Assembly (NCBI GenBank): GCA_013377005.1
Contig: JACABE010000001.1
Coordinates: 273,307 to 337,306 of the forward strand
Source: Bacteroidota bacterium
GTDB taxonomy: Bacteria > Bacteroidota > Bacteroidia > Bacteroidales > JACABE01
Direction: 5' to 3'
DNA length: 64,000 nucleotides
Shown here: piece after piece, positions 1 through 64,000 of the stretch
How the letters are laid out: the number at the start of each line of letters is the position of its first letter
Numbering within the stretch: the first letter of the stretch is position 1
Position numbers and translations under genes: made by a program
The notes under the pieces: generated by a model
The model's input: the letters and a program-made list of their open reading frames with translations, nothing else
Databases searched by the model: none
Told to the model about the DNA's origin: nothing

Positions 1-2
1 TC

Positions 3-1022
3 AATGCACATAATCCTGTTGATGATAATTGGATTAAAAAAGATGTTGACAAAGGAATTGCAACCTCTGACTTTAATATAATGCTTATTGGATTTGGGCA
101 AACCGGAATTTCAGTTTTAAAAAGACTTGTTGAATTTGGTCAGTTTGTAGGTTCTGAATTTAATGCAATTATCATCGATAAAGCCATGAATTCTAAAACC
201 GGTAGTTTTAATAACCGTTATCCAGGTTTAATTTCAAATTATAATTTCGACTTTGTAGAAACAGAAGTAGGGAAAGTAGAATATTATGAATTAATAAAGA
301 AAAATCTTAATGAACTTGACTACTTAATAATTACATTGGGTAATGATGCTCTGAATGTTCAGGCCGCATTTGATATTCAGCAATTGGCAAGAAAAATATC
401 AGATAGACCCTTGAAAATACTGGTTCGTTTGAATGATAGTTACGCTTATGACAATCTGTTTCAATCAACTGAAAATATTTCTATTGAAATTTTTGGCAGA
501 GAAAAAGATGTATTTACTGAAGATATAATAATTCGTGCCAGTCTTGAAAAAACAGCAAGAAAAATACATACTTATTACAATGCACAGTCTGATCCATTAA
601 AACGTCAATCATGGGATCAACTATCCAGAATTAAGCAATTGTCGAATATATCTGTTGCAGAACATATTCACACAAAACTGGCTCTTGCAGGACTGACGAT
701 AGCAGATGTAAAACAAATTGGAAATAAAGAACAATTCATTCTAAAAATAGGAGAAGAACGATTGTTAAACATTGCTAAAGGAGAACATCTTAGATGGAAT
801 GCACATCTTTTTGCCAATGGTTGGGTTGAATATAAACTAAACGAAATTCCTGATAAAGCAACATCGAACAAAAACGAAATTAAGAAACTTCATGCATGTC
901 TTGTAAGTTGGGATCAACTTTCAAAAGTCAATAAGCGTTTTAATGAAGATTATTATAAATACGACAGGGAAAATGTCACCAATATTTTCGAATTGATAAA
1001 GAATGGAATATATACAGAGTAA
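3..1022 (+). CDS. NAD-binding (TrkA-N-like) protein with C-terminal RyR-like domain; 5' end cut by window
   Basis: The frame is open to the left edge, so the methionine at position 81 is internal and the true start lies outside. Just after it comes a Rossmann-type loop GFGQTG, followed by alternating strand and helix segments as in TrkA-N/NAD-binding domains (about the first 150 residues). The last 90 or so residues carry a recognisable RyR-type pattern: EHLRWNAHLFANGW, then a conserved HACLVSWDQL and a late YDRENV. In RyR repeats the matching blocks are the E-H-x-x-W helix, GW, P-x-L-V-P and a final YDR. The next gene is also a RyR protein, so the two probably work together. The dinucleotide-binding call is good. 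The biological role is unknown; nucleotide sensing is an inference. Confidence 0.75.
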   Translation, partial: NAHNPVDDNWIKKDVDKGIATSDFNIMLIGFGQTGISVLKRLVEFGQFVGSEFNAIIIDKAMNSKTGSFNNRYPGLISNYNFDFVETEVGKVEYYELIKKNLNELDYLIITLGNDALNVQAAFDIQQLARKISDRPLKILVRLNDSYAYDNLFQSTENISIEIFGREKDVFTEDIIIRASLEKTARKIHTYYNAQSDPLKRQSWDQLSRIKQLSNISVAEHIHTKLALAGLTIADVKQIGNKEQFILKIGEERLLNIAKGEHLRWNAHLFANGWVEYKLNEIPDKATSNKNEIKKLHACLVSWDQLSKVNKRFNEDYYKYDRENVTNIFELIKNGIYTE

Positions 1023-1032
1023 TAAATTAAAA

Positions 1033-1323
1033 ATGAAATTAAGCTATAAACCGCTACCAGTTATTTTGTCAATGCAAAGTATTCCAAAAGAACTCTATGA
1101 GCTGATTGAGAAAATGGCTCAAAATGTTCATGAAGAGTGGGCAGAAGGAAGAATTCGGGAAGGATGGAAATACGGCAAAAAACGTAATGATATCAAAAAA
1201 GAAAATCCCTCACTTGTTCCGTATAAAGAACTTTCTGAATCTGAGAAAGAATATGACAGAAGAACAGTAATTGCTTCAATAAGTTATTTGATTGATAATG
1301 GATTTGAAATCAAAAAAGTATAA
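1033..1323 (+). CDS. Small RyR (ryanodine receptor) domain protein
   Basis: A protein of about 96 residues that is almost entirely one RyR domain (the PF02026 type). Diagnostic blocks are ELIEKMAQNVHEEWAEGRI, REGWKYGKKRND, NPSLVPYKELSESEKEYDR and a final helix. In ryanodine receptors these repeats are phosphorylation and regulatory modules; the bacterial role is not settled. I chose the ATG at 1033. An in-frame ATG at 1003 would overlap the upstream gene by 20 nt and add ten residues that look like read-through of that overlap. The gene follows the upstream RyR gene with about 10 nt between them and is surely cotranscribed with it. Family assignment is strong; function is unknown. Confidence 0.85.
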   Translation: MKLSYKPLPVILSMQSIPKELYELIEKMAQNVHEEWAEGRIREGWKYGKKRNDIKKENPSLVPYKELSESEKEYDRRTVIASISYLIDNGFEIKKV

Positions 1324-1425
1324 TATCTGATTTCTTGTGACTTTTAATCTCATTTAGATTAATTTCCTCATAGCTTTGCTGTTAAAGAATTTATTGTTAA
1401 TAAAATACCTCAAAATATCAATACC

Positions 1426-3597
1426 TTATTTTTCATTTTCCACCAAAACAAAATCCATTTGTTTTTTAGCAATATCTACTCTGATAATCTTTACTTTAAT
1501 TCGGTCGCCCAATTTATATTTGTTTCCGTATCGCTGACCTATTACCTGATAATTATCTTCATCTAAGTAATAAAAATCGTCTGCCATTTGCTTTAAAGAA
1601 ACCATACCTTCGCATTTGTTACCCTCTAATTCCACAAATAGTCCCCATTTGCTTACTCCTGAAATTAAACCAAAGAAAGTTTGTCCTATTTTATCTTGCA
1701 AGTATTCGGCTTGCTTGTACTTGATAGAAGCTCTTTCGGCTTCAGCAGCCTTTTTTTCCATCAATGAGGAATGTTCGCAACTTTCCTCATATTCTTTTTT
1801 GTTTACAGAAGGCTTGCCTTCCATATACATTTCAAGTAATCGATGCACCATTAAATCGGGATAACGACGGATGGGAGATGTAAAATGTGAATAATAAGGA
1901 AAAGCGAGTCCATAATGTCCGATATTATCTGTTGAATAATATGCTTTTGCCATGGTACGAATGGCGATGGTTTCTATCATATTTTCTTCACCTTTGCCTT
2001 CAATGGCTTCGAAAAGATTATTGAAAGAAGTTGCCAGATTCTTGCGTGATCCGGTTTTCATTGTATATCCAAGTTTAGAAAGAAATTGTACGAAAGTACT
2101 CAATTTTTCAGCATTGGGCTCGTCGTGCACACGATATACAAAGGTTTTAGGTATTTCATTGCCCTTTTTTATACCAATATAAGATGCAACTTTTTTGTTG
2201 GCAAGCAACATAAAATCTTCTATCAATCGGTTGGAATCTTTTATTTCTTTAATAAAAACACCCAAAGGTTTACCTTTTTCATCCAACTGAAATTTTACTT
2301 CGGTTGATTTAAAATTGATAGCACCACTTTTGAATCTTTCATCTCGAAGTTTTAAAGCTAATTTATTTAATGTAAGCATTTCTTCAGCATATTCTCCAAC
2401 TTCTGTTTCAATAATATCCTGTGCTTCCTGATAGGTAAATCTTCTGTTGGAGCGAATTACAGTTTTTCCAAACCATTCATTTTTTATATGAGCGTTATCA
2501 TCCATTTCAAAAACTGCTGAAAAGCAAAGTTTGTCTTCGTTGGCATGCAATGAGCAAACACCATTGGCTAAACGTTCGGGCAGCATTGGAATTACACGAT
2601 CTACTAAATAAATAGAAGTTCCTCTTTCGTAAGCTTCTTTGTCGATAAGTGAATTAGGTTGTACGTAGTATGAAACATCTGCAATATGAACACCTACTTC
2701 CCAATGTCCATTTTTTAATTGTTTAATGGAAAGGGCGTCGTCAAAATCCTTAGCATCTTCGGGATCGATAGTAAAAGTGACAATAGAGCGAAAGTCTCTG
2801 CGTTTGTTGATTTCTTTTTCTGGAATAGCTTCAGGAATCCTGTCAGCTTCTTTTTCTACATTGTCCGGAAACTTTAATGGAAAGTTAAGCTCAGCTAAAA
2901 TCGACTGCATTTCAACATTGTTATCACCGGGAATACCTAAAACCTGTATGATTTCGCCGAATGGATTGCTTGCTCTTTCGGGCCAATCAGTAATCCTCGC
3001 CAAAGCTTTCTCTCCATTTTTTGCACCATTTAAGCAATCAAGTGGGATAAAAATATCCACTGGTATATTATTGTTATCAGGCACCAGAAAAGCAAATTTT
3101 TTAGAAACCTGTACAATGCCCACAAACTGTTTGCGAGCTCTTTCGATTACTTCAACCACTTGACCTTCGAGTTTTCTACCTTTGCGACGAGGAAAAAGAA
3201 ACACTTTTACTTTATCGCCATGCATGGCATGATTGGTATTATTGGCTGAAATAAACACATCTTCGCTGTCTTTATTTTTATCAATGATAATATATGCTTT
3301 GCCAGTTTGTTTCATATCTACACTACCAACCACATAAGAATTAGGCATTAAATTTTCGTTGATATAAGAGGGGTTTAGTTTGTATTTTCCACGGCTTTCC
3401 TCTTTAATAGCTTCTGTTTTTACCAGTTTATGAATAACATTTATTACAAGCTCTTTGCTGGCTCTATCGCTGATGCCCATTCTGGCAGATACTTGCTTAT
3501 AATTGAATGCCGAAAAAGGATCGTTGGAAAATATGCGTAATACACTGGTAACAAAAGTATTGTTATTCAGTTCTATTTCTTTTGTTTGTTTTTTCAT
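1426..3597 (-). CDS. rnr: Ribonuclease R
   Basis: A 3'-5' exoribonuclease of the RNase II/RNB family that degrades structured RNA in the cytoplasm. The order is an N-terminal winged helix (about residues 10-75), cold-shock/OB domains (75-230), the RNB catalytic core (about 260-590) and a C-terminal S1 domain (from about 640, with GLISGVSKWGLFVELEG). The catalytic Asp cluster is seen in IDPEDAKDFDDALS near residue 280, and HFTSPIRRYPDLMVHR marks the end of the core. At 723 residues the length is normal. It converges on the RyR gene and is transcribed from its own promoter in the 289-bp gap shared with recJ. Confidence 0.97.
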   Translation of the reverse strand: MKKQTKEIELNNNTFVTSVLRIFSNDPFSAFNYKQVSARMGISDRASKELVINVIHKLVKTEAIKEESRGKYKLNPSYINENLMPNSYVVGSVDMKQTGKAYIIIDKNKDSEDVFISANNTNHAMHGDKVKVFLFPRRKGRKLEGQVVEVIERARKQFVGIVQVSKKFAFLVPDNNNIPVDIFIPLDCLNGAKNGEKALARITDWPERASNPFGEIIQVLGIPGDNNVEMQSILAELNFPLKFPDNVEKEADRIPEAIPEKEINKRRDFRSIVTFTIDPEDAKDFDDALSIKQLKNGHWEVGVHIADVSYYVQPNSLIDKEAYERGTSIYLVDRVIPMLPERLANGVCSLHANEDKLCFSAVFEMDDNAHIKNEWFGKTVIRSNRRFTYQEAQDIIETEVGEYAEEMLTLNKLALKLRDERFKSGAINFKSTEVKFQLDEKGKPLGVFIKEIKDSNRLIEDFMLLANKKVASYIGIKKGNEIPKTFVYRVHDEPNAEKLSTFVQFLSKLGYTMKTGSRKNLATSFNNLFEAIEGKGEENMIETIAIRTMAKAYYSTDNIGHYGLAFPYYSHFTSPIRRYPDLMVHRLLEMYMEGKPSVNKKEYEESCEHSSLMEKKAAEAERASIKYKQAEYLQDKIGQTFFGLISGVSKWGLFVELEGNKCEGMVSLKQMADDFYYLDEDNYQVIGQRYGNKYKLGDRIKVKIIRVDIAKKQMDFVLVENEK

Positions 3598-3693
3598 AAA
3601 GAAAATTATAAAGTAAGAAAAAAAATAAGTAATGGTAAAGCATTAAGTTAGCGATTGCAATTAGTATGTGGCTTTCACACTAAATTATCACAT

Positions 3694-3726
3694 CAAAATT
3701 ACATCTTATTTGCCAATATTAACAAA
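3694..3726 (-). promoter_or_regulatory. Putative Bacteroidota promoter of rnr
   Basis: Read on the minus strand there is a TTTG (-33 type) at 3726-3723, 21 bp, then TAATTTTG at 3701-3694, matching TTTG-N19-21-TAnnTTTG. It implies a leader of about 90 nt before rnr. Prediction from sequence only. Confidence 0.5.
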
Positions 3727-3886
3727 TTAAATATAAAAATGATTTTAGGGATTTATTTTTTTCTACAATCAAATCTTTCATAATTAATAATTTAAAAATT
3801 TATGTTTGATTTTTTTTGTTTTTTGCAAAATTTGGGTAGTTATCTTAAATATATTATCGTAATTTTACAAAACTAAAAAAGCAAGC

Positions 3887-5635
3887 ATGGAAAAGAGGTG
3901 GGTTTTAAAGAAACAAGGTGATAATAAAATAATAACAGACTTACAGCAAGCATTGAATATTGATATTCATTTGGCAAATTTATTGGTCCAAAGAGGTATT
4001 TATACATTTGATGAAGCAAAATCTTTTTTCCGTCCTCAACTTTCTGCTCTTCATGATCCTTTTTTGATGAAAGATATGGATATTGCTATCCAGCGTATTG
4101 AAACAGCCTTTCAACAAGAACAAAAAATATTGGTTTATGGCGATTATGATGTGGATGGATGCAGTGCTGTGGCTTTGGTTTATTCTTTTTTAAAAGAAAT
4201 ATATAAAAATGTAGATTTCTATATTCCTGATAGATATTCAGAAGGATATGGTATTTCTTACAAAGGGATTGATTTTGCAGCAGACAATAACTTCAAACTG
4301 ATTATTGCCCTAGATTGTGGTATAAAAGCTACAGATCAAATAGCGTATGCCAATGGCAAAGGAGTTGATTTTATCATTGGCGATCACCATCGACCGGGAG
4401 AAATACTTCCTGCTGCGGTTGCTGTATTGGATCCTAAAAGACTAGACTCAACCTATCCTTACAACGAATTATCTGGTTGTGGTATCGGGTTTAAAATAGT
4501 ACAGGCTTACATCCAAAAAAACAATATTCCTTTTCAGAAAATTGAAAAATATCTCGATTTGGTTGCCATTAGTATTGCAGCTGATATTGTCCCTATTACT
4601 GGTGAAAACAGGATATTGGCTTATTATGGATTGAAATTAATCAATTCTAATCCACGACCTGGCATAGAAGCTGTGTTGAGATATAGCAATGTTTGTAAAA
4701 ATGAATTATACACAACAGAAAATGAATTATTTTTTAAACGCGGACTCACCATCAACGATCTTGTTTTTCTGATTAGTCCGCGTATTAATGCAGCCGGACG
4801 TATAGAAACAGGTCGTAGCTCTGTGGAACTACTTATTTGTAAAGATCTGGAGGCAGCTATGGTATTTGGCGAACAAATCAACAATAACAATACCGAACGA
4901 AAAAGTCTGGACGCCACTGCTACACAACAAGCATTAGAGTTTATAAATAAGGATGAATTTTTATCAAAAAGCAAAAGCACTGTAATATTTAATCCTGAAT
5001 GGCACAAAGGTGTGGTGGGTATTGTAGCTTCGCGTTTAACGGAAGAATATTATCGCCCTACCATTGTACTTACACAATCCAATGGCTTAATTACCGGTTC
5101 GGCCAGAAGTGTAAAAGATTTTGATATTTACGATGCTATTGAAGCCTGTAGTGAATTATTAGAACATTTTGGCGGGCATAAATATGCAGCCGGATTGTCG
5201 CTGAAACCTGAAAATCTGGATGCTTTTCGTATGCAATTTGAAGAAGTAGTAAGTTCAAGCATTACAGTTGAAATGCAAACACCAGAAATTGAAATTGACG
5301 ATTGTATTCAATTAAAGGATATCAATAATAAATTTTATAATATTCTTAAACAATTTGCTCCATTCGGACCAGGTAATATGTCACCTGTTTTTCAGACAGA
5401 TAATGTGAAAGATGCAGGATATTCGCGCATTGTAGGGAATAATCACATCAAATTATCAGTAATCAGCCCGGATGTGGCAAGCTATCCGATATCCGGAATT
5501 GCATTTCAGCAAGGAGAATATTTTTCTGCTATTCAAAAAGGATTTCCTTTTTCTATCTCCTATCATATTGAAGAAAATGAATGGAATGGAAAAACTTCAT
5601 TGCAATTGAATGTAAAGGACATTAGATTTGAATAA
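3887..5635 (+). CDS. recJ: Single-stranded-DNA-specific exonuclease RecJ
   Basis: A 5'-3' ssDNA exonuclease for recombination and mismatch or base-excision repair. It is a DHH-family phosphoesterase: motif I is YGDYDVDGCSA near residue 85, and the DHH motif proper is GDHHRPGE near residue 165. A DHHA1-type segment follows, with GRIETGRSS and later GGHKYAAGLS, and a C-terminal RecJ OB-like domain. At 582 residues it is typical in length. It starts with an ATG after the A-rich leader AAAAAAGCAAGC. It is divergent from rnr, and I see no operon partner. Confidence 0.96.
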   Translation: MEKRWVLKKQGDNKIITDLQQALNIDIHLANLLVQRGIYTFDEAKSFFRPQLSALHDPFLMKDMDIAIQRIETAFQQEQKILVYGDYDVDGCSAVALVYSFLKEIYKNVDFYIPDRYSEGYGISYKGIDFAADNNFKLIIALDCGIKATDQIAYANGKGVDFIIGDHHRPGEILPAAVAVLDPKRLDSTYPYNELSGCGIGFKIVQAYIQKNNIPFQKIEKYLDLVAISIAADIVPITGENRILAYYGLKLINSNPRPGIEAVLRYSNVCKNELYTTENELFFKRGLTINDLVFLISPRINAAGRIETGRSSVELLICKDLEAAMVFGEQINNNNTERKSLDATATQQALEFINKDEFLSKSKSTVIFNPEWHKGVVGIVASRLTEEYYRPTIVLTQSNGLITGSARSVKDFDIYDAIEACSELLEHFGGHKYAAGLSLKPENLDAFRMQFEEVVSSSITVEMQTPEIEIDDCIQLKDINNKFYNILKQFAPFGPGNMSPVFQTDNVKDAGYSRIVGNNHIKLSVISPDVASYPISGIAFQQGEYFSAIQKGFPFSISYHIEENEWNGKTSLQLNVKDIRFE

Positions 5636-5928
5636 TAAGTTGGTATATAATCTTCTATAGGACTTTCCCCAAAGTATAGAATAATAATTTTCTTCGGAAA
5701 AGAAAAGCTATTACTAAACACTTCGGAAAAGAATTCAATTATTTCCCCTTTTTACTTAGTGAAATTAAAATACACATATTCAGTCGGTAACAAATATAAT
5801 CGGTCGATACGTAGATATAATCTTATAATATATACAACGGGTTATTAAAATAAAAAGATGTATTTATAGATAGAATCTACCGTTCCTTATTTCTTCCAAT
5901 CAATCTTATGAGTATTCCTAAAAATTTG
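5636..5928. other. Gene-free spacer between recJ and pheT with a UUCG hairpin and a 13-bp direct repeat
   Basis: No credible coding potential. A small hairpin TTTTC-TTCG-GAAAA lies at 5688-5701; UUCG is a very stable tetraloop, so this may be the weak recJ terminator. The 13-mer CTTCGGAAAAGAA occurs twice, at 5692-5704 and 5721-5733. The rest is AT-rich leader before the pheT promoter. Confidence 0.5.
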
Positions 5929-5936
5929 TAATTTTG
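5929..5936 (+). promoter_or_regulatory. Putative -7 element of pheT
   Basis: TAATTTTG matches the Bacteroidota -7 consensus TAnnTTTG and sits 21 bp before the pheT ATG. It overlaps the upstream in-frame start at 5934, which argues against that start. I see no clear -33 TTTG. Confidence 0.5.
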
Positions 5937-5957
5937 CTTTTTAAAATATTTGGACTT

Positions 5958-8423
5958 ATGAAGATTTCATATAACTGGCTGAAAACATATTTAAACATTG
6001 ACTTAACGGCTGAAAGTGCAGGGCAATTGCTTACCGATTGCGGGCTGGAAGTAGAGGGTATAGAAAAAATAGAATCTATCAAAGGTGGATTGCAGGGTAT
6101 TGTGATAGGCGAAGTAAAAAGCTGCAGCAAACATCCCGATGCTGATAAATTAAGCATTACCACTGTGGATGTTGGTGCCGAAGAACTGCTTCACATCGTT
6201 TGCGGTGCACCCAATGTGGCTAGTGGACAAAAAGTAGCCGTTGCTACGATAGGAGCTGTGCTATACAATGGTGATGAATCTTTTACCATTAAGAAATCAA
6301 AAATCCGTGGCGAAGTTTCGGAAGGTATGATATGTGCCGAAGATGAATTGGGGCTGGGTCATTCGCATGCAGGCATTATGGTGTTGGATTCTTCTGTAGC
6401 TGTGGGCACTGCTGCCAGTAGCTATTTTAAGATAGAAGACGATTATATGCTGGAAATCGGCCTCACACCCAATCGTTCGGATGCTATTTCGCATATAGGT
6501 GTGGCTCGCGATTTGGCTGCGGTTATCAATAATCTGGCGGATACTGCTACGAAAGTTGAATTAAAATTACCGAGTGTTGATGCATTCAACATCGACAATC
6601 ATAACTTGCCTATTGAAGTTATTGTTGAAGATATCCAGGCTTGTCCCCGTTATACCGGCATTACCATTTCGGGTATCGAAGTAAAAGAATCGCCCGATTG
6701 GCTGAAGAATAAGCTAAAAACCATTGGCATACGGTCTATCAACAATATAGTAGATATTACCAATTTTGTTTTGTTTGAAACCGGACAACCTTTGCATGCT
6801 TTTGATGCCGATAAAATTGAAGGGAAGAAAGTAATCGTTAAAAAATTAGCCAAAGGAATATCTTTCCTTACGCTCGACGGTATCGAACGCAAACTATCCG
6901 GTGAAGATCTGATGATTTGCAATGCCAACGAAGGCATGTGCATAGCCGGTGTTTTTGGCGGGGCAAAATCGGGTGTTACCACAACAACCAAAAATATATT
7001 TCTCGAAAGTGCTTATTTTGATGCCACCACTATTCGCAAAACCTCTAAGTTTCACGGTTTGAAAACCGATGCGTCTTTCCGTTACGAACGTGGCTGTGAT
7101 CCTAATATTACAGTGTATGCACTCAAACGTGCCATATTGCTGATTAAAGAATTAGCCGGCGGCAGTGTTTCGTCTGAAATTATGGATGTATACCCAACAC
7201 CCATTGAACGCAAATGTGTTGAAATCAGTTATCAGAATACCTATCGTTTGATCGGGAAAGTGATAGAAAAGAACATCATTAAAAACATTCTGACTTCGCT
7301 GGAAATTGAAATTACCAACGAAACCGAAGAAGGTTTGAGTTTGCTGATTCCTACCAACAAGGTAGATGTGGTTCGCGAAGCCGATGTAATTGAAGAGATT
7401 CTGCGTATTTATGGTTACAACAACGTTGAAATAGGAAGTGGTTTGCGCTCCAGTATTTCTTATGTATCCAAACCGGATAAAGAAAAAGTACAAAATACGA
7501 TTTCAAATTACCTTAGCAATAATAGCTTTGTGGAAATCATGAACAATTCGCTCACAAGTTCTGATTATGTGAATAAAATTGCAGATTTCAATCCTATCCA
7601 CAACGTAAAGATATTAAATCCATTGAGCAAAGAACTGGATGTAATGCGTCAGAGCCTTTTGTTTGGTGGGTTGGAAAGTATCAGTTACAATATCAACCGC
7701 AAAACAAGCGATTTGAAACTGTACGAATTCGGGAATACTTATACTTACAATGCTGAGGTGGGTGCAGAAGTTAATGTCACCAAACGTTTTAAAGAAGAAA
7801 AACATTTAGCTGTTTTTGTAAGCGGCAAAAAATATGCTGAAAGCTGGAACGTTGCTGCTTCCAATACCGACTTTTTTAACCTGAAAGCGCATGTAACAAA
7901 TATATTAAATCGTTTGCGTATCAATATTGATAAACTGAATGTAAACACGATTTCGAATTCTATTTTCGAGGAAGCACTGGAATATACTTCCAATGGAAAA
8001 GCAGTACTTACTTATGGCAGTCTGCATCCCCAATTACTTGCTTCCTTTGATATCAAACAAGCTGTTTTTTATGCCGACTTCCAATGGGATACTATCATTA
8101 AAATGATTCCCAATGCTGAGGTAGTTTATACCGAAGTATCTAAATTTCCTGAAGTCCGCCGCGATTTGGCATTATTGATTAATAAAGAAGTTAGTTTTGC
8201 TGAAATTGTAAAGCTTGCTTATCAGACAGAAAAAAATCTGTTGAAAAAAGTCAATCTTTTCGATGTGTATGAAGGCGATAAATTAGAAGCCGGCAAAAAA
8301 TCTTATGCAGTAAGCTTTACGATACAGGATCAGGAAAAAACCCTCAATGATAAACAGATTGATGGTATCATGAACCGATTGATAAAGGTATATGTTGAAA
8401 AACTGCAGGCTGTAATCAGGTAA
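5958..8423 (+). CDS. pheT: Phenylalanine--tRNA ligase beta subunit
   Basis: The beta chain of the heterotetrameric PheRS, which charges tRNA-Phe. It begins MKISYNWLK, the usual PheT N-terminus. An in-frame ATG eight codons earlier would lie inside the promoter -7 element, so the downstream start was chosen (821 aa). Domains in order: EMAP-like tRNA-binding domain (about 40-150, with HPDADKLS and VCGAPNV), B3/B4 editing region (about 210-390, with GQPLHAFDADKI), B5 region, and a C-terminal FDX-ACB anticodon-binding domain (last 95 residues, with SKFPEVRRDLALL). The alpha subunit pheS is not adjacent. Confidence 0.97.
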   Translation: MKISYNWLKTYLNIDLTAESAGQLLTDCGLEVEGIEKIESIKGGLQGIVIGEVKSCSKHPDADKLSITTVDVGAEELLHIVCGAPNVASGQKVAVATIGAVLYNGDESFTIKKSKIRGEVSEGMICAEDELGLGHSHAGIMVLDSSVAVGTAASSYFKIEDDYMLEIGLTPNRSDAISHIGVARDLAAVINNLADTATKVELKLPSVDAFNIDNHNLPIEVIVEDIQACPRYTGITISGIEVKESPDWLKNKLKTIGIRSINNIVDITNFVLFETGQPLHAFDADKIEGKKVIVKKLAKGISFLTLDGIERKLSGEDLMICNANEGMCIAGVFGGAKSGVTTTTKNIFLESAYFDATTIRKTSKFHGLKTDASFRYERGCDPNITVYALKRAILLIKELAGGSVSSEIMDVYPTPIERKCVEISYQNTYRLIGKVIEKNIIKNILTSLEIEITNETEEGLSLLIPTNKVDVVREADVIEEILRIYGYNNVEIGSGLRSSISYVSKPDKEKVQNTISNYLSNNSFVEIMNNSLTSSDYVNKIADFNPIHNVKILNPLSKELDVMRQSLLFGGLESISYNINRKTSDLKLYEFGNTYTYNAEVGAEVNVTKRFKEEKHLAVFVSGKKYAESWNVAASNTDFFNLKAHVTNILNRLRINIDKLNVNTISNSIFEEALEYTSNGKAVLTYGSLHPQLLASFDIKQAVFYADFQWDTIIKMIPNAEVVYTEVSKFPEVRRDLALLINKEVSFAEIVKLAYQTEKNLLKKVNLFDVYEGDKLEAGKKSYAVSFTIQDQEKTLNDKQIDGIMNRLIKVYVEKLQAVIR

Positions 8424-8476
8424 CTTTCTTTTAAAAACATGTTCATAAAGCTTGTTTTTTTCAATCGAATTATCAT

Positions 8477-8484
8477 TATCTTTG
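8477..8484 (+). promoter_or_regulatory. Putative -7 element for the outer-membrane barrel gene
   Basis: TATCTTTG is an exact TAnnTTTG match 13 bp before the ATG at 8498. A TTG at 8452-8454 could serve as the -33 element with 22 bp spacing. It suggests the barrel gene and the overlapping ubiX are transcribed together from here. Confidence 0.55.
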
Positions 8485-8497
8485 TTGAAAAATACTT

Positions 8498-9124
8498 ATG
8501 ATGAAGACAAAAATCATTTTAATATTCGTTTTTTTATCTTCTGCACTTTTGGTTAATGCTCAATATTTCAATGCCGGCATTAAAGCAGGAGTTGTAGGTT
8601 CTCAGGTTGACGGAGATGGCTTTGGAGGCTACGATAAATTAGGTTTAGATGCGGGATTGTTCGTTAATTATCAGCTTTCGATGCGTACTGCCTTGCAATT
8701 TGAAATGGAATATATCCAAAAAGGAAGTAGTCATTCTCCCAATGTTGAAAAAGGAGATTACAGTCAGTATAAAATGAGGGTAAATTATCTGCAATTGCCT
8801 GTTTTATTTCAATATAAATTGGCTCAAAACTTTTCTGTTGAAACAGGTCCGGCTTTTGGTCTATTATTAAGTAATTACGAAGAACGCGACCAATGGGAAA
8901 TTGAAAGCAATCCTTTCCGAAAATTTGCACTAAGCTGGATTGTAGGAGTAAACTACAAAATCTCCGAAAATTGGAATGCGAATTTTCGCTATGATTATTC
9001 TTTAATGGGTATACGACAGAAACCAGCTCCTTTCGACCGATATATTTTCTTTCAGTATGGACAATTTTGCAATACGCTTGTGATTTCAATTCAATATATA
9101 ATCAATCATGCCAAAGCAAAATAA
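8498..9124 (+). CDS. Outer-membrane beta-barrel protein (PorT-like family)
   Basis: A 208-residue protein with a signal peptide (TKIILIFVFLSSALLVNA, then QYFNAGIKAGV). After it come amphipathic beta strands typical of the small Bacteroidota barrels (OMP_b-brl_2/PorT-like), ending in an aromatic-rich strand. Such proteins sit in the outer membrane; the substrate or partner cannot be read from sequence. Its 3' end overlaps ubiX by 17 nt, so the two are cotranscribed although no functional link is obvious. It is a member of a broad family rather than a specific orthologue. Confidence 0.8.
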   Translation: MMKTKIILIFVFLSSALLVNAQYFNAGIKAGVVGSQVDGDGFGGYDKLGLDAGLFVNYQLSMRTALQFEMEYIQKGSSHSPNVEKGDYSQYKMRVNYLQLPVLFQYKLAQNFSVETGPAFGLLLSNYEERDQWEIESNPFRKFALSWIVGVNYKISENWNANFRYDYSLMGIRQKPAPFDRYIFFQYGQFCNTLVISIQYIINHAKAK

Positions 9125-9689
9125 AATCAAAATCGCGATAGGTGTTACCGGTGCCAGTGGTGCCATTTATGCCAAAGCTCTATTTGCTAAGATGCAGTTA
9201 TTATCCGATCAAATTGCAGAAGTGGGGGTAGTATTTACCGAAAATGCAAGGCAAGTTTGGGAATTTGAAATGAATGATGATGAGTACAAGAATTTGCCGT
9301 TTAAAATCTATCAAGCAAATGATTTCTATGCTCCTTTTGCATCAGGTTCTGCCAATTACGACGCATTAATTGTTTGCCCTTGCACCATGGGAACGCTTGG
9401 GAAAATAGCTTCAGGAATGGCAAACGATTTGATTTGTCGTGCAGCTGATGTAATGCTAAAGGAAAGAAAGAAATTGATACTCGTTACCCGTGAAACACCG
9501 CTAAATCTGATACATATTAATAACATGAAAACTGTAACCGAAGCCGGAGGAATTATTTGTCCTGCAACACCTTCTTTTTACAGTAAACCCCAAACTATTG
9601 AAGAAGTAGCTGCAACTGTTATTGACAGAGTGCTTCAACTTGTTGGTTTGGATCAGGAAACATATCAGTGGGGAGAAAGGAATACTTAG
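9108..9689 (+). CDS. ubiX: UbiX-family flavin prenyltransferase
   Basis: This family makes prenylated FMN, the cofactor of UbiD-type decarboxylases. Hallmarks are VTGASGAIYAKAL at the N-terminus (FMN-binding loop), CPCTMGTLGKIASGMANDLICRAADV in two adjacent blocks, LVTRETPLNLIHINNM and a final PATPSFY. The length, 193 aa, is right. No ubiD gene lies nearby, so its partner decarboxylase is elsewhere. The last two codons and the stop codon (AAT ACT TAG) fall inside the first unit of a nonamer tandem repeat, so the repeat forms the end of the gene. Confidence 0.93.
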   Translation: MPKQNKIKIAIGVTGASGAIYAKALFAKMQLLSDQIAEVGVVFTENARQVWEFEMNDDEYKNLPFKIYQANDFYAPFASGSANYDALIVCPCTMGTLGKIASGMANDLICRAADVMLKERKKLILVTRETPLNLIHINNMKTVTEAGGIICPATPSFYSKPQTIEEVAATVIDRVLQLVGLDQETYQWGERNT

Positions 9690-9716
9690 AGTACTTGGAA
9701 TGCCTTGAGTACTTTT
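9681..9716 (+). repeat. Nonamer tandem repeat, copy A
   Basis: Four 9-bp units in a row: AATACTTAG, AGTACTTGG, AATGCCTTG, AGTACTTTT. The common core is AGTACTT or its variant (A)TGCCTT. The first unit overlaps the end of ubiX. A second copy lies in opposite orientation about 65 bp downstream, so the transcript of the gap could fold into a long stem. Related copies are at 27003 and 50964. Confidence 0.8.
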
Positions 9717-9780
9717 TAGTTTAATAATAAGAAAATAGATAATTACAGTTATTTTTAAATAAGAATTTTTTAATATACTT

Positions 9781-9816
9781 ATAAGTACTCCAAGTACTCA
9801 AGGCACTTTAAGTACT
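9781..9816 (-). repeat. Nonamer tandem repeat, copy B (inverted relative to A)
   Basis: On the plus strand the 9-bp units read ATAAGTACT, CCAAGTACT, CAAGGCACT, TTAAGTACT. On the minus strand this is the same AGTACTT/AGTGCCT family as copy A. The segments 9690-9712 and 9794-9816 are largely reverse complements. Confidence 0.8.
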
Positions 9817-9847
9817 TATAAAATAATCCCGAACAAAAAAAGAAGCC

Positions 9848-10543
9848 ATGGAAGAAAATAACAATCAGGTAGATTTGTTTGATAAAGTATTGAATAAGGC
9901 AAAACTCAAACAGGATGTTTATAAAAACACTTTTGAGGCAGCAAAATTATTCAAAGAAGTAATTGTTGAGATAATAGATGAGTTTAAAGGAAAGTTATCT
10001 CCTGATGAAACGCGTATCTCTTTTGAATACAAAGATAGAGATGCTTTTGAAATGGAATTGAAATTTGCAGGGGATGTACTTATTTTTATGATGCATACCA
10101 ATGTATTTGAATTTTCGCGCAACTCCGATATTATGCGAACCAATTATATTCATGAAGATAAAAAACGTTCGTATTGCGGAATGATTAATATTTATAATTT
10201 TTTAGCCGATTCATTTAAATACAATCGTGAAAATGATATCGGATATTTAATCGGAAGGGTTTTTATCAATAAGGAAAATCATTTTTATATTGAGGGTAAA
10301 AAAGAATTAGGCATGATTTATAATAATTTTGCCAATAATATAATGACCAAAGAAGCTGCCAGAGATATTGTTGAAAACGCTATCCTTTATACATCCAATT
10401 TCGATTTACTTACACCGCCTTATGATGAGGTAAAAGAAGTAACGGTGTTCGAAATACAAGCAAACATTGATAATATCCGTTTAAAAACAGGAAAACGATT
10501 AGGTTTTAAATTTCAGATAGATTCGGATAATATGATAGGATAG
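9848..10543 (+). CDS. Conserved hypothetical protein
   Basis: I do not recognise a named family. It has 231 residues, no signal peptide and no membrane segment, so it is probably cytoplasmic. The N-terminal 60 residues are charged and mostly helical (DLFDKVLNKAKLKQDVYKNTFEAAKLFKEV). The middle is strand-rich, with an aromatic segment around HTNVFEFSRNSDIMRTNYI. The composition looks like a real, conserved Bacteroidota protein. It stands alone after the inverted nonamer repeats, and its stop is only 27 bp from the convergent yraN stop. Confidence 0.7.
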   Translation: MEENNNQVDLFDKVLNKAKLKQDVYKNTFEAAKLFKEVIVEIIDEFKGKLSPDETRISFEYKDRDAFEMELKFAGDVLIFMMHTNVFEFSRNSDIMRTNYIHEDKKRSYCGMINIYNFLADSFKYNRENDIGYLIGRVFINKENHFYIEGKKELGMIYNNFANNIMTKEAARDIVENAILYTSNFDLLTPPYDEVKEVTVFEIQANIDNIRLKTGKRLGFKFQIDSDNMIG

Positions 10544-10570
10544 AAGTGTTTCCGACGCGAATATCGGGCT

Positions 10571-10939
10571 TTAATAACTTATTCCCGGATAAAAAGCATC
10601 TTCGATGTGATGGATACTATTTTTCCCGTTTTTGGCAATGATAGATATAATATCAAAACGGCATTCTTCGTTAATGTTTTTTTGTTGAATATAATTTTGA
10701 GCAGCTCTGATTAAAAACTTTTGTTTTTGTTTGGTAACTGCAATTTCAGGTTCTCCAAAAGCATTGGTCGAACGGGTTTTAACCTCAACTATTACCAAAA
10801 ACCCATTGTATCTGGCTATAATATCAATTTCGTCGGAGCCAAAACGCCAATTGGTAGCCATAATTTCGTAGCCTTTTTCTTTTAAGAAATTTTCTGCGGC
10901 TTTCTCGCCAGCAGTGCCTAATTCATTGTGCTCTGCCAT
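10571..10939 (-). CDS. YraN family (UPF0102) endonuclease-fold protein
   Basis: A 122-residue protein of the UPF0102/YraN family, which has a restriction-endonuclease-like fold; the biological role is not firmly established. Diagnostic features are LGTAGEKAAENFLKEKGYEI, then NWRFGSDEIDIIAR (nuclease-type E...D pair), VIVEVKTRS (E-x-K), and FDIISI near the end. It follows the LD-carboxypeptidase gene by 13 bp and is very likely in an operon with it. Confidence 0.92.
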   Translation of the reverse strand: MAEHNELGTAGEKAAENFLKEKGYEIMATNWRFGSDEIDIIARYNGFLVIVEVKTRSTNAFGEPEIAVTKQKQKFLIRAAQNYIQQKNINEECRFDIISIIAKNGKNSIHHIEDAFYPGISY

Positions 10940-10952
10940 AATTCCTTTTTCT

Positions 10953-11981
10953 TTAACCCAATAAATGGGTGATTAATTTAATTACTGCATAAATAAAAGC
11001 AAATAAAACGCATATCATTAATATAGAACCATAAGATTTTTTAAATGCAGAAAATTTATTTTTATCATTCCCATCTGAATCTGCAAATTGTAATTCTACA
11101 GTTTCCCTTACATTCAGCATAAGCTTTCTTCCTAAAATTAATGCTCGGTTGTCATCCTGATGTCCAGCAGGAAAATGAAAACAAACAGGATAAGAATATT
11201 CTGCTACTGATGCTGAAATAATTTCTTCTGCCGTTTTTCCGTAAGGAACTGTATTGTCATTCATTTCAGACATTCCACCAACGATTAAACCAGCCAGCTT
11301 GGCTAATTTTTCATTCCGCTTCAAATTCATCATCATACGATCAATATGATAAAGATATTCATCCAGATCTTCTATAAACAATATCTTTCCATCGGTATCA
11401 ATATCAGAAGCTGTACCAATAATACTATATAAAATTGAAAGATTTCCGCCTACCAACACTCCTTCTGCATTTCCTATACGATTCAATGGATGAGAATGAA
11501 TCGTATATTGAATACTATTGTTGTGTAATGCTTTTTTTAAAGAAGCCAACGCTTCGTTTTCGCTTCCATCTTTTGGGAAATTGATGGGCATCGTTGCATG
11601 CAAGGTTTCAATACCTAATTGCTTTTGAATATGTGAATGCAATACCGTTACATCGCTATAGCCAATAATCCATTTTGGATTTTGTTGAAATTTACTGAAA
11701 TCAATTTGGTCGATAATTCTAACAGTTCCATAACCACCACGGGCACAAATTACTGCTTTTATGTTTTCATCATCTAAAGCCCATTGTAAATCTTCGGTTC
11801 TTTCCTGGTCGGAACCCGCAAACTGGTGATCTTCTCTAAATAAATTTCTACCATAAACTGCATCAAAACCCCATTTGCGAAACATTTCTATCGCCGGTTT
11901 TAATTCTTCCTGTGAAATCTTTCGAGCAGTAGAAATAATTGCTATTTTATCGCCAGTTTTTAAGGATGGAGGTGTTTGCAT
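10953..11981 (-). CDS. LD-carboxypeptidase (peptidase S66, LdcA-like) with C-terminal membrane segment
   Basis: S66 enzymes remove the terminal D-Ala from murein tetrapeptides during peptidoglycan recycling. The nucleophile region GYSDVTVLH is near residue 110, after CARGGYGTVR. Later blocks are LFIEDLDEYLYHIDRMM (catalytic Glu region) and FPAGHQDDNRAL (catalytic His). The core is about 300 residues. Unusually there is a C-terminal hydrophobic stretch (SILMICVLFAFIYAVIKLI), which should anchor the protein to a membrane, whereas classical LdcA is soluble. There is no signal peptide, so the enzyme domain would face the cytoplasm. Confidence 0.9.
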   Translation of the reverse strand: MQTPPSLKTGDKIAIISTARKISQEELKPAIEMFRKWGFDAVYGRNLFREDHQFAGSDQERTEDLQWALDDENIKAVICARGGYGTVRIIDQIDFSKFQQNPKWIIGYSDVTVLHSHIQKQLGIETLHATMPINFPKDGSENEALASLKKALHNNSIQYTIHSHPLNRIGNAEGVLVGGNLSILYSIIGTASDIDTDGKILFIEDLDEYLYHIDRMMMNLKRNEKLAKLAGLIVGGMSEMNDNTVPYGKTAEEIISASVAEYSYPVCFHFPAGHQDDNRALILGRKLMLNVRETVELQFADSDGNDKNKFSAFKKSYGSILMICVLFAFIYAVIKLITHLLG

Positions 11982-12059
11982 GGATATTTACTGGTTAAAT
12001 AGGTTTAAGAGCCTGACTACCTAAATAGATAAAGAAGTTTTTGCAATAATAATTGTCAA

Positions 12060-13277
12060 TTACTCATCACTTTCTTCCGAAATTCCTTCTGTTTTTGCTT
12101 GCTTATCGTACCAGAGTATTTGACATAAAATATTATTGATATGTACATTGCTGCGATTGTTTAGAGAAATAACAGTCATTTTATCCGTTAATTCACGAAT
12201 AAAATAAGTGCGAAAACCTCTCCACCAACCGTAATGATAAACTTCTTTTTTTTGATCTTCACCCACTCTGATACGCCAACCAAAACCATATTTTTTAGTT
12301 TTTCCGTTGTCATCAGGAGAAGGTGTAAATGCTTCAGCCAAAACAGAGGATTTCATCAAACGACATTCATACAATGACTGATCGTACAAATACAAGTCTT
12401 CAACACTTGAATACATTCCTTTGTCGCCAGTTACACCATCCAAATAATCAGGTATTTCAGCTCTCATGCCTCCTCTGTTAAAACAGGAAAATCCGATAGC
12501 ACTTCCTTGTATAAAATTCTCATCGGCTTTACAATAAATATATGAATTATTCATTTTTAAAGGTGTAAAAACAAATGTTTTCATAAAATCACGAAAAGCA
12601 AAACCGCTTATTTTTTCTACAATTAAAGCTAATAGAGCGTAATTAGTATTGCAATAATTATAATGATGGTTAGCTGGAAATGCTGGTTTAATATCGTTAT
12701 TTTTGAATAAAGCAGGAATATCTTTATTAGTAATTACCTTTGTTCTGTCCCAATATTTATCAGCAACGTAGATGTAGTTTTGTAAACCTGAACGATGATT
12801 CAATAAATTGCGAATGCTTATGCCACTTGTTGGAAATTCTGGAATATATTTCCTTAAATCTTCGTCGTACTGTAGCAAGCCTTTATCGTGTAATAACATA
12901 ATAGCAGTAGCAGTAAACATTTTTGAAACCGAAGCCAATTGAAAAGGAGTGTTTACATTTAAAGTATCTTTGGTTTTAATATTACTATAGCCAAATGCCC
13001 CTGCATATAATATTTTTCCTTTTTCGGCAACTAAAATACTACCATTAAACAATCCTTTTTTATAAGATGTGCTAACAAGACTGTCAATAAAATGTACTTT
13101 GCGAACATCAGGAACAAAAGAATTGGTAGTTGTTGGATTGTTGAAATGAGTAAAATTTGTATGTGAAATTGACATTACATTATTCTGCATATCATAATCA
13201 GCACCTGCCAGCAATGTAATTACTAACACAAATAAACCTCTTAATAAACTATTTCCTTTGTTTTTTTTCTTGTGCAT
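12060..13277 (-). CDS. Serine hydrolase of the beta-lactamase/penicillin-binding (class C-like) family
   Basis: A 405-residue protein with an N-terminal basic-hydrophobic signal or anchor (LLRGLFVLVITLLAGA), so it acts in the periplasm or on the surface. Catalytic motifs of the beta-lactamase fold are visible: SVSK (SxxK) in FQLASVSKMFTATA, YCN (YxN) in YNYCNTNYALLAL, and HYG (the KTG equivalent) in YHYGWWRGF. These proteins are typically D-aminopeptidases, esterases or PBP-like enzymes; a specific substrate cannot be assigned. The gene lies 78 bp upstream of the LD-carboxypeptidase on the same strand, so a cell-wall role for the cluster is plausible. Confidence 0.88.
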   Translation of the reverse strand: MHKKKNKGNSLLRGLFVLVITLLAGADYDMQNNVMSISHTNFTHFNNPTTTNSFVPDVRKVHFIDSLVSTSYKKGLFNGSILVAEKGKILYAGAFGYSNIKTKDTLNVNTPFQLASVSKMFTATAIMLLHDKGLLQYDEDLRKYIPEFPTSGISIRNLLNHRSGLQNYIYVADKYWDRTKVITNKDIPALFKNNDIKPAFPANHHYNYCNTNYALLALIVEKISGFAFRDFMKTFVFTPLKMNNSYIYCKADENFIQGSAIGFSCFNRGGMRAEIPDYLDGVTGDKGMYSSVEDLYLYDQSLYECRLMKSSVLAEAFTPSPDDNGKTKKYGFGWRIRVGEDQKKEVYHYGWWRGFRTYFIRELTDKMTVISLNNRSNVHINNILCQILWYDKQAKTEGISEESDE

Positions 13278-13478
13278 TCTACCTGATTTAATAATAGTTG
13301 AACCAAAATATTTAATTCTGAAATTCTTTTATTTTGATACTTATATTTAAGATAGCCAAGTTAAACAATAATCAGGTAAAGATTTTTAAAAGAATGTTAA
13401 AGTTTTCAACCAATAATTCTTAATAGTGCGATATGGTTTTATTTTTATTTTTCGTGCAAAAGTAAAGGCATAAATAAT

Positions 13479-13486
13479 TATTTTTG
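13479..13486 (+). promoter_or_regulatory. Putative -7 element of the TerC gene
   Basis: TATTTTTG matches TAnnTTTG, 21 bp before the ATG at 13508. It overlaps an upstream in-frame TTG, which is therefore unlikely to be the start codon. Confidence 0.5.
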
Positions 13487-13507
13487 CATAACATATACAA
13501 GTATATT

Positions 13508-14560
13508 ATGAATTGGAACGAAATCATATTTTTCTCAGGATTTATAGCATTTATACTACTTATGCTTTTTGTTGATTTAGTATTGGTGGGTAAGAAAAGT
13601 CATGTAGTTTCATTCAAAGAATCTATTACTTGGACTATTATTTGGGTGAGTATTTCACTGATTTTCTATTTGATTATCCGAACGCATGGCGATTGGATTC
13701 ATGGTATAGATTCTATGGAAAAGCTCAAGTATATTATTAAAATTCATGATCATCCAATTAATATTGATGGCTTGGATTTTGAATCGGCTTTGGCGGTTTA
13801 TCGTAATAACTTATCCCTTGAATATCTGACCGGCTACCTTATTGAATATGCTTTATCTGTAGATAATGTTTTTGTAATGATACTCATATTTATTGCTTTT
13901 GGTGTCCAGCAAAAATATTACAAAAGAGTATTGTTTTGGGGAATTATTGGTGCTATAGTTATGCGATTTATCTTTATATTCCTCAGTGCTGCATTGATAC
14001 AGGAGTTTGCCTGGATACTTTACTTGTTTGGATTATTGCTGATTTTTACGGGTGTAAAAATGTTTCTATCCCGTAATAAAGAAGAAAAAATGGATGCCGA
14101 TAAACATCCTATTGTAAGATTTGCTTCTAATTATTTTGCAGTTTATCCACGCTATGTAAAGCAGCATTTTATGATTAAAAAAAGAGGGAAAAATTACATA
14201 ACGCCTCTTCTGATTGTTCTTTTAGTAATAGAATTTACCGATGTTATCTTTGCGGTTGATTCTGTTCCTGCTATTTTTTCAATAACTAAAGATCCCTATA
14301 TTGTTTTTTTTAGCAATATTTTTGCTATCATAGGTTTGCGTTCACTCTTTTTCTTATTGAGCAATGTGATGAATAAATTCCGCTTTTTAAAAATAGGATT
14401 AGCTGTATTGCTTACTTTTATTGGATTAAAAATGATATTTCATCATTGGCTGAAAGAAATCGGTTTTACAACAGCTTATTCATTGTATGTTGTGCTATTG
14501 ATTTTATTAATCAGTATTTTTGCATCTTTACTGATTCCTGAAAACAACAAAAAACAATAA
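13508..14560 (+). CDS. TerC/Alx-family integral membrane protein
   Basis: A polytopic inner-membrane protein of the TerC family, linked to tellurite resistance (TerC) and manganese export (Alx). At least seven hydrophobic segments are visible. Family signatures are EYALSVDNVFVMILIF and later LLVIEFTDVIFAVDSVPAIFSI; the acidic residues in these two repeats line the predicted metal site. An insertion of about 35 residues between the first membrane pairs (GDWIHGIDSMEKL) is longer than I expect. It is 350 aa from the ATG chosen here. It stands alone, and gldH follows on the same strand. Confidence 0.93.
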   Translation: MNWNEIIFFSGFIAFILLMLFVDLVLVGKKSHVVSFKESITWTIIWVSISLIFYLIIRTHGDWIHGIDSMEKLKYIIKIHDHPINIDGLDFESALAVYRNNLSLEYLTGYLIEYALSVDNVFVMILIFIAFGVQQKYYKRVLFWGIIGAIVMRFIFIFLSAALIQEFAWILYLFGLLLIFTGVKMFLSRNKEEKMDADKHPIVRFASNYFAVYPRYVKQHFMIKKRGKNYITPLLIVLLVIEFTDVIFAVDSVPAIFSITKDPYIVFFSNIFAIIGLRSLFFLLSNVMNKFRFLKIGLAVLLTFIGLKMIFHHWLKEIGFTTAYSLYVVLLILLISIFASLLIPENNKKQ

Positions 14561-14618
14561 ATAAATCATAGCCCAACTAACAATTAGTGATATATAATAA
14601 ATAACAACATAATTTCAA

Positions 14619-15086
14619 ATGAAAAAATATCTTATTATTGCAGTACTAAGCATTTTTGCTTTAACTGCTTGCAACAGAGGCAAGATTTACGAAAAACGTC
14701 AGGAATTTGATAACTATACATGGAATCGCTTTAAACCTTTATTCTTCGAAGTTCCTATAAAAGACAGAGAAAAGGAATACAATGTTTATTTAACACTCAG
14801 GCATATTACTCAGTATCCTTACGATGATTTAAAAGTAAATCTAACCATTTATTCTCCATCTGGCGAAGAACGCACTACCATGCATACTTTTCTGATAAAA
14901 GATAAAGGAGGCAAGTTTTTAGGTTCTGGAACCGGCGATTTGTGGGATTTGAAATTACTGGTAAAAGGGAAATTTTATTTCAATGAAGTAGGAACTTATA
15001 AATTTCAAATTGACAACTTAATGGATTATTACGACATTGTTGGTTTGGTTGATTTAGGGGTATTGGTTGAAAGAGCTAATAAATAG
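14619..15086 (+). CDS. gldH: Gliding motility lipoprotein GldH
   Basis: A 155-residue lipoprotein. The signal peptide ends in the lipobox LTAC with the lipid-attached Cys near residue 18. The body matches GldH: FDNYTWNRFKPLFFEVPI, LRHITQYPYDDL and the C-terminal IVGLVDLGVLVE. GldH is needed for gliding in flavobacteria, but homologues are widespread in non-gliding Bacteroidota, so motility is not implied. uvrC follows on the same strand after an 80-bp gap. Confidence 0.92.
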   Translation: MKKYLIIAVLSIFALTACNRGKIYEKRQEFDNYTWNRFKPLFFEVPIKDREKEYNVYLTLRHITQYPYDDLKVNLTIYSPSGEERTTMHTFLIKDKGGKFLGSGTGDLWDLKLLVKGKFYFNEVGTYKFQIDNLMDYYDIVGLVDLGVLVERANK

Positions 15087-15165
15087 CAATAAATGATGAG
15101 TGATGAAAACTAAATCGTAAGATAAACAATCTTTACAATCAATGTAGATTAGGCAATTTAATTTT

Positions 15166-17001
15166 ATGAAATCACTCCATACTACCCATATAAATTCTAT
15201 TTTAAAAACTTTACCCGAAAAGCCGGGTATTTATCAGTATTTTGATGAGAAGGGTACTATCATTTATATTGGGAAAGCCAAAAACCTAAAAAAGAGAGTT
15301 CTTTCTTACTTCAACAAAGATACTTTTGAAAATGGGAAATTAGCAGTTTTGGTTCGCAAGATTGCTGATATTCGGTTTATGATTGTAGATACTGAGTTAG
15401 ATGCCCTTTTACTTGAAAACAACCTCATCAAAAAATATCAGCCTCGCTACAATGTGATGCTGAAAGACGACAAAACCTATCCTTGGATTTGTATTAAAAA
15501 CGAAGCTTATCCCCGTATTTTTCCCACACGTCACATTATTAAAGATGGTTCTCAATATTTTGGACCGTATGCTTCGGTAAGAATGATGAATACTTTGCTG
15601 GAGCTGATACGACAACTTTATCAAATAAGGAATTGCAAACTTAATTTATCAGATTCTAACATCAGTAGTGGGAAGTACAAGGTTTGCCTGGAGTATCATA
15701 TCAAGAACTGCAAAGGTCCCTGCGAAGGACTTCAAACTACGGAAGAATACAATCAAACCATTGGTGAAATTAAAGAGATTATTAAAGGCAATATCTCCAA
15801 TGTATTGAAACAACTAAAAGATTTGATGATGCACTATGCCGATCATCTTGAATTTGAAAAGGCGCAAATCATCAAATTGAAAATGGATCATCTCGAAAAT
15901 TATAAGAGCAAATCCACTATTGTTAACCCGGCTATTGATAATGTGGATGTTTTTTCAATAGTTACTGACGAGAATACAGGCTATGTTAACTTCCTTAAAG
16001 TAATTGACGGAGCCATTGTTCAAACCCATACGGTAGAATTAAAGAAGAAATTAGATGAAACTCCTGAAGAATTGCTTTGCATTGCCATTATTGATTTGCG
16101 TCAGCGGTTCAACAGTGCTTCGAACGAGATAATTATTCCTTTTGCACTGGATATTGATTTGCAGAAAACAATATTAACGGTTCCGCAACGGGGTGATAAA
16201 AAGCAATTGCTCGATTTATCGGAGCGAAATGCTAAATACTACAAGCTCGAAAAGCAAAAACAAAAGGATTTGGTAGACCCTGAACGACATTCCAAACGAA
16301 TTTTAAATCAAATGATGAAAGATCTTCGCTTGAACGAAATTCCTTCACACATCGAATGTTTTGACAATTCAAATATACAAGGAAGTTTTCCTGTTGCTGC
16401 GATGGTTGTGTTTAAAAATGCAAAAGCTGATAAAAAAGAATATCGCCATTTTAATATTAAAACGGTAGAAGGTCCTAACGATTTTGCTTCGATGGAAGAA
16501 GTAATTTACCGTCGTTATAAGCGATTGATAGAAGAAGAGAAGCCATTGCCTCAGTTAATTATTGTAGATGGTGGTAAAGGACAATTAAGTTCTGCCTTGA
16601 AGAGTTTGGATAATTTAGGATTAAGAGGGAAAATCAGTATTATCGGAATCGCTAAAAAATTAGAAGAAATTTATTATCCCAATGATTCTATTCCTATGTA
16701 TTTGGATAAAAAATCGGAAACCTTAAAAATTATCCAACAACTACGCGACGAAGCCCATCGCTTTGGTATTACCCACCATCGGAGCAAGCGACAAAAGGCC
16801 ACCGTTAAATCTGTGCTTACCGATATTGAAGGCATAGGTTTTGCCACGGCACAGGCATTGCTGCGCAAATTTAAATCCGTTAAAAATATTGAGAAAGCCA
16901 ATCACGAAGAAATACAGCACGTAATTGGCAAAGCCAAGGCTGAGATTATAAAAACTTATTTTTTTGAACAAAACCATGCCAAGCAACCCTCCGAAAAATA
17001 A
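15166..17001 (+). CDS. uvrC: Excinuclease ABC subunit UvrC
   Basis: The dual-incision nuclease of nucleotide excision repair. The N-terminal GIY-YIG domain (about 15-95) shows KPGIYQYF, IIYIGKAKNLKKRVLSYF and the ENNLIKKYQPRYN segment. A UVR motif (about 205-240) is followed by the RNase H-like C-terminal nuclease (HIECFDNSNIQGSFPVAAMVVF and LIIVDGGKGQLSSAL) and helix-hairpin-helix DNA binding at the end (LTDIEGIGFATAQALLRKF). At 611 residues it is full length. Confidence 0.97.
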   Translation: MKSLHTTHINSILKTLPEKPGIYQYFDEKGTIIYIGKAKNLKKRVLSYFNKDTFENGKLAVLVRKIADIRFMIVDTELDALLLENNLIKKYQPRYNVMLKDDKTYPWICIKNEAYPRIFPTRHIIKDGSQYFGPYASVRMMNTLLELIRQLYQIRNCKLNLSDSNISSGKYKVCLEYHIKNCKGPCEGLQTTEEYNQTIGEIKEIIKGNISNVLKQLKDLMMHYADHLEFEKAQIIKLKMDHLENYKSKSTIVNPAIDNVDVFSIVTDENTGYVNFLKVIDGAIVQTHTVELKKKLDETPEELLCIAIIDLRQRFNSASNEIIIPFALDIDLQKTILTVPQRGDKKQLLDLSERNAKYYKLEKQKQKDLVDPERHSKRILNQMMKDLRLNEIPSHIECFDNSNIQGSFPVAAMVVFKNAKADKKEYRHFNIKTVEGPNDFASMEEVIYRRYKRLIEEEKPLPQLIIVDGGKGQLSSALKSLDNLGLRGKISIIGIAKKLEEIYYPNDSIPMYLDKKSETLKIIQQLRDEAHRFGITHHRSKRQKATVKSVLTDIEGIGFATAQALLRKFKSVKNIEKANHEEIQHVIGKAKAEIIKTYFFEQNHAKQPSEK

Positions 17002-17097
17002 AAAACCCTCTTTGTAACACCAGAATAGTATTGCATAAGCATACAATTGTAAAATAAGAAATATGTATAATTTTTATTCAGTAACACATAAAAACTT

Positions 17098-17105
17098 TAT
17101 CTTTG
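17098..17105 (+). promoter_or_regulatory. Putative -7 element of the toxin-antitoxin-like pair
   Basis: TATCTTTG is an exact TAnnTTTG match 19 bp before the ATG at 17125, giving the two-gene module its own promoter separate from uvrC. No convincing -33 element. Confidence 0.5.
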
Positions 17106-17124
17106 TAATATAAAAACTAAAAAT

Positions 17125-17310
17125 ATGCCAACAGAATATAAATTTCTATCAGATACAGAACCTACTGATGAACAATTGAGTTTTTTAATGCAGGATGTTG
17201 CCATCGAAGTAAAAAAGAAAGCTCAAGAGGCAAATACATTATTTTTAGTACAACTTCAGCAAATGATACAACAACTTAAAAACAAGCAATTAAATATTGA
17301 TTCTATATGA
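17125..17310 (+). CDS. Small acidic/helical protein, candidate antitoxin of the zeta-like pair
   Basis: 61 residues, not matched by me to a named family. The N-terminus is acidic (EYKFLSDTEPTDEQL) and the rest forms one long predicted helix rich in Gln, Lys and Leu (DVAIEVKKKAQEANTLFLVQLQQMIQQLKNK). Its TGA stop overlaps the ATG of the P-loop gene by 4 nt (ATGA), which suggests translational coupling. Size, position and overlap are those of an antitoxin, but it lacks a visible DNA-binding domain and does not resemble the classical epsilon antitoxin. The antitoxin role is inferred. Confidence 0.65.
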   Translation: MPTEYKFLSDTEPTDEQLSFLMQDVAIEVKKKAQEANTLFLVQLQQMIQQLKNKQLNIDSI

Positions 17311-17906
17311 ATATTGAAAAGCCAAAGTTGATTATTATTGCAGGTCCGAATGGTTCAGGAAAAACATCTGTTACAGGCAAAATATTGGAACATCAATGGA
17401 TTGAAGGATGCGTTTATGTAAATCCCGATAATATTGCACGTGATGACTTTGGCGATTGGAATTCACCTGAAGCTGTTTTGAAAGCTGCAAATAAAGCTGC
17501 GGAAATGAGAGAAGAATGTCTGTTAAAAGCAGAAGGGATATTATTTGAAACCGTTTTATCTGCACCTGATAAACTTGACTATATTCAAAGAGCCAAAGAT
17601 GCCGGTTATTTTATACGATTGTTTTTTGTAGGCACTGATCATCCTTCTATTAATGCTTCTCGTATTGCACATCGCGTTATGGAAGGTGGACACGATGTTC
17701 CTATTACAAAAATTATCAGCCGTTTTTCTAAATCTATTGCTAATTGTTGTATTGCTGCGTCTATTGTTGACAGACTATATGTGTACGACAATTCTGTAGA
17801 TTACGCTGAACCAAAGCTTCTTTTCAGGGCAAGTGATGGAAAACTTGAAAAAGAATATTCAGCAATAAATCCTTGGGCTCAAAATATTTTAAAAGCACTT
17901 TGCTGA
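17307..17906 (+). CDS. Zeta-toxin-like P-loop kinase
   Basis: A 199-residue P-loop protein with the Walker A motif AGPNGSGKTSVTG at residues 12-24. Other zeta/PezT-like blocks are CVYVNPDNIARDDFGDW, EGILFETVLSAPDKLDYI (substrate-binding FETV-type motif), then ASRIAHRVMEGGHDVPITKIISRF, where the Arg residues of the lid coordinate phosphates. Classical zeta toxins phosphorylate UDP-GlcNAc; this shorter subgroup is often annotated only as zeta toxin family protein. It overlaps the small upstream gene by 4 nt. Kinase fold is near certain; toxicity and substrate are inferred. Confidence 0.85.
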   Translation: MNIEKPKLIIIAGPNGSGKTSVTGKILEHQWIEGCVYVNPDNIARDDFGDWNSPEAVLKAANKAAEMREECLLKAEGILFETVLSAPDKLDYIQRAKDAGYFIRLFFVGTDHPSINASRIAHRVMEGGHDVPITKIISRFSKSIANCCIAASIVDRLYVYDNSVDYAEPKLLFRASDGKLEKEYSAINPWAQNILKALC

Positions 17907-17925
17907 ATTAGGGAATTTAAATAAA

Positions 17926-17965
17926 TAACCCAGACAGGTTTTAAAATCTGTCCGGGTTATTTTGT
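17926..17965. terminator. Bidirectional rho-independent terminator
   Basis: The stem AACCCAGACAG / CTGTCCGGGTT (11 bp, one A/C mismatch) encloses a 10-nt loop, followed by TATTTTGTTT on the plus strand and flanked by A-rich sequence on the other. It lies between the convergent zeta-like gene and TonB receptor gene and should serve both. Confidence 0.85.
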
Positions 17966-17991
17966 TTAAATAATCAATATTTAAAAGCTGC

Positions 17992-20142
17992 TTAAAAGCG
18001 AATCTTAATAGTTCCGAATATTTCTCTTTTCGGACCGGGTTGATAAGAGTTGCCATCAGGATCGGGTTCGGTAAATGCCATGTATTTTTCGCCGGTAAAG
18101 TTACGGGCAAAGAGGCTGCATTCGCCGTTCAAACCTCCGATTTTCCATAGATAAGCAATACGGGCATGGAATAAATTAAATCCATCCTGCCAGTTTTGGT
18201 AAATTGTCGGATCCAATAAACCGCTATATGCTTTTGCATCCGTATAAATAGCCCATTCCGATTGATATTCGCTACCCAAACTTATTTTAAAGTTTTTGTT
18301 GATTGCATACACTATTTCGGTATATAACTGATGTTTGGGTGAATTGGGTAAATATTGTCCGTCAGCCGGAGGAGTGGTTAATACATACGTAGGGTCAGTA
18401 TACACAGGATCAATGGTTGCTGTGGTATATTTATAATCAGCATACGTATAAGCCAATTGTAAACTTAAATTCTTAAGTATTTTATAGGAAAACATGGCTT
18501 CAATACCATAACGTTTGCTGCTACCTGCATTACCATAGAATACTTCCTGGTTTCCTCTGCCGCTTTGTTTGAAACGGAAGAAATCATTTTCGGTATTCAT
18601 CATAAATCCGGTAACTTCATAGTAAAGTTTATCGCCCCAAAAGCCACGTGCACCTAATTCAAAACAATTGGAAGTAGCTGCTACCAAATGAGTATTAAAA
18701 CCGCTATAACCCACAGGATTATTGGCGAGTTCTTCGGTTGATGGTGGCATAAAACCTTGACTCCAGTTAGCAAAAACCGTTACAGCATCCAAAAAAGAAT
18801 AGCTTGCTCCCAATCGTGCCGAGGCTTTGGTATAATCTTTAGAAGTTTTGGCAGAGTCGGCAGCCATCATTTTATCTGTTAATTCATTGTTGGTAGCATC
18901 ATACCTAACACTTCCCAACAGATTGAATTTACCGAATTCAAGTTTATACAAAGCAAAAGCTCCTATACTACTCTGCGAAATCAGTTGATTTGCCAGTAAA
19001 GTATCCAGTTCTATATTAGTTTCATCAGTACTTTCAACTCTATTAAGATTATTTGAACTTTGCAGCTTGTACATGCTGATGTTTTGCCATTTTACATCGG
19101 TTCCCAAACTAAAATGGTTTATTACCTTACCTGTTTTCAGGTGCAGATTATATTGTGCACTCACTCCCGGAGCGGTATAATCTCTGTATTCAGCAGCTTT
19201 ATTACTGGTTTCTTTGTATTTCCAGTTTCTTAGATAAGTAGAAAGCTGTACATCCTGCATCTCGTTTATTTTGTAAGCTGCCACAAGACCAAAGGTAGTA
19301 CGGTTGGTTTTTTGATATTCATTAAAAGGGCATGCATCGGGATTAGCCTGTAATAAGTTGTCGAATTGTGTAAGATTTAAACCTTCGGGATTTTGTTGGA
19401 AATAATCGGTATGAGAAATAATCTGGGTAATCGTTAATTTGTTTGTTGGGCGAAAGTTGATTTTTTCGTACAGTTTATTGCTCCAGTATGCTTGATGATC
19501 GCGATAGCCGTCACCGTCAGTACGGGAAAAACTGATGCGGTAATCCATATTATTTTTGGAGCCATCTAATTGCAATAATGATTTTCTGAATCCATTGCTG
19601 CCAAAACTCTGGCTTAATTCGCCACCAATGGGTCTAATACCACCATTATTGGTAGTAATATTTAAAACGCCACCGGCTCCACTTCCACCGTACAAACCAG
19701 CAGAAGGACCACGTAAGATTTCAATTTTACTGACTGTTGACCAATCAACATCATATAAATCTGGAGCAAAACCCGAAGGATCATTCAATGGAATGCCATC
19801 AATCATTACACCGATTCCACGCAATCCTCTTTCGGTTAAGATTCCCTGACCTCGAATGGAAACGTGTACTCGTTCCCCGTCATGCTGATTGTCGATTCTA
19901 ACACCGGGAACCAGTCGCAATGCTTCTTCCACACCGATGCCTTTTGGCATTATCGAGAGTCCTTCGGAAGTAACTACAGATATAGCACCCGGATTGGTTT
20001 TTAATAAAATAGGCATTCTGTTTGCCGTAACGATAACTTCGTCTAATTTTATTGTCTTGGTAGTATCTTGTTTTACATTTTGTCCAAATGTAAAAATGTA
20101 GCTGCACAAAGATAGTGCAACGAAAAATATTTTAATTTTCAT
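17992..20142 (-). CDS. TonB-dependent outer-membrane receptor
   Basis: A 716-residue active-transport receptor. The signal peptide (FFVALSLCSYIFTFG|Q) is followed by a TonB-box-like LDEVIVTANR near residue 35. The plug domain (about 45-165) has ALRLVPGVRI, SIRGQGI and IEILRGPSAGLYGGSGAGGVLNI, then the barrel, ending in the aromatic C-terminal strand FGTIKIRF. There is no N-terminal carboxypeptidase-like or STN domain and no SusD partner, so it resembles siderophore, metal or cofactor receptors more than polysaccharide ones. The substrate is unknown. A 168-residue membrane-anchored protein is encoded just upstream on the same strand. Confidence 0.95.
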   Translation of the reverse strand: MKIKIFFVALSLCSYIFTFGQNVKQDTTKTIKLDEVIVTANRMPILLKTNPGAISVVTSEGLSIMPKGIGVEEALRLVPGVRIDNQHDGERVHVSIRGQGILTERGLRGIGVMIDGIPLNDPSGFAPDLYDVDWSTVSKIEILRGPSAGLYGGSGAGGVLNITTNNGGIRPIGGELSQSFGSNGFRKSLLQLDGSKNNMDYRISFSRTDGDGYRDHQAYWSNKLYEKINFRPTNKLTITQIISHTDYFQQNPEGLNLTQFDNLLQANPDACPFNEYQKTNRTTFGLVAAYKINEMQDVQLSTYLRNWKYKETSNKAAEYRDYTAPGVSAQYNLHLKTGKVINHFSLGTDVKWQNISMYKLQSSNNLNRVESTDETNIELDTLLANQLISQSSIGAFALYKLEFGKFNLLGSVRYDATNNELTDKMMAADSAKTSKDYTKASARLGASYSFLDAVTVFANWSQGFMPPSTEELANNPVGYSGFNTHLVAATSNCFELGARGFWGDKLYYEVTGFMMNTENDFFRFKQSGRGNQEVFYGNAGSSKRYGIEAMFSYKILKNLSLQLAYTYADYKYTTATIDPVYTDPTYVLTTPPADGQYLPNSPKHQLYTEIVYAINKNFKISLGSEYQSEWAIYTDAKAYSGLLDPTIYQNWQDGFNLFHARIAYLWKIGGLNGECSLFARNFTGEKYMAFTEPDPDGNSYQPGPKREIFGTIKIRF

Positions 20143-20173
20143 CTGTTTAATTTTAAGTATTTGATTTTAAGCT

Positions 20174-20194
20174 ATTGTACTAAAACTGTACAAT
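20174..20194. promoter_or_regulatory. Inverted repeat upstream of the TonB receptor (possible operator)
   Basis: A perfect dyad ATTGTAC-N7-GTACAAT lies 32-52 bp before the receptor's start codon. This is a typical geometry for a repressor site, but the regulator is unknown. A second smaller dyad, AACAAC-GT-GTTGTT, is at 20316-20329. Neither is followed by a T-run in the receptor direction. Confidence 0.4.
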
Positions 20195-20359
20195 TTGCTT
20201 ATTTTGATATCTGTATAATCTTTTTGGTCATGATCCGCTATAACTCTTAATCATAATGAATATGAATAGTTTTTAGAGATGCTTCCTTCTTCAGTATAGA
20301 AAAAGCTTTTAGCGAAACAACGTGTTGTTATACTAGGAATGAAATTTTAAATAAAGAAA

Positions 20360-20866
20360 TTATGCAGATTTTGGCGGAGGGGAGTGGATGTCAAGGTTGT
20401 TGGATTTGTATAAAAAAATCAGATTTGGGTAACGAATTTTCGTAGCATATTTGTAATTTTCAATAACAAATAGCTGAGCAAAAAACTGTACATTAAACTC
20501 TGTTCTTATTTTTTTATCCGTTTGTTTTTCTGAATTGTGATTCTTTTTGAATTCTGCTATCAATTTCTCTTCTCTATGGTCGTTGATGCAGTAATATTGA
20601 ACTTTATTTTTTAGTTTTTTTATGCTAACTACATCGTACATTTCTCCATTGAAAGCAAATTCCTTATCATTTTCTTTCCAGTTTACTGAAGATTTGTTAT
20701 TATCGGATATTTCAATCAGGACAAGATCTTTATCCTTTAATCCTCTTCTTATTTCCTGCTTTATTTCTCTATGAGATGCATATTGTAATACACTATACCA
20801 TATATAATATCCTCCTAAATGAAAAAGAATGATATTCAGTAGTAATATGGAAAAGTATTTCTTCAT
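20360..20866 (-). CDS. Hypothetical membrane-anchored protein upstream of the TonB receptor
   Basis: 168 residues and not recognised. An N-terminal hydrophobic segment (YFSILLLNIILFHLGGYYIWY) is an uncleaved anchor or signal. The rest is a mixed charged domain with repeated EI..D and YYCINDHREEKL patterns. It ends in the proline-rich tail IHSPPPKSA, which I associate loosely with small Bacteroidota proteins encoded next to TonB receptors; that is memory rather than proof. Same strand as the receptor, with 217 bp and two dyads between them, so it may be coregulated rather than strictly cotranscribed. Confidence 0.6.
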   Translation of the reverse strand: MKKYFSILLLNIILFHLGGYYIWYSVLQYASHREIKQEIRRGLKDKDLVLIEISDNNKSSVNWKENDKEFAFNGEMYDVVSIKKLKNKVQYYCINDHREEKLIAEFKKNHNSEKQTDKKIRTEFNVQFFAQLFVIENYKYATKIRYPNLIFLYKSNNLDIHSPPPKSA

Positions 20867-20951
20867 CCAAGTAAATTTATATTAAAAGACTGTTTGAGAT
20901 AATCTTTTTACCCAAACAAAATTAGTACTTATTTTTTATTATAAACTTAAG

Positions 20952-21737
20952 CTAATTTATTTTTTTATTTATCATTTTAAGCCATTTCCCAAAGAAATCC
21001 TCATGACTCCAGTTATCTTCAGGTTGATTTACATCAAAATGCAAAGGAATGTGATTAAGTCCTTTTAGCTGATCTCTTTCGTATTCATGAATGATTCTGT
21101 TTATATCGTACTCCGGATGACCTAAATGAGCAATGAATCTTTCATCAGTTGATTCAAAAATAAAACTACCAGCTTCCATTGAATTAACCAGTAATTGAAT
21201 TTTGCCATTTTCTTTAGCTTTTATCAAATCAATTTCATTCATTCCGGCATATCTGCTTTGCGGACAATTAAATATATATTTTTCTTTATTAGAAATCCAA
21301 TGCTTTTTCAGAAGATAAGTAGCAGGGAAAACGCCAAATAATTTTTTATCAAAAACGTTACTTTCTATGCCCAGATATTTTCCAATAGCAATTCCACCCC
21401 AACAAATACCCATTGTACTTATAATATTTTGCTGTGCATAGGCAAAAATTTCACATAATTCGTTCCAATAAGTAATGTTTTCAAAACGCAAGGTTTCTAC
21501 AGGAGCTCCGGTGATAATTAGTCCGTCGAGTTTTATTTTCTCAATTGCTTTCTCAAAAGTAGTATAATGTTTTTCGAGATGTTTTTTATCGCTGCTTTTA
21601 TAGGCATGATTATTAACTTTTATCAGTACAATTTCAATAGGAATTGGTTGATAATTCAAAAATTTAAATATTTTTTCTTCATACTTTTCAGCTTCAGGCA
21701 TAATATTAAGAAAGCCTATTCGAAGTTTTTTTGCCAT
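20952..21737 (-). CDS. Divergent homoserine O-acyltransferase (MetA/HTS family)
   Basis: MetA-type enzymes acylate homoserine in methionine synthesis using a glutamine-amidotransferase-like fold. Visible are RIGFLNIMPEAEKYE, DGLIITGAPVETLRFENITYW, the nucleophile Cys in MGICWGG, LFGVFPATY, and the His/Glu region LGHPEYDINRIIHEYERD. At 261 aa it is about 40 residues shorter than usual because the N-terminal extension is absent. Where typical MetA has PHSRHTE it has CPQSRYAG. The start was set at MAKKLRIG: an upstream in-frame ATG precedes the -7 element TAAATTTG and would not be transcribed. Acyl donor and true substrate are uncertain. Confidence 0.82.
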   Translation of the reverse strand: MAKKLRIGFLNIMPEAEKYEEKIFKFLNYQPIPIEIVLIKVNNHAYKSSDKKHLEKHYTTFEKAIEKIKLDGLIITGAPVETLRFENITYWNELCEIFAYAQQNIISTMGICWGGIAIGKYLGIESNVFDKKLFGVFPATYLLKKHWISNKEKYIFNCPQSRYAGMNEIDLIKAKENGKIQLLVNSMEAGSFIFESTDERFIAHLGHPEYDINRIIHEYERDQLKGLNHIPLHFDVNQPEDNWSHEDFFGKWLKMINKKIN

Positions 21738-21745
21738 AAGTAGTG

Positions 21746-21753
21746 CAAATTTA
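21746..21753 (-). promoter_or_regulatory. Putative -7 element of the MetA-like gene
   Basis: On the minus strand TAAATTTG lies 8 bp before the chosen ATG, which would give a nearly leaderless mRNA. It decides the start codon. It shares a roughly 100-bp divergent region with the gene that begins at 21864. Confidence 0.5.
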
Positions 21754-21827
21754 ATGAACACTATGCAATTAATTTGATTTTTTTCAACTTTCTTTGTAAA
21801 AAAACCTCATTATTACAAAAAATAATG

Positions 21828-21835
21828 TAGATTTG
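21828..21835 (+). promoter_or_regulatory. Putative -7 element for the 349-residue unknown gene
   Basis: TAGATTTG matches TAnnTTTG 28 bp before the ATG at 21864. Confidence 0.45.
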
Positions 21836-21863
21836 AACCTTAAAATTTTAATAATTGTATTCA

Positions 21864-22913
21864 ATGTCACATTTTAAAAATTTATTATTACTTTTTGTAG
21901 TGGTTTTATTATTTAACAATAATTCAAAATCGCAGGTAGTTAATGCAAAAGCCGAAGATTTTAAGGATATTTGCAATCGTCCGTTAATTGTTCAATTGAT
22001 AACCGAAGATGCTTATTTTGTGGAAGATTTGCAAAAAAGAATTTCAAAAACAAGCAATGGCAAAAGAAAAGAAGAGTTGGAAGGTGAATTGAGTGCTTAC
22101 AGAGATTTTGTTACTGCTTATAATAGTCAGATAAAAGAAGCTATTGCAAAAGATTGGCAATTTAACAAAGAAAAACCTATTGAATACAAAACATTTTCAG
22201 AAGTACAAGATATTAGAAAAGTTAATTCTCGAAATTATACATTGTTACAGTTTGTACAAACAAAACTTTGGGTAACCAATGAATATGGTATCGAAACATT
22301 TACTAAGAAAACTATTCCTACTATGGTTTATTCTCGTATGGAAAATTGTGTACCTTTTGATGAAAATTTTAATAAGAAAATAGATTATAGCTTTTATATG
22401 CCTTATATCAACTCTCGAAAAAATCATCAACTATATGTTTCAGATTTACTTATTTCTTTAAAAATTATTCAAAATCACATTAAAGAAATTAGAAATTTTG
22501 ATAAAAAAAATTATACTGTTATGGATTATGCAAAAGATCAGGATGATGAAAATTGCATAAAATTAAAGAGTGTAACTCTTTTACTGGATGAAAAATTATT
22601 GGATACAAAAACAAAAAGTACAGATTTATTAAAAATTTATTCTGGTAAAATAAATATTATTTCAACAGATGAAATAAGTAAAATTATTAATAATCAGGAA
22701 GAAGAAATTGTTAGTATTTCATTACCTTTTTCAATGAAATCTGAAAAATCAGGAATTGAAGGCTTAGAATTTATGGAAAGAATAATGTATATGAAATGCT
22801 TTGTAAATGCCAAATCCGGCGTTTTCTTTTCAAGTTATATTGCTAAGACGGGTGATAATTGGGAACCACTTTTTAAAATTCAAGAATTCAAAAGAATAGA
22901 AAAGTGTAAATAA
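21864..22913 (+). CDS. Hypothetical exported protein
   Basis: About 349 residues from the ATG; the preceding in-frame TTG was not used. An N-terminal signal peptide (LLLLFVVVLLFNNNSKSQ) marks export to the periplasm or outer membrane. The mature part is Lys/Glu-rich with long helical stretches (LQKRISKTSNGKRKEELEG). A central segment around YSFYMPYINSRKNHQLYVSDLLISLKII is followed by mixed strands. No Cys lipobox, no sorting domain, and no family recognised. Its stop abuts the convergent 84-residue gene with no spacer. Confidence 0.65.
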   Translation: MSHFKNLLLLFVVVLLFNNNSKSQVVNAKAEDFKDICNRPLIVQLITEDAYFVEDLQKRISKTSNGKRKEELEGELSAYRDFVTAYNSQIKEAIAKDWQFNKEKPIEYKTFSEVQDIRKVNSRNYTLLQFVQTKLWVTNEYGIETFTKKTIPTMVYSRMENCVPFDENFNKKIDYSFYMPYINSRKNHQLYVSDLLISLKIIQNHIKEIRNFDKKNYTVMDYAKDQDDENCIKLKSVTLLLDEKLLDTKTKSTDLLKIYSGKINIISTDEISKIINNQEEEIVSISLPFSMKSEKSGIEGLEFMERIMYMKCFVNAKSGVFFSSYIAKTGDNWEPLFKIQEFKRIEKCK

Positions 22914-23168
22914 TTATTTATTTAGTAAGCTGTTAAAATTGATATTAATTTCATATAATCCAACTGCTTGAATTTCATCAATCAAATCTATTTTGTAAAT
23001 TTTATTGGCTTCAGAGCTATACCAAATCTCACAGAGAAAATCGTTTAGCTGATACAGCTTTATTGTAAATCCATCATTATGTCGAAGATATAATTCTTCG
23101 CCATCTTCAAAAATAATAGTCAATTTGTCAATTAAGCTTAATCGTTCAAAACTATTGGCCGTTAGCAT
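22914..23168 (-). CDS. Small hypothetical protein
   Basis: 84 residues, no signal peptide, predicted all-beta (KLTIIFEDGEELYLRH, FTIKLYQLNDFLCEIWYSSEANKIYKIDLIDEI). Codon use and composition look coding, and an ATG start follows an AT-rich leader. It does not match a family I know. It lies between, and in the same direction as, the outer-membrane barrel gene behind it (46 bp). Confidence 0.55.
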   Translation of the reverse strand: MLTANSFERLSLIDKLTIIFEDGEELYLRHNDGFTIKLYQLNDFLCEIWYSSEANKIYKIDLIDEIQAVGLYEININFNSLLNK

Positions 23169-23213
23169 TTAAGTTAGAATTAATGAAAAAAGTTTGTGAA
23201 CCTATCATTTGGT

Positions 23214-24512
23214 TTAATCTTTCGAAGTAAAAAAGTTTGGTTTCAAAGTTATCATCAAATAAGCAAATTGTGCAAATTTACTTTCTCCTTTATTAATTTT
23301 AGATAGATATTCCATAGACTCATTTGGGAGCATAGTGCAATAACCTAAACTAAGATTCATTACTTTATTATATTTGTAGGTATAAATAAAGTCGATTTCC
23401 GACCCAAGATTTTTATCAATAAGATAACTTGCTTTTGAAGAAACTAAAACATAAGCCTTATCAAGATTATATAAATGATAGGTTGCTTCTATATTATGTT
23501 TTTCTTTAAAATCAAAAATAGCTCTTATATATAAATCATTAACTCCTGCACCTTTTGTAATATCAGATGAATTCCCTGTAAAGTAATCCATGTAGCCCAA
23601 AAATGTATGTCCTGTTCCGTATAGCTTGTCAAATGTAGTTGATTCAGTTTTAGCTATAGTTGTATCTTTAAAATCTGTACCTGAATAATGGTCGTAAGCA
23701 ACAGCAAGTTCTATACCTTTAGTAATTTTATAGTTTAGCTTTGCTGAATAAAAATTAGCTTTAACTGTTTTTCCATCAGCTAATTTGCCTCCCTGATAAT
23801 AAAAAACACCTCCAATTTTTAATTTTCCTATGTTATAATTAATATTGGGTCCAATAGTAAATCTTGAGTTCAAGGTATTAGCATCTGTTGGTTTTTGGTT
23901 TACATCTAATATTGACACCAAAGAAACATCCAGCTTATTATTTACGAAAGGTTTATTTAGCCATAAATAACTAAGATATTTATAATTTTTTACAGTATAA
24001 TCTGAGAGAAACAATGCAGAACCAGCATTGTTATTCATTGCTAAACCTAGGTCTGCTTTTAATGTTTTTGCTTTATTATCGTATTGAAAAACAGCCAAAT
24101 CATGTACAATTCCTTGGTCGCTCCAATTTGAAATTGAAAGTAATCTTTCATCATCATATTTTATTTGTTGACGTCCGAATTTTATTGCAAAATTTTCATT
24201 GAAGTTATATTTAGCCCAAGCTTCAAACACGCCTATATTGTTATTACTTGTTGAAGTAGCATCTTGTCCCCAATTTCTAATATCTTGTACAGAGAATCCA
24301 AAAGTCATGTTATCTTTTTTATAATCAAATAATAAACGACTTCTTTGGACAATTAAACCATAAGGATTTTGCGAACCACTTAACAATTGTTTGTAACCAT
24401 CTAAGAGCATAGTTTTTGTACGAAGTTCTCCATTGATAGCAAATTGTGCTGATGTTATCTGAAAAGAAAAAACAAGAATGCAAAACATCAAAAATTTGTT
24501 TAAATATTTCAT
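23214..24512 (-). CDS. Outer-membrane beta-barrel protein, alginate-export-like
   Basis: 432 residues with a cleavable signal peptide (MFCILVFSFQITSA|Q), then a run of amphipathic strands. Family-like blocks are FAINGELRTKTMLLDGY, QRSRLLFDYKKDNMTFGFSVQDIRNWGQ, FEAWAKYNFNENFAIKFGRQQIKYDDERLL and the closing TITLKPNFF region. This pattern (RxRL near the N-terminus, QDIRxWG, GRQ.I.YDD.RLL) is shared by AlgE/alginate_exp-like barrels of Bacteroidota. These are probably general or substrate-specific porins; nothing nearby tells which substrate, and there is no alginate biosynthesis here. Confidence 0.82.
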   Translation of the reverse strand: MKYLNKFLMFCILVFSFQITSAQFAINGELRTKTMLLDGYKQLLSGSQNPYGLIVQRSRLLFDYKKDNMTFGFSVQDIRNWGQDATSTSNNNIGVFEAWAKYNFNENFAIKFGRQQIKYDDERLLSISNWSDQGIVHDLAVFQYDNKAKTLKADLGLAMNNNAGSALFLSDYTVKNYKYLSYLWLNKPFVNNKLDVSLVSILDVNQKPTDANTLNSRFTIGPNINYNIGKLKIGGVFYYQGGKLADGKTVKANFYSAKLNYKITKGIELAVAYDHYSGTDFKDTTIAKTESTTFDKLYGTGHTFLGYMDYFTGNSSDITKGAGVNDLYIRAIFDFKEKHNIEATYHLYNLDKAYVLVSSKASYLIDKNLGSEIDFIYTYKYNKVMNLSLGYCTMLPNESMEYLSKINKGESKFAQFAYLMITLKPNFFTSKD

Positions 24513-24541
24513 AATTCCTAAGCTTGAGTTTATTAATACTG

Positions 24542-24549
24542 CAAATGTA
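24542..24549 (-). promoter_or_regulatory. Putative -7 element of the barrel gene
   Basis: On the minus strand TACATTTG matches TAnnTTTG about 30 bp before the ATG at 24512. Confidence 0.45.
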
Positions 24550-24707
24550 AAAAGTATTTTCAGAATAAGAAAGAAAAATATTTTATGTTTGAACTATTCA
24601 AAAAACTTTTAAACAGATAGTTAATATATTGTTTATAAATTATCTTTAAAATTCAGAAATAGTTTGAATAAAAAAATTATTTTTACCTAATAATTTAAGA
24701 AGTTTTT

Positions 24708-25883
24708 ATGGATATTAAAATTTATTTAGAACCTGTTAGTTTTAAAAATGAAGATATTGATTATCATGATTTACGTCATCGATTAGGACATTTAATTTCT
24801 GCATATACTGAGGACGGTAACTTTCCTGATTTGGATGGAATTGATATTGCTATTATAGGAGTAAAGGAAGATAGAAGATCCGTTAATAATTATGGTAGTG
24901 CAAATGCCCCAGACGAAATTCGCAAGAAATTTTATCAATTATTTCCTTCCTCAGCAAAAAACAGCATTGTTGATATTGGGAATATAAAAAAAGGACATGC
25001 TGTTGAGGATACTTATTTTGCAATAAGCGAAGTAATTGCGTCACTTATTAAAAAAGAAATTATACCGATAATTATTGGAGGAAGTCAAGATTTGTGTTTT
25101 GCCAACTACAGAGCTTATGAAAAATTGGGACAAATCATTAATATTTTTACTGTTGATAATACTTTTGATTTAGGGGATGCTGAAGATGAGATAGATGCTC
25201 AAGCCTATTTGAGTAAAATTATTTTACATCAACCTAATTTTTTATTTAATTATACTAACATTGGATATCAAACTTATTTTGTTGATCAAGAGGCAATTGA
25301 CCTTATGGAAAAACTTTATTTTGATGCTTATCGTTTGGGTATAATAAAAAAAGAAATAGAATTGGTAGAACCTTTGATTCGCAATGCAGATATGATAAGT
25401 TTTGATATTTCAGCTGTTCGTCAAGCTGATGCACCCGGTAATGCAAATGCAACTCCTAATGGATTTAATGGAGAAGAAGTATGTCAGATTGCCCGTTATG
25501 CAGGGATGAGCGACAAATTAACTTCTATCGGTTTCTACGAATGTAATCCTACATTTGATAATAATGCACAAACCTCTCATCTTGTAGCTCAAATGATTTG
25601 GTATTTTATCGATGGATTTTATAATCGAAAATTTGATTATCCTTACAAAGACAAAGAAAACTATAAAAAATACTATGTTTCTATAAAAGATAATTCTCAT
25701 GAAATTATTTTTTATAAAAGTAAAAAAAGCGATCGATGGTGGATGGAAGTGCCGTGTCCTGTTGACATGAAAATCAAATACGAGCGTCATTATCTAGTGC
25801 CTTGTTCTTATAATGATTATCAGGTTGCTTTGGCAGATGAGGTTCCTGATCGTTGGTGGCAGGTTTTTAAGAAATTAATGTAA
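24708..25883 (+). CDS. Arginase/formimidoylglutamase-fold protein with degenerate metal site
   Basis: 391 residues of the ureohydrolase (arginase, agmatinase, formimidoylglutamase) family. The fold motifs are present but changed. The GGDH position reads GGSQD, the DAHxD position reads DNTFD, and SxDxD reads SFDIS. Thus two His and one Asp of the usual six manganese ligands are Gln, Thr and Ser. The C-terminal block GFNGEEVCQIARYAGMSDKL is well conserved, and about 70 residues rich in Tyr, Lys and Trp follow (SDRWWMEVP, DRWWQVFKKL). It is therefore likely not a manganese hydrolase of the ordinary kind. I believe similar variants recur in Bacteroidota, so it may be a conserved pseudoenzyme. It stands alone. 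Confidence 0.85.
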   Translation: MDIKIYLEPVSFKNEDIDYHDLRHRLGHLISAYTEDGNFPDLDGIDIAIIGVKEDRRSVNNYGSANAPDEIRKKFYQLFPSSAKNSIVDIGNIKKGHAVEDTYFAISEVIASLIKKEIIPIIIGGSQDLCFANYRAYEKLGQIINIFTVDNTFDLGDAEDEIDAQAYLSKIILHQPNFLFNYTNIGYQTYFVDQEAIDLMEKLYFDAYRLGIIKKEIELVEPLIRNADMISFDISAVRQADAPGNANATPNGFNGEEVCQIARYAGMSDKLTSIGFYECNPTFDNNAQTSHLVAQMIWYFIDGFYNRKFDYPYKDKENYKKYYVSIKDNSHEIIFYKSKKSDRWWMEVPCPVDMKIKYERHYLVPCSYNDYQVALADEVPDRWWQVFKKLM

Positions 25884-25915
25884 ATAAAATTCTAGATAAA
25901 TTTAAGATTTTTCAC

Positions 25916-26935
25916 CTATTTAAAGTTTCTGTATTCTCTTTCAAATAGCAAACAAGTTTCAACAATGCTTTGATTAATCGGAGTAAAATCGAAGGATAAT
26001 TCTTGTTTTATTTTCGCTGATGAATATAAATATTTATTTTGTGAAGTATTTACGGTTTCTTTGGTAATCATTGGTTTACTGTTAAATATTGTGCTTTTTA
26101 ATTTTTCAAAGCGCCAAGCAAAATTCAGTAAAAATAAACTCGCTTTAAATTGAGGTGGTTTTTTGCCAAAAGCTGTCATTATTCTTGTAAAAAGTTCCTT
26201 ATAGCTGAGGTTTTCTGAAGAAAGAATATATCTTTGATTCTCAATTGAACTATTCATTAATTTTACCATAGCTTTAGCAACATCTCTTACATCAATAAAC
26301 CCATTTACGCCATTAGTGTAAAATTTAGTACCTTTCCACATCGTTTGAAAAATTTTCGAACTTCCCGATTCCCAGTTGCCAGGACCTAAAATAACAGATG
26401 GATTTACAATAACAGCATTCAAGCCTTCTTCAATGCCTCTCCAAACTTCTCTTTCCGCAGCATATTTACTTTTTGCATAATTTGAATTACGTCCGGAAGA
26501 TTTCCATGTAGTTTCTTCATTAATTAAATCTTCGTTTTCTGCTCTGCCAATAGCAGCGATTGAACTTACATAACATAGCTTTCTAACAGAAGACTTTAAT
26601 GCAGCATCAACAATATTAGCTGTTCCTTTGATATTGGTATTAAACATGCTTAATTTATCTTTTGATTCAAAAGAAACTTCGGCTGCACAATGATAGATTT
26701 GAGTGACTCCTTTCATAGCTTCATTCAGCGAAACAATATCATCTATATCACCTGTTATCCATTCTATTTGAGAAACCACCTGTTTGTAATCTGCTGTATA
26801 GTAAGAAAATATTTTTTCAGTTAACTGTAAACTGCTGTTTTTTCGTTTTAATGCTTTAGGTTTTTCGCCGTTTTTCAGTAATTCATATAATAGATGAGCA
26901 CCTACAAATCCCGTTCCTCCGGTTACTAATATCAT
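25916..26935 (-). CDS. NAD-dependent epimerase/dehydratase (extended SDR)
   Basis: 339 residues of the extended short-chain dehydrogenase/reductase family. The N-terminal cofactor loop is TGGTGFVGAHLL, the Asp pair region is WITGDIDD, and the catalytic Ser and YxxxK are in CYVSSIAAIG and SNYAKSKYAAE. The segment VIVNPSVILGPGNWESG is typical of dihydroflavonol-reductase-like and sugar-epimerase-like members. Substrate not assignable. It is convergent with the arginase-like gene (33 bp between stops), and copy C of the nonamer repeat lies behind its start. Confidence 0.9.
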   Translation of the reverse strand: MILVTGGTGFVGAHLLYELLKNGEKPKALKRKNSSLQLTEKIFSYYTADYKQVVSQIEWITGDIDDIVSLNEAMKGVTQIYHCAAEVSFESKDKLSMFNTNIKGTANIVDAALKSSVRKLCYVSSIAAIGRAENEDLINEETTWKSSGRNSNYAKSKYAAEREVWRGIEEGLNAVIVNPSVILGPGNWESGSSKIFQTMWKGTKFYTNGVNGFIDVRDVAKAMVKLMNSSIENQRYILSSENLSYKELFTRIMTAFGKKPPQFKASLFLLNFAWRFEKLKSTIFNSKPMITKETVNTSQNKYLYSSAKIKQELSFDFTPINQSIVETCLLFEREYRNFK

Positions 26936-27002
26936 AATTAATTGTTTTAATGTAATTTGGTAAAGTTAAGAATTTATTTTTCTACAATTAATTCTATTTA
27001 TA

Positions 27003-27056
27003 AATACTTAGAGTACTTATAAGTATTTCAGGCACTCTATGTACTCAAGGCATTAT
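27003..27056 (+). repeat. Nonamer tandem repeat, copy C
   Basis: Six 9-bp units: AATACTTAG, AGTACTTAT, AAGTATTTC, AGGCACTCT, ATGTACTCA, AGGCATTAT. The first units are in the plus orientation and the later ones in the minus, so the copy is internally quasi-palindromic. It sits between feoAB (its stop is 51 bp away) and the SDR start. Confidence 0.75.
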
Positions 27057-27106
27057 TCATTAATAGCTAGTATTTTTAATTCATAAAAACTAAATCTTAA
27101 TTAGAA

Positions 27107-29623
27107 CTAAATGAATAAACTTCCTATTTGGAAAACCAAAAACGAAATTACCCAAGCAAGAAGTGTAGTATAAATAGCAAGAAATAATGCCCATTTGATA
27201 CCTCCTGCTTCTTTTTTTACTGCGGCAAATACAGCTACGCATGGAAAATAAATTAAAACGAACATCAAAAAAGAAAAACCAGCCAAAGGAGTAAAAACAT
27301 ATTCATCTTTTTTGCTACCTGATTTGTAGGTTTCATTTTTTAATTTATTGATCAAAGCCGAAGAGTGTTCATCGGCATTATCATCAGCTTGATATATTAC
27401 ACCCATTGTACTTACAACAATTTCTTTGGCTGCAGTTCCTGCGAGTAAACTTACACTCATTTTCCAATCAAAACCTAAAGGACGCATGACTGGTTCAATA
27501 AAATGACCAATTCTTCCTATATAAGAATTTTCTTGTCGATTTGATTCCTTTTCAAGCTCAATATTTTTAACGGATATTACTCTTTCTTTGTTAATATTAG
27601 TAGTGTCATTTGGTAAAGCTTCTGCTTTTTTTTGAATATAAGCAAGTTCAGTATTCCTTATTTTTTGATTAAAAACAATTTCTTTGCTTGATTTGCGAGG
27701 GAAATAACCCAAAGCCCAAATAATGATTGAAGCAAACAAAATCACACCTCCCATCTTTTTAAGATATTGTCCGCTCTTATGCCAAACATGCTTATATGTT
27801 GCTCTTAAAGTGGGTATTCGATAAGGAGGAAGCTCCATTACAAAAGGTACATCTTTAGATTTAAAAACAAATTTGCTAAAGATAATTGCTACGATAATTG
27901 CAAGCAAAATTCCTATCATATAAATAGAAAATAATACAGTTCCTGCGTAATCGGCAAAAATAGCACTGGTCACTAAAATATACACTGGCAATCGGGCACT
28001 GCATGACATAAAAGGATTGATAAGAATAGTTAGAATCCGATCACTTTTGTTTTCTAAAGTCCGGGTTGACATAATTGCAGGTACATTACAACCAAATCCC
28101 ATTATTAGTGGAATAAAAGACTTCCCATGCAAGCCTATTTTATGCATCAATTTATCCATAATAAAAGCAGCACGTGCCATATAACCAGTGTCTTCCATTA
28201 TCGAGATAAACAAAAATAAAATTAAAATATTAGGAAGGAAAACGATAACACCACCTACGCCATGTATAATGCCATTTATTAATAAATCTTTCAGCATTCC
28301 TTCTGGAATCCATTTTTGAAAAAAGCCAGCAATAAAGCTTACCATATCTTCAATCCACGAAACTGGATATTCGCCCAATTTAAAAGTAGATTGAAACATA
28401 ATCCATAAAAAGAAAATAAAAATGGGATAACCCCAAATTTTGTGTGTGAGAATATTATCAATCTTCTTCGTATTTGAAGGAGAATCAGATGGGTTTTTTT
28501 TATAACTGAAAGTTTCCTTTAAAGCACCGGCAATAAAACCATATCGAGCATCAGAAATTAATGTTTCAGAATCTTCTGTATATAATATTTCCAAGCGTGA
28601 TACTTCTTTTTTAATTGTGTCAGCTATAGTAAAATAATTATCCCAATTAATTATAGAAGTCATAGCCCACTTGTCTTTTTCTAGTAGTTTAATTGCTAAA
28701 AAACGTGAGGAAATCTTATCAGTAAACGATTTATTTTTCTTTATTTCATTTTGAATATTTTTAATAGCCTCTTCAACATTAGCTCCATAGTTTATATGAA
28801 TATGTCTAATCGTAACTTCATTGTCTTCATATACTTCTATTATTTTTCTAAACAATTCTTTTACTCCTTTTCCTTTTGACCCAACAGTAGGAATCATTGG
28901 GATTCCAATCATATTACCTAAGTGATTATAATCAAAAAGATTACCTGTATTTTCCAATTCATCAAACATATTTAAGGCAATTACTACCTTTATATCCATG
29001 TCAATCAATTGTGTTGTAAGGAATAAATTACGTTCAAGATTTGAAGAATCTAATACATTGATAACAACATCCGGACTTTCATCAAAAATAAATTTTCTTA
29101 CATATAATTCTTCGGGAGTATAGGCTGAAATTGAATAAGTTCCTGGTAAATCGGTAAGATTAAAAGTATAATCATCCAATTGAAACTTAGCCAACTTGGC
29201 ATCAATCGTGACACCACTATAATTACCAACATGTTCTTTGGAGTCTGAAGCAAAGTTAAATAAAGACGTTTTTCCTGAATTTGGATTGCCAACTAATGCG
29301 ATATCAATAATTTTCCCCTTTTCTCTGGCCGAAGTTTTTAAAACATCCTCATCAATTACACCACCATAGGAATGCAAAGAGTGAAAAGAGGCAGCTTCAT
29401 TCTCTGTAATTATTTCTATCAATGATGCTTCACTACGACGCAAAGAAATAGCGTAACCCATTATTTGATATTCGATAGGATCTTTTAAGGGTGCAGATTT
29501 TACAACTTCTACTTTTCGTCCTTTTACAAACCCCATTTCGGTGATTCTGTTGCGGAATGCACCTCTCCCTTTTACTTTCGTAATAATGCCCGATTCTCCT
29601 TGTTTTAAATCATTTAAAGTCAT
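27107..29623 (-). CDS. feoB: Ferrous iron transporter, FeoA-FeoB fusion
   Basis: An inner-membrane Fe(II) importer. Residues 1-72 form a FeoA SH3-like domain (MTLNDLKQGESGIITKV, RITEMGFVKG). The FeoB G domain follows, with G1 GNPNSGKTS near residue 112, G3 DLPGTYS and G4 NMFDE. The membrane part carries GFGCNVPAIMSTRTL, a core FeoB signature, and Gate domains with FMSCSARLPVY. The 838-residue fusion is common in Bacteroidota, where feoA is not separate. An insertion of about 60 charged residues near 640-690 (IQKKAEALPNDTTNINKERV) lies between membrane segments. A dyad over its promoter suggests iron control. Confidence 0.96.
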   Translation of the reverse strand: MTLNDLKQGESGIITKVKGRGAFRNRITEMGFVKGRKVEVVKSAPLKDPIEYQIMGYAISLRRSEASLIEIITENEAASFHSLHSYGGVIDEDVLKTSAREKGKIIDIALVGNPNSGKTSLFNFASDSKEHVGNYSGVTIDAKLAKFQLDDYTFNLTDLPGTYSISAYTPEELYVRKFIFDESPDVVINVLDSSNLERNLFLTTQLIDMDIKVVIALNMFDELENTGNLFDYNHLGNMIGIPMIPTVGSKGKGVKELFRKIIEVYEDNEVTIRHIHINYGANVEEAIKNIQNEIKKNKSFTDKISSRFLAIKLLEKDKWAMTSIINWDNYFTIADTIKKEVSRLEILYTEDSETLISDARYGFIAGALKETFSYKKNPSDSPSNTKKIDNILTHKIWGYPIFIFFLWIMFQSTFKLGEYPVSWIEDMVSFIAGFFQKWIPEGMLKDLLINGIIHGVGGVIVFLPNILILFLFISIMEDTGYMARAAFIMDKLMHKIGLHGKSFIPLIMGFGCNVPAIMSTRTLENKSDRILTILINPFMSCSARLPVYILVTSAIFADYAGTVLFSIYMIGILLAIIVAIIFSKFVFKSKDVPFVMELPPYRIPTLRATYKHVWHKSGQYLKKMGGVILFASIIIWALGYFPRKSSKEIVFNQKIRNTELAYIQKKAEALPNDTTNINKERVISVKNIELEKESNRQENSYIGRIGHFIEPVMRPLGFDWKMSVSLLAGTAAKEIVVSTMGVIYQADDNADEHSSALINKLKNETYKSGSKKDEYVFTPLAGFSFLMFVLIYFPCVAVFAAVKKEAGGIKWALFLAIYTTLLAWVISFLVFQIGSLFI

Positions 29624-29683
29624 AGGAAAATCTTATTGAAAGATGGAATTATAAAAAGAGATAAACATATTTACATGCTTTAA

Positions 29684-29724
29684 ATAATAGTGCAAAATTA
29701 ACGACTATTATGCAATAATGCAAA
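29684..29724 (-). promoter_or_regulatory. feoAB promoter with an overlapping dyad (possible iron-responsive operator)
   Basis: On the minus strand a TTTG at 29724-29721, a 20-bp spacer and TAATTTTG at 29700-29693 make a near-ideal Bacteroidota promoter. The -7 element lies inside a perfect inverted repeat ATAATAGT (29684-29691) / ACTATTAT (29704-29711) with a 12-nt spacer. A repressor bound there would block transcription. The regulator is not in the window. Confidence 0.6.
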
Positions 29725-29755
29725 TAATTTAGACTTATTTTAAATAATAATGTAA

Positions 29756-31489
29756 TTAATTTATAATTAATTTCTTAACAGTGTTTATTTCTCTATCATT
29801 CAATAATTTTACAAAATAAATTCCTTTAGAAAATCCTTCAAGGTTAATTGTAATCCCTTTATTGTTTATATGGATATTGCTATTATAGAGTGCTTTTCCA
29901 TTTATGTCAGTAATTATCAAAGTTGTATTTTCGATAAACTGATTAAAGAATCTTATTTCAATATTATTTTTAGTAGGATTTGGAAACAGAGAAAACTCAG
30001 TTGTATTTTCTAAATTTTGTATTGAAGAACCTATTGAAACTAATTGAATATTTTTAACAACAGAGGCTTTATTTAAAGCTGTAACATTTACAGTTTTCGA
30101 ATAATATCCAGGAGAAGAGTAGGTTACATTATAACTTCCTGCATAAATTGGGCGGAAGTAATTTCCTAAAGGCAATATAGAATACACATGTGAACTATCA
30201 ACGTCATGTCCTTGTATAAACACTTTTGCTTTCAACGGAGCGCCAGTAATGCTATCGGTTACAATACCTTTGATGCCATACATACATTGTTCCATATAAT
30301 TTAGCATTGAACGGTAATTGTAGTTCCAATAATTAGGCAATGTTGCTGCAGGAGGTGTTTTTATATTGCTTATTTCCATAGTAACTTCACGACAATGTTT
30401 AAAATAATTCATATAATCCTGACGTCCTCCAGCAACTGAATACCAAGCATAACCATTGGTAACTCCATTCCCATTGGTAACCGGACCGGTAAAATAACCA
30501 GAATAACTATTAACATGTGCAGTATCGGCATATTCTCTGCTTATATAATTCCACCAATTTTGATCAGCATGTTTATGAGACAAAGTATCCCAGGTATCCC
30601 AGGGGTAATTTACTACTTCTGAACCTCCGTGAAAATTAGCTGACATTGTAAATTGTATACTATCCGCCAATGCCATAAAAGCCATGGTTTCTGGCTGCCA
30701 TGCTTCTCCATCAGGATGATTTCCATCTTGTGGATCGGGATAATTTCTATTTAAATTAACATTATTGCCATTATTATAAGTTGCACCGGCTACTGTATTG
30801 TTTCCTCCGGCATAAGTTCCATCAGGGTTAGCTGATGGGTTTATCCAAATTTCCATGTTATTAATAATATTGGTAATACGTGCATCAGTTCCATAATTGC
30901 TTAACAAGTAATCAATAAGGCGAAGCATTAAAATATAACCTGTTACTTCATCTCCATGCATGGATGAAGTATATAGAAATTTGGGTTCATTTTCAGTAGA
31001 ATCAGGATTTTTGGAAATTTTTACAAAAAGTAATTTTCGTTCACTTGTTAAGGTTTTAATACTAAATGTTCTGCATAAGTTTGGATAATTGGTCTGAAAT
31101 CTTGTCATTAGACTATCGTAGGCATTGTAAGTTGGATAAAAGTCCCAAGCTTGTATAGCTTTAGAATTTATATTATCCAGCATCTTTATGTCAGTACGAT
31201 TATCCTCCGTATTAATAATTTCGTAAGAATAACCAAGTTGTGAGAATTTAGCAAATTCTTTTTTATTTGCATACGCAAATACTTCATTTCCATTTACATT
31301 ATCTATAGAAATAATCTTGGTAAGTTTATTTATTTCAGTCTTTGAAGTTATGATAAACTTAAATTGAATTTCAGTTTTGTTGCCAAATATTTTTTCAACT
31401 CTTTCGGAAATAGGAATAGCGTTTTGAGCCTTTAATATAGTAATTAGAAAGAAAAAATAGTAAAACAACAGTAATAATATCTTTTTCAT
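29756..31489 (-). CDS. Secreted M14 zinc carboxypeptidase with T9SS C-terminal sorting domain
   Basis: 577 residues. The signal peptide (LLLLFYYFFFLITILKA|Q) is followed by a prodomain-like region to about residue 110, then the M14 metallocarboxypeptidase domain. Zinc ligands are visible in SMHGDEVTGY (HxxE near residue 178) and NFHGGSEVVNYPWD (His near 287), the substrate-binding block is VNLNRNYPD, and the catalytic Glu is in EVTMEIS near 372. A carboxypeptidase-regulatory-like (CarboxypepD_reg) domain follows (about 405-490). A type A sorting domain closes it (FSLFPNPTKNN, then GIYFVKLLND and KKLIIN). It is exported by the type IX system. It is separate from its neighbours. Confidence 0.95.
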   Translation of the reverse strand: MKKILLLLFYYFFFLITILKAQNAIPISERVEKIFGNKTEIQFKFIITSKTEINKLTKIISIDNVNGNEVFAYANKKEFAKFSQLGYSYEIINTEDNRTDIKMLDNINSKAIQAWDFYPTYNAYDSLMTRFQTNYPNLCRTFSIKTLTSERKLLFVKISKNPDSTENEPKFLYTSSMHGDEVTGYILMLRLIDYLLSNYGTDARITNIINNMEIWINPSANPDGTYAGGNNTVAGATYNNGNNVNLNRNYPDPQDGNHPDGEAWQPETMAFMALADSIQFTMSANFHGGSEVVNYPWDTWDTLSHKHADQNWWNYISREYADTAHVNSYSGYFTGPVTNGNGVTNGYAWYSVAGGRQDYMNYFKHCREVTMEISNIKTPPAATLPNYWNYNYRSMLNYMEQCMYGIKGIVTDSITGAPLKAKVFIQGHDVDSSHVYSILPLGNYFRPIYAGSYNVTYSSPGYYSKTVNVTALNKASVVKNIQLVSIGSSIQNLENTTEFSLFPNPTKNNIEIRFFNQFIENTTLIITDINGKALYNSNIHINNKGITINLEGFSKGIYFVKLLNDREINTVKKLIIN

Positions 31490-31668
31490 GTGTTATTAAT
31501 TTTTATTTTTATTGGTCACATGGAATAAGCCATATAATATCATTCTCGGTTTTTATCAATATTATACTTATGGCTATTTCATAACATATAAATTTAACGA
31601 AATAAAACGACTGTAAAAGTACAAAAAAAAATAGTTAGGAGTGGCAGTTTAAAAAGATTTCTTATTAA

Positions 31669-32364
31669 TCAGGCGTCAATAAATAAAATACCACCACCGT
31701 CATAAAGTAGTCCATCGTAAAGTTCAACAATCTTAAATCCTAATGAAGTTGCAAATTCTTTAATAGATAAACCATCTGCTAAATATTCTAAGTTTCCGAG
31801 AATGAACAGCTTGTCTCTTGAAATGCCACAACAGCCACCAAAAAAACCATTATTTACATTTGGCAATAATATCTTATTAGGATTTGTATATTTTATATTA
31901 ATATCAAGATGGGTTTGGAGTTGATTGCAAATTCCTTTATCGGAAGTAATAAAGTTATTTTGGCCTAAAGAAATCAAATTACATCGTGTATATCCTTGAT
32001 TTACTGATAATTTTGTTTTAAAAGAACAACTTTCTACAATTTTTTCATCGGTATGTTTCGAATTATGAATTAAAAATTTATCTGTAACAACTGCATTATA
32101 ATGAGATGATTGAGGATATTGAAATCCAATTTCTTTTTTACCAATAATATATTCAATCTTTTTTTTTTGAAAAAAACTAATAATGTATGAAGGAGTATTG
32201 GATGCAATTATTAATTTTTCTGATGTTTGACAAAAGAAAATATCCGGATGTGAGGAAATTGCATTATAAGTAATTCCTTCTGTTTTAAATTCAATTATTT
32301 GTCCATATTTAGCTAAATTTATTTTTGCTTCGTCAGGAATTCTGTAATCAATGATTATGTACAT
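31669..32364 (-). CDS. DUF6873-like family protein
   Basis: 231 residues, no signal peptide. It begins MYIIIDYRIPDEAKINL and contains the striking segments QGYTRCNLISLGQNNFITSDKGI and NGFFGGCCGISRDKLFILGNL, then YDGGGILFIDA at the C-terminus. I recognise this as the uncharacterised family I know as DUF6873 (the number is from memory), found in Clostridia and Bacteroidota. The Cys pair in GGCCG suggests a catalytic or metal site but nothing is proved. Its start overlaps the end of the radical SAM gene by 17 nt, so they are translationally coupled and probably functionally linked. Confidence 0.75.
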   Translation of the reverse strand: MYIIIDYRIPDEAKINLAKYGQIIEFKTEGITYNAISSHPDIFFCQTSEKLIIASNTPSYIISFFQKKKIEYIIGKKEIGFQYPQSSHYNAVVTDKFLIHNSKHTDEKIVESCSFKTKLSVNQGYTRCNLISLGQNNFITSDKGICNQLQTHLDINIKYTNPNKILLPNVNNGFFGGCCGISRDKLFILGNLEYLADGLSIKEFATSLGFKIVELYDGLLYDGGGILFIDA

Positions 32365-33358
32365 AAAATTCTCTGTTTATTAAATTATAATCAATTGAAA
32401 ATTTGACTTTTCGATACTTTTTTTCAAGTGTTTTTCTGTTAGCTGCATGGTATCCTATGGCAGGATTATACATTTTTTTACTAACAAAAATTGTTATATT
32501 TTGATGATTTTCAGAATTTTCTGTATATACTTTTAATTTATCTTCCCAAAGTTTGGTTTCAACCAATTCTCGTAATGAAGAATGATAGGGTCCAGCTACA
32601 AAAGCAGCTCCTTGTAAATCTTTAGAGGGATGCAGACCAATTCTGATAATATTAACGTTTGCTTTTTCAAAAATCGGAATAATATTTTTCATTGCATCAA
32701 TGCTTTCGTCAATAGTTAAGGCTTTGTATTTCCCTTTAATATATAGTTCTTCAAGGTAAGTGTCTTTAATAACTATACATGGGTAAATTCTTGTATTATC
32801 AGCACTGAGTTCAACAATTTTATTTGCAGTTGCAATTGTTTTTTCGAGAGTATCTCCGGGTAAACCAATCATCATTTGCAAGCCTAACTTAAATCCATGG
32901 GATTTAATTAAATGAGATGCTTTTTTAACATCAGCTTCTGTGTGTCCTCTTTTTGACAATAGAAGAACCTCATCATCTAATGATTGTGCTCCTAACTCAA
33001 TGATTTTTACATTAAATTTTTGCAAGAAATGTAAAATATCAATAGAAATGTAATCAGGACGTGTTGATAAACGAATTGAATTAACAATACCTTGCTCAAT
33101 ATAAGGCTGTGCAATTTTTAAATATGCTTGTTGATCATTAATCGGGATACCTGTGAAGCTACCCCCGAAAAAACCTATTTCTATCTCTGAATTATCTTTT
33201 GAAATTGTAGAAAGATTTTTTTCTATAATGGCTTTAACATCGTTTGGTGATGGGATGGTTTTTATTCCTGAAATCTTATGTTGGTCACAATAAATACATC
33301 TGAATGGACAAGCCATTTCAGGTATAAAAATTGGAATTGTAAAGTGCTTCTTTTGCAT
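32348..33358 (-). CDS. Radical SAM protein (Elp3-like/YhcC-type)
   Basis: 336 residues. The [4Fe-4S] cluster motif CxxxCxxC is seen at residues 17-24 in MACPFRCIYCDQHKI. It is followed by GFFGGSFTGIP, STRPDYIS, KIIELGAQSLDDEVLL and GLQMMIGLPGDT. This order belongs to the Elp3-like/YhcC-type radical SAM proteins. There is no acetyltransferase domain after the barrel, so it is not a full Elp3. It is upstream of and overlaps the DUF6873-like gene. The pair may modify RNA or a peptide; the substrate is unknown. Confidence 0.88.
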   Translation of the reverse strand: MQKKHFTIPIFIPEMACPFRCIYCDQHKISGIKTIPSPNDVKAIIEKNLSTISKDNSEIEIGFFGGSFTGIPINDQQAYLKIAQPYIEQGIVNSIRLSTRPDYISIDILHFLQKFNVKIIELGAQSLDDEVLLLSKRGHTEADVKKASHLIKSHGFKLGLQMMIGLPGDTLEKTIATANKIVELSADNTRIYPCIVIKDTYLEELYIKGKYKALTIDESIDAMKNIIPIFEKANVNIIRIGLHPSKDLQGAAFVAGPYHSSLRELVETKLWEDKLKVYTENSENHQNITIFVSKKMYNPAIGYHAANRKTLEKKYRKVKFSIDYNLINREFYVHNH

Positions 33359-33371
33359 ATTTAGTTGTAAA

Positions 33372-33409
33372 AAAAAATCTTATACCTCATCTGAAGTATA
33401 AGATTTTTT
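33372..33409. terminator. Rho-independent terminator after the wzc-like gene
   Basis: The perfect 13-bp stem AAAATCTTATAC...GTATAAGATTTT with a 10-nt loop lies in the 68-bp gap between the wzc stop and the radical SAM start. It ends in a T-run on each strand, so it ends wzc transcription and separates the two units. Confidence 0.85.
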
Positions 33410-33426
33410 CTTAATTTTCTAAACTA

Positions 33427-35916
33427 TTAAAATTTCTTAATTTTTTTAAGAAACGATTTTTTCTTAATTTTAGTATTATCGTCTGAATAATATCCGTATC
33501 CGTATCCGTATCCATATCCATATCCATATCCGTATCCATATCCATATCCTGAACCGTATCCATATCCTGTAGAATCACGGTCGAGACGCACATCATTAAC
33601 AAGAAGGTTGAATTTCCCTACATTCCTTTTTTCAATATCAGTAATAATCGACTTAAATACTTTCTTGTTTGTATAGTTTTGGCGGGTAACATAAACATTA
33701 GCATCTGTATATTTCATTAATAAAAACGCATCAGTAATTAAACCAACCGGTGGAGTATCAATGATTATATAGTCATACATTAACTGCAATTTAGCAAATA
33801 ATTCATCATTTCTTTCTGAAGCAATTAATTCAGATGGGTTAGGAGGAATAGGGCCTGCCATGATGATATCAAGATTTGGAATGAATGATTTTTGAATAAT
33901 ATCTTCCAACTTACTTTTACCAATCAAATAAGAACTGATACCTTCTGTATTTGTAAGTGCAAAATCCTGATAAATTTTGGGTTTACGTAAATCGAAACCC
34001 ATAAGCAAAGTCTTTTTGCCATACAAAGCAAAAATTGAAGCAAGGTTAATTGAAACAAATGTTTTTCCTTCACTTACCATTGTGGAAGTTACTAAAAATG
34101 TTTGCTTTTCCTTGCCTTTTCCAATAAATTGCAAATTTGTTCTTACCGCACGGAAAGATTCTGCAATGGATGACTTTGGCGAATCTTGAACTACAGTATT
34201 ACTTTCTCTATCGCTATGAATAATATGCCCAATAATTGGGAATGTACTTATTTTTTCTATATCACTTTTTTCAACAATAGTATTATTCATAAAATCTTTA
34301 ATAAACAAATAGATAAGAGGAATAAAAATACCAAGAATAAATGCGATGATATAATTAAGTGTTGTTTTAGGATAAACTTTTTCAGCAGATCTTGCTTTGT
34401 CAATTATTTTATTATCAGCCACGTTTGAAGCTTTTGCAATTGCAGATTCTGCTCTTTTTTGCAATAAAAAAGTGTAAATTTGATCATTAATTTTAAACTT
34501 TCTTTCGATATTGATTAAATTCCTTTCTGTTGCAGGTAATTTATTAAGTTCCACTTGAACAGTTGCAATTCTTTTATCTAGTTCTTTAATGCTTATATTA
34601 GAGATATTAACAATATTCTTTACATTTTCAATTAAAAATCTTTTTGTATTTTCAATTTTTGAATCTATAGCAGTGATTAGAGGGTTGTTAGAAGTTGATG
34701 AAATTTTTAGTTTTTCTTTTTCAGAAGAAAATGTAATTAAATTTTCAACAAGTTTCGCCAATAAAGGATCTTCAATTCCCATAGTAGAGGGTGCTATGAT
34801 ATCACTTTTCACGGTAGAATTAGTTGCAAAATAATCAGTCAAGTATTTATAGTATCTTGATTTTACAGATTCTATAGCTTTTTCTTTGTCTAAATCTGCC
34901 ACTTTATCAGAAACAACTCTGGCTTCATCGCTTATATTCATAATTTTATTGGCAGTTCTGAAGTTTTGAAGCTGACTTTCAACTATATGAAGAGAGTCTG
35001 TAATGCCAGAAAGCTGACCATCAATAAATCCAACGGTATTGGTTGCAATAAGGTTCTTTTCCTCCAAGTCACTATTAATATATGCTTCAGTAAGAGCATT
35101 GATAAAATCTATAGCTTTTTGCTTATTTCTATTTTTTACCATAACAGCCAGAACAGTAGCTTCCTTATTAATCGGTTCTATTTTTGAACTATTAAATTGC
35201 GATGTAATCTGAGTTAAATCATTGATTGTGAAAAGGAAAATTTTCCCATTGGTATCTTTTCCTTTGTATTTAGGCGTTAATAGAATTTTAAAATTTAAAT
35301 TTTCATCTTTGTAAGTTTCGCCAAAATATAAAGTTTTTATAACTTTATGTATATCAACCTTATCTTCTAATGCTTTTTCTTCTCTATAGTTAAAAACTGT
35401 AACATCGGATTGCTCTGGAATTTCAAGTTCATATTTATCGCTCGATAGAATTTTAACAGAAATTTGAACTCCAACTAGCTGATTAAAAGAGGTATCTAAA
35501 GCCACTTCGAAAGGATTCTCTTTATATAACTCCTCGGTTTTAAACTTACTTTCGACAAAATATGAAACGTAAAAATTGAGTTGTTTAATTGCCTTATTAG
35601 TTAATGAATAAGATTGTAGAATACCAATTTCATTTTGAACATTCTTTTGGGAACCAAAAAGATCTAGCCCTTGTAATAGATCTCCTCCATTCATTCCGGC
35701 ACCTTTTTTTTCATCTTTTACTAAAACCGTTGATTTTACTTCGTAAATCGGTACGGAATATTTATTGAAAACAAATGCCAATAATAGAGTTAAAACAACC
35801 GAAATAGCAAAATAGTGCCAATGCGAAAGTATTTTAAAAACAATGGACATAATATCCACTTTTTCTTCTGGTTCTTGTTGTTGTGGTAAATTGTTGTTTG
35901 CTTGATATTGTTCCAC
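33427..35916 (-). CDS. Polysaccharide co-polymerase/tyrosine autokinase (Wzc-like)
   Basis: 829 residues. The N-terminus (about 20-130) is a Wzz-type domain beginning with a membrane segment (YFAISVVLTLLLAFVF). The middle is coiled coil (about 300-480), with a GNVR-like segment before the second membrane segment (LNYIIAFILGIFIPLIYLFI). The C-terminus is a BY-kinase with Walker A STMVSEGKTF, the Walker A' variant LLMGFDLRKPKI (first Asp replaced by Gly) and Walker B IIIDTPP. The tail carries 13 Tyr alternating with Gly, then a Lys-rich end. In Wzc, tail tyrosines are autophosphorylated to control chain length. The start codon is GTG. The wza gene lies directly upstream. Confidence 0.93.
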   Translation of the reverse strand: MEQYQANNNLPQQQEPEEKVDIMSIVFKILSHWHYFAISVVLTLLLAFVFNKYSVPIYEVKSTVLVKDEKKGAGMNGGDLLQGLDLFGSQKNVQNEIGILQSYSLTNKAIKQLNFYVSYFVESKFKTEELYKENPFEVALDTSFNQLVGVQISVKILSSDKYELEIPEQSDVTVFNYREEKALEDKVDIHKVIKTLYFGETYKDENLNFKILLTPKYKGKDTNGKIFLFTINDLTQITSQFNSSKIEPINKEATVLAVMVKNRNKQKAIDFINALTEAYINSDLEEKNLIATNTVGFIDGQLSGITDSLHIVESQLQNFRTANKIMNISDEARVVSDKVADLDKEKAIESVKSRYYKYLTDYFATNSTVKSDIIAPSTMGIEDPLLAKLVENLITFSSEKEKLKISSTSNNPLITAIDSKIENTKRFLIENVKNIVNISNISIKELDKRIATVQVELNKLPATERNLINIERKFKINDQIYTFLLQKRAESAIAKASNVADNKIIDKARSAEKVYPKTTLNYIIAFILGIFIPLIYLFIKDFMNNTIVEKSDIEKISTFPIIGHIIHSDRESNTVVQDSPKSSIAESFRAVRTNLQFIGKGKEKQTFLVTSTMVSEGKTFVSINLASIFALYGKKTLLMGFDLRKPKIYQDFALTNTEGISSYLIGKSKLEDIIQKSFIPNLDIIMAGPIPPNPSELIASERNDELFAKLQLMYDYIIIDTPPVGLITDAFLLMKYTDANVYVTRQNYTNKKVFKSIITDIEKRNVGKFNLLVNDVRLDRDSTGYGYGSGYGYGYGYGYGYGYGYGYGYYSDDNTKIKKKSFLKKIKKF
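33491..33568 (-). repeat. Hexanucleotide microsatellite encoding the Tyr-Gly tail of the Wzc-like kinase
   Basis: Nine exact TATCCR hexamers run from 33491 to 33544 on the plus strand, followed by near-copies. On the coding strand each is GGATAY, a Gly-Tyr pair. Gain or loss of a unit keeps the frame and changes the number of tyrosines by one. Confidence 0.9.
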
Positions 35917-35960
35917 GTTTTAATTTTTTTAAATGAGAATATTTAATTCTTTTATTGGTG

Positions 35961-36764
35961 TTACTTTTTTAGAAGAGCATAAATAGTAACAATTGTTGAT
36001 ACAGATGAAAGTACCACTGACCAAGGGAACGTGGCAAATCCAACAGATTTTGCTGCCTTGTTGGGTTCCACATATATAATGTCATTAGGTAAAATGAAGA
36101 ACTCTGGTTTATTTAACAAATTTCTATCTGTTAAATCTATCATGCTGACTTTATCACCTGCTTCTGTTTTGCGAATTAACATTACACGATAACGATTGCC
36201 ATAAGGAGTTAAATCTCCTGCCTTCGCAATTGCTTCAAGTATATTTACATTATCTTGATAAAAAGTATAAACACCAGGTCTTTCTATATCTCCAATGATA
36301 CTTACGCGATAATTGGCTAATTTAACTACTACAGTGGCATCTTTAAGGTATTTGCCCATTGCTTTTTGTACTTCTTTTTGTGCATCAGCTACAGTTAAAT
36401 CTTTTACATAAATATTTCCTGAAATTGGGATATTAATGCTTCCTGAATCGCTTATAGTGTAACTGTTTAAATAAATTCCTATTTCATTTTGAAATTGATA
36501 CATATTACCACTTCCAGAAGCTCCTCCATTAAAAAAAGCTGAATTATCAGGATCTAAGCTATTAATCTTAATAAATAAAATATCATTTGCCCTTAAGTGA
36601 TATTCTGGGCTTTTATTTAAAAGAGAATTACTTCCACTTATACTATTTGCTTTTTCTTGCAAGTAAATTAACTTCTTTTGAGAAGTACAAGATGTAAAAA
36701 CAATAATAATCGAAGTAAGTAAGATTAAGCTAATTTTTTTGTTTATAATTTTTATACGCTTCAT
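35961..36764 (-). CDS. Polysaccharide export outer-membrane lipoprotein (Wza-like)
   Basis: 267 residues. A lipoprotein signal peptide ends in the lipobox FTSC near residue 26. The polysaccharide-export (Poly_export) domain starts at about residue 55 (YHLRANDILFIKI), followed by a SLBB domain (about 145-230: VSIIGDIERPGVYTF and ILEAIAKAGDLTPYGN). The C-terminal hydrophobic segment (PWSVVLSSVSTIVTIYALL) spans a membrane, as in Bacteroidota homologues. It is shorter than E. coli Wza. It is followed by the wzc-like gene after 44 bp, giving a two-gene export module without glycosyltransferases nearby. Confidence 0.93.
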   Translation of the reverse strand: MKRIKIINKKISLILLTSIIIVFTSCTSQKKLIYLQEKANSISGSNSLLNKSPEYHLRANDILFIKINSLDPDNSAFFNGGASGSGNMYQFQNEIGIYLNSYTISDSGSINIPISGNIYVKDLTVADAQKEVQKAMGKYLKDATVVVKLANYRVSIIGDIERPGVYTFYQDNVNILEAIAKAGDLTPYGNRYRVMLIRKTEAGDKVSMIDLTDRNLLNKPEFFILPNDIIYVEPNKAAKSVGFATFPWSVVLSSVSTIVTIYALLKK

Positions 36765-36884
36765 TATTCAATGATTATATTTAAATAAAAAGTAAAATTT
36801 ACTCCATTTGTTGGCAAAAGTAATAATATTTTTACAAATTTAGATTAAAATATTATAGCCTCCTAAGCTTTTGTCTGTATAATG

Positions 36885-38219
36885 TTAAATATTAATTGAT
36901 TTGGCAGAATCACCAATCAGAGTTGCTGAAGTACAATCTGTAATGATAACATCTACATAATCACCTATTTCAAAATTTTCTTTTGGAAAAACAACAACTT
37001 TATTTTGGCTATTTCTTCCAGAAAGCTTAAGTTTTGATCTTTTTGAAACACTATCAATTAATACCTTATACGTTTTTCCAATATCTTTTTTATTGCTTTC
37101 TAATGCTAACTCCATTTGAAGTTCAATAATTTCTTCCAATCGTTTACTTTTAACTATCTCTGGAATGTCATCTTTAAAACGTTTTGCAGCAATAGTATCT
37201 GGTCTTTCAGAATATTTAAACATAAAAGCATAGTCAAAACCCACCCATTTCATTAACGAAAGTGTATCTTGATAATTTTCTTCAGTTTCCGAACAAAATC
37301 CTGTAATAATATCTGTTGAGATGGCACAATCGGGTATGATGGTTTTAATAGCTTCTATTCTGTTCATATACCACTCACGGGTATATTTTCTGTTCATCCG
37401 TTTCAGCACTTCGCTACTTCCAGATTGGACCGGTAAATGAATGGCTTTGCAAATATTTTCGTGTTTTGCAATAGTGTGTAAAAGTTCATCAGAAATATCT
37501 TTCGGATGAGAGGTTGCAAAGCGTACTCTTAATAAGGAATTTATCAAGGCAACACTTTCTAAAAGTTTTGTGAAATTCATACCCTGATCGCTTTCCCATT
37601 GATAAGAATTTACATTTTGACCTAACAATGTAATTTCACGGTAGCCTTTTTTAAATAAGTCTTTTGCTTCATTGATAATCGTTTCAGGATTTCTACTACG
37701 TTCTTTCCCTCTGGTATAGGGCACTACGCAATAGGTGCAAAAGTTCTCGCAACCTCTCATTATCGAAATAAAAGCAGAAATACCATTGTTATCGAGTCTT
37801 ACTGGCTCTATTTCAGCATACGTTTCTTCTTCGGAAAGTAGAACATTCGCAGCCTTTTGTCCACTGTCTACAGCATTAAGCAAATTAGGTAAATCACGAT
37901 AAGCATCGGGCCCAACTATTAAATCTACAGCCTCTTCATTAAAGATTTGCTCTTTCAAGCGTTCGGCCATACAACCCAATAATCCAATTTTTAAATTAGG
38001 GTTTTTCTTTTTATGTGATCTTAGTTCTTTTAATCTTCTGTTTACTCTTTGTTCAGCATTATCACGAATGGAACATGTATTAATAAAAATTACACTGGCT
38101 TGATTTATATCCGTTGTTAATTCATAATCTATTGATTTCATGATAGAGCCTACGATTTCACTATCAGAAAAATTCATCTGACAACCATAAGTTTCAATAA
38201 AAACTTTCTTTTGTTCCAC
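36885..38219 (-). CDS. miaB: tRNA-2-methylthio-N6-dimethylallyladenosine synthase MiaB
   Basis: A radical SAM methylthiotransferase that modifies A37 of tRNAs reading U-initial codons. The UPF0004 domain has IETYGCQMNFSDSE (first cluster Cys), FINTCSIRDNAE and GLLGCMAE. The radical SAM motif is CENFCTYCVVPYTRG near residue 155, and a TRAM domain ends the protein (KLSGRNSQNKVVVF and VDVIITDCTSATLIG). The 444 residues are the normal length. The start codon appears to be GTG. Transcription probably begins about 115 bp upstream. Confidence 0.97.
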   Translation of the reverse strand: MEQKKVFIETYGCQMNFSDSEIVGSIMKSIDYELTTDINQASVIFINTCSIRDNAEQRVNRRLKELRSHKKKNPNLKIGLLGCMAERLKEQIFNEEAVDLIVGPDAYRDLPNLLNAVDSGQKAANVLLSEEETYAEIEPVRLDNNGISAFISIMRGCENFCTYCVVPYTRGKERSRNPETIINEAKDLFKKGYREITLLGQNVNSYQWESDQGMNFTKLLESVALINSLLRVRFATSHPKDISDELLHTIAKHENICKAIHLPVQSGSSEVLKRMNRKYTREWYMNRIEAIKTIIPDCAISTDIITGFCSETEENYQDTLSLMKWVGFDYAFMFKYSERPDTIAAKRFKDDIPEIVKSKRLEEIIELQMELALESNKKDIGKTYKVLIDSVSKRSKLKLSGRNSQNKVVVFPKENFEIGDYVDVIITDCTSATLIGDSAKSINI

Positions 38220-38331
38220 TTCAGTTTTTTTTATTAAAATTTAATACCCAAACAAAAATTAATTATATTTGTTTAGTAATTATTATAAACAATTTAATAT
38301 CAATATATTAAATATTACTTTTTTTGTGGTG

Positions 38332-38339
38332 CAAAGGTA
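38332..38339 (-). promoter_or_regulatory. Putative -7 element of miaB
   Basis: On the minus strand TACCTTTG is a canonical TAnnTTTG element, giving a leader of about 105 nt. It lies in the 240-bp region divergent from topA. Confidence 0.5.
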
Positions 38340-38459
38340 GTTAAAAAAGCTAAATTTTTATTTTTTCAATAGAATTTTGAAAAATAATTCGCTTTGTTAA
38401 GTTTTTATTGTTTTATTTTGTGCCGTTTTTCATACAATTATATATAAATAGGAAGAATT

Positions 38460-41036
38460 ATGTCGAAAAATCTTGTAATAGTTGAATCACCTGCAAAAGC
38501 TAAGACAATAGAGAAATTTTTAGGAAGTGATTTTATTGTAAAATCAAGTTTCGGTCATGTTAGAGATTTATCTAAAAAGACCATCAGTATTGATATTGAG
38601 AATAATTTCCAACCTCAATATGAAATATCACCCGATAAGGTAAAAATAGTAAATGAGCTAAAAAAGTTAGCTAAAGAAGCAGAAATAGTTTGGTTGGCTT
38701 CCGATGAAGATCGTGAGGGAGAAGCTATTTCTTGGCATTTAATGGAAGCTTTAGGATTGAAAAATAATAAAGTTAAACGTATCGTTTTTCATGAAATCAC
38801 AAAAACAGCTATTCTGGAAGCAGTTGAAAATCCACGTTCTATAGATCTTCACCTCGTAAATGCCCAACAGGCACGCAGGGTTTTGGATAGATTGGTTGGC
38901 TATGAGCTTTCACCAGTTTTATGGAAAAAAGTAAAACCAGCATTGTCAGCTGGACGGGTACAATCAGTTGCAGTTAGGTTAATAGTTGAAAGAGAAGATG
39001 AAATCAGAGGGTTTTTAACTACTTCATTCTATAAAGTGATAGGCATTTTTGATGTAAAAAATTATGATAAAAATACTACAATTACGGCAGAACTTTCTCA
39101 AAGATTTGAGAAGAAAATAGATGCTGTAAAGTTCTTAAATGATTGTATTAAATCTATATTTACTATTGCTGATGTAGAAACAAAACCAGCAAAAAAGTCA
39201 CCAGCACCTCCATTTACAACTTCAACACTTCAACAAGAAGCAAGCAGAAAATTAGGATTTCCTGTTGCTAAAACCATGATGGTTGCTCAACAATTATATG
39301 AATCAGGATTCATAACATATATGAGAACTGACTCAGTAAACCTTTCGAATATGGCGCTTGCAATGGCGAAAAAAGAAATTGAAAGTTTGTTCGGAGAAGA
39401 CTATGTAAAAATTCGCAAATATGCCACCAAAACAAAAGGTGCTCAGGAAGCTCATGAAGCTATTCGCCCTACCTACATGAATAATCAAACAGTAAATGGC
39501 GATGCTTCGCAAAAGCGTTTGTATGATTTAATCTGGAAACGCACCATTGCTTCGCAAATGAGTGATGCTCTCTTAGAAAAAACAAACATTACGATTGACA
39601 TTGATAATAGAAAAGAGAAATTTGTTGCCAAAGGTGAAGTAATAAAATTTGATGGATTCTTGAAAGTTTATCTTGAATCGAATGATGATGAAGATGAAGA
39701 AAATCAAAAAGGCTTATTACCATCGGTGAAAAAAGGTGAAAAATTAATATTAAACGAATGTAATGCTTGCCAAAGTTTTACACAACATCCACCAAGATAT
39801 ACCGAAGCAAGTTTGGTTAAAAAATTAGAAGATTTGGGTATAGGAAGACCTTCTACTTATGCTCCTACTATTTCTACTATTCAAAAAAGAGAATATGTTG
39901 TAAAAGAAGACAGAGATGGTGAAATCAGGAAATTTGATTTAATTACACTCAAAAACAATGTAATTAAGGAAGAAGTAAAAACCGAAAAAACCGGGTTTGA
40001 AAAAAGCAAATTATTTCCTACTGACATTGGTTCTGTGGTTAACCGATTTTTAGTACAGCATTTTGAAAGCATACTTGACTATAATTTTACCGCTGAAGTT
40101 GAAAAGGACTTTGATGAAATTGCAGAAGGACAAATGGAATGGAATGAAATGATTAAAACCTTTTATGTTCCTTTTCACGAAAATGTTGAAAAAACCTTAA
40201 AAGAATCGGAAAGAGCAAAAGGCGAACGCTTATTAGGTGTTGATCCAAAGACAAAGAAAAATGTTTATGTCAGAATTGGCCGCTTTGGTGCTATGGCACA
40301 AATAGGAGAAGCCAAAGATGAAGAAAAACCAACTTTTGCTGGATTGAAAAAAGGACAAAGCCTTGACACCATTACACTCGAACAAGCGCTTGAATTATTT
40401 AATCTGCCAAGAACTGCTGGCGTTTTTGAAAGTATTGAAATGGTGGTTTCTGTTGGCCGCTTTGGTCCTTATGTTCGCCACGATGGTAAATTTTATTCTT
40501 TAATTAAAACTGATGACCCTTACGATGTAACAGAAGAAAGATGCATCGAAATTATCAAAGCAAAAAGAATTACCGATGCAGCTAAAGCTGAGATTTCAAA
40601 ACATTTCCCAAAAACATTGGGAGCATATGAAAAAGCGGATGTTGTAGTAAATATCGGGAGATTTGGTCCTTATATTACTTACAATAATTCTAATTTTCCA
40701 GTTCCCAGAGCACAAGATTTATTGGCTTTAACATTAGAAGAAGCGATTGAATACATAAAAGGGAATAAAAAGAAATCTGCCGAAAAAAGCATCAAAGAAT
40801 TTCCTGAAAATAACGATGTAAAAGTACTTAGTGGAAGATATGGTGCTTACATCAAAATTGGAAAAGATAATTACAAAATAACAGGAGATAAAGAAGCTAA
40901 AGATTTAACACTGGCCGATTGTTTGAAAATAGCTGAAGAAGGTGGTAAAACTACAAAAAAGAAAGTTACAAAAAGGACAACTACTAAAAAAGCAGCAACA
41001 ACTAAATCAACAAAAACAGCGACTAAGAAGAAATAG
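38460..41036 (+). CDS. topA: DNA topoisomerase I
   Basis: A type IA topoisomerase that relaxes negative supercoils. The Toprim domain (about 1-145) shows VIVESPAKAKTIEKFLG and SDEDREGEAISWH. The active-site Tyr is in ESGFITYMRTDSVNLS near residue 285. The C-terminus holds repeated zinc-less modules (VRIGRFGAMAQIG, VSVGRFGPYVRHDGKF, VNIGRFGPYITYNN, SGRYGAYIKIG) and a Lys/Thr-rich tail of about 35 residues. The 858 residues fit Bacteroidota TopA. sufS follows 13 bp downstream. Confidence 0.97.
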   Translation: MSKNLVIVESPAKAKTIEKFLGSDFIVKSSFGHVRDLSKKTISIDIENNFQPQYEISPDKVKIVNELKKLAKEAEIVWLASDEDREGEAISWHLMEALGLKNNKVKRIVFHEITKTAILEAVENPRSIDLHLVNAQQARRVLDRLVGYELSPVLWKKVKPALSAGRVQSVAVRLIVEREDEIRGFLTTSFYKVIGIFDVKNYDKNTTITAELSQRFEKKIDAVKFLNDCIKSIFTIADVETKPAKKSPAPPFTTSTLQQEASRKLGFPVAKTMMVAQQLYESGFITYMRTDSVNLSNMALAMAKKEIESLFGEDYVKIRKYATKTKGAQEAHEAIRPTYMNNQTVNGDASQKRLYDLIWKRTIASQMSDALLEKTNITIDIDNRKEKFVAKGEVIKFDGFLKVYLESNDDEDEENQKGLLPSVKKGEKLILNECNACQSFTQHPPRYTEASLVKKLEDLGIGRPSTYAPTISTIQKREYVVKEDRDGEIRKFDLITLKNNVIKEEVKTEKTGFEKSKLFPTDIGSVVNRFLVQHFESILDYNFTAEVEKDFDEIAEGQMEWNEMIKTFYVPFHENVEKTLKESERAKGERLLGVDPKTKKNVYVRIGRFGAMAQIGEAKDEEKPTFAGLKKGQSLDTITLEQALELFNLPRTAGVFESIEMVVSVGRFGPYVRHDGKFYSLIKTDDPYDVTEERCIEIIKAKRITDAAKAEISKHFPKTLGAYEKADVVVNIGRFGPYITYNNSNFPVPRAQDLLALTLEEAIEYIKGNKKKSAEKSIKEFPENNDVKVLSGRYGAYIKIGKDNYKITGDKEAKDLTLADCLKIAEEGGKTTKKKVTKRTTTKKAATTKSTKTATKKK

Positions 41037-41049
41037 TTTTAATTTCAAT

Positions 41050-42267
41050 ATGTTGAATATAAATAAAATCAGGCAAGATTTTCCCATCTTGCTACAGCAA
41101 GTGTATGGCAAACCTTTCGTTTATTTCGATAATGGTGCTACCACACAAAAACCTCAATGTGTAATAGATGCCGTTTCAAAATATTATACCGAAGGAAACA
41201 GCAACATCCATCGTGGTGTGCATTATATGAGCCAACAAGCCACTGTGGCTTTTGAAAATGCAAGAGAAACTGTCAGGAAATTCATCAACGCACCGCATGC
41301 TCACGAAATTATTTTTACTCGTGGAACTACCGAAAGCATTAATCTTGTTGCCTCTTCTTTCGGGAAAAAATATATCGGAAAAGGTGATGAGGTAATGATT
41401 TCAGCAATGGAACATCATTCAAATATTGTTCCCTGGCAAATGATTTGTGAGGAAAGACAAGCAGTATTAAAAGTAATCCCTTTTCACAAAAACGGAGAGC
41501 TTGATATCACTGCGTTTGAAAACTTAATTTCAGAAAAGACCAAAATTATTGCCATTACACATGTTTCAAATGTATTGGGAACTATCAACCCTATTAAAGA
41601 AATCATCAAAAAAGCACACGAACACAATATTCCTGTTCTGGTAGATGGAGCACAAGGAATTGCCCATTCCAGCGTAGATGTGCAGGATTTGGATTGTGAT
41701 TTCTATTGTTTTTCGGGACATAAAGTATATGCACCTATGGGAATAGGTGTTTTGTATGGGAAAGAAAAATACTTAAATGCCATGCCTCCTTATCAGGGTG
41801 GTGGCGAAATGATACAAACCGTTACTTTTGAGAAAACAACTTATAACGAATTACCTTACAAATTTGAAGCAGGAACACCCAATGTAGGTGATGTGTTGGG
41901 ATTGGAAGCTGCATTGCAATATGTTGAAAACATCGGAATCGAAAATATTGCTATTTACGAAAATGAATTGTTAGACTATGCCACTACTGAACTATTAAAG
42001 ATGGATGGCATTCGTATTATAGGGACTGCAAAGCATAAAGCTGCTGTTGTTTCGTTTTTAATCGACAATATCCACCCTTATGATGCCGGTACTATCATCG
42101 ACCGATTTGGCGTGGCGGTAAGAACAGGACATCATTGTGCGCAACCCTTGATGGATATTTTTGAAATTCCCGGAACTATTCGTGCTTCTTTTGCGTTTTA
42201 TAATACCAAAGAAGAAATTGATGTTTTGATAAAAGCTATTTATAAAGTAAAAGAAATGTTTAATTAG
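41050..42267 (+). CDS. sufS: Cysteine desulfurase SufS
   Basis: A group II PLP-dependent cysteine desulfurase feeding sulfur to Fe-S assembly. PLP Lys is in CFSGHKVYAPMGIG, an aspartate pairing with the cofactor is in VLVDGAQGIAHS, and the catalytic Cys lies on the short loop RTGHHCAQP, typical of SufS. The start MLNINKIRQDFP at 41050 was chosen: the open frame runs back into topA but that extension is an out-of-frame reading of its Lys-rich tail. 405 aa. sufE lies two genes downstream. Confidence 0.97.
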   Translation: MLNINKIRQDFPILLQQVYGKPFVYFDNGATTQKPQCVIDAVSKYYTEGNSNIHRGVHYMSQQATVAFENARETVRKFINAPHAHEIIFTRGTTESINLVASSFGKKYIGKGDEVMISAMEHHSNIVPWQMICEERQAVLKVIPFHKNGELDITAFENLISEKTKIIAITHVSNVLGTINPIKEIIKKAHEHNIPVLVDGAQGIAHSSVDVQDLDCDFYCFSGHKVYAPMGIGVLYGKEKYLNAMPPYQGGGEMIQTVTFEKTTYNELPYKFEAGTPNVGDVLGLEAALQYVENIGIENIAIYENELLDYATTELLKMDGIRIIGTAKHKAAVVSFLIDNIHPYDAGTIIDRFGVAVRTGHHCAQPLMDIFEIPGTIRASFAFYNTKEEIDVLIKAIYKVKEMFN

Positions 42268-42294
42268 TTTTTAAAGTTTATAAATTAAAAGAAT

Positions 42295-42771
42295 ATGAAA
42301 AAAGTAGTTTTATTTTTAGTCGCAATATTATTTATTTCGACTTCCATTTTTGCTCAGAAGCAATTGAAAAACTTTGAGGAGTTAATGACTTCATTAAAGG
42401 CAGGAAAGCAAGTTCGTATGGTGGTTTATTATAAAAAATGCAAACTCATCAGCGATAACGAAGAAAAAGAAAAAGTACCCGATGCTATTGGTGGAATGAA
42501 TTTGGGTGTTTATGAATACTTTGAAAAAGAGGCTGTAAAAAACAAATTGGCTTTTGTAGTTGCTTCCGAATCAAAACTGATTGAAAATCCTAAAGGTGAT
42601 GGTTTTGTATATAATTATGTGAAGATAAAAGTATCTGAAGATAACAAAGTGAAGATAACCGCACAATATGTAGATGTAAAGTCATTTGAACAGAAAATGG
42701 ATGAGAACTTTTTCGGTGAAATCAATGATGAGAAAAATGATAAAGCGGTTTATTTTTACGAAGTGAATTAA
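42295..42771 (+). CDS. VirK-like periplasmic protein
   Basis: 158 residues with a signal peptide (LFLVAILFISTSIFA|Q). The body resembles the VirK family: LKNFEELMTSLKAGKQVRMVVYYKKCKL, PDAIGGMNLGVYEYF, then a strand-rich C-terminal half. VirK proteins were named in Agrobacterium but their biochemical role is unknown. It sits between sufS (27 bp) and sufE (10 bp) on the same strand and is evidently cotranscribed with them. Whether that reflects a role in sulfur metabolism is unknown. Confidence 0.75.
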   Translation: MKKVVLFLVAILFISTSIFAQKQLKNFEELMTSLKAGKQVRMVVYYKKCKLISDNEEKEKVPDAIGGMNLGVYEYFEKEAVKNKLAFVVASESKLIENPKGDGFVYNYVKIKVSEDNKVKITAQYVDVKSFEQKMDENFFGEINDEKNDKAVYFYEVN

Positions 42772-42781
42772 TAATTAAATA

Positions 42782-43207
42782 ATGACAATACAGGAAATAG
42801 AAAATCAGATTATTGAAGAGTTTCAAAACTTCGATGACTGGATGGATAAATACAATTATGTGATTGAAATGGGTAGAGAATGTCCGATGATTGACGAAAA
42901 AAACAAAGTTGAAAATAACTTAATCGTGGGTTGTCAATCGAGGGTGTGGTTAAGTGCTGAATATGTTGATGGCGTAATTGTTTTCAAAGCCGATAGCGAT
43001 GCTGTTATTACCAAAGGTATTGCAAACTTGCTCATTCGTACCTTATCTCACCAAAAACCACAGGATATTTTAGATGCAAAACTTGATTTTGTTGACAAAA
43101 TTGGTTTAAAAGATCATCTTTCACCCACGCGTTCGAATGGTTTGGTGGCTATGATGAAGCAAATGAAACTGTATGCATTGGTGTTTAAGACGAAATACGA
43201 GAAATAA
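42782..43207 (+). CDS. sufE: Sulfur acceptor protein SufE
   Basis: SufE takes the persulfide from SufS through a conserved Cys and passes it to the scaffold. The 141-residue protein shows FQNFDDWMDKYNYVIEMGR at the N-terminus and the active Cys in NLIVGCQSRVWL near residue 50, then KGIANLLIRTLS and the C-terminal block HLSPTRSNGLVAMMKQMK. This is a textbook SufE. SufB, SufC and SufD are not in the window. Confidence 0.96.
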   Translation: MTIQEIENQIIEEFQNFDDWMDKYNYVIEMGRECPMIDEKNKVENNLIVGCQSRVWLSAEYVDGVIVFKADSDAVITKGIANLLIRTLSHQKPQDILDAKLDFVDKIGLKDHLSPTRSNGLVAMMKQMKLYALVFKTKYEK

Positions 43208-43214
43208 TGATGAG

Positions 43215-43530
43215 TTATGAATTATGAATGTTGAATGAAGATTTATAATTTATGAATGATAAAAAGAGAATATTTTACTTTCTAATTCATTAGAATAATT
43301 CATTGTTACATATAAACTGAAGTGTCAAATTTTCTGATTTATATTTTTGAACGCGGATAAGTCGGATCCCTGACGGGAAACGCTGATTTAAACCGATTAT
43401 AAACAATAACAAATCAGAAATATATATAAATCTGCGAATATCTGCGTTTATGGAACGTATCCGTATAATCTGCGTTCTAAATTTTTACTACTTAATTCAT
43501 CATTAATAATTCAACATTCATAATTCATAA
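43215..43530. repeat. 0.3-kb element with 22-bp perfect inverted ends (MITE-like or transcribed palindrome)
   Basis: The two ends, 43215-43236 and 43509-43530, are exact reverse complements; each begins or ends with the motif TTATGAATTATGAATG or its complement. A second, imperfect inverted pair lies inside: the left arm holds GAACGCGGATAAGTCGGAT near 43352, and the right arm near 43458 reads ATCCGTATAATCTGCGTTC. There is no open reading frame. It fills the 332-bp gap between sufE and the DUF59 gene and has no obvious target-site duplication. The inner part resembles CGCGGAT/TCTGCG repeats that I have seen scattered in Bacteroidota. Confidence 0.75.
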
Positions 43531-43539
43531 TTAAAAAAC

Positions 43540-43863
43540 ATGGAATTGAAAGACGAAATCCGAATCTACGAACAAGCTGTTTTAAATGTGTTGAAAACCA
43601 TTTACGACCCCGAAGTTCCTGTAAATATATTTGATTTAGGTTTGATTTATGAAGTCATCGTAAATCAGGATTTTACTGTAAAAATAATAATGACACTCAC
43701 AGCACCCAACTGCCCGGTTGCCGAAAGTTTGCCCGTAGATGTAAAAGAGCGGGTAAGTGCAATAAGCGGCATAAAGAGCGTAGATGTGGAAATTGTTTTT
43801 GAACCTCCCTGGGATAAAGATATGATGTCGGAAGAAGCTAAATTGGATTTGGGTTTCTTATAA
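43540..43863 (+). CDS. DUF59/MIP18-family Fe-S assembly protein (SufT-like)
   Basis: 107 residues of the DUF59 (FeS_assembly_P, PaaD/MIP18-like) family. Key blocks are YDPEVPVNIFDLGLIYEV, MTLTAPNCPVAESLP with the conserved Cys, and VEIVFEPPWDKDMMSEEAK. Such proteins help target or mature Fe-S clusters and in Bacteroidota are often encoded beside sufE and sufS. The 332-bp repeat element separates it from sufE, so it may have become a separate transcript. A hairpin terminator follows. Confidence 0.92.
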   Translation: MELKDEIRIYEQAVLNVLKTIYDPEVPVNIFDLGLIYEVIVNQDFTVKIIMTLTAPNCPVAESLPVDVKERVSAISGIKSVDVEIVFEPPWDKDMMSEEAKLDLGFL

Positions 43864-43875
43864 AATATATTGACA

Positions 43876-43940
43876 GCTGCCTTTGCAGTTTTCTTTTTTC
43901 ATCCGTTTATCGGCATTGCCTGCTGATAAGCGGATGTTTT
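43876..43940 (+). terminator. Tandem terminators after the suf genes
   Basis: Two hairpins. The first is a 6-bp stem around CTGC-CTTT-GCAG (43875-43890), followed by TTCTTTTTTC. The second is an 11-bp stem at 43901-43911/43925-43935 (ATCCGTTTATC with GATAAGCGGAT, one G-T wobble), followed by GTTTTGCTTT. They close the suf unit before the secreted-protein gene. Confidence 0.75.
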
Positions 43941-44076
43941 GCTTTAGGGTGTTATGTATGATAGATAAGCCTAACAGTTTTGTCGTAAGATTATGTATGC
44001 CTTGTGTTTTTTTGTTAAAAAAAACACATAATAATATTATATTTTATTTAAGTTTGCAACATAAAAGAAATATAAT

Positions 44077-47000
44077 ATGAAAAAACTTTACTTTTTATTA
44101 ATTGTACTATTTATAGGAATTAATGCAAGTGGACAAAGCTGTAATGGATGGAATTCTGTTACAAATGAAATAACAAATTCTCTAAAATCAGTTTATTTTA
44201 TTAGTGCTGATACAGGTTACACTGTGGGTGAAGATGGAACTATTTTGAAAACAATTAATGGTGGGATAAACTGGATAGCACAAAATAGTGGTATAACTAA
44301 TAATTTAAAATCGGTTTATTTTGCAAATAATTCAACTGGTTATGTAGTTGGTGATAATGGAATAATACTTAAAACAATTGATGGTGGGAATAATTGGAAT
44401 ATACAAATAAGCGGAACAATACTTCCATTATACTCAGTTTGTTTTAATAATACGAATATTGGTTATGCGGTTGGCGATTATGGAAAAATATTAAAAACAA
44501 TTGATGGAGGAACAAATTGGATAACACAAACGAGTGGAACAACACAATATTTAGAAACTGTTTATTTTGCAAGTTCAGATACAGGTTTTATCGTTGGAAG
44601 TGGAGGAACCATTTTAAAAACAATTAATGGAGGAACAAATTGGATAACACAAACGAGTGGTAATACAAATTGGTTATATTCAATAAATTTTACTGATGCC
44701 AATACTGGTTATATTACAGGTGAAAGTGGAACAATATTAAAAACAATTAATGGCGGATTAAGTTGGGTATCACAAATAAGTGGGACAACCAAATATTTGA
44801 ATTCAGTTTATTTTATAAATAATAATGTTGGTTATATTGTAGGTAATGGCTATAATTTTGATGGAATAATATTAAAAACAATTAATGGCGGATTAAATTG
44901 GAGCATTCAAACAAACTCAATAACAAGCTCTTTAAATTCAGTTTTCTTTACTGATTCAAATAAAGGATATACAGTAGGCAACAATGGGCGAATTACAAAA
45001 ACAATTAATGGCGGTACAAATTGGATAGCACAAACAAGTGACACCTCAAGATATTTGTCTTCAATTTATTTTACCGACTTAAATACCGCATTTGCTGTTG
45101 GAAGTGATGGAGGAATTTATAAAACAATCAATGGTGGAACAAACTGGATTTCACAAATAAGTGGAACTCCATATGGTTTAAATAGTGTATATTTTACAGA
45201 TTATAATACAGGTTATACAGTAGGTGATAATATTTTAAAAACAATCGATGGTGGAGCTAATTGGACAAAGCAAATTAACGGAGGAAGTTATAGCTTATCT
45301 TCTGTCCATTTTCCGAATGCCAATGTAGGTTATGCTGTTGGCTCAAATGGAAGATTTTTAAAAACAACCAATGGTGGAGCTAACTGGACTATTCAAACTA
45401 ATATTGTAAATAGCTATTTATATTCTGTGTTTTTTATTAATTCTGATACAGGATTTATTACAACTAGTTCTGGTTCAATATTAAAAACTATTAATGGTGG
45501 AACTAACTGGATTACTCAAACAATATTTAATGGTTCGTTAACTTCAGTTTCTTTCACTGATAGCAATATTGGTTATGTAGTTGGCTCTAGTGGAGCAATT
45601 TTTAAAACAACCAATGGTGGTACAAGTTGGACAGCTCAGATAAGTAATACATCTTATCCATTAAATTCAGTGTTTTTTTTTAATAGCAATATCGGGTATA
45701 TTGTTGGTTCATTAGGAACAATATTAAAAACTACAAATGGAGGAATTAACTGGACATTACAAAATAGTGGAACCAGTCGTAATTTAACGTCAGTATTCTT
45801 TAACAATGCTGATACAGGTTATATTGTTGGAGGGAATTTAAAAGGGAGGCTTTTAAAAACAACGCAAGGAGGTAATCCAATAATACTTCCTACTTCTATA
45901 CCTAATGGACCAACACAAATATGCATTGGTTCTGGAATATCTACATATACAGTTTTGTCTATATTAAATGCCACTTCTTATGTTTGGAGTATTACTCCTT
46001 TAACTGCTGGTACTATTACTGGTAATGATACAATAGGAACCGTAAATTGGAATCCTGCTTTTTCGGGTACAGTATGTATTTCTGTACATGGTTCAAATGG
46101 GAGTTGTAATGGAAATAACTCACTATTAATTGTTAATAAATATTCTAATACAATTGGAGGTTCAATAAATGGAGGTGGGAATATTTGTCTAGGGGATTCA
46201 ACAGGAATACTTACTTTATACGGAAACAATGGGAATATTATCAAATGGCAGAAAAAAATGAATAATGGTGTTTGGTCTGATATTGCTGATACAACAACTA
46301 CTTATAATGAAATACCAGCATCTATTGGTATTTGGTCATATAGAGCAATAGTTCAAAATGGAGGTTGTACTACTTCATATTCAGATTCAGCTATTGTTAA
46401 TGTAAATTTTTCCCCAGTTAATGCAGGTGCTATTTCGGGTATATCTACTGTGTGTCAAGGACAAACTGCAGTAAGTTATACAGTACCTACTATTGCCAAT
46501 GCAACGTCTTATATTTGGACATTACCCAATGGAGCAACGGGAACAAGTACTACAAATATTATAACAGTTAACTTTGGAGTAAATGCTGTATCAGGAAATA
46601 TAACAGTGAAAGGTCATAGCATATGTGGTGATGGTGCTCCTGCAACAATTGCAATAACTGTTAATCCACTTCCTTCGAATGCTGGAACTATTTCGGGCCC
46701 AACAACGGTTTATCAGGGGCAAAATGCTGTAAATTATACTGTAACTGCAATTACAAATGCAACATCTTATATTTGGACATTACCCAACGGAGCTACTGGA
46801 ACAAGTTCTACAAACAGTATAACTGTAAATTATAGTTCTTTAGCCACTTCCGGAAACATTACTGTAAAAGGTGCAAATGCTTGCGGGGATGGAGTTATAT
46901 CATCACTACATGTTACGGTTATTCCAAATACTACCAATTGTTCAGCACAATTTAATTTAATAGCTGATACAAATGTACTCCATCATTACTTTATTGTAAA

Positions 47001-47490
47001 CAATGCTTCTGGTCTTCCTCATTTGCATTACAATTGGAGCTGGGGCGATGGCACACATGATACAATTGCTTATCCATCTCATACATACAGTACAGCCGGA
47101 TATTATAATATCTGTCAAAGTATTACCGATTCTGTGGGATGTACGGCTACCTATTGCGATTCATCTTATTTGCAAAAATCTCCAAATGCTATAATATTTA
47201 TAACAGTGGTTCCTCAGGGTTCTTTAGGCATTAATATGATTGTTTCTTCTGATAAAATAAATATTTATCCCAATCCTGCTTCGAATAAACTTATTATAGA
47301 TATCCAACAATTAAAAAACCTGCAAAATACAAGCATTTCAATATATGATATAAAAGGAAATTTAATTTTTCAGCAAGCTGTAATACAACTTCAAACAGAA
47401 CTTAATATTACTGATTTTTCTAAAGGAGTATATGTGATTAAATTAAATAATGACAATATTAGTATTGTAAACAAGTTTGTGAAGGAATAA
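44077..47490 (+). CDS. Large secreted YCF48/BNR-type beta-propeller protein with PKD-like and T9SS domains
   Basis: 1137 residues. A signal peptide (YFLLIVLFIGINASG|Q) is followed from about residue 30 to 620 by 14 tandem repeats of about 42 residues. Each has a consensus of YF...NTGYxVGxxGxILKTxNGGxNW; the last is truncated at KTTQGG. These are YCF48-like propeller blades. After them are two Ig/PKD-like modules with a Cys, then two nearly identical copies of a SYTVPTIANATSYIWTLPNG module, then a PKD domain (WSWGDGTHDT). A type A T9SS sorting domain ends it (INIYPNPASNKL, GVYVIKLNND, NKFVKE). A surface binding role is likely; the ligand is unknown. Confidence 0.92.
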   Translation: MKKLYFLLIVLFIGINASGQSCNGWNSVTNEITNSLKSVYFISADTGYTVGEDGTILKTINGGINWIAQNSGITNNLKSVYFANNSTGYVVGDNGIILKTIDGGNNWNIQISGTILPLYSVCFNNTNIGYAVGDYGKILKTIDGGTNWITQTSGTTQYLETVYFASSDTGFIVGSGGTILKTINGGTNWITQTSGNTNWLYSINFTDANTGYITGESGTILKTINGGLSWVSQISGTTKYLNSVYFINNNVGYIVGNGYNFDGIILKTINGGLNWSIQTNSITSSLNSVFFTDSNKGYTVGNNGRITKTINGGTNWIAQTSDTSRYLSSIYFTDLNTAFAVGSDGGIYKTINGGTNWISQISGTPYGLNSVYFTDYNTGYTVGDNILKTIDGGANWTKQINGGSYSLSSVHFPNANVGYAVGSNGRFLKTTNGGANWTIQTNIVNSYLYSVFFINSDTGFITTSSGSILKTINGGTNWITQTIFNGSLTSVSFTDSNIGYVVGSSGAIFKTTNGGTSWTAQISNTSYPLNSVFFFNSNIGYIVGSLGTILKTTNGGINWTLQNSGTSRNLTSVFFNNADTGYIVGGNLKGRLLKTTQGGNPIILPTSIPNGPTQICIGSGISTYTVLSILNATSYVWSITPLTAGTITGNDTIGTVNWNPAFSGTVCISVHGSNGSCNGNNSLLIVNKYSNTIGGSINGGGNICLGDSTGILTLYGNNGNIIKWQKKMNNGVWSDIADTTTTYNEIPASIGIWSYRAIVQNGGCTTSYSDSAIVNVNFSPVNAGAISGISTVCQGQTAVSYTVPTIANATSYIWTLPNGATGTSTTNIITVNFGVNAVSGNITVKGHSICGDGAPATIAITVNPLPSNAGTISGPTTVYQGQNAVNYTVTAITNATSYIWTLPNGATGTSSTNSITVNYSSLATSGNITVKGANACGDGVISSLHVTVIPNTTNCSAQFNLIADTNVLHHYFIVNNASGLPHLHYNWSWGDGTHDTIAYPSHTYSTAGYYNICQSITDSVGCTATYCDSSYLQKSPNAIIFITVVPQGSLGINMIVSSDKINIYPNPASNKLIIDIQQLKNLQNTSISIYDIKGNLIFQQAVIQLQTELNITDFSKGVYVIKLNNDNISIVNKFVKE

Positions 47491-47762
47491 CGTTTTATTT
47501 TGGCTGATAAAAAATCTGTACCCAATATAGATTCTCCTTCACTAATTAACTAACAATACTAATTTTCTCATTTATATTTCCTTCTGAACACCACCCCCTT
47601 TTTGGGCGTTACCCAGCTTTTTCATCTCAATACATCCGACTCTTTTTTGCGATTTAGGCTTTTGCAGCTGTCGAAGGCTGGTTTGTCGGAAAGAAATAGG
47701 CTTAGACAAATGTTTTAATACGAATCGCAAGTGCGCTTCGACCTGATACATGCATAAATAAA
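47491..47762. other. Gene-free spacer with non-coding, less AT-rich sequence
   Basis: No gene is visible. The stretch 47584-47760 looks different from its surroundings in base composition and contains GGGCGTTACC, a motif I associate loosely with scattered repeats in Bacteroidota genomes. No terminal repeats or transposase fragment were seen. It leads directly into the T9SS-tail remnant. Confidence 0.4.
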
Positions 47763-47921
47763 GGAAAGTATAAAATTCTAAATGTTATCGGTCAGCTTGT
47801 TTTCAAAGGAAAATTTATTGAAAAGACTAATATTCAAACCACAAACTTTACACCCGGTGTTTACTTAATAAAACTTGAGAATGGGAAAACCTGTGAATTT
47901 AAGAAGATAGTAAAGGAATAA
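47763..47921 (+). pseudogene. Remnant of a T9SS C-terminal sorting domain
   Basis: Reading the frame that ends at the TAA at 47919-47921 gives KILNVIGQLVFKGKF, then TNFTPGVYLIKLENGK and KKIVKE, the last two-thirds of a type A sorting domain. The upstream PNP part is missing, there is no start codon, and a TAG lies in frame farther upstream. It ends in VKE like the intact secreted protein 430 bp earlier, so it may be the tail of a lost paralogue or of a former longer gene. Confidence 0.75.
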
Positions 47922-47950
47922 ATACAAAAGATACACTTCATAAATAACAC

Positions 47951-47985
47951 AGTCGGGGTGCGACTTCAAGTCGCGCCCTCCGACT
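47951..47985. repeat. Intergenic hairpin repeat (AGTCGG...CCGACT)
   Basis: A quasi-palindrome with outer arms AGTCGG/CCGACT and inner arms GCGACTT/AAGTCGC on either side of one C, and some internal mismatch. The core GCGACTTCAAGTCGC resembles an intergenic palindrome I have met in Bacteroidota. It lies between the T9SS remnant and the toxin-antitoxin pair. No T-run follows, so it is not a good terminator. Confidence 0.6.
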
Positions 47986-48093
47986 ATTGCAATTGAGAAA
48001 CCTCGATATATTCCGTATGGTAAAAAGCAAGCATTTCGTTTAAACATGATGTAAATTTTGGGCAATAATCAGGAATTAATAAATATTGCCTAT

Positions 48094-48109
48094 TAATTTT
48101 GTATTTTTG
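48094..48109 (+). promoter_or_regulatory. Tandem putative -7 elements of the DUF433/DUF5615 pair
   Basis: TAATTTTG at 48094-48101 and TATTTTTG at 48102-48109 both fit TAnnTTTG and lie directly upstream of the ATG at 48121. Confidence 0.5.
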
Positions 48110-48120
48110 TAGAAAAAAAT

Positions 48121-48351
48121 ATGTCAAATATAAGTAGAATTACCATTAATCCAGACATCTGTCATGGCAAGCCCTCAATAAGAGGATTAAGATATCCTGT
48201 TGAAATGATACTCGATTTATTAGCTTCGGGTATGACTCATGAAGAAATTCTTAATGATTACGAAGATCTTGAGAATAATGATATTTTAGCATGTTTGGAA
48301 TATGCTTCCAAATTAATTCAGGTAAAAAGTATTTTTAAAGTGGCATCATGA
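48121..48351 (+). CDS. DUF433 antitoxin
   Basis: 76 residues of the DUF433 (VapB45-type) family, a winged-helix antitoxin. Hallmarks are RITINPDICHGKPSIRGLRYPVEMILDLLASGMTHEEIL split over the recognition region, then YEDLENNDILACLEYAS. It overlaps the PIN-like gene by 4 nt (ATGA). It would neutralise the toxin and repress the pair's promoter. Confidence 0.93.
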   Translation: MSNISRITINPDICHGKPSIRGLRYPVEMILDLLASGMTHEEILNDYEDLENNDILACLEYASKLIQVKSIFKVAS

Positions 48352-48701
48352 AGTTATTGATAGATGCTCAACTACCTAAATTATTAGCCGATTTTTTCAG
48401 ATGGAAAGGCTATGATGCTTTTCATACATTGGAATTACCCGCAAAGAATGCTACTCCTGATTCTGAGATTATGAGGTTTGCCGACAACGAAGACAGATTT
48501 GTTGTAACAAAAGATATTGACTTTTATGAAAGTAAGATTATTAATAACACTCCTTTGAAATTAATAATTATATCAACAGGCAATATTACAAATAAAGAAT
48601 TGCTTCAACTAATTGAAAAAAACCTTGAAACTATTGTGAAACTTACTGAAGAATTTACTATTATCGAAATTGATAAGCTTACAATAAAAGCAAACAAATA
48701 A
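48348..48701 (+). CDS. DUF5615 (PIN-like, Mut7-C-type) toxin
   Basis: 117 residues of the DUF5615 PIN-like nuclease family. Acidic active-site candidates are in KLLIDAQLPKLLADF at the start, DSEIMRFADNED and VVTKDIDFY. Such proteins partner DUF433 antitoxins in many genomes and are predicted endoribonucleases. The 3' end is only 12 bp from the convergent efflux operon end. Function is from family knowledge. Confidence 0.9.
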   Translation: MKLLIDAQLPKLLADFFRWKGYDAFHTLELPAKNATPDSEIMRFADNEDRFVVTKDIDFYESKIINNTPLKLIIISTGNITNKELLQLIEKNLETIVKLTEEFTIIEIDKLTIKANK

Positions 48702-48712
48702 TAGATTAATTC

Positions 48713-49822
48713 TTACGATTTCTTTTTATACATTCTAACTGCTAAAGTTAAAGCAACGATGGCGTAAATGCTAAGTGCAATAATCTGATTCAAAACATCC
48801 TTAAAACCTGCGCCTTTGAGTAGCACCATTCGCATTACCTTTATAAAATAAGCAATAGGATTGATAATATTTAATTTCTGTGCCCAGTCTGGCATACTGT
48901 CGATAGGGGTAAACAATCCACTCATCAACAAAAATATTACCATAAAAAACCAGGCAATAAACATGGCTTGTTGTTGGGTATTTGTTATTGTTGAAATAAG
49001 CAATCCTAAGCCTAAAATAGCTAATATATAAATACCAGCCACTGTAAAAACTACAAATACACTTCCCAAAATAGGTAACGAGAATATCAGTTTTGCAATC
49101 AGTAAGCCAAATGCGAGTTCGAACATGGCAATAATCCAAAAAGGAATGAGCTTACCTGCAATAAACTGGTATTTGTGGATAGGTGTTACATTAATTTGTT
49201 CAATGGTTCCTATTTCTTTTTCTCTTACCACATTCATTGCCGAAAGGAATAAGCCGATAATGGTTACCAGCAATACTAAAATTCCGGGAACCATATAAGT
49301 TTTGTAGTCTAATTGTGGGTTGTACCAGAAGGATGAATTGGTTTGAATGGGCATTTCGAGTTTTTGCCCGTAAGTATCCACCAATATATTGCGGTTAAAG
49401 TCTTTGATAATAGAAAAAGTATAAGCGTTTATCAGTCCTGCGGCACTTCCATTGATGGCATTGATGGTTAATTGAACCGAAGCTTTATCTTCTTTCGTTA
49501 AATCTCTTTCAAAATATTGCGGAATTTGAAGAATAACATCGGCTTTGTTGGTTTTCAAATCATTTTCAGCAATCTTGTAAGCATCGGAATAATTTATAAT
49601 TGTATAAAACTTACTTCCTTTGAACTTGCTGATCATGGCACGCGATTGAGGTGTTTTGTCCATATCCACAATATGGATTTTGATGTTTTTCATCTCGAAA
49701 GTGGCTGCAAACGATAGTACCAAAAGTTGCACTATCGGCATCACAAACATAATGGGCATCATGGATTTGTTGCGAAATATCTGTGTAAATTCTTTTTGTA
49801 ATATATAGAATATAGTTCTCAT
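48713..49822 (-). CDS. ABC transporter permease (ABC-2 type), distal
   Basis: 369 residues. One N-terminal membrane segment (SMMPIMFVMPIVQLLVLSFA) precedes a large periplasmic domain (about 40-170). Five membrane helices follow, with NVVREKEIGTIEQINVTPI, the conserved cytoplasmic coupling region of ABC-2 permeases such as YhhJ/YbhR. It would form a heterodimer with the permease encoded 22 bp upstream. Last gene of the operon. Confidence 0.92.
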   Translation of the reverse strand: MRTIFYILQKEFTQIFRNKSMMPIMFVMPIVQLLVLSFAATFEMKNIKIHIVDMDKTPQSRAMISKFKGSKFYTIINYSDAYKIAENDLKTNKADVILQIPQYFERDLTKEDKASVQLTINAINGSAAGLINAYTFSIIKDFNRNILVDTYGQKLEMPIQTNSSFWYNPQLDYKTYMVPGILVLLVTIIGLFLSAMNVVREKEIGTIEQINVTPIHKYQFIAGKLIPFWIIAMFELAFGLLIAKLIFSLPILGSVFVVFTVAGIYILAILGLGLLISTITNTQQQAMFIAWFFMVIFLLMSGLFTPIDSMPDWAQKLNIINPIAYFIKVMRMVLLKGAGFKDVLNQIIALSIYAIVALTLAVRMYKKKS

Positions 49823-49844
49823 CTTAAATTCTTTGAATTTTGTT

Positions 49845-50951
49845 TTAGCCCAATCGTATCTTAAATTTCTTTACGCTAAGTGTAATAAAAAATGCGGTCA
49901 TACCCAGAATGATCAGCGTTTCTTTCCAGATGTAACCAAAACCTACTCCCTTTAGCATGATGTTTTTGATAATGATAATAAACCATTTGGGCGGTACGAT
50001 ATTGCTTAATATTTGCAAAGGCAAAGGCATGTTTTCGATAGGGAAAATAAAGCCCGACAACAATATGGTGGGCAACATGAGCGCAAACATCGAAATCATC
50101 ATGGCGGTTTGTTGGGTTTGGGTTACGGTAGAAATAAGAATTCCCAATGAAAGTGCCATTAAGATGAACAACAGGCATTCGCCCATCAGCAATATTAAGC
50201 TTCCTTGCACCGGCATCCCGAAAACGGTAAAGCCCAGTACCAGAATTATTACAGCAATCATAAAAGAAATGAAAACATAAGGGACTACTTTGCCAACAAC
50301 TATCTGAACAGGTTTCAGCGGCGAAGCAAGCAGGATTTCCATAGTGCCGAGTTCCTTTTCGCGGGTGATGGAAATGGATGTCATCATGGCTGAAATGAGC
50401 ATAAGTAAAACAGTTATTGTTCCCGGAACAAACATAAAAACGCTTTTCAACTCTTCGTTATACAGCATTTTTACTTCAGGGTTTATCTGCATGGGAAGCT
50501 TTTCATTCTGCATCATTTCGAGTTGGTAATTATTGATGATATTGGTGGTGTAGGAGGTAAGCAAGCTGGCAGTATTGGGGTCGGAGGCATCGGCTACAAT
50601 CTGAATACTTGCTTTTTTCTCGGTTATGAGTTTTTGAGCAAAGTTGTTTTCGAAAATGATGACTTCTTTAATTTTTCCTTTGCGGAAACTGGGTTCAATT
50701 TCTTTGTAATCCGATAGATTTGCTTCCAGTTTAAAATAGCCCGATGAAAGTAATTTGTTTGTGATCTTTTGAGTAGTTATATCTTTGGAATTATCGAGAA
50801 TAGCAATGCCCGCATTATTGATTTCTGTGGTGATGGCAAAGCCAAATATCAGAATTTGAACCAATGGCATCCCAAACAAAATAACCATCGTTCGGTAATC
50901 CCTGAAAATGTGATAAAACTCCTTAATTACAAATCCTTTGAATCTTTTCAT
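49845..50951 (-). CDS. ABC transporter permease (ABC-2 type), proximal
   Basis: 368 residues of the same architecture as the next gene: an N-terminal membrane segment (TMVILFGMPLVQILIFGFAI), a periplasmic domain, then five helices with SITREKELGTMEILLASPL as the coupling region. Gene order and pairing match YbhS/YbhR- or YhhJ-type efflux systems. It follows the second ATPase gene after 94 bp, a gap that contains nonamer repeat copy D. Confidence 0.92.
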   Translation of the reverse strand: MKRFKGFVIKEFYHIFRDYRTMVILFGMPLVQILIFGFAITTEINNAGIAILDNSKDITTQKITNKLLSSGYFKLEANLSDYKEIEPSFRKGKIKEVIIFENNFAQKLITEKKASIQIVADASDPNTASLLTSYTTNIINNYQLEMMQNEKLPMQINPEVKMLYNEELKSVFMFVPGTITVLLMLISAMMTSISITREKELGTMEILLASPLKPVQIVVGKVVPYVFISFMIAVIILVLGFTVFGMPVQGSLILLMGECLLFILMALSLGILISTVTQTQQTAMMISMFALMLPTILLSGFIFPIENMPLPLQILSNIVPPKWFIIIIKNIMLKGVGFGYIWKETLIILGMTAFFITLSVKKFKIRLG

Positions 50952-50963
50952 GTATTAGTTTTT

Positions 50964-51003
50964 AAAGTGCCTAAAGTACTTAGATTGCCTTGAGTACTTA
51001 AAG
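50964..51003 (-). repeat. Nonamer tandem repeat, copy D, inside the efflux operon
   Basis: On the plus strand the units read approximately AAAGTGCCT, AAAGTACTT, AGATTGCCTT, GAGTACTTA, with a final AAGT. It belongs to the AGTACTT/AGTGCCT family seen at 9681, 9781 and 27003. Here it interrupts an operon between an ATPase gene and a permease gene. Confidence 0.75.
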
Positions 51004-51045
51004 TTATTGCATTCTTTGTTTTTAGATTATAATTATCATTCAAAA

Positions 51046-51834
51046 TTATTTTCCTCTTGCTAGCTTCAAAAAAACGCCTTCCATATTGTTGGCCGCAAAA
51101 GTTTTCATCAAACCATCGGGTGTGTCGAGGGCGGCAATTTTTCCATCCACCATTATCGAAACCCGATTGCAATATTCAGCTTCGTCCATATAATGCGTGG
51201 TTACAAAAACCGTAATACCGTTATTGGCAGCTTCGTAAATCATATCCCAAAACTGCCGGCGGGTAATCGGATCCACACCACCTGTTGGCTCGTCCAAGAA
51301 AACTATCTTGGGTTCATGCAAAATGGCAACCGAAAAAGCAAGTTTTTGACGCCAACCCAAAGGCAAACCTTTAATTAATTTGTCTTTTACGTCTTCAAGA
51401 TTAAGCTTTTCGATGAGCTCTTCGGTGCGAATCTTGATTTCTTTTCCTGAAATACCGTATATTCCTCCATAAAAGCGAATATTTTCAACTACCGTCAAAT
51501 CTTCGTACAACGAAAACTTCTGACTCATATAGCCGATGCTTTTTTTAATTTTTTCGGTGTCTTTATAGCCATCAAAACCGGCAATAGTCAATTCACCTGA
51601 ACTAGGTTTCGATAGTCCGCATAAAATTCTGATAGCAGTGGTTTTTCCGGCTCCGTTTGCACCCAGAAAACCAAAAATTTCGCCTTTATAAACTTCAAAA
51701 CTCAGGTCATCATTGGCAACAAAATCACCAAATTTCTTGACAAGATTTTTTACAGTAATAACGGTTTCGGCATTATTCATTTTTCCGTTAGTAGGACTTA
51801 TTATTTGGTTTATATTTTGAATGTTCTGTGTCAT
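51046..51834 (-). CDS. ABC transporter ATP-binding protein (second)
   Basis: 262 residues. Walker A is GANGAGKTTAI and Walker B is IVFLDEPTGGVD, with the D-loop/H-loop VTTHYMDEAE. The signature loop is degenerate (LPLGWRQKLA instead of LSGGQ), as in the C-terminal half of YbhF, so the site facing it may be the weaker one. The ATG directly follows the stop of the first ATPase gene, TAAATG. The N-terminal 18 residues are not conserved, so an internal start MNNAETVITV is possible. Confidence 0.93.
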   Translation of the reverse strand: MTQNIQNINQIISPTNGKMNNAETVITVKNLVKKFGDFVANDDLSFEVYKGEIFGFLGANGAGKTTAIRILCGLSKPSSGELTIAGFDGYKDTEKIKKSIGYMSQKFSLYEDLTVVENIRFYGGIYGISGKEIKIRTEELIEKLNLEDVKDKLIKGLPLGWRQKLAFSVAILHEPKIVFLDEPTGGVDPITRRQFWDMIYEAANNGITVFVTTHYMDEAEYCNRVSIMVDGKIAALDTPDGLMKTFAANNMEGVFLKLARGK

Positions 51835-52752
51835 TTATCTTGAATTATTCGACATTAAACGCATAAACGCATCCTCAATATTGGGAGTAATTTGTCTGAT
51901 TTCAATATCCTTATGCGATTTACTTTTCAGATAAGTTTCAATTGCATTGCTGTCTTTATCTTTAATGGTCAAATGCATATATTGACCGAAAAGATAAGCC
52001 GTTTCAGTCTGATTCCATTCGTTAAGATCGAGCATCATCTGATACATCGAATGAGTTTTAATAGCATACAAAGCAGTGTCAAACTGCCTGATAATATTCT
52101 CTGGCGTATCGGTTGACATAATATTCCCGCCTTGTATCAAAGCCACACGGTCGCACAAACTCGCTTCGTCCATGTATGGCGTGGAAACAATGATGGTAAT
52201 GCCGCTTTCTTTCAGTTTACGAAGCATTTCCCAGAATTCCTTGCGGGAAACTGCATCTACACCTGTTGTGGGTTCATCCAGCACCAAAACTTCAGGTTTA
52301 TGAATCATTGCACAGCACAAAGCCAGCTTTTGTTTCATGCCACCCGAAAGTTTACCAGCCGTCCGCTTCTTAAAAGGCTCTATCTGAACATAAATATCTT
52401 TGATTAAATCATAGTTTTCTTCGATGGTAGTTCCGAAAATAGTAGCAAAGAAAGTGAGGTTTTCCTCTACCGATAAATCCTGATACAAAGAAAACTTGCC
52501 GGGCATATACCCAATAATTTGCCTGATTTTTTTATAATCTTTCACTACATCAAAACCACAAAGCGAAGCAGAACCACTATCTGGAAACAAAAGCGTGGTA
52601 AGTATTCTGAAAAGCGTGGTTTTCCCGGCTCCATCCGGTCCGATAAAGCCGAACAATTCGCCTTTTTTTATTTCAAAACTCAGCTTATCAATGGCTGTAA
52701 TGTTGCCATAGTTTTTACTGATATTTTTTACTGATATTGTAGGTTCTAACAT
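51835..52752 (-). CDS. ABC transporter ATP-binding protein (first)
   Basis: 305 residues. Walker A is GPDGAGKTTLF, signature LSGGMKQKLALC, Walker B LVLDEPTTGVD and STPYMDEASLC for the D/H-loop region. About 70 C-terminal residues (DTPENIIRQ...TYLKSKSHKDIEIRQ) are an accessory domain. With the next gene it corresponds to the two halves of YbhF, here split into separate proteins. Cotranscribed with the rest of the operon. Confidence 0.94.
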   Translation of the reverse strand: MLEPTISVKNISKNYGNITAIDKLSFEIKKGELFGFIGPDGAGKTTLFRILTTLLFPDSGSASLCGFDVVKDYKKIRQIIGYMPGKFSLYQDLSVEENLTFFATIFGTTIEENYDLIKDIYVQIEPFKKRTAGKLSGGMKQKLALCCAMIHKPEVLVLDEPTTGVDAVSRKEFWEMLRKLKESGITIIVSTPYMDEASLCDRVALIQGGNIMSTDTPENIIRQFDTALYAIKTHSMYQMMLDLNEWNQTETAYLFGQYMHLTIKDKDSNAIETYLKSKSHKDIEIRQITPNIEDAFMRLMSNNSR

Positions 52753-52805
52753 TTTATGTATTTATTTTTTAGTCCGAAAACGGAAGACCGAAGTTCAATT
52801 TTTTC

Positions 52806-52871
52806 TTTTGTCATGCTGGCGAAGGAAGCATCTCATGTTAAAATTCCTCGCAATCACTCGCAATGACAAAA
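52806..52871. repeat. Degenerate inverted repeat with TTTTGTCAT/ATGACAAAA ends
   Basis: Perfect 9-bp arms, TTTTGTCAT at 52806-52814 and ATGACAAAA at 52863-52871, enclose about 48 bp that include GCATCTCATG and CCTCGCAATCACTCGCA. It looks like a worn copy of the common GTCATTGCGAG-type intergenic palindrome found in many genomes. It lies in the 142-bp gap between the DUF2147 and first ATPase genes of the operon. Confidence 0.65.
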
Positions 52872-52894
52872 ACTACTTAAAGAACTTTACAAAT

Positions 52895-53350
52895 TTAATT
52901 TGTTCTTGTCCAATATGTGGTTCTTCCTAATCCCATCCACGATTTACCAATATAACCTCTCAGTTTTAATTTGTCTTTTGCCTCAAATCCGATAGTTCCA
53001 CTGTATGTTTTTCCTGATTTTGCATCGTACACAGTTCCGTCTTCCCATGCATCATCCCCATCAAATTTGAATGCATTTACGAAATTCATTCCTATTATTG
53101 AACGCTCTTTCAATTTTGTATCGGGATTGTTTTTATCTTTCTTTGGCTTGCCGGTTTCTTTATCATTAGGTTCTTTCAACCAGATAATTTTACCGTAATA
53201 TTTATCACCGCTTTTATAAATTTCAACTTTGGCTTCATTGTTTTCGGTAAACCATTTGCCGATAATATCATCAGCTTTTTTGTTTTGTGAAAAAGCAGGA
53301 ACGGTCAATATAAGGCCTAAAATTACAATTAGATATTTGATGTTCTTCAT
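52895..53350 (-). CDS. DUF2147 periplasmic protein
   Basis: 151 residues from the chosen ATG, which begins a clean signal peptide (KNIKYLIVILGLILTVPAFSQ region). An upstream in-frame ATG at 53401 overlaps the stop of the HlyD gene (TAATG) but would add 17 residues before the signal, so it was not used. The mature protein is a DUF2147 beta-barrel-like domain: IIGKWFTENNEAKVEIYKSGDKYYGKIIWL, then KDKLKLRGYIGKSWMGLGRTTYWTR. Why it sits inside an efflux operon is unknown. Confidence 0.85.
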   Translation of the reverse strand: MKNIKYLIVILGLILTVPAFSQNKKADDIIGKWFTENNEAKVEIYKSGDKYYGKIIWLKEPNDKETGKPKKDKNNPDTKLKERSIIGMNFVNAFKFDGDDAWEDGTVYDAKSGKTYSGTIGFEAKDKLKLRGYIGKSWMGLGRTTYWTRTN

Positions 53351-53400
53351 ACTTACATAAATGAATTGAATAATTATTTGATTTATACTTCCGTCTTTCA

Positions 53401-54282
53401 TTAGAAATTCACTTCTCCGGGCATTCCGATTTTTAAACTACCATCATTTTTAACCAACACTTTTACGGCATATACCAAATTTATTCTTTCCTTTTTGGTT
53501 TGAATGATTTTGGGCGTAAATTCAGCATTATCAGCTACCCAACTAATAATTCCCTCATACTTTTTATTTTCTGTTTGGTTCAAATCTACCATTACTTCGC
53601 ATTTTGACCCGATTTTTATTTTCGGAAGCTGGTCACCACTTACATAAACCTTTAAAATCATTTCGTTAAGATTAGCCATTTTATAAAGTGGTTTTCCAAA
53701 TGCAGTTATTTCTCCTTGCTCTGCATACTTTACCAGTACTGTTCCGGCAGTTTCGTCACGAATGTATGATTTCTGTATAGAAGTTGATATTTGCTCCACC
53801 TGCTTTTCGATGCCTGTAATTTCATTAAACACACTGTTGTTTTGTGTTTGAATAGAATTGATTTGTTTGTTAATTACATCAATAGCACCTATCACATCGT
53901 CCAGTTGTTTTATAGTTGCAGCACCGTCTTTATTCATTTTTACTATTCTATCCTTATCAATCTCTAAGTTTTGTTTTTGCTGTTTTAATACATCAATTTG
54001 TGCTGTAATGTTTGATATTTTCGATGAAACAGCTTCTTTTTGTGCCTGTAATTGTTGTTTTTTCAGGAATAAATCGGTGGTATCCACAAATCCATAAATT
54101 TCACCAGCTTTCAAAACCTGACCTTCTGTGATATTCAAAGAAAGCAATTTACCATTTGCCTGAGAAGACACTATTACTTCAGTTGCTTCAAAATTTCCAT
54201 AAGCATCTGATTTATCATTGTTGTTGTTGCAAGCTACAGCTGCAAATGCAAGTGTTACGAGCATTATATATTTATTATTCAT
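53401..54282 (-). CDS. Membrane fusion protein (HlyD family) lipoprotein
   Basis: 293 residues. The lipoprotein signal LVTLAFAAVAC has lipobox AVAC near residue 18. The body has a biotinyl-lipoyl-like half motif (ATEVIVSSQANGKLLSLNITEGQVLKAGEIYGF), a long coiled-coil hairpin (about 70-175) rich in KQQ and QIN, and a beta-barrel region with GEITAFGKPLYKMANLNEM. This is the YbhG/YhiI-type adaptor linking the ABC permeases to the outer-membrane TolC protein, encoded 44 bp upstream. Confidence 0.93.
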   Translation of the reverse strand: MNNKYIMLVTLAFAAVACNNNNDKSDAYGNFEATEVIVSSQANGKLLSLNITEGQVLKAGEIYGFVDTTDLFLKKQQLQAQKEAVSSKISNITAQIDVLKQQKQNLEIDKDRIVKMNKDGAATIKQLDDVIGAIDVINKQINSIQTQNNSVFNEITGIEKQVEQISTSIQKSYIRDETAGTVLVKYAEQGEITAFGKPLYKMANLNEMILKVYVSGDQLPKIKIGSKCEVMVDLNQTENKKYEGIISWVADNAEFTPKIIQTKKERINLVYAVKVLVKNDGSLKIGMPGEVNF

Positions 54283-54326
54283 AACGATATTTTTGATTTA
54301 TTTTTATTTCTTTATACTTAAATAAC

Positions 54327-55586
54327 TTATAGTTTTCCTAAATTTACTAAATAATCGAATTTAGCTTTTTGTAATTGGATTTTATGTATTTCATAATTAA
54401 TTTTCGATTGTGTTTCAGCATTTACATCGTTGAGATAATCGGAAGAGGTAATATAGCCATTGTCGAATTGAGATGATGAATTCTTTGCAATTTTTGTTCT
54501 TAACTGAATAATCTCTATATCTTTTAATATTAATTCTGTATATTTATCAATTTCGGCTACATCATGCTGATAGTTCATTTTTACATTCTTCTGATAGGTT
54601 TCTTTGGAAGTATTGATGATGTCCTTTTGCAAATTCAGTATCTCTTTATCGGTTTTGGTTTGGTTCCAGTTCCAGATATTCCAGCTTAGTTTAGCACCAA
54701 CGATATAAAACGATTGAAAGTCGTTGGAAAGCATATTTAAGCCGGGTCGTCCATAACCCAACTGTCCGAAACAGTAAAATTTAGGCATCAGCTTAGCTGA
54801 AAGAACCGATGAAGTGGTGGTTAATTTGTTTTTAGTAAGTTCAAAACTTTTTAATTCGGGTCTGAAGTTTTCATAAGTATTGGTATTAACTGCTATTTCG
54901 GGCAATGGTAATATAGAAATGTCGTTGATTGTGGTTCCGCACAATTCATTCAGCATTTGAATGCTTGCTGATTTATTGGATTTTATTTCAATAATTTTTT
55001 GATCAATTTTAATAATTTCTGCTTTCAGATTGTCGGCATTGTTTTCGTTCGTCATACCATTTTTTACTCCCGATTCAATCTTTAGTAGTTTAGTTTGAAT
55101 ATCTTTTTTAGAAACTTCCAACAAATCAATGTTTTGCTGTGCAATTAATATGTTGAAGTAAAACAGATTTACTCTTTCTTTTAATTTATAAAGTTCAGTT
55201 TCCAGATTCTCTTGTTCGCTCTGGGTATTTATATTTTCGAGTTCTTTTTGACCGGTTATCAAGCCACCGTCCCAAATCAATTGATTGACATCTAAGGTGG
55301 CTTTATACATATCTTTAGATGCTTCCGGGATTTTTAAAAAGGGTATATTAATGGGAATTTTAGTAACATCCGATTGATAACTCAATTGTCCATTGATGTT
55401 TACTTGTGGCAGATAGTTTGTATTCAAACTTTTTATCTTTAAATCACCTATTTCATTGATAGTTTCCTTTTGCTTAAACAAAGGATAGTTTTGTACGGCT
55501 TTTTGATACAGGGTTTGTATATCTGTTTGCTGAGCATGGGTGCTTAGGGCAACCATGCATAAGAGTATATAAGCAAATCTCTTCAT
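54327..55586 (-). CDS. TolC-like outer-membrane efflux protein
   Basis: 419 residues with a signal peptide (FAYILLCMVALSTHAQ). The two halves of the outer-membrane efflux protein family follow, each with long helices; blocks include IDLLEVSKKDIQTKLLKIESGVKNGMTNENNADNLK. The channel would carry substrates from the ABC/HlyD complex out of the cell. It starts 3 bp after the TetR stop codon and is second in the operon. Confidence 0.92.
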   Translation of the reverse strand: MKRFAYILLCMVALSTHAQQTDIQTLYQKAVQNYPLFKQKETINEIGDLKIKSLNTNYLPQVNINGQLSYQSDVTKIPINIPFLKIPEASKDMYKATLDVNQLIWDGGLITGQKELENINTQSEQENLETELYKLKERVNLFYFNILIAQQNIDLLEVSKKDIQTKLLKIESGVKNGMTNENNADNLKAEIIKIDQKIIEIKSNKSASIQMLNELCGTTINDISILPLPEIAVNTNTYENFRPELKSFELTKNKLTTTSSVLSAKLMPKFYCFGQLGYGRPGLNMLSNDFQSFYIVGAKLSWNIWNWNQTKTDKEILNLQKDIINTSKETYQKNVKMNYQHDVAEIDKYTELILKDIEIIQLRTKIAKNSSSQFDNGYITSSDYLNDVNAETQSKINYEIHKIQLQKAKFDYLVNLGKL

Positions 55587-55589
55587 ATT

Positions 55590-56201
55590 TTATTTATTTT
55601 TAATTGAGTTTATAATAAATTGACTCACTTCTTTTTTGCGTTCTAATAAGAAATCGTGGTAGCTGCCAGGGTTGTTATTGAAAAGCATAATTTGCATTAA
55701 TGGTTTTCCTGCAAAAGGGAACACACAAAGTGCTAAGATATTAATAAGCAAATGCCGAGGGTTAATATCAATAATTTTTCCTTCATCAATATCGTTTTGT
55801 ATTCCTGCAATGATTAAATCAGGTTGCATGCCAACTTTTTTCATCATTCCAACAATTCTTTCAGGATTTCGATTGATTTCTGTTAGAATAAATATAGGAA
55901 TTTGAGGTACTTCCATAATTACAGTAATATAATTATCTACGAATGCTTCTATTTTTTCTTCAATGCTTATATTAGAAATCATTTTCTCAACTATTTTAGG
56001 AACAAAACGCTGAAAGGCATCGTTGAAGATGGCTTCGAAAAGCTTGTCTTTGCTGCGAAAATAATAATGTAATAAGGCTTTATTCATTCCGGCTTCATCG
56101 GCAATTTCCTGCATACGGGCTCCATCATAACCTTTCTTGAAAAAGACTTCTTTGGCTGCATTTAATATAATCTGCTCCGTATCTGTTTCTTTTAAGCTCA
56201 T
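55590..56201 (-). CDS. TetR-family transcriptional repressor of the efflux operon
   Basis: 203 residues. The N-terminal helix-turn-helix is AAKEVFFKKGYDGARMQEIADEAGMNKALLHYYFRSKDKLFEAIF in consecutive blocks (about 15-60), typical of TetR/AcrR. The C-terminal ligand domain is divergent (IFILTEINRNPERI). The start was set at the ATG coding for MSLKETDTEQ; an upstream TTG would fall inside the predicted operator. It is the first gene of the operon and is likely autoregulated. The inducing ligand is unknown. Confidence 0.93.
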   Translation of the reverse strand: MSLKETDTEQIILNAAKEVFFKKGYDGARMQEIADEAGMNKALLHYYFRSKDKLFEAIFNDAFQRFVPKIVEKMISNISIEEKIEAFVDNYITVIMEVPQIPIFILTEINRNPERIVGMMKKVGMQPDLIIAGIQNDIDEGKIIDINPRHLLINILALCVFPFAGKPLMQIMLFNNNPGSYHDFLLERKKEVSQFIINSIKNK

Positions 56202-56216
56202 ATTAATTTTATTAAA

Positions 56217-56279
56217 TGGTTTAATCAAATAGTTTAACCAGATGGCAAAATTAATATTTTTTTAAATACCAAAATCAAA
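56217..56279 (-). promoter_or_regulatory. Promoter and putative TetR operator of the efflux operon
   Basis: On the minus strand TTTG (56279-56276) and TAATTTTG (56253-56246) form a promoter with a 22-bp spacer. Just downstream, over the expected transcription start, is a 24-bp dyad (56217-56240) with arms TGGTTnAA and TTnAACCA, 15 bp before the tetR ATG. The arrangement suits autorepression. Confidence 0.6.
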
Positions 56280-56415
56280 AGACAGAAAATATTTTTTTGT
56301 AAGTATGTTTTTATTTAAAAGAAATGTTCTTTATTTATACATATTCAAGAAAATAGCTTTGCTAAATTACTGAAGAAAATTATTTGAAAACAGCTTGTAA
56401 TGGTTATTATTTTTG

Positions 56416-57174
56416 TCAGATTTCACTTTTGCCGGATAACCATAGTTTGAAAGCAGAAGCACGGTCGGCACTTACATAGATTTCTAAATGGGAGGGGACT
56501 ATACTTTCGATTTTAATACGTCCTTTGAAATGTGTAAACATTTGTCCGATGGCTTTATAATTGATGATAATCCCTCTGCTGATGCGGAAAAATGTTCTGC
56601 TGTCAAGCATTTCCTGAATTTTGTCGAGCGAAAAATCTATAGGATAGGTCTGTTTGTCGAAGGTGAGAATGTTGATAGTTTTGTCTTCGGCATAGAAGAG
56701 TGCAATTTCACTGCTATCAATGGCTTTTAGGAATTGTCCGTATTTTACCACGAAACGTTGGGGTGCATCCTTGGTTTTCTGAATCATTTGTTCCATTAAA
56801 GCCGAAAAATCTACTTCTTTGTGGGAAGCTTTCCACTTTTGGAGGCTTAGTTGGAGTTCTTCTTTTTTGACAGGTTTGAGCAAATAATCAATACTATTTA
56901 CTTTAAAAGCTTGTATAGCGTATTGGTCGTAAGCAGTGATGAAAATGACGGGTGCTGTGACTTTTATTTGCTTGAAAATCTCGAAACATGAACCATCGGC
57001 AAGGTGAATATCCATTAAGATGAGGTTGGGTTGTTGGTTGAGCATTAACCATTTTACAGTATCGCTGATGGTTTCAAGCTGATCGATGATTTCTGCATCG
57101 GGAAGGAGTTCAGCTATTAAACGGGATAAGCGCCGGGCTGCTGCCTGCTCGTCTTCTATAATAAGTATTTTCAT
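56416..57174 (-). CDS. LytTR-family response regulator
   Basis: 252 residues: an N-terminal receiver domain (about 1-120) with the acidic pair in LIIEDEQAAA, phospho-acceptor Asp in NLILMDIHLADG, and LKPVKKEELQLS at the end, then a C-terminal LytTR DNA-binding domain (about 145-250: FVVKYGQFLKAIDSSEIALFY, FFRISRGIIINYKAIGQ). It acts as a transcription factor after phosphorylation. No histidine kinase gene of the usual LytS/YpdA type is adjacent, so it is an orphan here. Confidence 0.95.
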   Translation of the reverse strand: MKILIIEDEQAAARRLSRLIAELLPDAEIIDQLETISDTVKWLMLNQQPNLILMDIHLADGSCFEIFKQIKVTAPVIFITAYDQYAIQAFKVNSIDYLLKPVKKEELQLSLQKWKASHKEVDFSALMEQMIQKTKDAPQRFVVKYGQFLKAIDSSEIALFYAEDKTINILTFDKQTYPIDFSLDKIQEMLDSRTFFRISRGIIINYKAIGQMFTHFKGRIKIESIVPSHLEIYVSADRASAFKLWLSGKSEI

Positions 57175-57198
57175 GCCTTGTTGGTTTAGTTATTGTCA

Positions 57199-57206
57199 CA
57201 AAAATA
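57199..57206 (-). promoter_or_regulatory. Putative -7 element of the LytTR gene
   Basis: On the minus strand TATTTTTG fits TAnnTTTG, 25 bp before the ATG at 57174. Confidence 0.45.
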
Positions 57207-57338
57207 CATAATTATTCGTGTAAAAAATTGATATAATTTTTTTTTAAAACAAGTTTATGCATTTGAACTTTGAACAATTTCTTGCAAAACAATGTTTAGA
57301 TGAAAATATTTAAATTTATAACTTAAAATAAGATTATT

Positions 57339-57962
57339 ATGAAGAAAATTATTTTCTGCACACTATTACTTTCGATGATTAGTTTTACTTTTTACGGACA
57401 AATAAAGGAAAAGGGAATTTTTACTGTTCAATTAGGAACTGGATTAGGAATGCCTGGTTTATCAGCAGTAGACGGAGGTGCTTATACCAGTTTACCTCAG
57501 TATGATTTTAAAATTAAACCATTGTACTATACAATAGCTGGTACAGTAAGAAGTGCTTCAAAAAAGCTTGAATTTGGAATTGAATTCGGGAAAGCCACTT
57601 ATAAAAGTGATGTAACCTTAAGTACAAGAAGATATGAATGGGAATTAGGGTTCACTTTTTTCAATCTGGATGTAAAATATCTTTTGCCACTGCATTTAAA
57701 GAAATTTGAACCTTATGTTAAAGCTAGTTTGGTGAATGCCATTTATACTATTTCAAGTACAGAAACAGCTGATGTAAAAAATCCTAACAGTTTTGTAGAT
57801 ACAGAAAGTAACACTAGCTATAAACTATATTATAATTTACATATTGGCAGTTATTATGAAATTACACCACACTTTAATGCTTATGCAGAGTTGGGTTTAG
57901 GATTTAATCTGCTAAAATTTGGAATCGCTTATAAATTGTTTGCAACACCCACAAGTAAATAA
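57339..57962 (+). CDS. Outer-membrane beta-barrel protein
   Basis: 207 residues with a signal peptide (IIFCTLLLSMISFTFYG|Q), then eight or so amphipathic strands (GIFTVQLGTGLGMPG, KKLEFGIEFGKATYKS, FEPYVKASLVNAIYTI, PHFNAYAELGLGFNLLKFGIAYKL). A general small barrel of the OMP_b-brl type; no specific function. Divergent from the LytTR gene, with a 164-bp shared region. A terminator follows. Confidence 0.8.
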   Translation: MKKIIFCTLLLSMISFTFYGQIKEKGIFTVQLGTGLGMPGLSAVDGGAYTSLPQYDFKIKPLYYTIAGTVRSASKKLEFGIEFGKATYKSDVTLSTRRYEWELGFTFFNLDVKYLLPLHLKKFEPYVKASLVNAIYTISSTETADVKNPNSFVDTESNTSYKLYYNLHIGSYYEITPHFNAYAELGLGFNLLKFGIAYKLFATPTSK

Positions 57963-58004
57963 CTATATATCCGATAAATTCAATTTTATATTGATAATAT
58001 AAAA

Positions 58005-58048
58005 ACAAAACCCGACAAATTACTAAGATTTAGTCGGGTTTTGTTTTT
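58005..58048. terminator. Bidirectional terminator between the barrel gene and the C_GCAxxG gene
   Basis: The perfect 12-bp stem ACAAAACCCGAC / GTCGGGTTTTGT has a 16-nt loop and runs into T's on the plus strand and A's (T's on the other strand) on the left. It lies between convergent genes. Confidence 0.9.
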
Positions 58049-58068
58049 TAATTTTTTAATTTTCTGTT

Positions 58069-58512
58069 CTATTTTAATACTTTTTCTGTTATTCTAACAG
58101 CATCCTGAATATAAATGGCACAACGCTGGCGAAATAAATCAAGTTCATATATTTTTTCAATGCCTTCGGGGGTATTCATGTCATGGTTATCCAGCAATTC
58201 TCTGCAACATACAGAGTTATGAATTTTCTTAAATTCAGCAATAAAATGTTTAGCTTTTTCGTAAGCCATGGCTTTATCATCATTGCTTCCGTGTTCACCT
58301 TTTCCATAGGCGAGACCTATTGCCATCAATGCTCCGCTCACGGCACCACAGCATTCTTGCATATAAGCAATGCCAGCTCCAAAAGGATTACATATTTTAA
58401 GTGCTACATCTTTGTTGATGCCCAATTCCTCTGCAAAAACAGACAAAACAGATTGTGAACAATTGTAATCGTTTTTAAATACTTCTATGGCTTCTGTGGC
58501 TTTATTTTTCAT
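58069..58512 (-). CDS. C_GCAxxG_C_C family protein
   Basis: 147 residues from the ATG coding for MKNKATEAIEVF; upstream in-frame codons would add 32 mostly hydrophobic residues without support. The redox-type Cys pattern is visible: YNCSQSVL, KICNPFGAGI, ECCGAVSGALMAIGLAYG and VCCREL. The family (TIGR01909/PF09719-type) may bind metal or act in redox; its biochemistry is unknown. Convergent with the barrel gene, and the glycosyltransferase gene lies behind on the same strand. Confidence 0.88.
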   Translation of the reverse strand: MKNKATEAIEVFKNDYNCSQSVLSVFAEELGINKDVALKICNPFGAGIAYMQECCGAVSGALMAIGLAYGKGEHGSNDDKAMAYEKAKHFIAEFKKIHNSVCCRELLDNHDMNTPEGIEKIYELDLFRQRCAIYIQDAVRITEKVLK

Positions 58513-58692
58513 TGAATTGTATCGTTTAAGATTTCTTTTTTTTATCTTCTGCAAAAATAAAAATAAAATGCTCAACACAAACCGTTTAATCAAGCATTTT
58601 ACAATCATTTCTAAAGGGCTTATTCTTATCTTTCCTAAGAATGGCGGTGATTGTGAAGAGGCAGGTGAATAATAAATTTTTTGTACACTTTA

Positions 58693-59772
58693 TTATAAAA
58701 GTAAAGCTTTCACTCTTTCATTTAACTCAACTCCATTGCTTTTTACTTGAATACCTGAATATTTTTTTGAATGACTAAGAGCTTCTTCGAGGTTAAATAA
58801 TTTTTGCGAAACCGAATAAAAATATTTTTTCTCTTTATAATATTGAGCAAGATATTCCTGTTCGGTTTGTCCCGGAGTAGGAACCAATATTGCTTTCTTG
58901 CCAAATACTGCAATATCCATAATAGTAGAATAGCCTGAACGGCAAAGAATCATTTCTGATTGCTGAATTAGTTTTTGTAGCGAATTGGTATCGAGATGCG
59001 AATAAATACTTAAGTTTTCAGAAATTGTTTGCACCTCATCTTCCTCTGTAATTCCTCTAACAATTATCGTTTTTATGGTTTTGTTTTCTAATTGTTTTAA
59101 TATGATTTCTTCAAAAATTGTTCGTTGAGGTTCAGGACCTGAAAGCAGTACCAGTAATTCTAATGGATTAGAATAATCATTAGGTGTTCTGTTTTTAAAA
59201 CGAGACAAGGGGCCAATAAAATAGCTGTCAATAGGAAGATTGTATTTGTGCGATAAATCGCCTGATAGATTAATTTCGCCCTCGAAATCGGGTATCCAAC
59301 ATTCGTCATAGTTCTTGATAAAAGCCTTGTTGCAATAATACAATAATCTCTCAAAAATGCTTATTTTAATCGGGCTTTTAATTGAAATCTGGTGTGTCAT
59401 AAAAATACTTTTCACCTTTTTATTCCATAAACCAAACCGATTATCAGAAACCACAATGTCAATATCATATTCGTCAATGATACTATTCAGTTGCTTGTGT
59501 TCTTTGTAAATGTCTAAAATAATTTGAGGTAAGAGACTAAAGAATTTCAGCAGAAAACTTCCTTTGCGTTGGTATGTAATTCTATAGCCGGGAAAAGAAA
59601 AACATTTCAAATTAGGAAACTCTTTGCGTAAGAATGCTAATGGTCTATAATCGGCAGCAATCACTACATTTGCACCTGCATTTATAAAAGATTGTATCAC
59701 TGGAACGCATCGGCATGCATGTCCCAAACCCCAATTAAGCGGACAAATGAGTATGTTTTTTTTTACTGCCAA
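58693..59772 (-). CDS. MurG-like glycosyltransferase
   Basis: 359 residues of the GT-B fold. The N-terminal half has NILICPLNWGLGHACRCVPVIQSF and a nucleotide-fold repeat, the C-terminal half has LVLLSGPEPQR and a UDP-sugar-type loop (EMILCRSGYSTIMDIAVFGKKAILVPTPGQTEQEYLA) resembling MurG/UGT proteins. There is no signal peptide. Acceptor and sugar are unknown. Divergent from dprA. Confidence 0.85.
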   Translation of the reverse strand: MAVKKNILICPLNWGLGHACRCVPVIQSFINAGANVVIAADYRPLAFLRKEFPNLKCFSFPGYRITYQRKGSFLLKFFSLLPQIILDIYKEHKQLNSIIDEYDIDIVVSDNRFGLWNKKVKSIFMTHQISIKSPIKISIFERLLYYCNKAFIKNYDECWIPDFEGEINLSGDLSHKYNLPIDSYFIGPLSRFKNRTPNDYSNPLELLVLLSGPEPQRTIFEEIILKQLENKTIKTIIVRGITEEDEVQTISENLSIYSHLDTNSLQKLIQQSEMILCRSGYSTIMDIAVFGKKAILVPTPGQTEQEYLAQYYKEKKYFYSVSQKLFNLEEALSHSKKYSGIQVKSNGVELNERVKALLL

Positions 59773-59813
59773 AGTATTTGTATTTTTTTTGATAAAATTA
59801 TAAATAAATACGG

Positions 59814-59821
59814 TATTTTTG
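59814..59821 (+). promoter_or_regulatory. Putative -7 element of dprA
   Basis: TATTTTTG fits TAnnTTTG and overlaps the upstream in-frame TTG at 59819. It lies in the 46-bp gap divergent from the glycosyltransferase gene. It suggests that dprA starts downstream of that TTG. Confidence 0.45.
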
Positions 59822-59839
59822 AAAACAAAACGGAAGAAA

Positions 59840-60931
59840 TTGTTAAGATATAGAATAGCCCTTAGTTTAATTCCCGGAGTGGGCGATATAATTGGGAAAA
59901 AATTAATATCCTACTGTGGGGGAGTAGAAGCCGTTTTTAAAGAAAAGAAGTCGAATCTGCTCAAAATACCCGGCATTGGTGAAACATTGGTAAATTCCAT
60001 TGTCAACCACGATATGTTTGAAAGGGTAGATAAAGAAATAGCGTTTATAGAAAAGTTTAATATCAAGCCCTTGTTTTATCTTGATGCTGCTTATCCTAAC
60101 CGCTTAAAACAATGTATTGACAGCCCGATGCTACTTTATTACATCGGCAATGCTGATTTAAATTCAATAAAAATTGTGAGCGTAGTAGGTACCCGAAATA
60201 TTACCGAATATGGTAAAGATATTTGCAAGCAATTGATTAAAGATATGGCTTCGCAGGAAATATTAATTGTAAGCGGATTGGCTTACGGAGTGGATACCTG
60301 TGCTCATAAAGCTGCCAACGAAAACAATATGCCGACTGTTGCTGTTATGGCACATGGTCTGGATAGGGTATATCCGCAACTGAACAAACCTCTTGCCGAA
60401 AAAATGATACAGCATGGAGGTTTGCTAACAGAGTTTATGAGCGAAACTAATCCCGACCGCGAAAATTTTCCTAAACGCAACCGCATTATTGCCGGCATGG
60501 CAGATGCCGTAATTGTAGTAGAAGCTGCCAAAAGGGGAGGAGCTCTGATTACAGCTGATATTGCTAATTCTTATAATCGTGATGTGTTTGCTGTTCCCGG
60601 AAAACTAACAGATGTGTTTTCTGAAGGGTGTAACCATTTGATTAAAACCAATAAAGCTGCATTGATTCAATCTGCAGATGACTTGTTCTACATCATGGGT
60701 TGGGAGTTAAACAAAAAACCTCAAAAAACTTCACAGCGACAACTCTTTATCGAACTAAAACCTGAGGAACAAATTATTTATGATTTATTGAGTCAGAAAT
60801 CATCTTTTTCTATTGATGAATTGTGTATCAATTCAAAACTCAATGTTTCTAAAGTGGCCGAAGCATTGCTAAATCTCGAACTCGAAGGAATTATCAAAGC
60901 CATGCCCGGTAAAGTATTTAAGTTGGCATAA
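59840..60931 (+). CDS. dprA: DNA-processing protein DprA
   Basis: DprA protects incoming ssDNA and loads RecA in natural transformation, and is also found in non-competent species. The Rossmann-like core has SVVGTRNITEYG, IVSGLAYGVDTCAHKAA, VMAHGLDRVYP, NRIIAGMADAVIVVEAAKRGGALITADIA and the C-terminal winged helix (about 300-360). There is no ATG near the start. The TTG at 59819 overlaps a -7 element, so the TTG at 59840 (LRYRIALSLIPG) is preferred, giving 363 aa; this start is uncertain. Confidence 0.93.
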   Translation: MLRYRIALSLIPGVGDIIGKKLISYCGGVEAVFKEKKSNLLKIPGIGETLVNSIVNHDMFERVDKEIAFIEKFNIKPLFYLDAAYPNRLKQCIDSPMLLYYIGNADLNSIKIVSVVGTRNITEYGKDICKQLIKDMASQEILIVSGLAYGVDTCAHKAANENNMPTVAVMAHGLDRVYPQLNKPLAEKMIQHGGLLTEFMSETNPDRENFPKRNRIIAGMADAVIVVEAAKRGGALITADIANSYNRDVFAVPGKLTDVFSEGCNHLIKTNKAALIQSADDLFYIMGWELNKKPQKTSQRQLFIELKPEEQIIYDLLSQKSSFSIDELCINSKLNVSKVAEALLNLELEGIIKAMPGKVFKLA

Positions 60932-60975
60932 CCTTATCTTCGGGTGCAGAAATGTATCTCATCTGAACGTTTGGG

Positions 60976-62406
60976 CTATAAGCCGGTGTTGTGTTCAGCT
61001 ATTTTTTGAATCATTCCTTTGAAAATAAATCCATGGAAAGGTAGTACTGAATACCAATATAATCTTCCTATCAAACCAAGGGGACGGAAAGTTGCTGTTT
61101 GTATCAATTTGTTGTCAACCATTTTAAATTCGAGCCAGGCATCGCCCGGTAGTTTCATTTCAGCAAATAGCAGCAAACGGCCTTCATTTTTATCGACATA
61201 TAACACCCTCCAAAAATCCAAAGCATCTCCTACGTTTAATGAATTAGCTGAAGTGCGTCCTCTTCTTAATCCAACGCCTCCCGCCATCTTATCCATAAAG
61301 CCTCTGATAAGCCATAGCCAGTTTGCATAATACCATCCTGTTTCGCCTCCGATGCTCCAGATTTTATCGATACATTCCTCTCTGTCGGTGATGGTTTTTT
61401 CTCTGATGTCTTTGTAACATCCATAGGTTGGTACCTGAATGAAGTCCGATAAATTGAGGTTGAAACTACTGCTTATGAAAGCATCCTTCCAGCTCGAAAC
61501 TACTTCGTTGCTTTCTATCTGACTAAAGGCTCTTTCCAATGAAGACTGGTAGCTCATGGGTTCTATTCCCAGTATTTTATTAATTTCATCGTTGCGACAA
61601 ATCACTTCTATTTTCATGCTATTTACCAATGCAATGGCCAGTTTGTAAGATGTAGATGTTACAAAATACAACCAGTAAGAAGAAATCTTCGGCGTCATCA
61701 CAGGGACAATAAAGATATGCCGTTTTAGTTTTCTGATGTGGGCAAATTTCAGAAGCATGTCCTTATAGGACAATATATCGGAACCTCCGATATCAAAGTT
61801 TTTATCGAATGTTAGTGGGTTAAAGATTGTTTTGGAGAGGATGGTGATTACATCCGATATTCCTATTGGCTGACATCTGGTATTTAACCATTTGGGGGTA
61901 ATCATTACCGGAAGTTTCTCAACCAGATCGCGCATTATTTCGAATGAGGCACTTCCTGAACCGATGATAATTCCTGCCCGCAAGGTAGTGAAATGATAGC
62001 TTCCCTTGCTAAGTTCCGATTCAACATTTTTTCTGGATGCCAAATGTTTCGACAAGGTTGATTCGTTTACGATACCGCTTAAATACACTACATGCTGCAC
62101 CTTGGTTTTAGCCATTGCGTTTCTGAAGTTTTCGGCTGATAACTGTTCTTGTTGATGATAGTCGGAGGACGACGACATGGAATGCACCAAATAATAAGCA
62201 CCATCAATATCTGTTGGAATATTGTCGAGCGTGGCTTTGTTGAGCAAATCAATCTGAATGATTTCTATTTTTGATTTCAGCGATAGGGGGGGCGAAAATC
62301 TTTTAACGTCTCTGACGCAACAAACCACATCATGGCCATTTTCAATCAATATGGGGAGTAGCCGTTTTCCAATGTAACCGGATGATCCTGTTAGTAGTAT
62401 TTTCAT
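60976..62406 (-). CDS. SDR-family NAD(P)-binding protein with DUF2867 domain
   Basis: 476 residues. The N-terminal atypical SDR domain has the loop TGSSGYIGKRLL and FTTLRAGIIIGSGSAS; the C-terminal 150 residues are a DUF2867-type domain (GDALDFWRVLYVD, LPGDAWLEFKMVD, FRPLGLIGRLYWYSVLPFHGFIFKGM). The combined architecture is common in environmental bacteria; the substrate is unknown. There is no obvious operon partner. Confidence 0.88.
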   Translation of the reverse strand: MKILLTGSSGYIGKRLLPILIENGHDVVCCVRDVKRFSPPLSLKSKIEIIQIDLLNKATLDNIPTDIDGAYYLVHSMSSSSDYHQQEQLSAENFRNAMAKTKVQHVVYLSGIVNESTLSKHLASRKNVESELSKGSYHFTTLRAGIIIGSGSASFEIMRDLVEKLPVMITPKWLNTRCQPIGISDVITILSKTIFNPLTFDKNFDIGGSDILSYKDMLLKFAHIRKLKRHIFIVPVMTPKISSYWLYFVTSTSYKLAIALVNSMKIEVICRNDEINKILGIEPMSYQSSLERAFSQIESNEVVSSWKDAFISSSFNLNLSDFIQVPTYGCYKDIREKTITDREECIDKIWSIGGETGWYYANWLWLIRGFMDKMAGGVGLRRGRTSANSLNVGDALDFWRVLYVDKNEGRLLLFAEMKLPGDAWLEFKMVDNKLIQTATFRPLGLIGRLYWYSVLPFHGFIFKGMIQKIAEHNTGL

Positions 62407-62581
62407 TTAGTTAATAAACGTTTGATAACAGGAGTTGTTTCTTTGTTGTCTTATTTTCTTACAGTTTTGCTGCAATCTGTTGTTTGTTGTGCGTTGGGGA
62501 TAAGAAAAATCTTTGACAAAGCTTTGACTGCATTATTGACATTTACATCTTAAAAATGGGCTTTACTGATACGATTGTATA

Positions 62582-64000
62582 TTAGTTTTGATTTTTCTTA
62601 AAGTTTTCTGCCTGTTCAAAAATCTCTACATACACTTCGTCTCTTTCAACCGGTGGATAACCATATTCATCGAGCAATAGAATAAGTCCAACTTTCAGTG
62701 CTGATTTAATGTCATCACGTTTGTTCCAGTCGGGGAATTTGGCTTGACCATCAACCAATTCTTTTACAGCTTTTGCCAGCTCAATCATTTTGTCGTCAGG
62801 ATATTTGAAGTCATACTTTATGCATAATTCTTTCAGAATATCGTAAAAAGCTTTTTCCTCAAAGTTAATTCCTAAAGCATCACCTGCTGAAAATTCTTTG
62901 TGAACTTCCCAAATTAAATCGGTCAAGGCGTTTGCCATTTCTTCATAAACTTCACTTCTCAAAACATCGTTTTCGTCACGTTGGTTGTAGCGTTCAACTA
63001 ATGCCTGCATTTTTTTTGTAAAATCAATTCCTTTTACTCTGTTTACTTTTCTGATTTCGCCAATAACTTTTGCAAGCAGTTGTTGAAGCAATTTAATTTT
63101 GGTATTCGGTAATTTGATTTTATCAATCTTAGCCAGATAATCTTCATCAAAAATATCTTGCTCGGTTTCATCTTCGTCTCCCAATTTGAATATTTCTTCT
63201 ACACCATCACTTTGCAAAGCATCTTTTATCATTTCCCTCACTTTTGCATTCATTTGGGCTGTGTCAGGAGCATTTCCTCTGGTAAGTTTAAAAACAATGG
63301 AACGCACTGCCAGATAAAAATGCGTATAATCTTTTTCTGTTTGTGTTAAATGTTCACTTCCGGCACAAATATCATAAGCTGCTTTTAATCGTTTTACCAA
63401 ACCCATAAAACGGGTTTCAAAATCTTTGGTTTGCTGTGCAAATTCAGCAGCCAGATTCAAGGTGTTTAATTGTTGAATGCATGTACCATTGAAGTATTTT
63501 GAATGGTCAAACGTGTGAAACAGTTTAGCCAAAAGATCTAAATGATTGCGAACAATGATTAATGATTCTGCAATGTCTTCAAAATTATCTTCGTCACCTT
63601 TGTTGTATTTGGCTAAAGCTAAATTCATTTGTTTTTTGATACCGATATAATCTACTACCAAACCTTTGTTCTTTCCTTCAAACTTGCGGTTTACCCTCGA
63701 AATGGTCTGAATAAGATTGTGCTGCTGTATTGGTTTGTCAATATAAATAGAATCTAAGAACGGCACATCAAAACCTGTGAGCCACATATCAACTACAATG
63801 GCAATTTTAAAATTAGATTTTTCATTTTTAAATTGTCGGTCTAATTCTTTACGGTTTTCTTTGGTGCCTAATAATTTATAAAAAGTTTCGTCATCATCCT
63901 GTCCGCGGGTCATTATCATTTTTATGCGTTCTATCGGCTTCAGTTCCCTTCTGTCTTTGTCAGTTAGTTCTACACCTTCTTCGGCTGCTCTAATTTCATT
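62582..64000 (-). CDS. hsdR: Type I restriction endonuclease subunit R (HsdR), C-terminal part; N-terminus outside window
   Basis: The frame is open through the right edge; the ATG at 63919 is internal. The visible 472 residues start in the end of the helicase region: TRGQDDDETFYKLLG, then VVDMWLTGFDVPFLDSIYIDKPIQQHNLIQTISRVNRKFEG in consecutive blocks, which are SF2 motifs V and VI. A long helical C-terminal region follows (with the HsdR-type segment LTDLIWEVHKEFSAGDALGINFEEKAFYDIL). It cleaves foreign DNA after translocation in complex with HsdM and HsdS, whose genes are not in the window. The gap of 175 bp after it holds nothing visible. Confidence 0.95.
   Translation of the reverse strand, partial: NEIRAAEEGVELTDKDRRELKPIERIKMIMTRGQDDDETFYKLLGTKENRKELDRQFKNEKSNFKIAIVVDMWLTGFDVPFLDSIYIDKPIQQHNLIQTISRVNRKFEGKNKGLVVDYIGIKKQMNLALAKYNKGDEDNFEDIAESLIIVRNHLDLLAKLFHTFDHSKYFNGTCIQQLNTLNLAAEFAQQTKDFETRFMGLVKRLKAAYDICAGSEHLTQTEKDYTHFYLAVRSIVFKLTRGNAPDTAQMNAKVREMIKDALQSDGVEEIFKLGDEDETEQDIFDEDYLAKIDKIKLPNTKIKLLQQLLAKVIGEIRKVNRVKGIDFTKKMQALVERYNQRDENDVLRSEVYEEMANALTDLIWEVHKEFSAGDALGINFEEKAFYDILKELCIKYDFKYPDDKMIELAKAVKELVDGQAKFPDWNKRDDIKSALKVGLILLLDEYGYPPVERDEVYVEIFEQAENFKKNQN

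Follow-up and report, generated by a model that had tools for sequence, protein, structure and literature searches.

A predicted RCK-gated membrane channel with a RyR-like C-terminus, and an adjoining lone RyR-domain protein, in an accessory operon of a Bacteroidota bacterium

Two overlapping genes at the left edge of the window (the whole stretch of DNA analysed, 64,000 nucleotides, G000:C1:273307-337306) encode proteins with RyR domains. The product of gene 1, P0001, is predicted from its model to be an RCK-gated membrane channel with a RyR-like C-terminus, and P0002, the product of gene 2, is judged by its sequence to be a canonical lone RyR domain. We propose, with a probability of about 0.55, that P0001 is gated, by way of the RyR domains, by an NAD-derived nucleotide which a TIR or DUF4062 protein makes. 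The wider proposal that bacterial RyR-domain-gated channels might both receive cyclic ADP-ribose signals made by TIR proteins and act as their effectors, with DUF4062 able to replace TIR as the maker, is put forward more tentatively.

Organization of the locus

Both open reading frames lie where an earlier, sequence-only reading of the window had placed them (3-1022 and 1003-1323, + strand), with 20 bases shared between the end of P0001 and the start of P0002. The window contains no start for gene 1. The left flank was examined as L002 (G000:C1:256000-275900), in which P0001 starts at window position -957 (L002:16350); the window, which holds the last 339 residues, the cytosolic half only, therefore lacks RCK1 and the three membrane helices. 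The features in the window are as follows.

3-1022, + strand: 3' part of P0001, residues 321-659 of a 659-residue RyR-domain channel-like protein (ORF, left-flank sequence, Pfam, AlphaFold2, Foldseek, PDB profile)
72-686, + strand: second RCK/KTN Rossmann domain of P0001, residues 344-548, with GxGxxG at 350-355 (Pfam TrkA_N below cut-off, model, conservation)
699-1019, + strand: C-terminal RyR-like domain of P0001, residues 553-659, with pocket residues H582, W585, H617 and D641 (alignments, profiles, fold match to phage RyR-domain proteins)
1003-1323, + strand: P0002, lone RyR-domain protein of 106 residues (Pfam RyR, PDB 3nrt and RyR1-3, lone-RyR alignment)
1324-1426, no strand: right edge of the accessory cassette, where the sequence becomes homologous to the congener G003 again, at the end of the RNase R gene (about 1426)

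The two genes belong to an operon, most of it left of the window, whose nine + strand genes overlap or are separated by short gaps.

L002:6908, + strand: 377-residue protein with an N-terminal DUF4062-like domain, a membrane helix at 176-194 and a carboxypeptidase-regulatory-like domain
L002:8007, 9083 and 11800, + strand: three proteins whose N-terminal segments are hydrophobic and export-like; two are TPR proteins
L002:14508, + strand: M48 peptidase with a zinc ribbon
L002:15432, + strand: 164-residue zinc-ribbon protein
L002:15957, + strand: 112-residue helical protein

In G003 about 65 bases lie between the equivalent flanks (the ABC transporter/GntR side and RNase R), and the block of about 12 kb is therefore an accessory cassette; comparison with G003 places its edges near window positions -10663 and 1426. 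A phage origin for the cassette was considered and set aside, phage records matching only distantly or partially, with no integrase in the operon and no tRNA within the cassette. PADLOC recognizes none of these proteins as defence, the operon has no SIR2-SLOG or macro ThsA effector, and the two TIR_2 matches of the genome are both on other contigs.

Architecture of P0001

Pfam RyR scores the P0001 C-terminus at 12.6 bits (E 0.16), under the threshold of 27.4, and TrkA_N scores the protein at 21.3 bits, slightly below the cut-off of 23.8; Pfam, NCBIfam and PADLOC alone were insufficient to reveal either the channel part or the C-terminal RyR domain. In view of these weak matches a homolog family was assembled and profiles and folds were used. 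From Bacteroidota and Bacillota genome contigs 49 loci were collected, and the profile (A2) was built from 44 full-length members, seven of which match Pfam RyR at E <=0.01. Against the PDB this profile finds RyR structures at 2e-14 to 2e-7, human RyR3 included (2e-7), together with the RCK domain of the K+ channel Kch (1id1; 3e-5), GsuK (4gx0; 0.009) and plant DMI1 (0.07). The C-terminal domain profile by itself reaches RyR at 2.6e-7. The expectation that both proteins would score significantly in a RyR HMM search was borne out for P0002 and, with the 44-homolog profile though not with Pfam, for P0001.

The AlphaFold2 model is confident (pLDDT 88.7, pTM 0.84) and places, in order, transmembrane helices at residues 2-30 and 32-59, a pore helix at 67-82, the filter-like loop FVLGNDLVE and an inner helix at 99-136, after which come RCK1, RCK2 and, as had been anticipated for the C-terminus, a RyR domain (553-659). 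The LjCASTOR gating ring and GsuK head the Foldseek matches, and Slo2.2 is matched at below 1e-3; the C-terminus matches several phage RyR-domain proteins with probabilities of 0.97-0.99, but with E-values of 0.03-0.1. Together, profile, model and Foldseek give the layout of an RCK channel, in which pore helices precede two RCK domains. The sequence-only reading had described gene 1 as a GxGxxG Rossmann fold coupled to a RyR-like C-terminus. Both elements are present, but the motif, whose G350 is invariant in the 44 homologs, is part of the second RCK domain, and the protein is a predicted RCK-gated membrane channel with three transmembrane helices rather than a soluble sensor. The likely effector is therefore gene 1 itself and not a gene further left, where that reading had placed it and where DUF4062-like, TPR, M48, zinc-ribbon and helical genes are found. 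Among the classes proposed for the leftward search, a predicted channel is present in the form of gene 1; nuclease, TRPM-like and Pfam TIR genes were not found left of the window in L002, and SLOG-like proteins occur only in some relatives.

A TVGYG-type filter is absent from P0001. The FVLGND found there, with LGND replacing GYG, matches no known selective filter, and the filter sequence differs across the wider family. Among close relatives, R80, F82, L84, G85, N86, D87, L88 and E90 are invariant, from which either a functional, differently selective pore or a modulatory subunit is to be expected. We infer that P0001 is tetrameric and ion-conducting.

Distribution and paired channels in Bacillota

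Homologs of P0001 occur in 14 of the 295 genomes of the source's order. At many Bacillota loci the P0001-like gene adjoins one for a protein of about 520 residues that has a TVGYGD filter and a C-terminal RyR domain, and in 15 of 61 loci a TVGYGD-filter gene is itself the channel-family match or is no more than two genes from it. In the four such neighbours tested, Ion_trans_2 (38-51 bits; cut-off 22.5) and RyR (27.4-31.9; cut-off 27.4) are matched in a single chain, so RyR-bearing channels are real, and the Bacillota pairs are apparently two-subunit RyR-domain K+ channels.

L070:8891-10462, L083:11482-13020, L090:7536-9122 and L100:3959-5515: K+ channel pore (TVGYGD, Ion_trans_2) with a C-terminal RyR domain, adjoining a P0001-like gene

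Another membrane protein family was observed beside lone RyR genes and, in L041, beside a P0001-like gene.

L049:7987-10221; L051:8178-10652, - strand; L053:5656-7875, - strand; L041:14589-17105, - strand: proteins whose FVDPGN loop is invariant and whose end is possibly RyR-like

A likeness of the FVDPGN-loop family to CASTOR-type pores was considered; a profile of the proteins with the VDPGN motif (L049, L051, L053 and L041_14) had no PDB match, and the likeness was dropped.

Partner genes

That conserved neighbours would recur in other genomes, in surroundings typical of conflict or signalling systems, had been predicted and proved correct: TIR, DUF4062-like and M48/zinc-ribbon genes recur, and the relatives' neighbourhoods contain TIR, STAND NTPase and DUF4062 genes. 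Of 61 non-identical related loci, 18 have a TIR gene no more than five genes away, often as an immediate neighbour. The Pfam-confirmed examples carry TIR_2 or ThsB_TIR, and most of the neighbouring TIRs keep Glu at the usual catalytic position. As background, 59 relatives of about 3.4 Mb have some 65 TIR_2 matches, about one per 3 Mb; in the fetched loci TIR was matched in 19 of 281 genes near the channel versus 5 of 409 further off (p 1e-4), a comparison somewhat biased by a TIR model that was trained on neighbour TIRs. On a Butyrivibrio plasmid an annotated TIR protein is encoded directly upstream, and on an Arcobacter plasmid, the sole relative seen in a mobile context, an annotated DUF4062 protein is encoded directly downstream of split NAD-binding and RyR genes.

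In G000 and in four other distinct Bacteroidota loci (L035, L036, L037 and L054) a DUF4062-like gene stands ahead of TPR and channel genes. In the channel tree P0001, with its DUF4062 partner, is sister to the TIR-linked L034 (support 100/98), whose operon begins with TIR_2 and nSTAND1 genes, TIR taking the place of DUF4062. TIR-linked members are spread over all main clades. The frequent position of relatives beside TIR genes suggests that immune signals derived from NAD have a calcium-channel-like receptor in bacteria.

Many relatives have no nearby TIR gene, and a metabolic role has to be weighed. P0001 might be an RCK channel whose RyR domain reads the status of cellular NAD, ADP-ribose or adenine nucleotides and tunes ion balance or membrane potential, with no part in immunity and with TIR genes as mere co-residents of the same accessory islands. 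The RCK rings of known channels answer to metabolites and ions, RyR R12 binds plain adenine ligands (PMC13232231, preprint), and several Bacillota homologs stand among housekeeping-type genes without TIR, such as those at L063-L066 beside NusG-like genes. We nevertheless consider this role unlikely, given the patchy distribution within the order, the empty site in the congener and the recurrence of TIR, STAND and DUF4062 partners in different clades.

The M48 and zinc-ribbon pair, which spans L002:14508-15926 in the source operon, recurs as a module beside the channel in six loci of two phyla (L002, L039, L054, L060, L078 and L099). It is accompanied in L039, L060, L078 and L099 by a protein of about 85 residues, and L034 keeps a 71-residue remnant of the M48 peptidase start. 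This recurrence favours a further alternative, in which P0001 would be a non-conducting membrane receptor with a degenerate pore, a tethered nucleotide sensor controlling the M48 peptidase or zinc-ribbon partner. The substitution of LGND for GYG and its variability across the family would suit such a receptor, as would the pairing of the Bacillota P0001-like gene with a true K+ channel subunit, which is how a modulatory subunit would be placed. Against it, the pore helix and loop are confidently predicted, the filter residues are invariant in the close family, as for a functional filter, and the zinc-ribbon part is also found without the channel; we regard the idea as improbable. The zinc-ribbon family (F5) was itself considered as a channel-specific partner and rejected: only two of its five solid matches in the order adjoin a channel, so the link is not exclusive.

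Some further neighbours were recorded. In L043, L045 and L102, VTGHR-motif proteins that look SLOG-like are encoded directly beside a RyR channel gene or two genes from it; Pfam matched neither of the two that were tested (L045, L102), and in these two loci a TIR gene is also near. L045 further encodes, at 6172-8859 on the - strand, a single 896-residue protein that combines two RyR repeats with a STAND/AAA-like NTPase segment and shares the locus with the TIR gene and the RCK-RyR channel.

The RyR domains and the ligand pocket

The assignment of gene 2 as a lone RyR domain stands. P0002, the sole Pfam RyR match found in the genome, scores 97.6 bits over its full length against PF02026 (cut-off 27.4, E 5e-28). 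Among PDB entries it matches 3nrt, a solved 'putative ryanodine receptor' from Bacteroides, at E 2e-28, and clearly matches RyR1-3 as well.

In the 44 homologs, which are 16-51% identical to P0001, E581, H582 and W585 are invariant and H617, C619, L620, V621, W623 and D641 nearly so. The first His, the Trp and the second His of the pocket align with conserved residues of RyR1 and 3nrt in the PDB alignment. In the phage protein RyDEP, H75, W78, H100 and D117 contact the ligand, and H75 and D117 are catalytic (PMC13232231, preprint). By alignment, H582, W585, H617 and D641 of P0001 correspond to these four residues, the Asp position being the least certain. In the lone-RyR alignment P0002 keeps H43, W46 and D85 and has N68 in place of the third-position His.

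These residues bear on the possibility that P0002, and perhaps also the RyR domain of P0001, removes the signal instead of detecting it: like phage RyDEP, it would hydrolyse cADPR or mop it up, and so end or prevent signalling. P0002 has the equivalents of the catalytic pair (H43 and D85), and RyDEP relatives cleave or sequester cADPR (PMC13232231, preprint), yet the Asn at the third pocket position, the fusion of a RyR domain to a gating ring, which points to a receptor, and the behaviour of the other phage homologs tested, some of which bound the signal while none cleaved it (PMC13232231, preprint), make this reading improbable.

The DUF4062-like domain

The N-domain of the 377-residue protein (L002_06) has no Pfam match to TIR or to DUF4062 (PF13271). 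Homologous N-domains in L106 and L117 match DUF4062 below the cut-off, and the Arcobacter neighbour matches it at 1.6e-14. The model (pLDDT 82) consists of five beta-alpha units, and the closest folds found by Foldseek are SP1951, the CMP N-glycosidases BcmB and MilB, and deoxyribosyltransferases; a plant TIR appears only at rank 36 (probability 0.98), behind the general Rossmann-like/N-glycosidase class. E85 is invariant in eight diverse members. A nucleotide N-glycosidase-like enzyme would fit these features, though they fall short of proof.

The same N-domain was also seen in a 558-residue protein at L104:298-1974 (- strand), whose divergent neighbour (L104:2093-2620, + strand) is, by eye, a SLATT-like two-helix membrane protein.

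A model for the operon

Under the proposal that an NAD-derived nucleotide gates P0001, the protein would be a tetrameric RCK-type channel with a non-TVGYG filter and a gating ring that ends in a RyR nucleotide-binding domain. The exported TPR proteins may sense an event at the envelope, and the signal could be relayed through the periplasmic domain of the single-pass protein to activate its cytosolic DUF4062-like domain, which occupies the place of the relatives' TIR NADases. This domain would then make or release a nucleotide derived from NAD, possibly ADP-ribose or a cADPR isomer. Binding of the nucleotide to the RyR domains would change the RCK ring such that the pore opens (or shuts), and the resulting flux, of whichever ion, might stop growth or abort infection, an anti-phage purpose that we infer. 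P0002 may bind the same nucleotide and act as a detachable subunit, a buffer or an off-switch.

Direct action of cADPR on ryanodine receptors has long been debated. Small bacterial channels that carry RyR on the gating ring and are encoded beside TIR genes offer a directly testable receptor. If the proposal is true, an ion-flux class of effector would be added to TIR immunity, a tractable model of ligand gating through RyR R12 would become available, a function would be suggested for DUF4062, and cADPR-ryanodine-receptor signalling would have a prokaryotic counterpart.

Comparison with known systems

The literature searched describes neither RyR-RCK channels nor TIR/RyR host operons, nor a host protein that uses a RyR domain as a receptor; its reach did not include Burroughs et al. 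2015 (NAR), which may mention bacterial RyR domains. The binding and cleavage of cADPR isomers by phage RyR domains is a recent finding (PMC13232231, preprint). RyR, RCK and TIR are each known, and against the literature searched their proposed combination as a nucleotide-gated channel effector is new.

With the RyDEP family (PF02026; PMC13232231) P0001 shares the RyR domain, the pocket residues and a tie to TIR-made ADP-ribose signals, but RyDEP is a soluble protein with which phages counter defence, as a hydrolase or a sponge, whereas the P0001 domain forms the end of a predicted membrane channel that host operons encode beside TIR-like genes. Like RyR1-3, P0001 would be an ion channel bearing an R12-type nucleotide-binding domain, and the homology is detectable; unlike them, it has 659 rather than about 5000 residues, no other ryanodine-receptor domain was found in it, and its pore and RCK domains are of the RCK channel type. 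GsuK, MthK, Slo and CASTOR/DMI1, among which the best fold matches are found, have the same pore helices followed by two RCK domains; P0001 differs in its C-terminal RyR domain and in having FVLGND for TVGYG. As in Thoeris, TIR-type genes adjoin a predicted receptor or effector for ADP-ribose signals, but here an RCK-RyR channel stands in for the SIR2-SLOG or macro-domain ThsA, and the source locus has DUF4062 for TIR, together with TPR, M48 and zinc-ribbon genes.

Follow-up and report, generated by a model that had tools for sequence, protein, structure and literature searches.

The question raised by this locus is what is being preserved in a protein of the arginase fold when half of its metal ligands have been replaced. 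The window, by which we mean the whole stretch of 64,000 nucleotides that was analyzed, carries the gene of such a protein, named ARG here. The reading that we favor, and to which we give about an even chance of being correct, is that ARG is an arginase-fold binding or regulatory protein and not a ureohydrolase, that it probably holds one metal, that it possibly serves the type IX secretion system (T9SS) and that it belongs to a class-wide branch. The arginase shape, the loss of the second-metal half of the site and the position of the gene before secretion and gliding genes in many relatives together suggest a protein that probably binds or controls rather than an enzyme.

Ligand positions of the window protein

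The ARG reading frame begins with ATG, encodes 391 aa and has zero internal stops. The features discussed below are the following:

24708..25883, plus strand: ARG, arginase-fold non-canonical protein, 391 aa (reading frame plus profile search; AlphaFold2 model, pLDDT 94)
25077..25091, plus strand: GGSQD, aa 124-128; the site-A His position is Gln127 (codon CAA, 25086-25088)
25155..25169, plus strand: DNTFD, aa 150-154; D150 and D154 retained, the site-B His position is Thr152
25398..25412, plus strand: SFDIS, aa 231-235; bridging D233 retained, the site-B Asp position is Ser235
25539..25541, plus strand: E278, counterpart of the guanidinium-binding Glu of SpeB (E274), retained in the window ARG
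25632..25880, plus strand: family-specific C-terminal domain, aa 309-391; F335, W344, C366 and A374 are fixed even in a nearly ligand-less subclade

The Pfam profile PF00491 (Arginase) matches residues 46-300 with 81.1 bits against a cut-off of 22, and this score over the curated cut-off places ARG in the profile family. It is the sole PF00491 match found in its own genome (G000, 3.7 Mb, 96.85% complete). The accessible part of PMC8049259 gives the ligands of E. coli SpeB as H126, D149, H151, D153, D230 and D232, and the alignment of SpeB (locus L180) with ARG pairs these with Q127, D150, T152, D154, D233 and S235. Three of the six ligands, two His and one Asp, are thus replaced while three Asp are retained, which bears out the initial annotation, where the same replacements had been read from the three motifs. 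A two-metal ureohydrolase has all six ligands within GGxH, DxHxD and SxDxD; ARG departs from this at Q127, T152 and S235, and on these residues a two-metal ureohydrolase function appears very unlikely. We also asked whether the missing counterpart of SpeB H163 is an extra sign of lost chemistry, and dropped the idea because the position is Ser in all 15 non-SpeB canonical copies. The best reading of the N-terminus, made by eye, is that ARG would be cytosolic.

Ligand pattern across the family

Relatives were collected from a phylum sample of 296 genomes, 155 of which had any ARG match and supplied loci, and from a scan of 84,980 species genomes that found 528 relatives, the best 80 of the 528 being kept, so that this set leans to close relatives. 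Removing identical sequences left 155 distinct proteins (L086 is absent from the set because it gave no tblastn match). From these we set apart 15 canonical-type sequences, the five of the f5 subclade and five very divergent f7 sequences (L069, L072-L075), and the remaining 130 core-family proteins include the window's own; the grouping was made by locus and similarity and not by ligands.

The three Asp are nearly invariant in the core family (D150 in 130/130, D154 in 128/130, D233 in 130/130). Column 127 is Q in 110 proteins, H in 19 and N in one, and by eye, from codons and tree, His and Gln are intermixed in several parts of the tree. Column 152 holds 16 different residues, with H in six of the 130, and ranks with the most variable columns of the protein; column 235 is S in 87 and N in 15, with others in the rest and Asp in none. 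Ranked by entropy conservation among 391 positions, columns 150, 154, 233, 127, 152 and 235 stand at 7, 34, 15, 82, 385 and 229. The 26 sequences below 62% identity show an unchanged pattern. In 124 of the 130 neither of the ligands special to the second metal survives, and close homologues retaining all six ligands, the outcome that would speak for a single damaged gene or a misalignment, were looked for and found in 0/130.

In a plant arginase, one Mn is coordinated by the His of GGDH, both Asp of DAHxD and the leading Asp of SxDxD. The other Mn is coordinated by the two bridging Asp, by the His of DAHxD and by the later Asp of SxDxD (PMC7370999, section 13). Read against this assignment, the ligand columns indicate that the family has preserved the residues of one metal site, where Gln or His stands as the fourth ligand, and has freed the two that belong to the other site alone. 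Most members would then bind no more than one metal, in the site formed by Gln/His and three Asp.

Selection on the family is, judging by the substitution rates, strongly purifying. A total of 314 dN/dS pairs were computed and 13 printed, and the 11 printed pairs with pS <0.55 give values of 0.019-0.094; the window's own two pairs are near or beyond saturation, one at 0.04 with dS 1.6 and the other with infinite dS. In a maximum-likelihood tree of 75 rows, 59 family rows are split from 16 canonical ones by a branch with 100/100 support, with the caveats that the bootstrap was unsettled and that the long branches of SpeB and L091 join each other. The initial annotation had supposed that the non-canonical branch recurs in Bacteroidota, with the same substitutions across the phylum. 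A conserved branch does exist, but it is class-wide and not phylum-wide: in the phylum sample every match better than E 1e-35 falls in the class, and ligands were read in eight matches from other classes, all of canonical type. Likewise, the same positions depart from the canonical set, but the replacing residues vary and one metal site is kept. Seven genomes of the class have a second, canonical copy in addition to ARG (L084, L085, L087-L091). Two otherwise canonical arginase-family copies, L076 and L081, have Asn in place of the GGxH His.

Predicted structure and family-specific residues

The AlphaFold2 model of ARG, built from 74 aligned sequences, has a mean pLDDT of 94.0 and a pTM of 0.93, and the predicted chain shows the three-layer arginase fold. 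Its best VIA match is the N114H variant of T. cruzi formiminoglutamase (4myn; Z 37.7, rmsd 1.9, 278 aligned), and B. subtilis HutG follows at Z 36.4. Because the model superposes on 4myn and the same positions are non-canonical across the family, misalignment and chance are ruled out as the source of the pattern. The BFVD search gave four matches at E<=0.001, and two of these carry the name arginase; a PHROGs search gave no match.

The structural matches cover residues 13-309 and leave the C-terminal ~83 residues outside. For this domain Foldseek returned zero matches at E<=0.001, the best VIA match reached a Z of only 2.9, and the best E of a C-terminal profile against PDB sequences was 0.16; Pfam gave none for the window ARG and scattered weak matches for other members (best E 0.0022). 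Modelled alone, the domain has a pLDDT of only 77.5, so these searches are no evidence of a new fold.

The five f5 sequences (L066-L068, L070 and L071) read NSISND at the ligand columns, only the last being D. This subclade nevertheless retains R56, F205, R209, E221, P222, R225, C259, W298, F335, W344, C366 and A374, where family-specific means a residue found in <30% of the 16 canonical sequences; F335, W344, C366 and A374 lie in the C-terminal domain, which canonical sequences lack. That the residue set is kept through a near-loss of the ligands suggests that the conserved work is done there and not at the metals.

These observations bear on whether ARG could be an enzyme of altered chemistry, that is, a one-metal arginase-fold hydrolase or lyase using the kept Gln/His-Asp-Asp-Asp site on some substrate. 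The near-complete constraint on the three site-A Asp and the restriction of the fourth position to Q, H and once N are what such an enzyme would require; E278, moreover, is E in 102/130 family proteins, and zmARG, which has Cys at the GGDH His, is reported as still active in the available text of PMC6988801. Against this stand the maintenance of the f5 subclade, which is without nearly all ligands, the loss of both second-metal ligands in nearly the whole core family, and the fact that no gene of amino-acid or guanidino catabolism was recognized among the recurrent neighbor clusters that were named (some of the clusters, mostly by eye). We therefore regard an altered enzyme as rather unlikely. 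Since E278 is E in only the 102 proteins just mentioned, one guanidino ligand shared by all members is also unlikely. The initial annotation had offered a pseudoenzyme and altered chemistry side by side; the protein stands as non-canonical, and we lean, at the even chance given above, to a protein that binds or regulates.

Genomic neighborhood and co-occurrence with gldL

In relatives the recurrent gene order is topA-ARG-(porP)-gldK-gldL-gldM-gldN. At locus L118 miaB, topA, a PorP family protein, GldK, GldL, GldM and GldN were each identified by NCBIfam over cut-off; the ruvC, ispD, queA, ntrC, lptE, secG, wzc and wza neighbor clusters in relatives were named by eye. Among 125 loci, the window included, 86 have topA as the immediate upstream neighbor in the same orientation and 41 have gldK, again in the same orientation, no more than four genes downstream, both counts coming from a sample biased to close relatives. 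We therefore also give the figures for a class sample of 159 genomes drawn evenly from the class, 148 of which have a strong ARG match (three weak matches, E 3e-23 to 2e-16, were counted as absent). Here topA lies <=4.5 kb upstream of ARG on the same strand in 85/148 genomes, gldL lies <=8 kb downstream in 80 of the 143 genomes with both genes listed (33/60 families), and ARG stands between topA and gldL in 70/148. The two flanking genes are within 12 kb of each other in 70 of the 142 genomes with both listed, and ARG is between them in 70/70.

ARG and gldL also occur together: in the class sample 146 genomes have both, six have neither, two have ARG only and five gldL only (Fisher p 6e-7, uncorrected for kinship). 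In the ARG-only genomes, G347 and G387, the gldM match is also absent. The contig of G387 ends inside a gene that reads by eye as gldK, and in G347 a stretch of 470 bases separates the downstream side of ARG from the contig start; given these contig ends, both cases may be assembly gaps. In the phylum sample, gldL over cut-off was found in 71 genomes, all in the class, and two f12 genomes (G190 and G249) have gldL and no ARG match. Within the window's own order, 57 of 60 genomes have gldL and 43 have a strong ARG match (E<=1e-50), all of these within the 57; the other 14 gldL genomes are without a strong match (10 none, four weak). These 14 indicate that the T9SS can do without ARG, and they weaken a strict dependence of the T9SS on ARG, which we had considered. 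The overall pattern makes ARG look like an accessory of T9SS-bearing lineages and not a required part.

The tightest link of ARG is to topA, with a median gap of 21.5 bp from the topA stop to the ARG start (86 of 89 loci, those within 400 bp). The gap from ARG to porP or gldK is looser, with a median of 134 bp over 41 loci and <=100 bp in 4/41, so co-transcription with gldKLMN would be no more than a possibility; in the part of PMC5879114 available, gldKLMN of Flavobacterium columnare is treated as an operon preceded by an upstream region of its own. The short topA gap would fit a factor linked to topA, with a part in DNA topology or in maintaining the chromosome, or a protein with general housekeeping duties, the gld genes being downstream passengers. 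So would the many relatives in which topA and ARG are followed by a ruvC-like gene instead of gld genes, and the two nearly ligand-less f5 loci (L066 and L071) where ARG comes directly after topA. Weighing on the other side, topA is present in 155/159 class genomes whether ARG is present or not, whereas ARG tracks gldL, and ARG is beside gldL although topA is elsewhere (six genomes) or unlisted (four genomes). A topA-linked role is, in our judgment, improbable.

The f7 copies L072, L073 and L075 encode very divergent arginase-fold proteins of 277, 278 and 335 aa and lie one gene from gldK; the intervening gene of L072 reads as murF, and porP is also present at L072 and L073. The GldL matches of f7 are weak as well, which may point to a joint remodelling with the divergent arginase-fold copies.

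Proposed role

A binding or regulatory role is the most likely one for ARG, and a link to the T9SS is plausible. On this reading, the lineage would have given up two-metal ureohydrolase chemistry long ago and selection would maintain another role. The single metal may have a structural use or may help to hold a small ligand of guanidino or amide type, and the working surface may now consist of R56, F205, R209, E221, P222, R225 and W298 together with the C-terminal domain. ARG would then be a binding, sensing or assembly factor, with the cytoplasmic face of the GldL/GldM T9SS-gliding motor as its most plausible target, where it would be accessory and dispensable. A more specific form, which we offer tentatively, would make ARG an unrecognized cytosolic subunit or regulator of the T9SS/gliding motor throughout the class: a sensor, with one metal or none, through which a cytoplasmic metabolite or the assembly state is coupled to GldL/GldM, its surface shifted to the family-specific residues and the new C-terminal domain. 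With GldK, GldL, GldM, GldN and PorP of the T9SS, ARG shares the genomic neighborhood and the co-occurrence with gldL; it differs from these core genes in being an arginase-family member and in being missing from some gldL genomes. The words 'arginase' and 'formimi' are absent from the main text of a paper on the T9SS motor (PMC8986121), and in a literature search of titles and abstract openings, a scope in which subscription papers fall mostly outside, the matches listed held no tie of the arginase family to the T9SS or gliding. If the link in gene order reflects function, ARG would be an overlooked cytosolic partner of the secretion motor, possibly hidden under formimidoylglutamase-type labels.

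Comparison with known arginase-family proteins

Automatic annotation may label ARG as a formimidoylglutamase, and the best NCBIfam match is indeed hutG (TIGR01227), a model matched at E<=0.001 by all 74 aligned members. The fold over residues ~15-309 is common to HutG and T. cruzi formiminoglutamase (3m1r, 4mxr, 4myn; Z 36-38), and Q188 of ARG is found in 10/16 canonical copies as well. The score, however, is 104.7 bits against an equivalog cut-off of 229.15, and ARG differs from HutG in its incomplete two-metal ligand set, in the extra ~83 aa C-terminal domain and in the family-specific R56/F205/R209/E221/P222/R225/W298. Urocanase (hutU), the earlier pathway step, has no match at E<=1e-40 in the window's own genome (96.85% complete), 20 of the 21 hutU-less genomes are listed and 17 of those 20 carry ARG, and the seven class genomes with both a canonical copy and ARG also speak against this identity. 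A true HutG is accordingly rejected on the score below cut-off, the ligand loss and the lack of a hutU match, and we see very little chance of it; genes of the ARG type should not be taken for histidine-degradation enzymes.

Proteins of the arginase fold whose metal site is broken are already known, and a function has been assigned to few of them. As far as the accessible portion of PMC11271267 goes, MetCb, a subunit of metformin hydrolase, is an arginase-family pseudoenzyme without metal that has five of six ligands changed and serves a catalytic sister; proteins of its clade carry three to five ligand mutations and are encoded in pairs with the catalytic one, and the pairs came from four other phyla, not Bacteroidota. 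The same portion cites a T. brucei and a Fusobacteria case, and an arginase-like protein of Trypanosoma brucei, a eukaryote, is by its title likewise without a binuclear Mn cluster (Hai et al. 2015). MetCb and ARG share, on that account, the arginase fold with several ligands replaced, and the three replacements of ARG fall within the range of the MetCb clade, as they should if ARG were the metal-free partner subunit of an active arginase-family enzyme. MetCb has a catalytic sister subunit, however, and none was found in the window genome, where ARG is the one PF00491 match; a heteromer of this type is therefore rejected for that genome and is most improbable as an account of ARG. The branch described here is class-wide, keeps one metal site and loses the other, and its gene outlives a near-complete loss of ligands.

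A single decaying gene or a misalignment, suggested by nothing more than the three differing ligands, has next to no chance and is ruled out by the family-wide pattern, the dN/dS values and the SpeB alignment; the unbroken frame, the full-length relatives over many families, the strong purifying selection and the confident model all agree with the earlier view that the gene is not decayed.

The window locus

The initial annotation had named topA and T9SS genes as neighbors to look for; they are real neighbors in relatives and not at the window locus itself, where ARG is 12.6 kb upstream of topA and adjoins neither topA nor gld genes. The surroundings of ARG in the window are:

25916..26935, minus strand: SDR/epimerase neighbor; a homologue (cluster 22) is directly beside ARG in L032-L035 and L040
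29756-31489: zinc carboxypeptidase with a T9SS C-terminal sorting domain (Por_Secre_tail)
33427..41036: wzc-wza-miaB (minus strand) and topA (plus strand), in the order of many relatives, but with no ARG after topA
44077-47490: YCF48-repeat/PKD protein with a T9SS C-terminal sorting domain (Por_Secre_tail)

The window wzc and wza were identified by Pfam. topA is followed by a class-V aminotransferase that reads as SufS and then by SufE (region 33427-43207), and the porP-gldK-gldL-gldM-gldN genes of this genome are on another contig, C45 (porP, gldM and gldN by eye). It would appear that the ARG gene has been relocated in the window lineage. The nearest relatives, L092-L094, have upstream of ARG an opposite-strand gene of similar size, the start of which resembles, by eye, that of the alginate-export-type porin of the window; because they share this upstream gene, the relocation would predate these genomes.

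Three other features of the window may be recorded. A FeoA-FeoB fusion is encoded as one 838-aa protein at 27107-29623, a Zeta-toxin-type kinase frame (PF06414, 44.8 bits) lies at 17307-17906, and the Wzc-like protein at 33427-35916 has a long Gly-Tyr repeat near its C-terminus.
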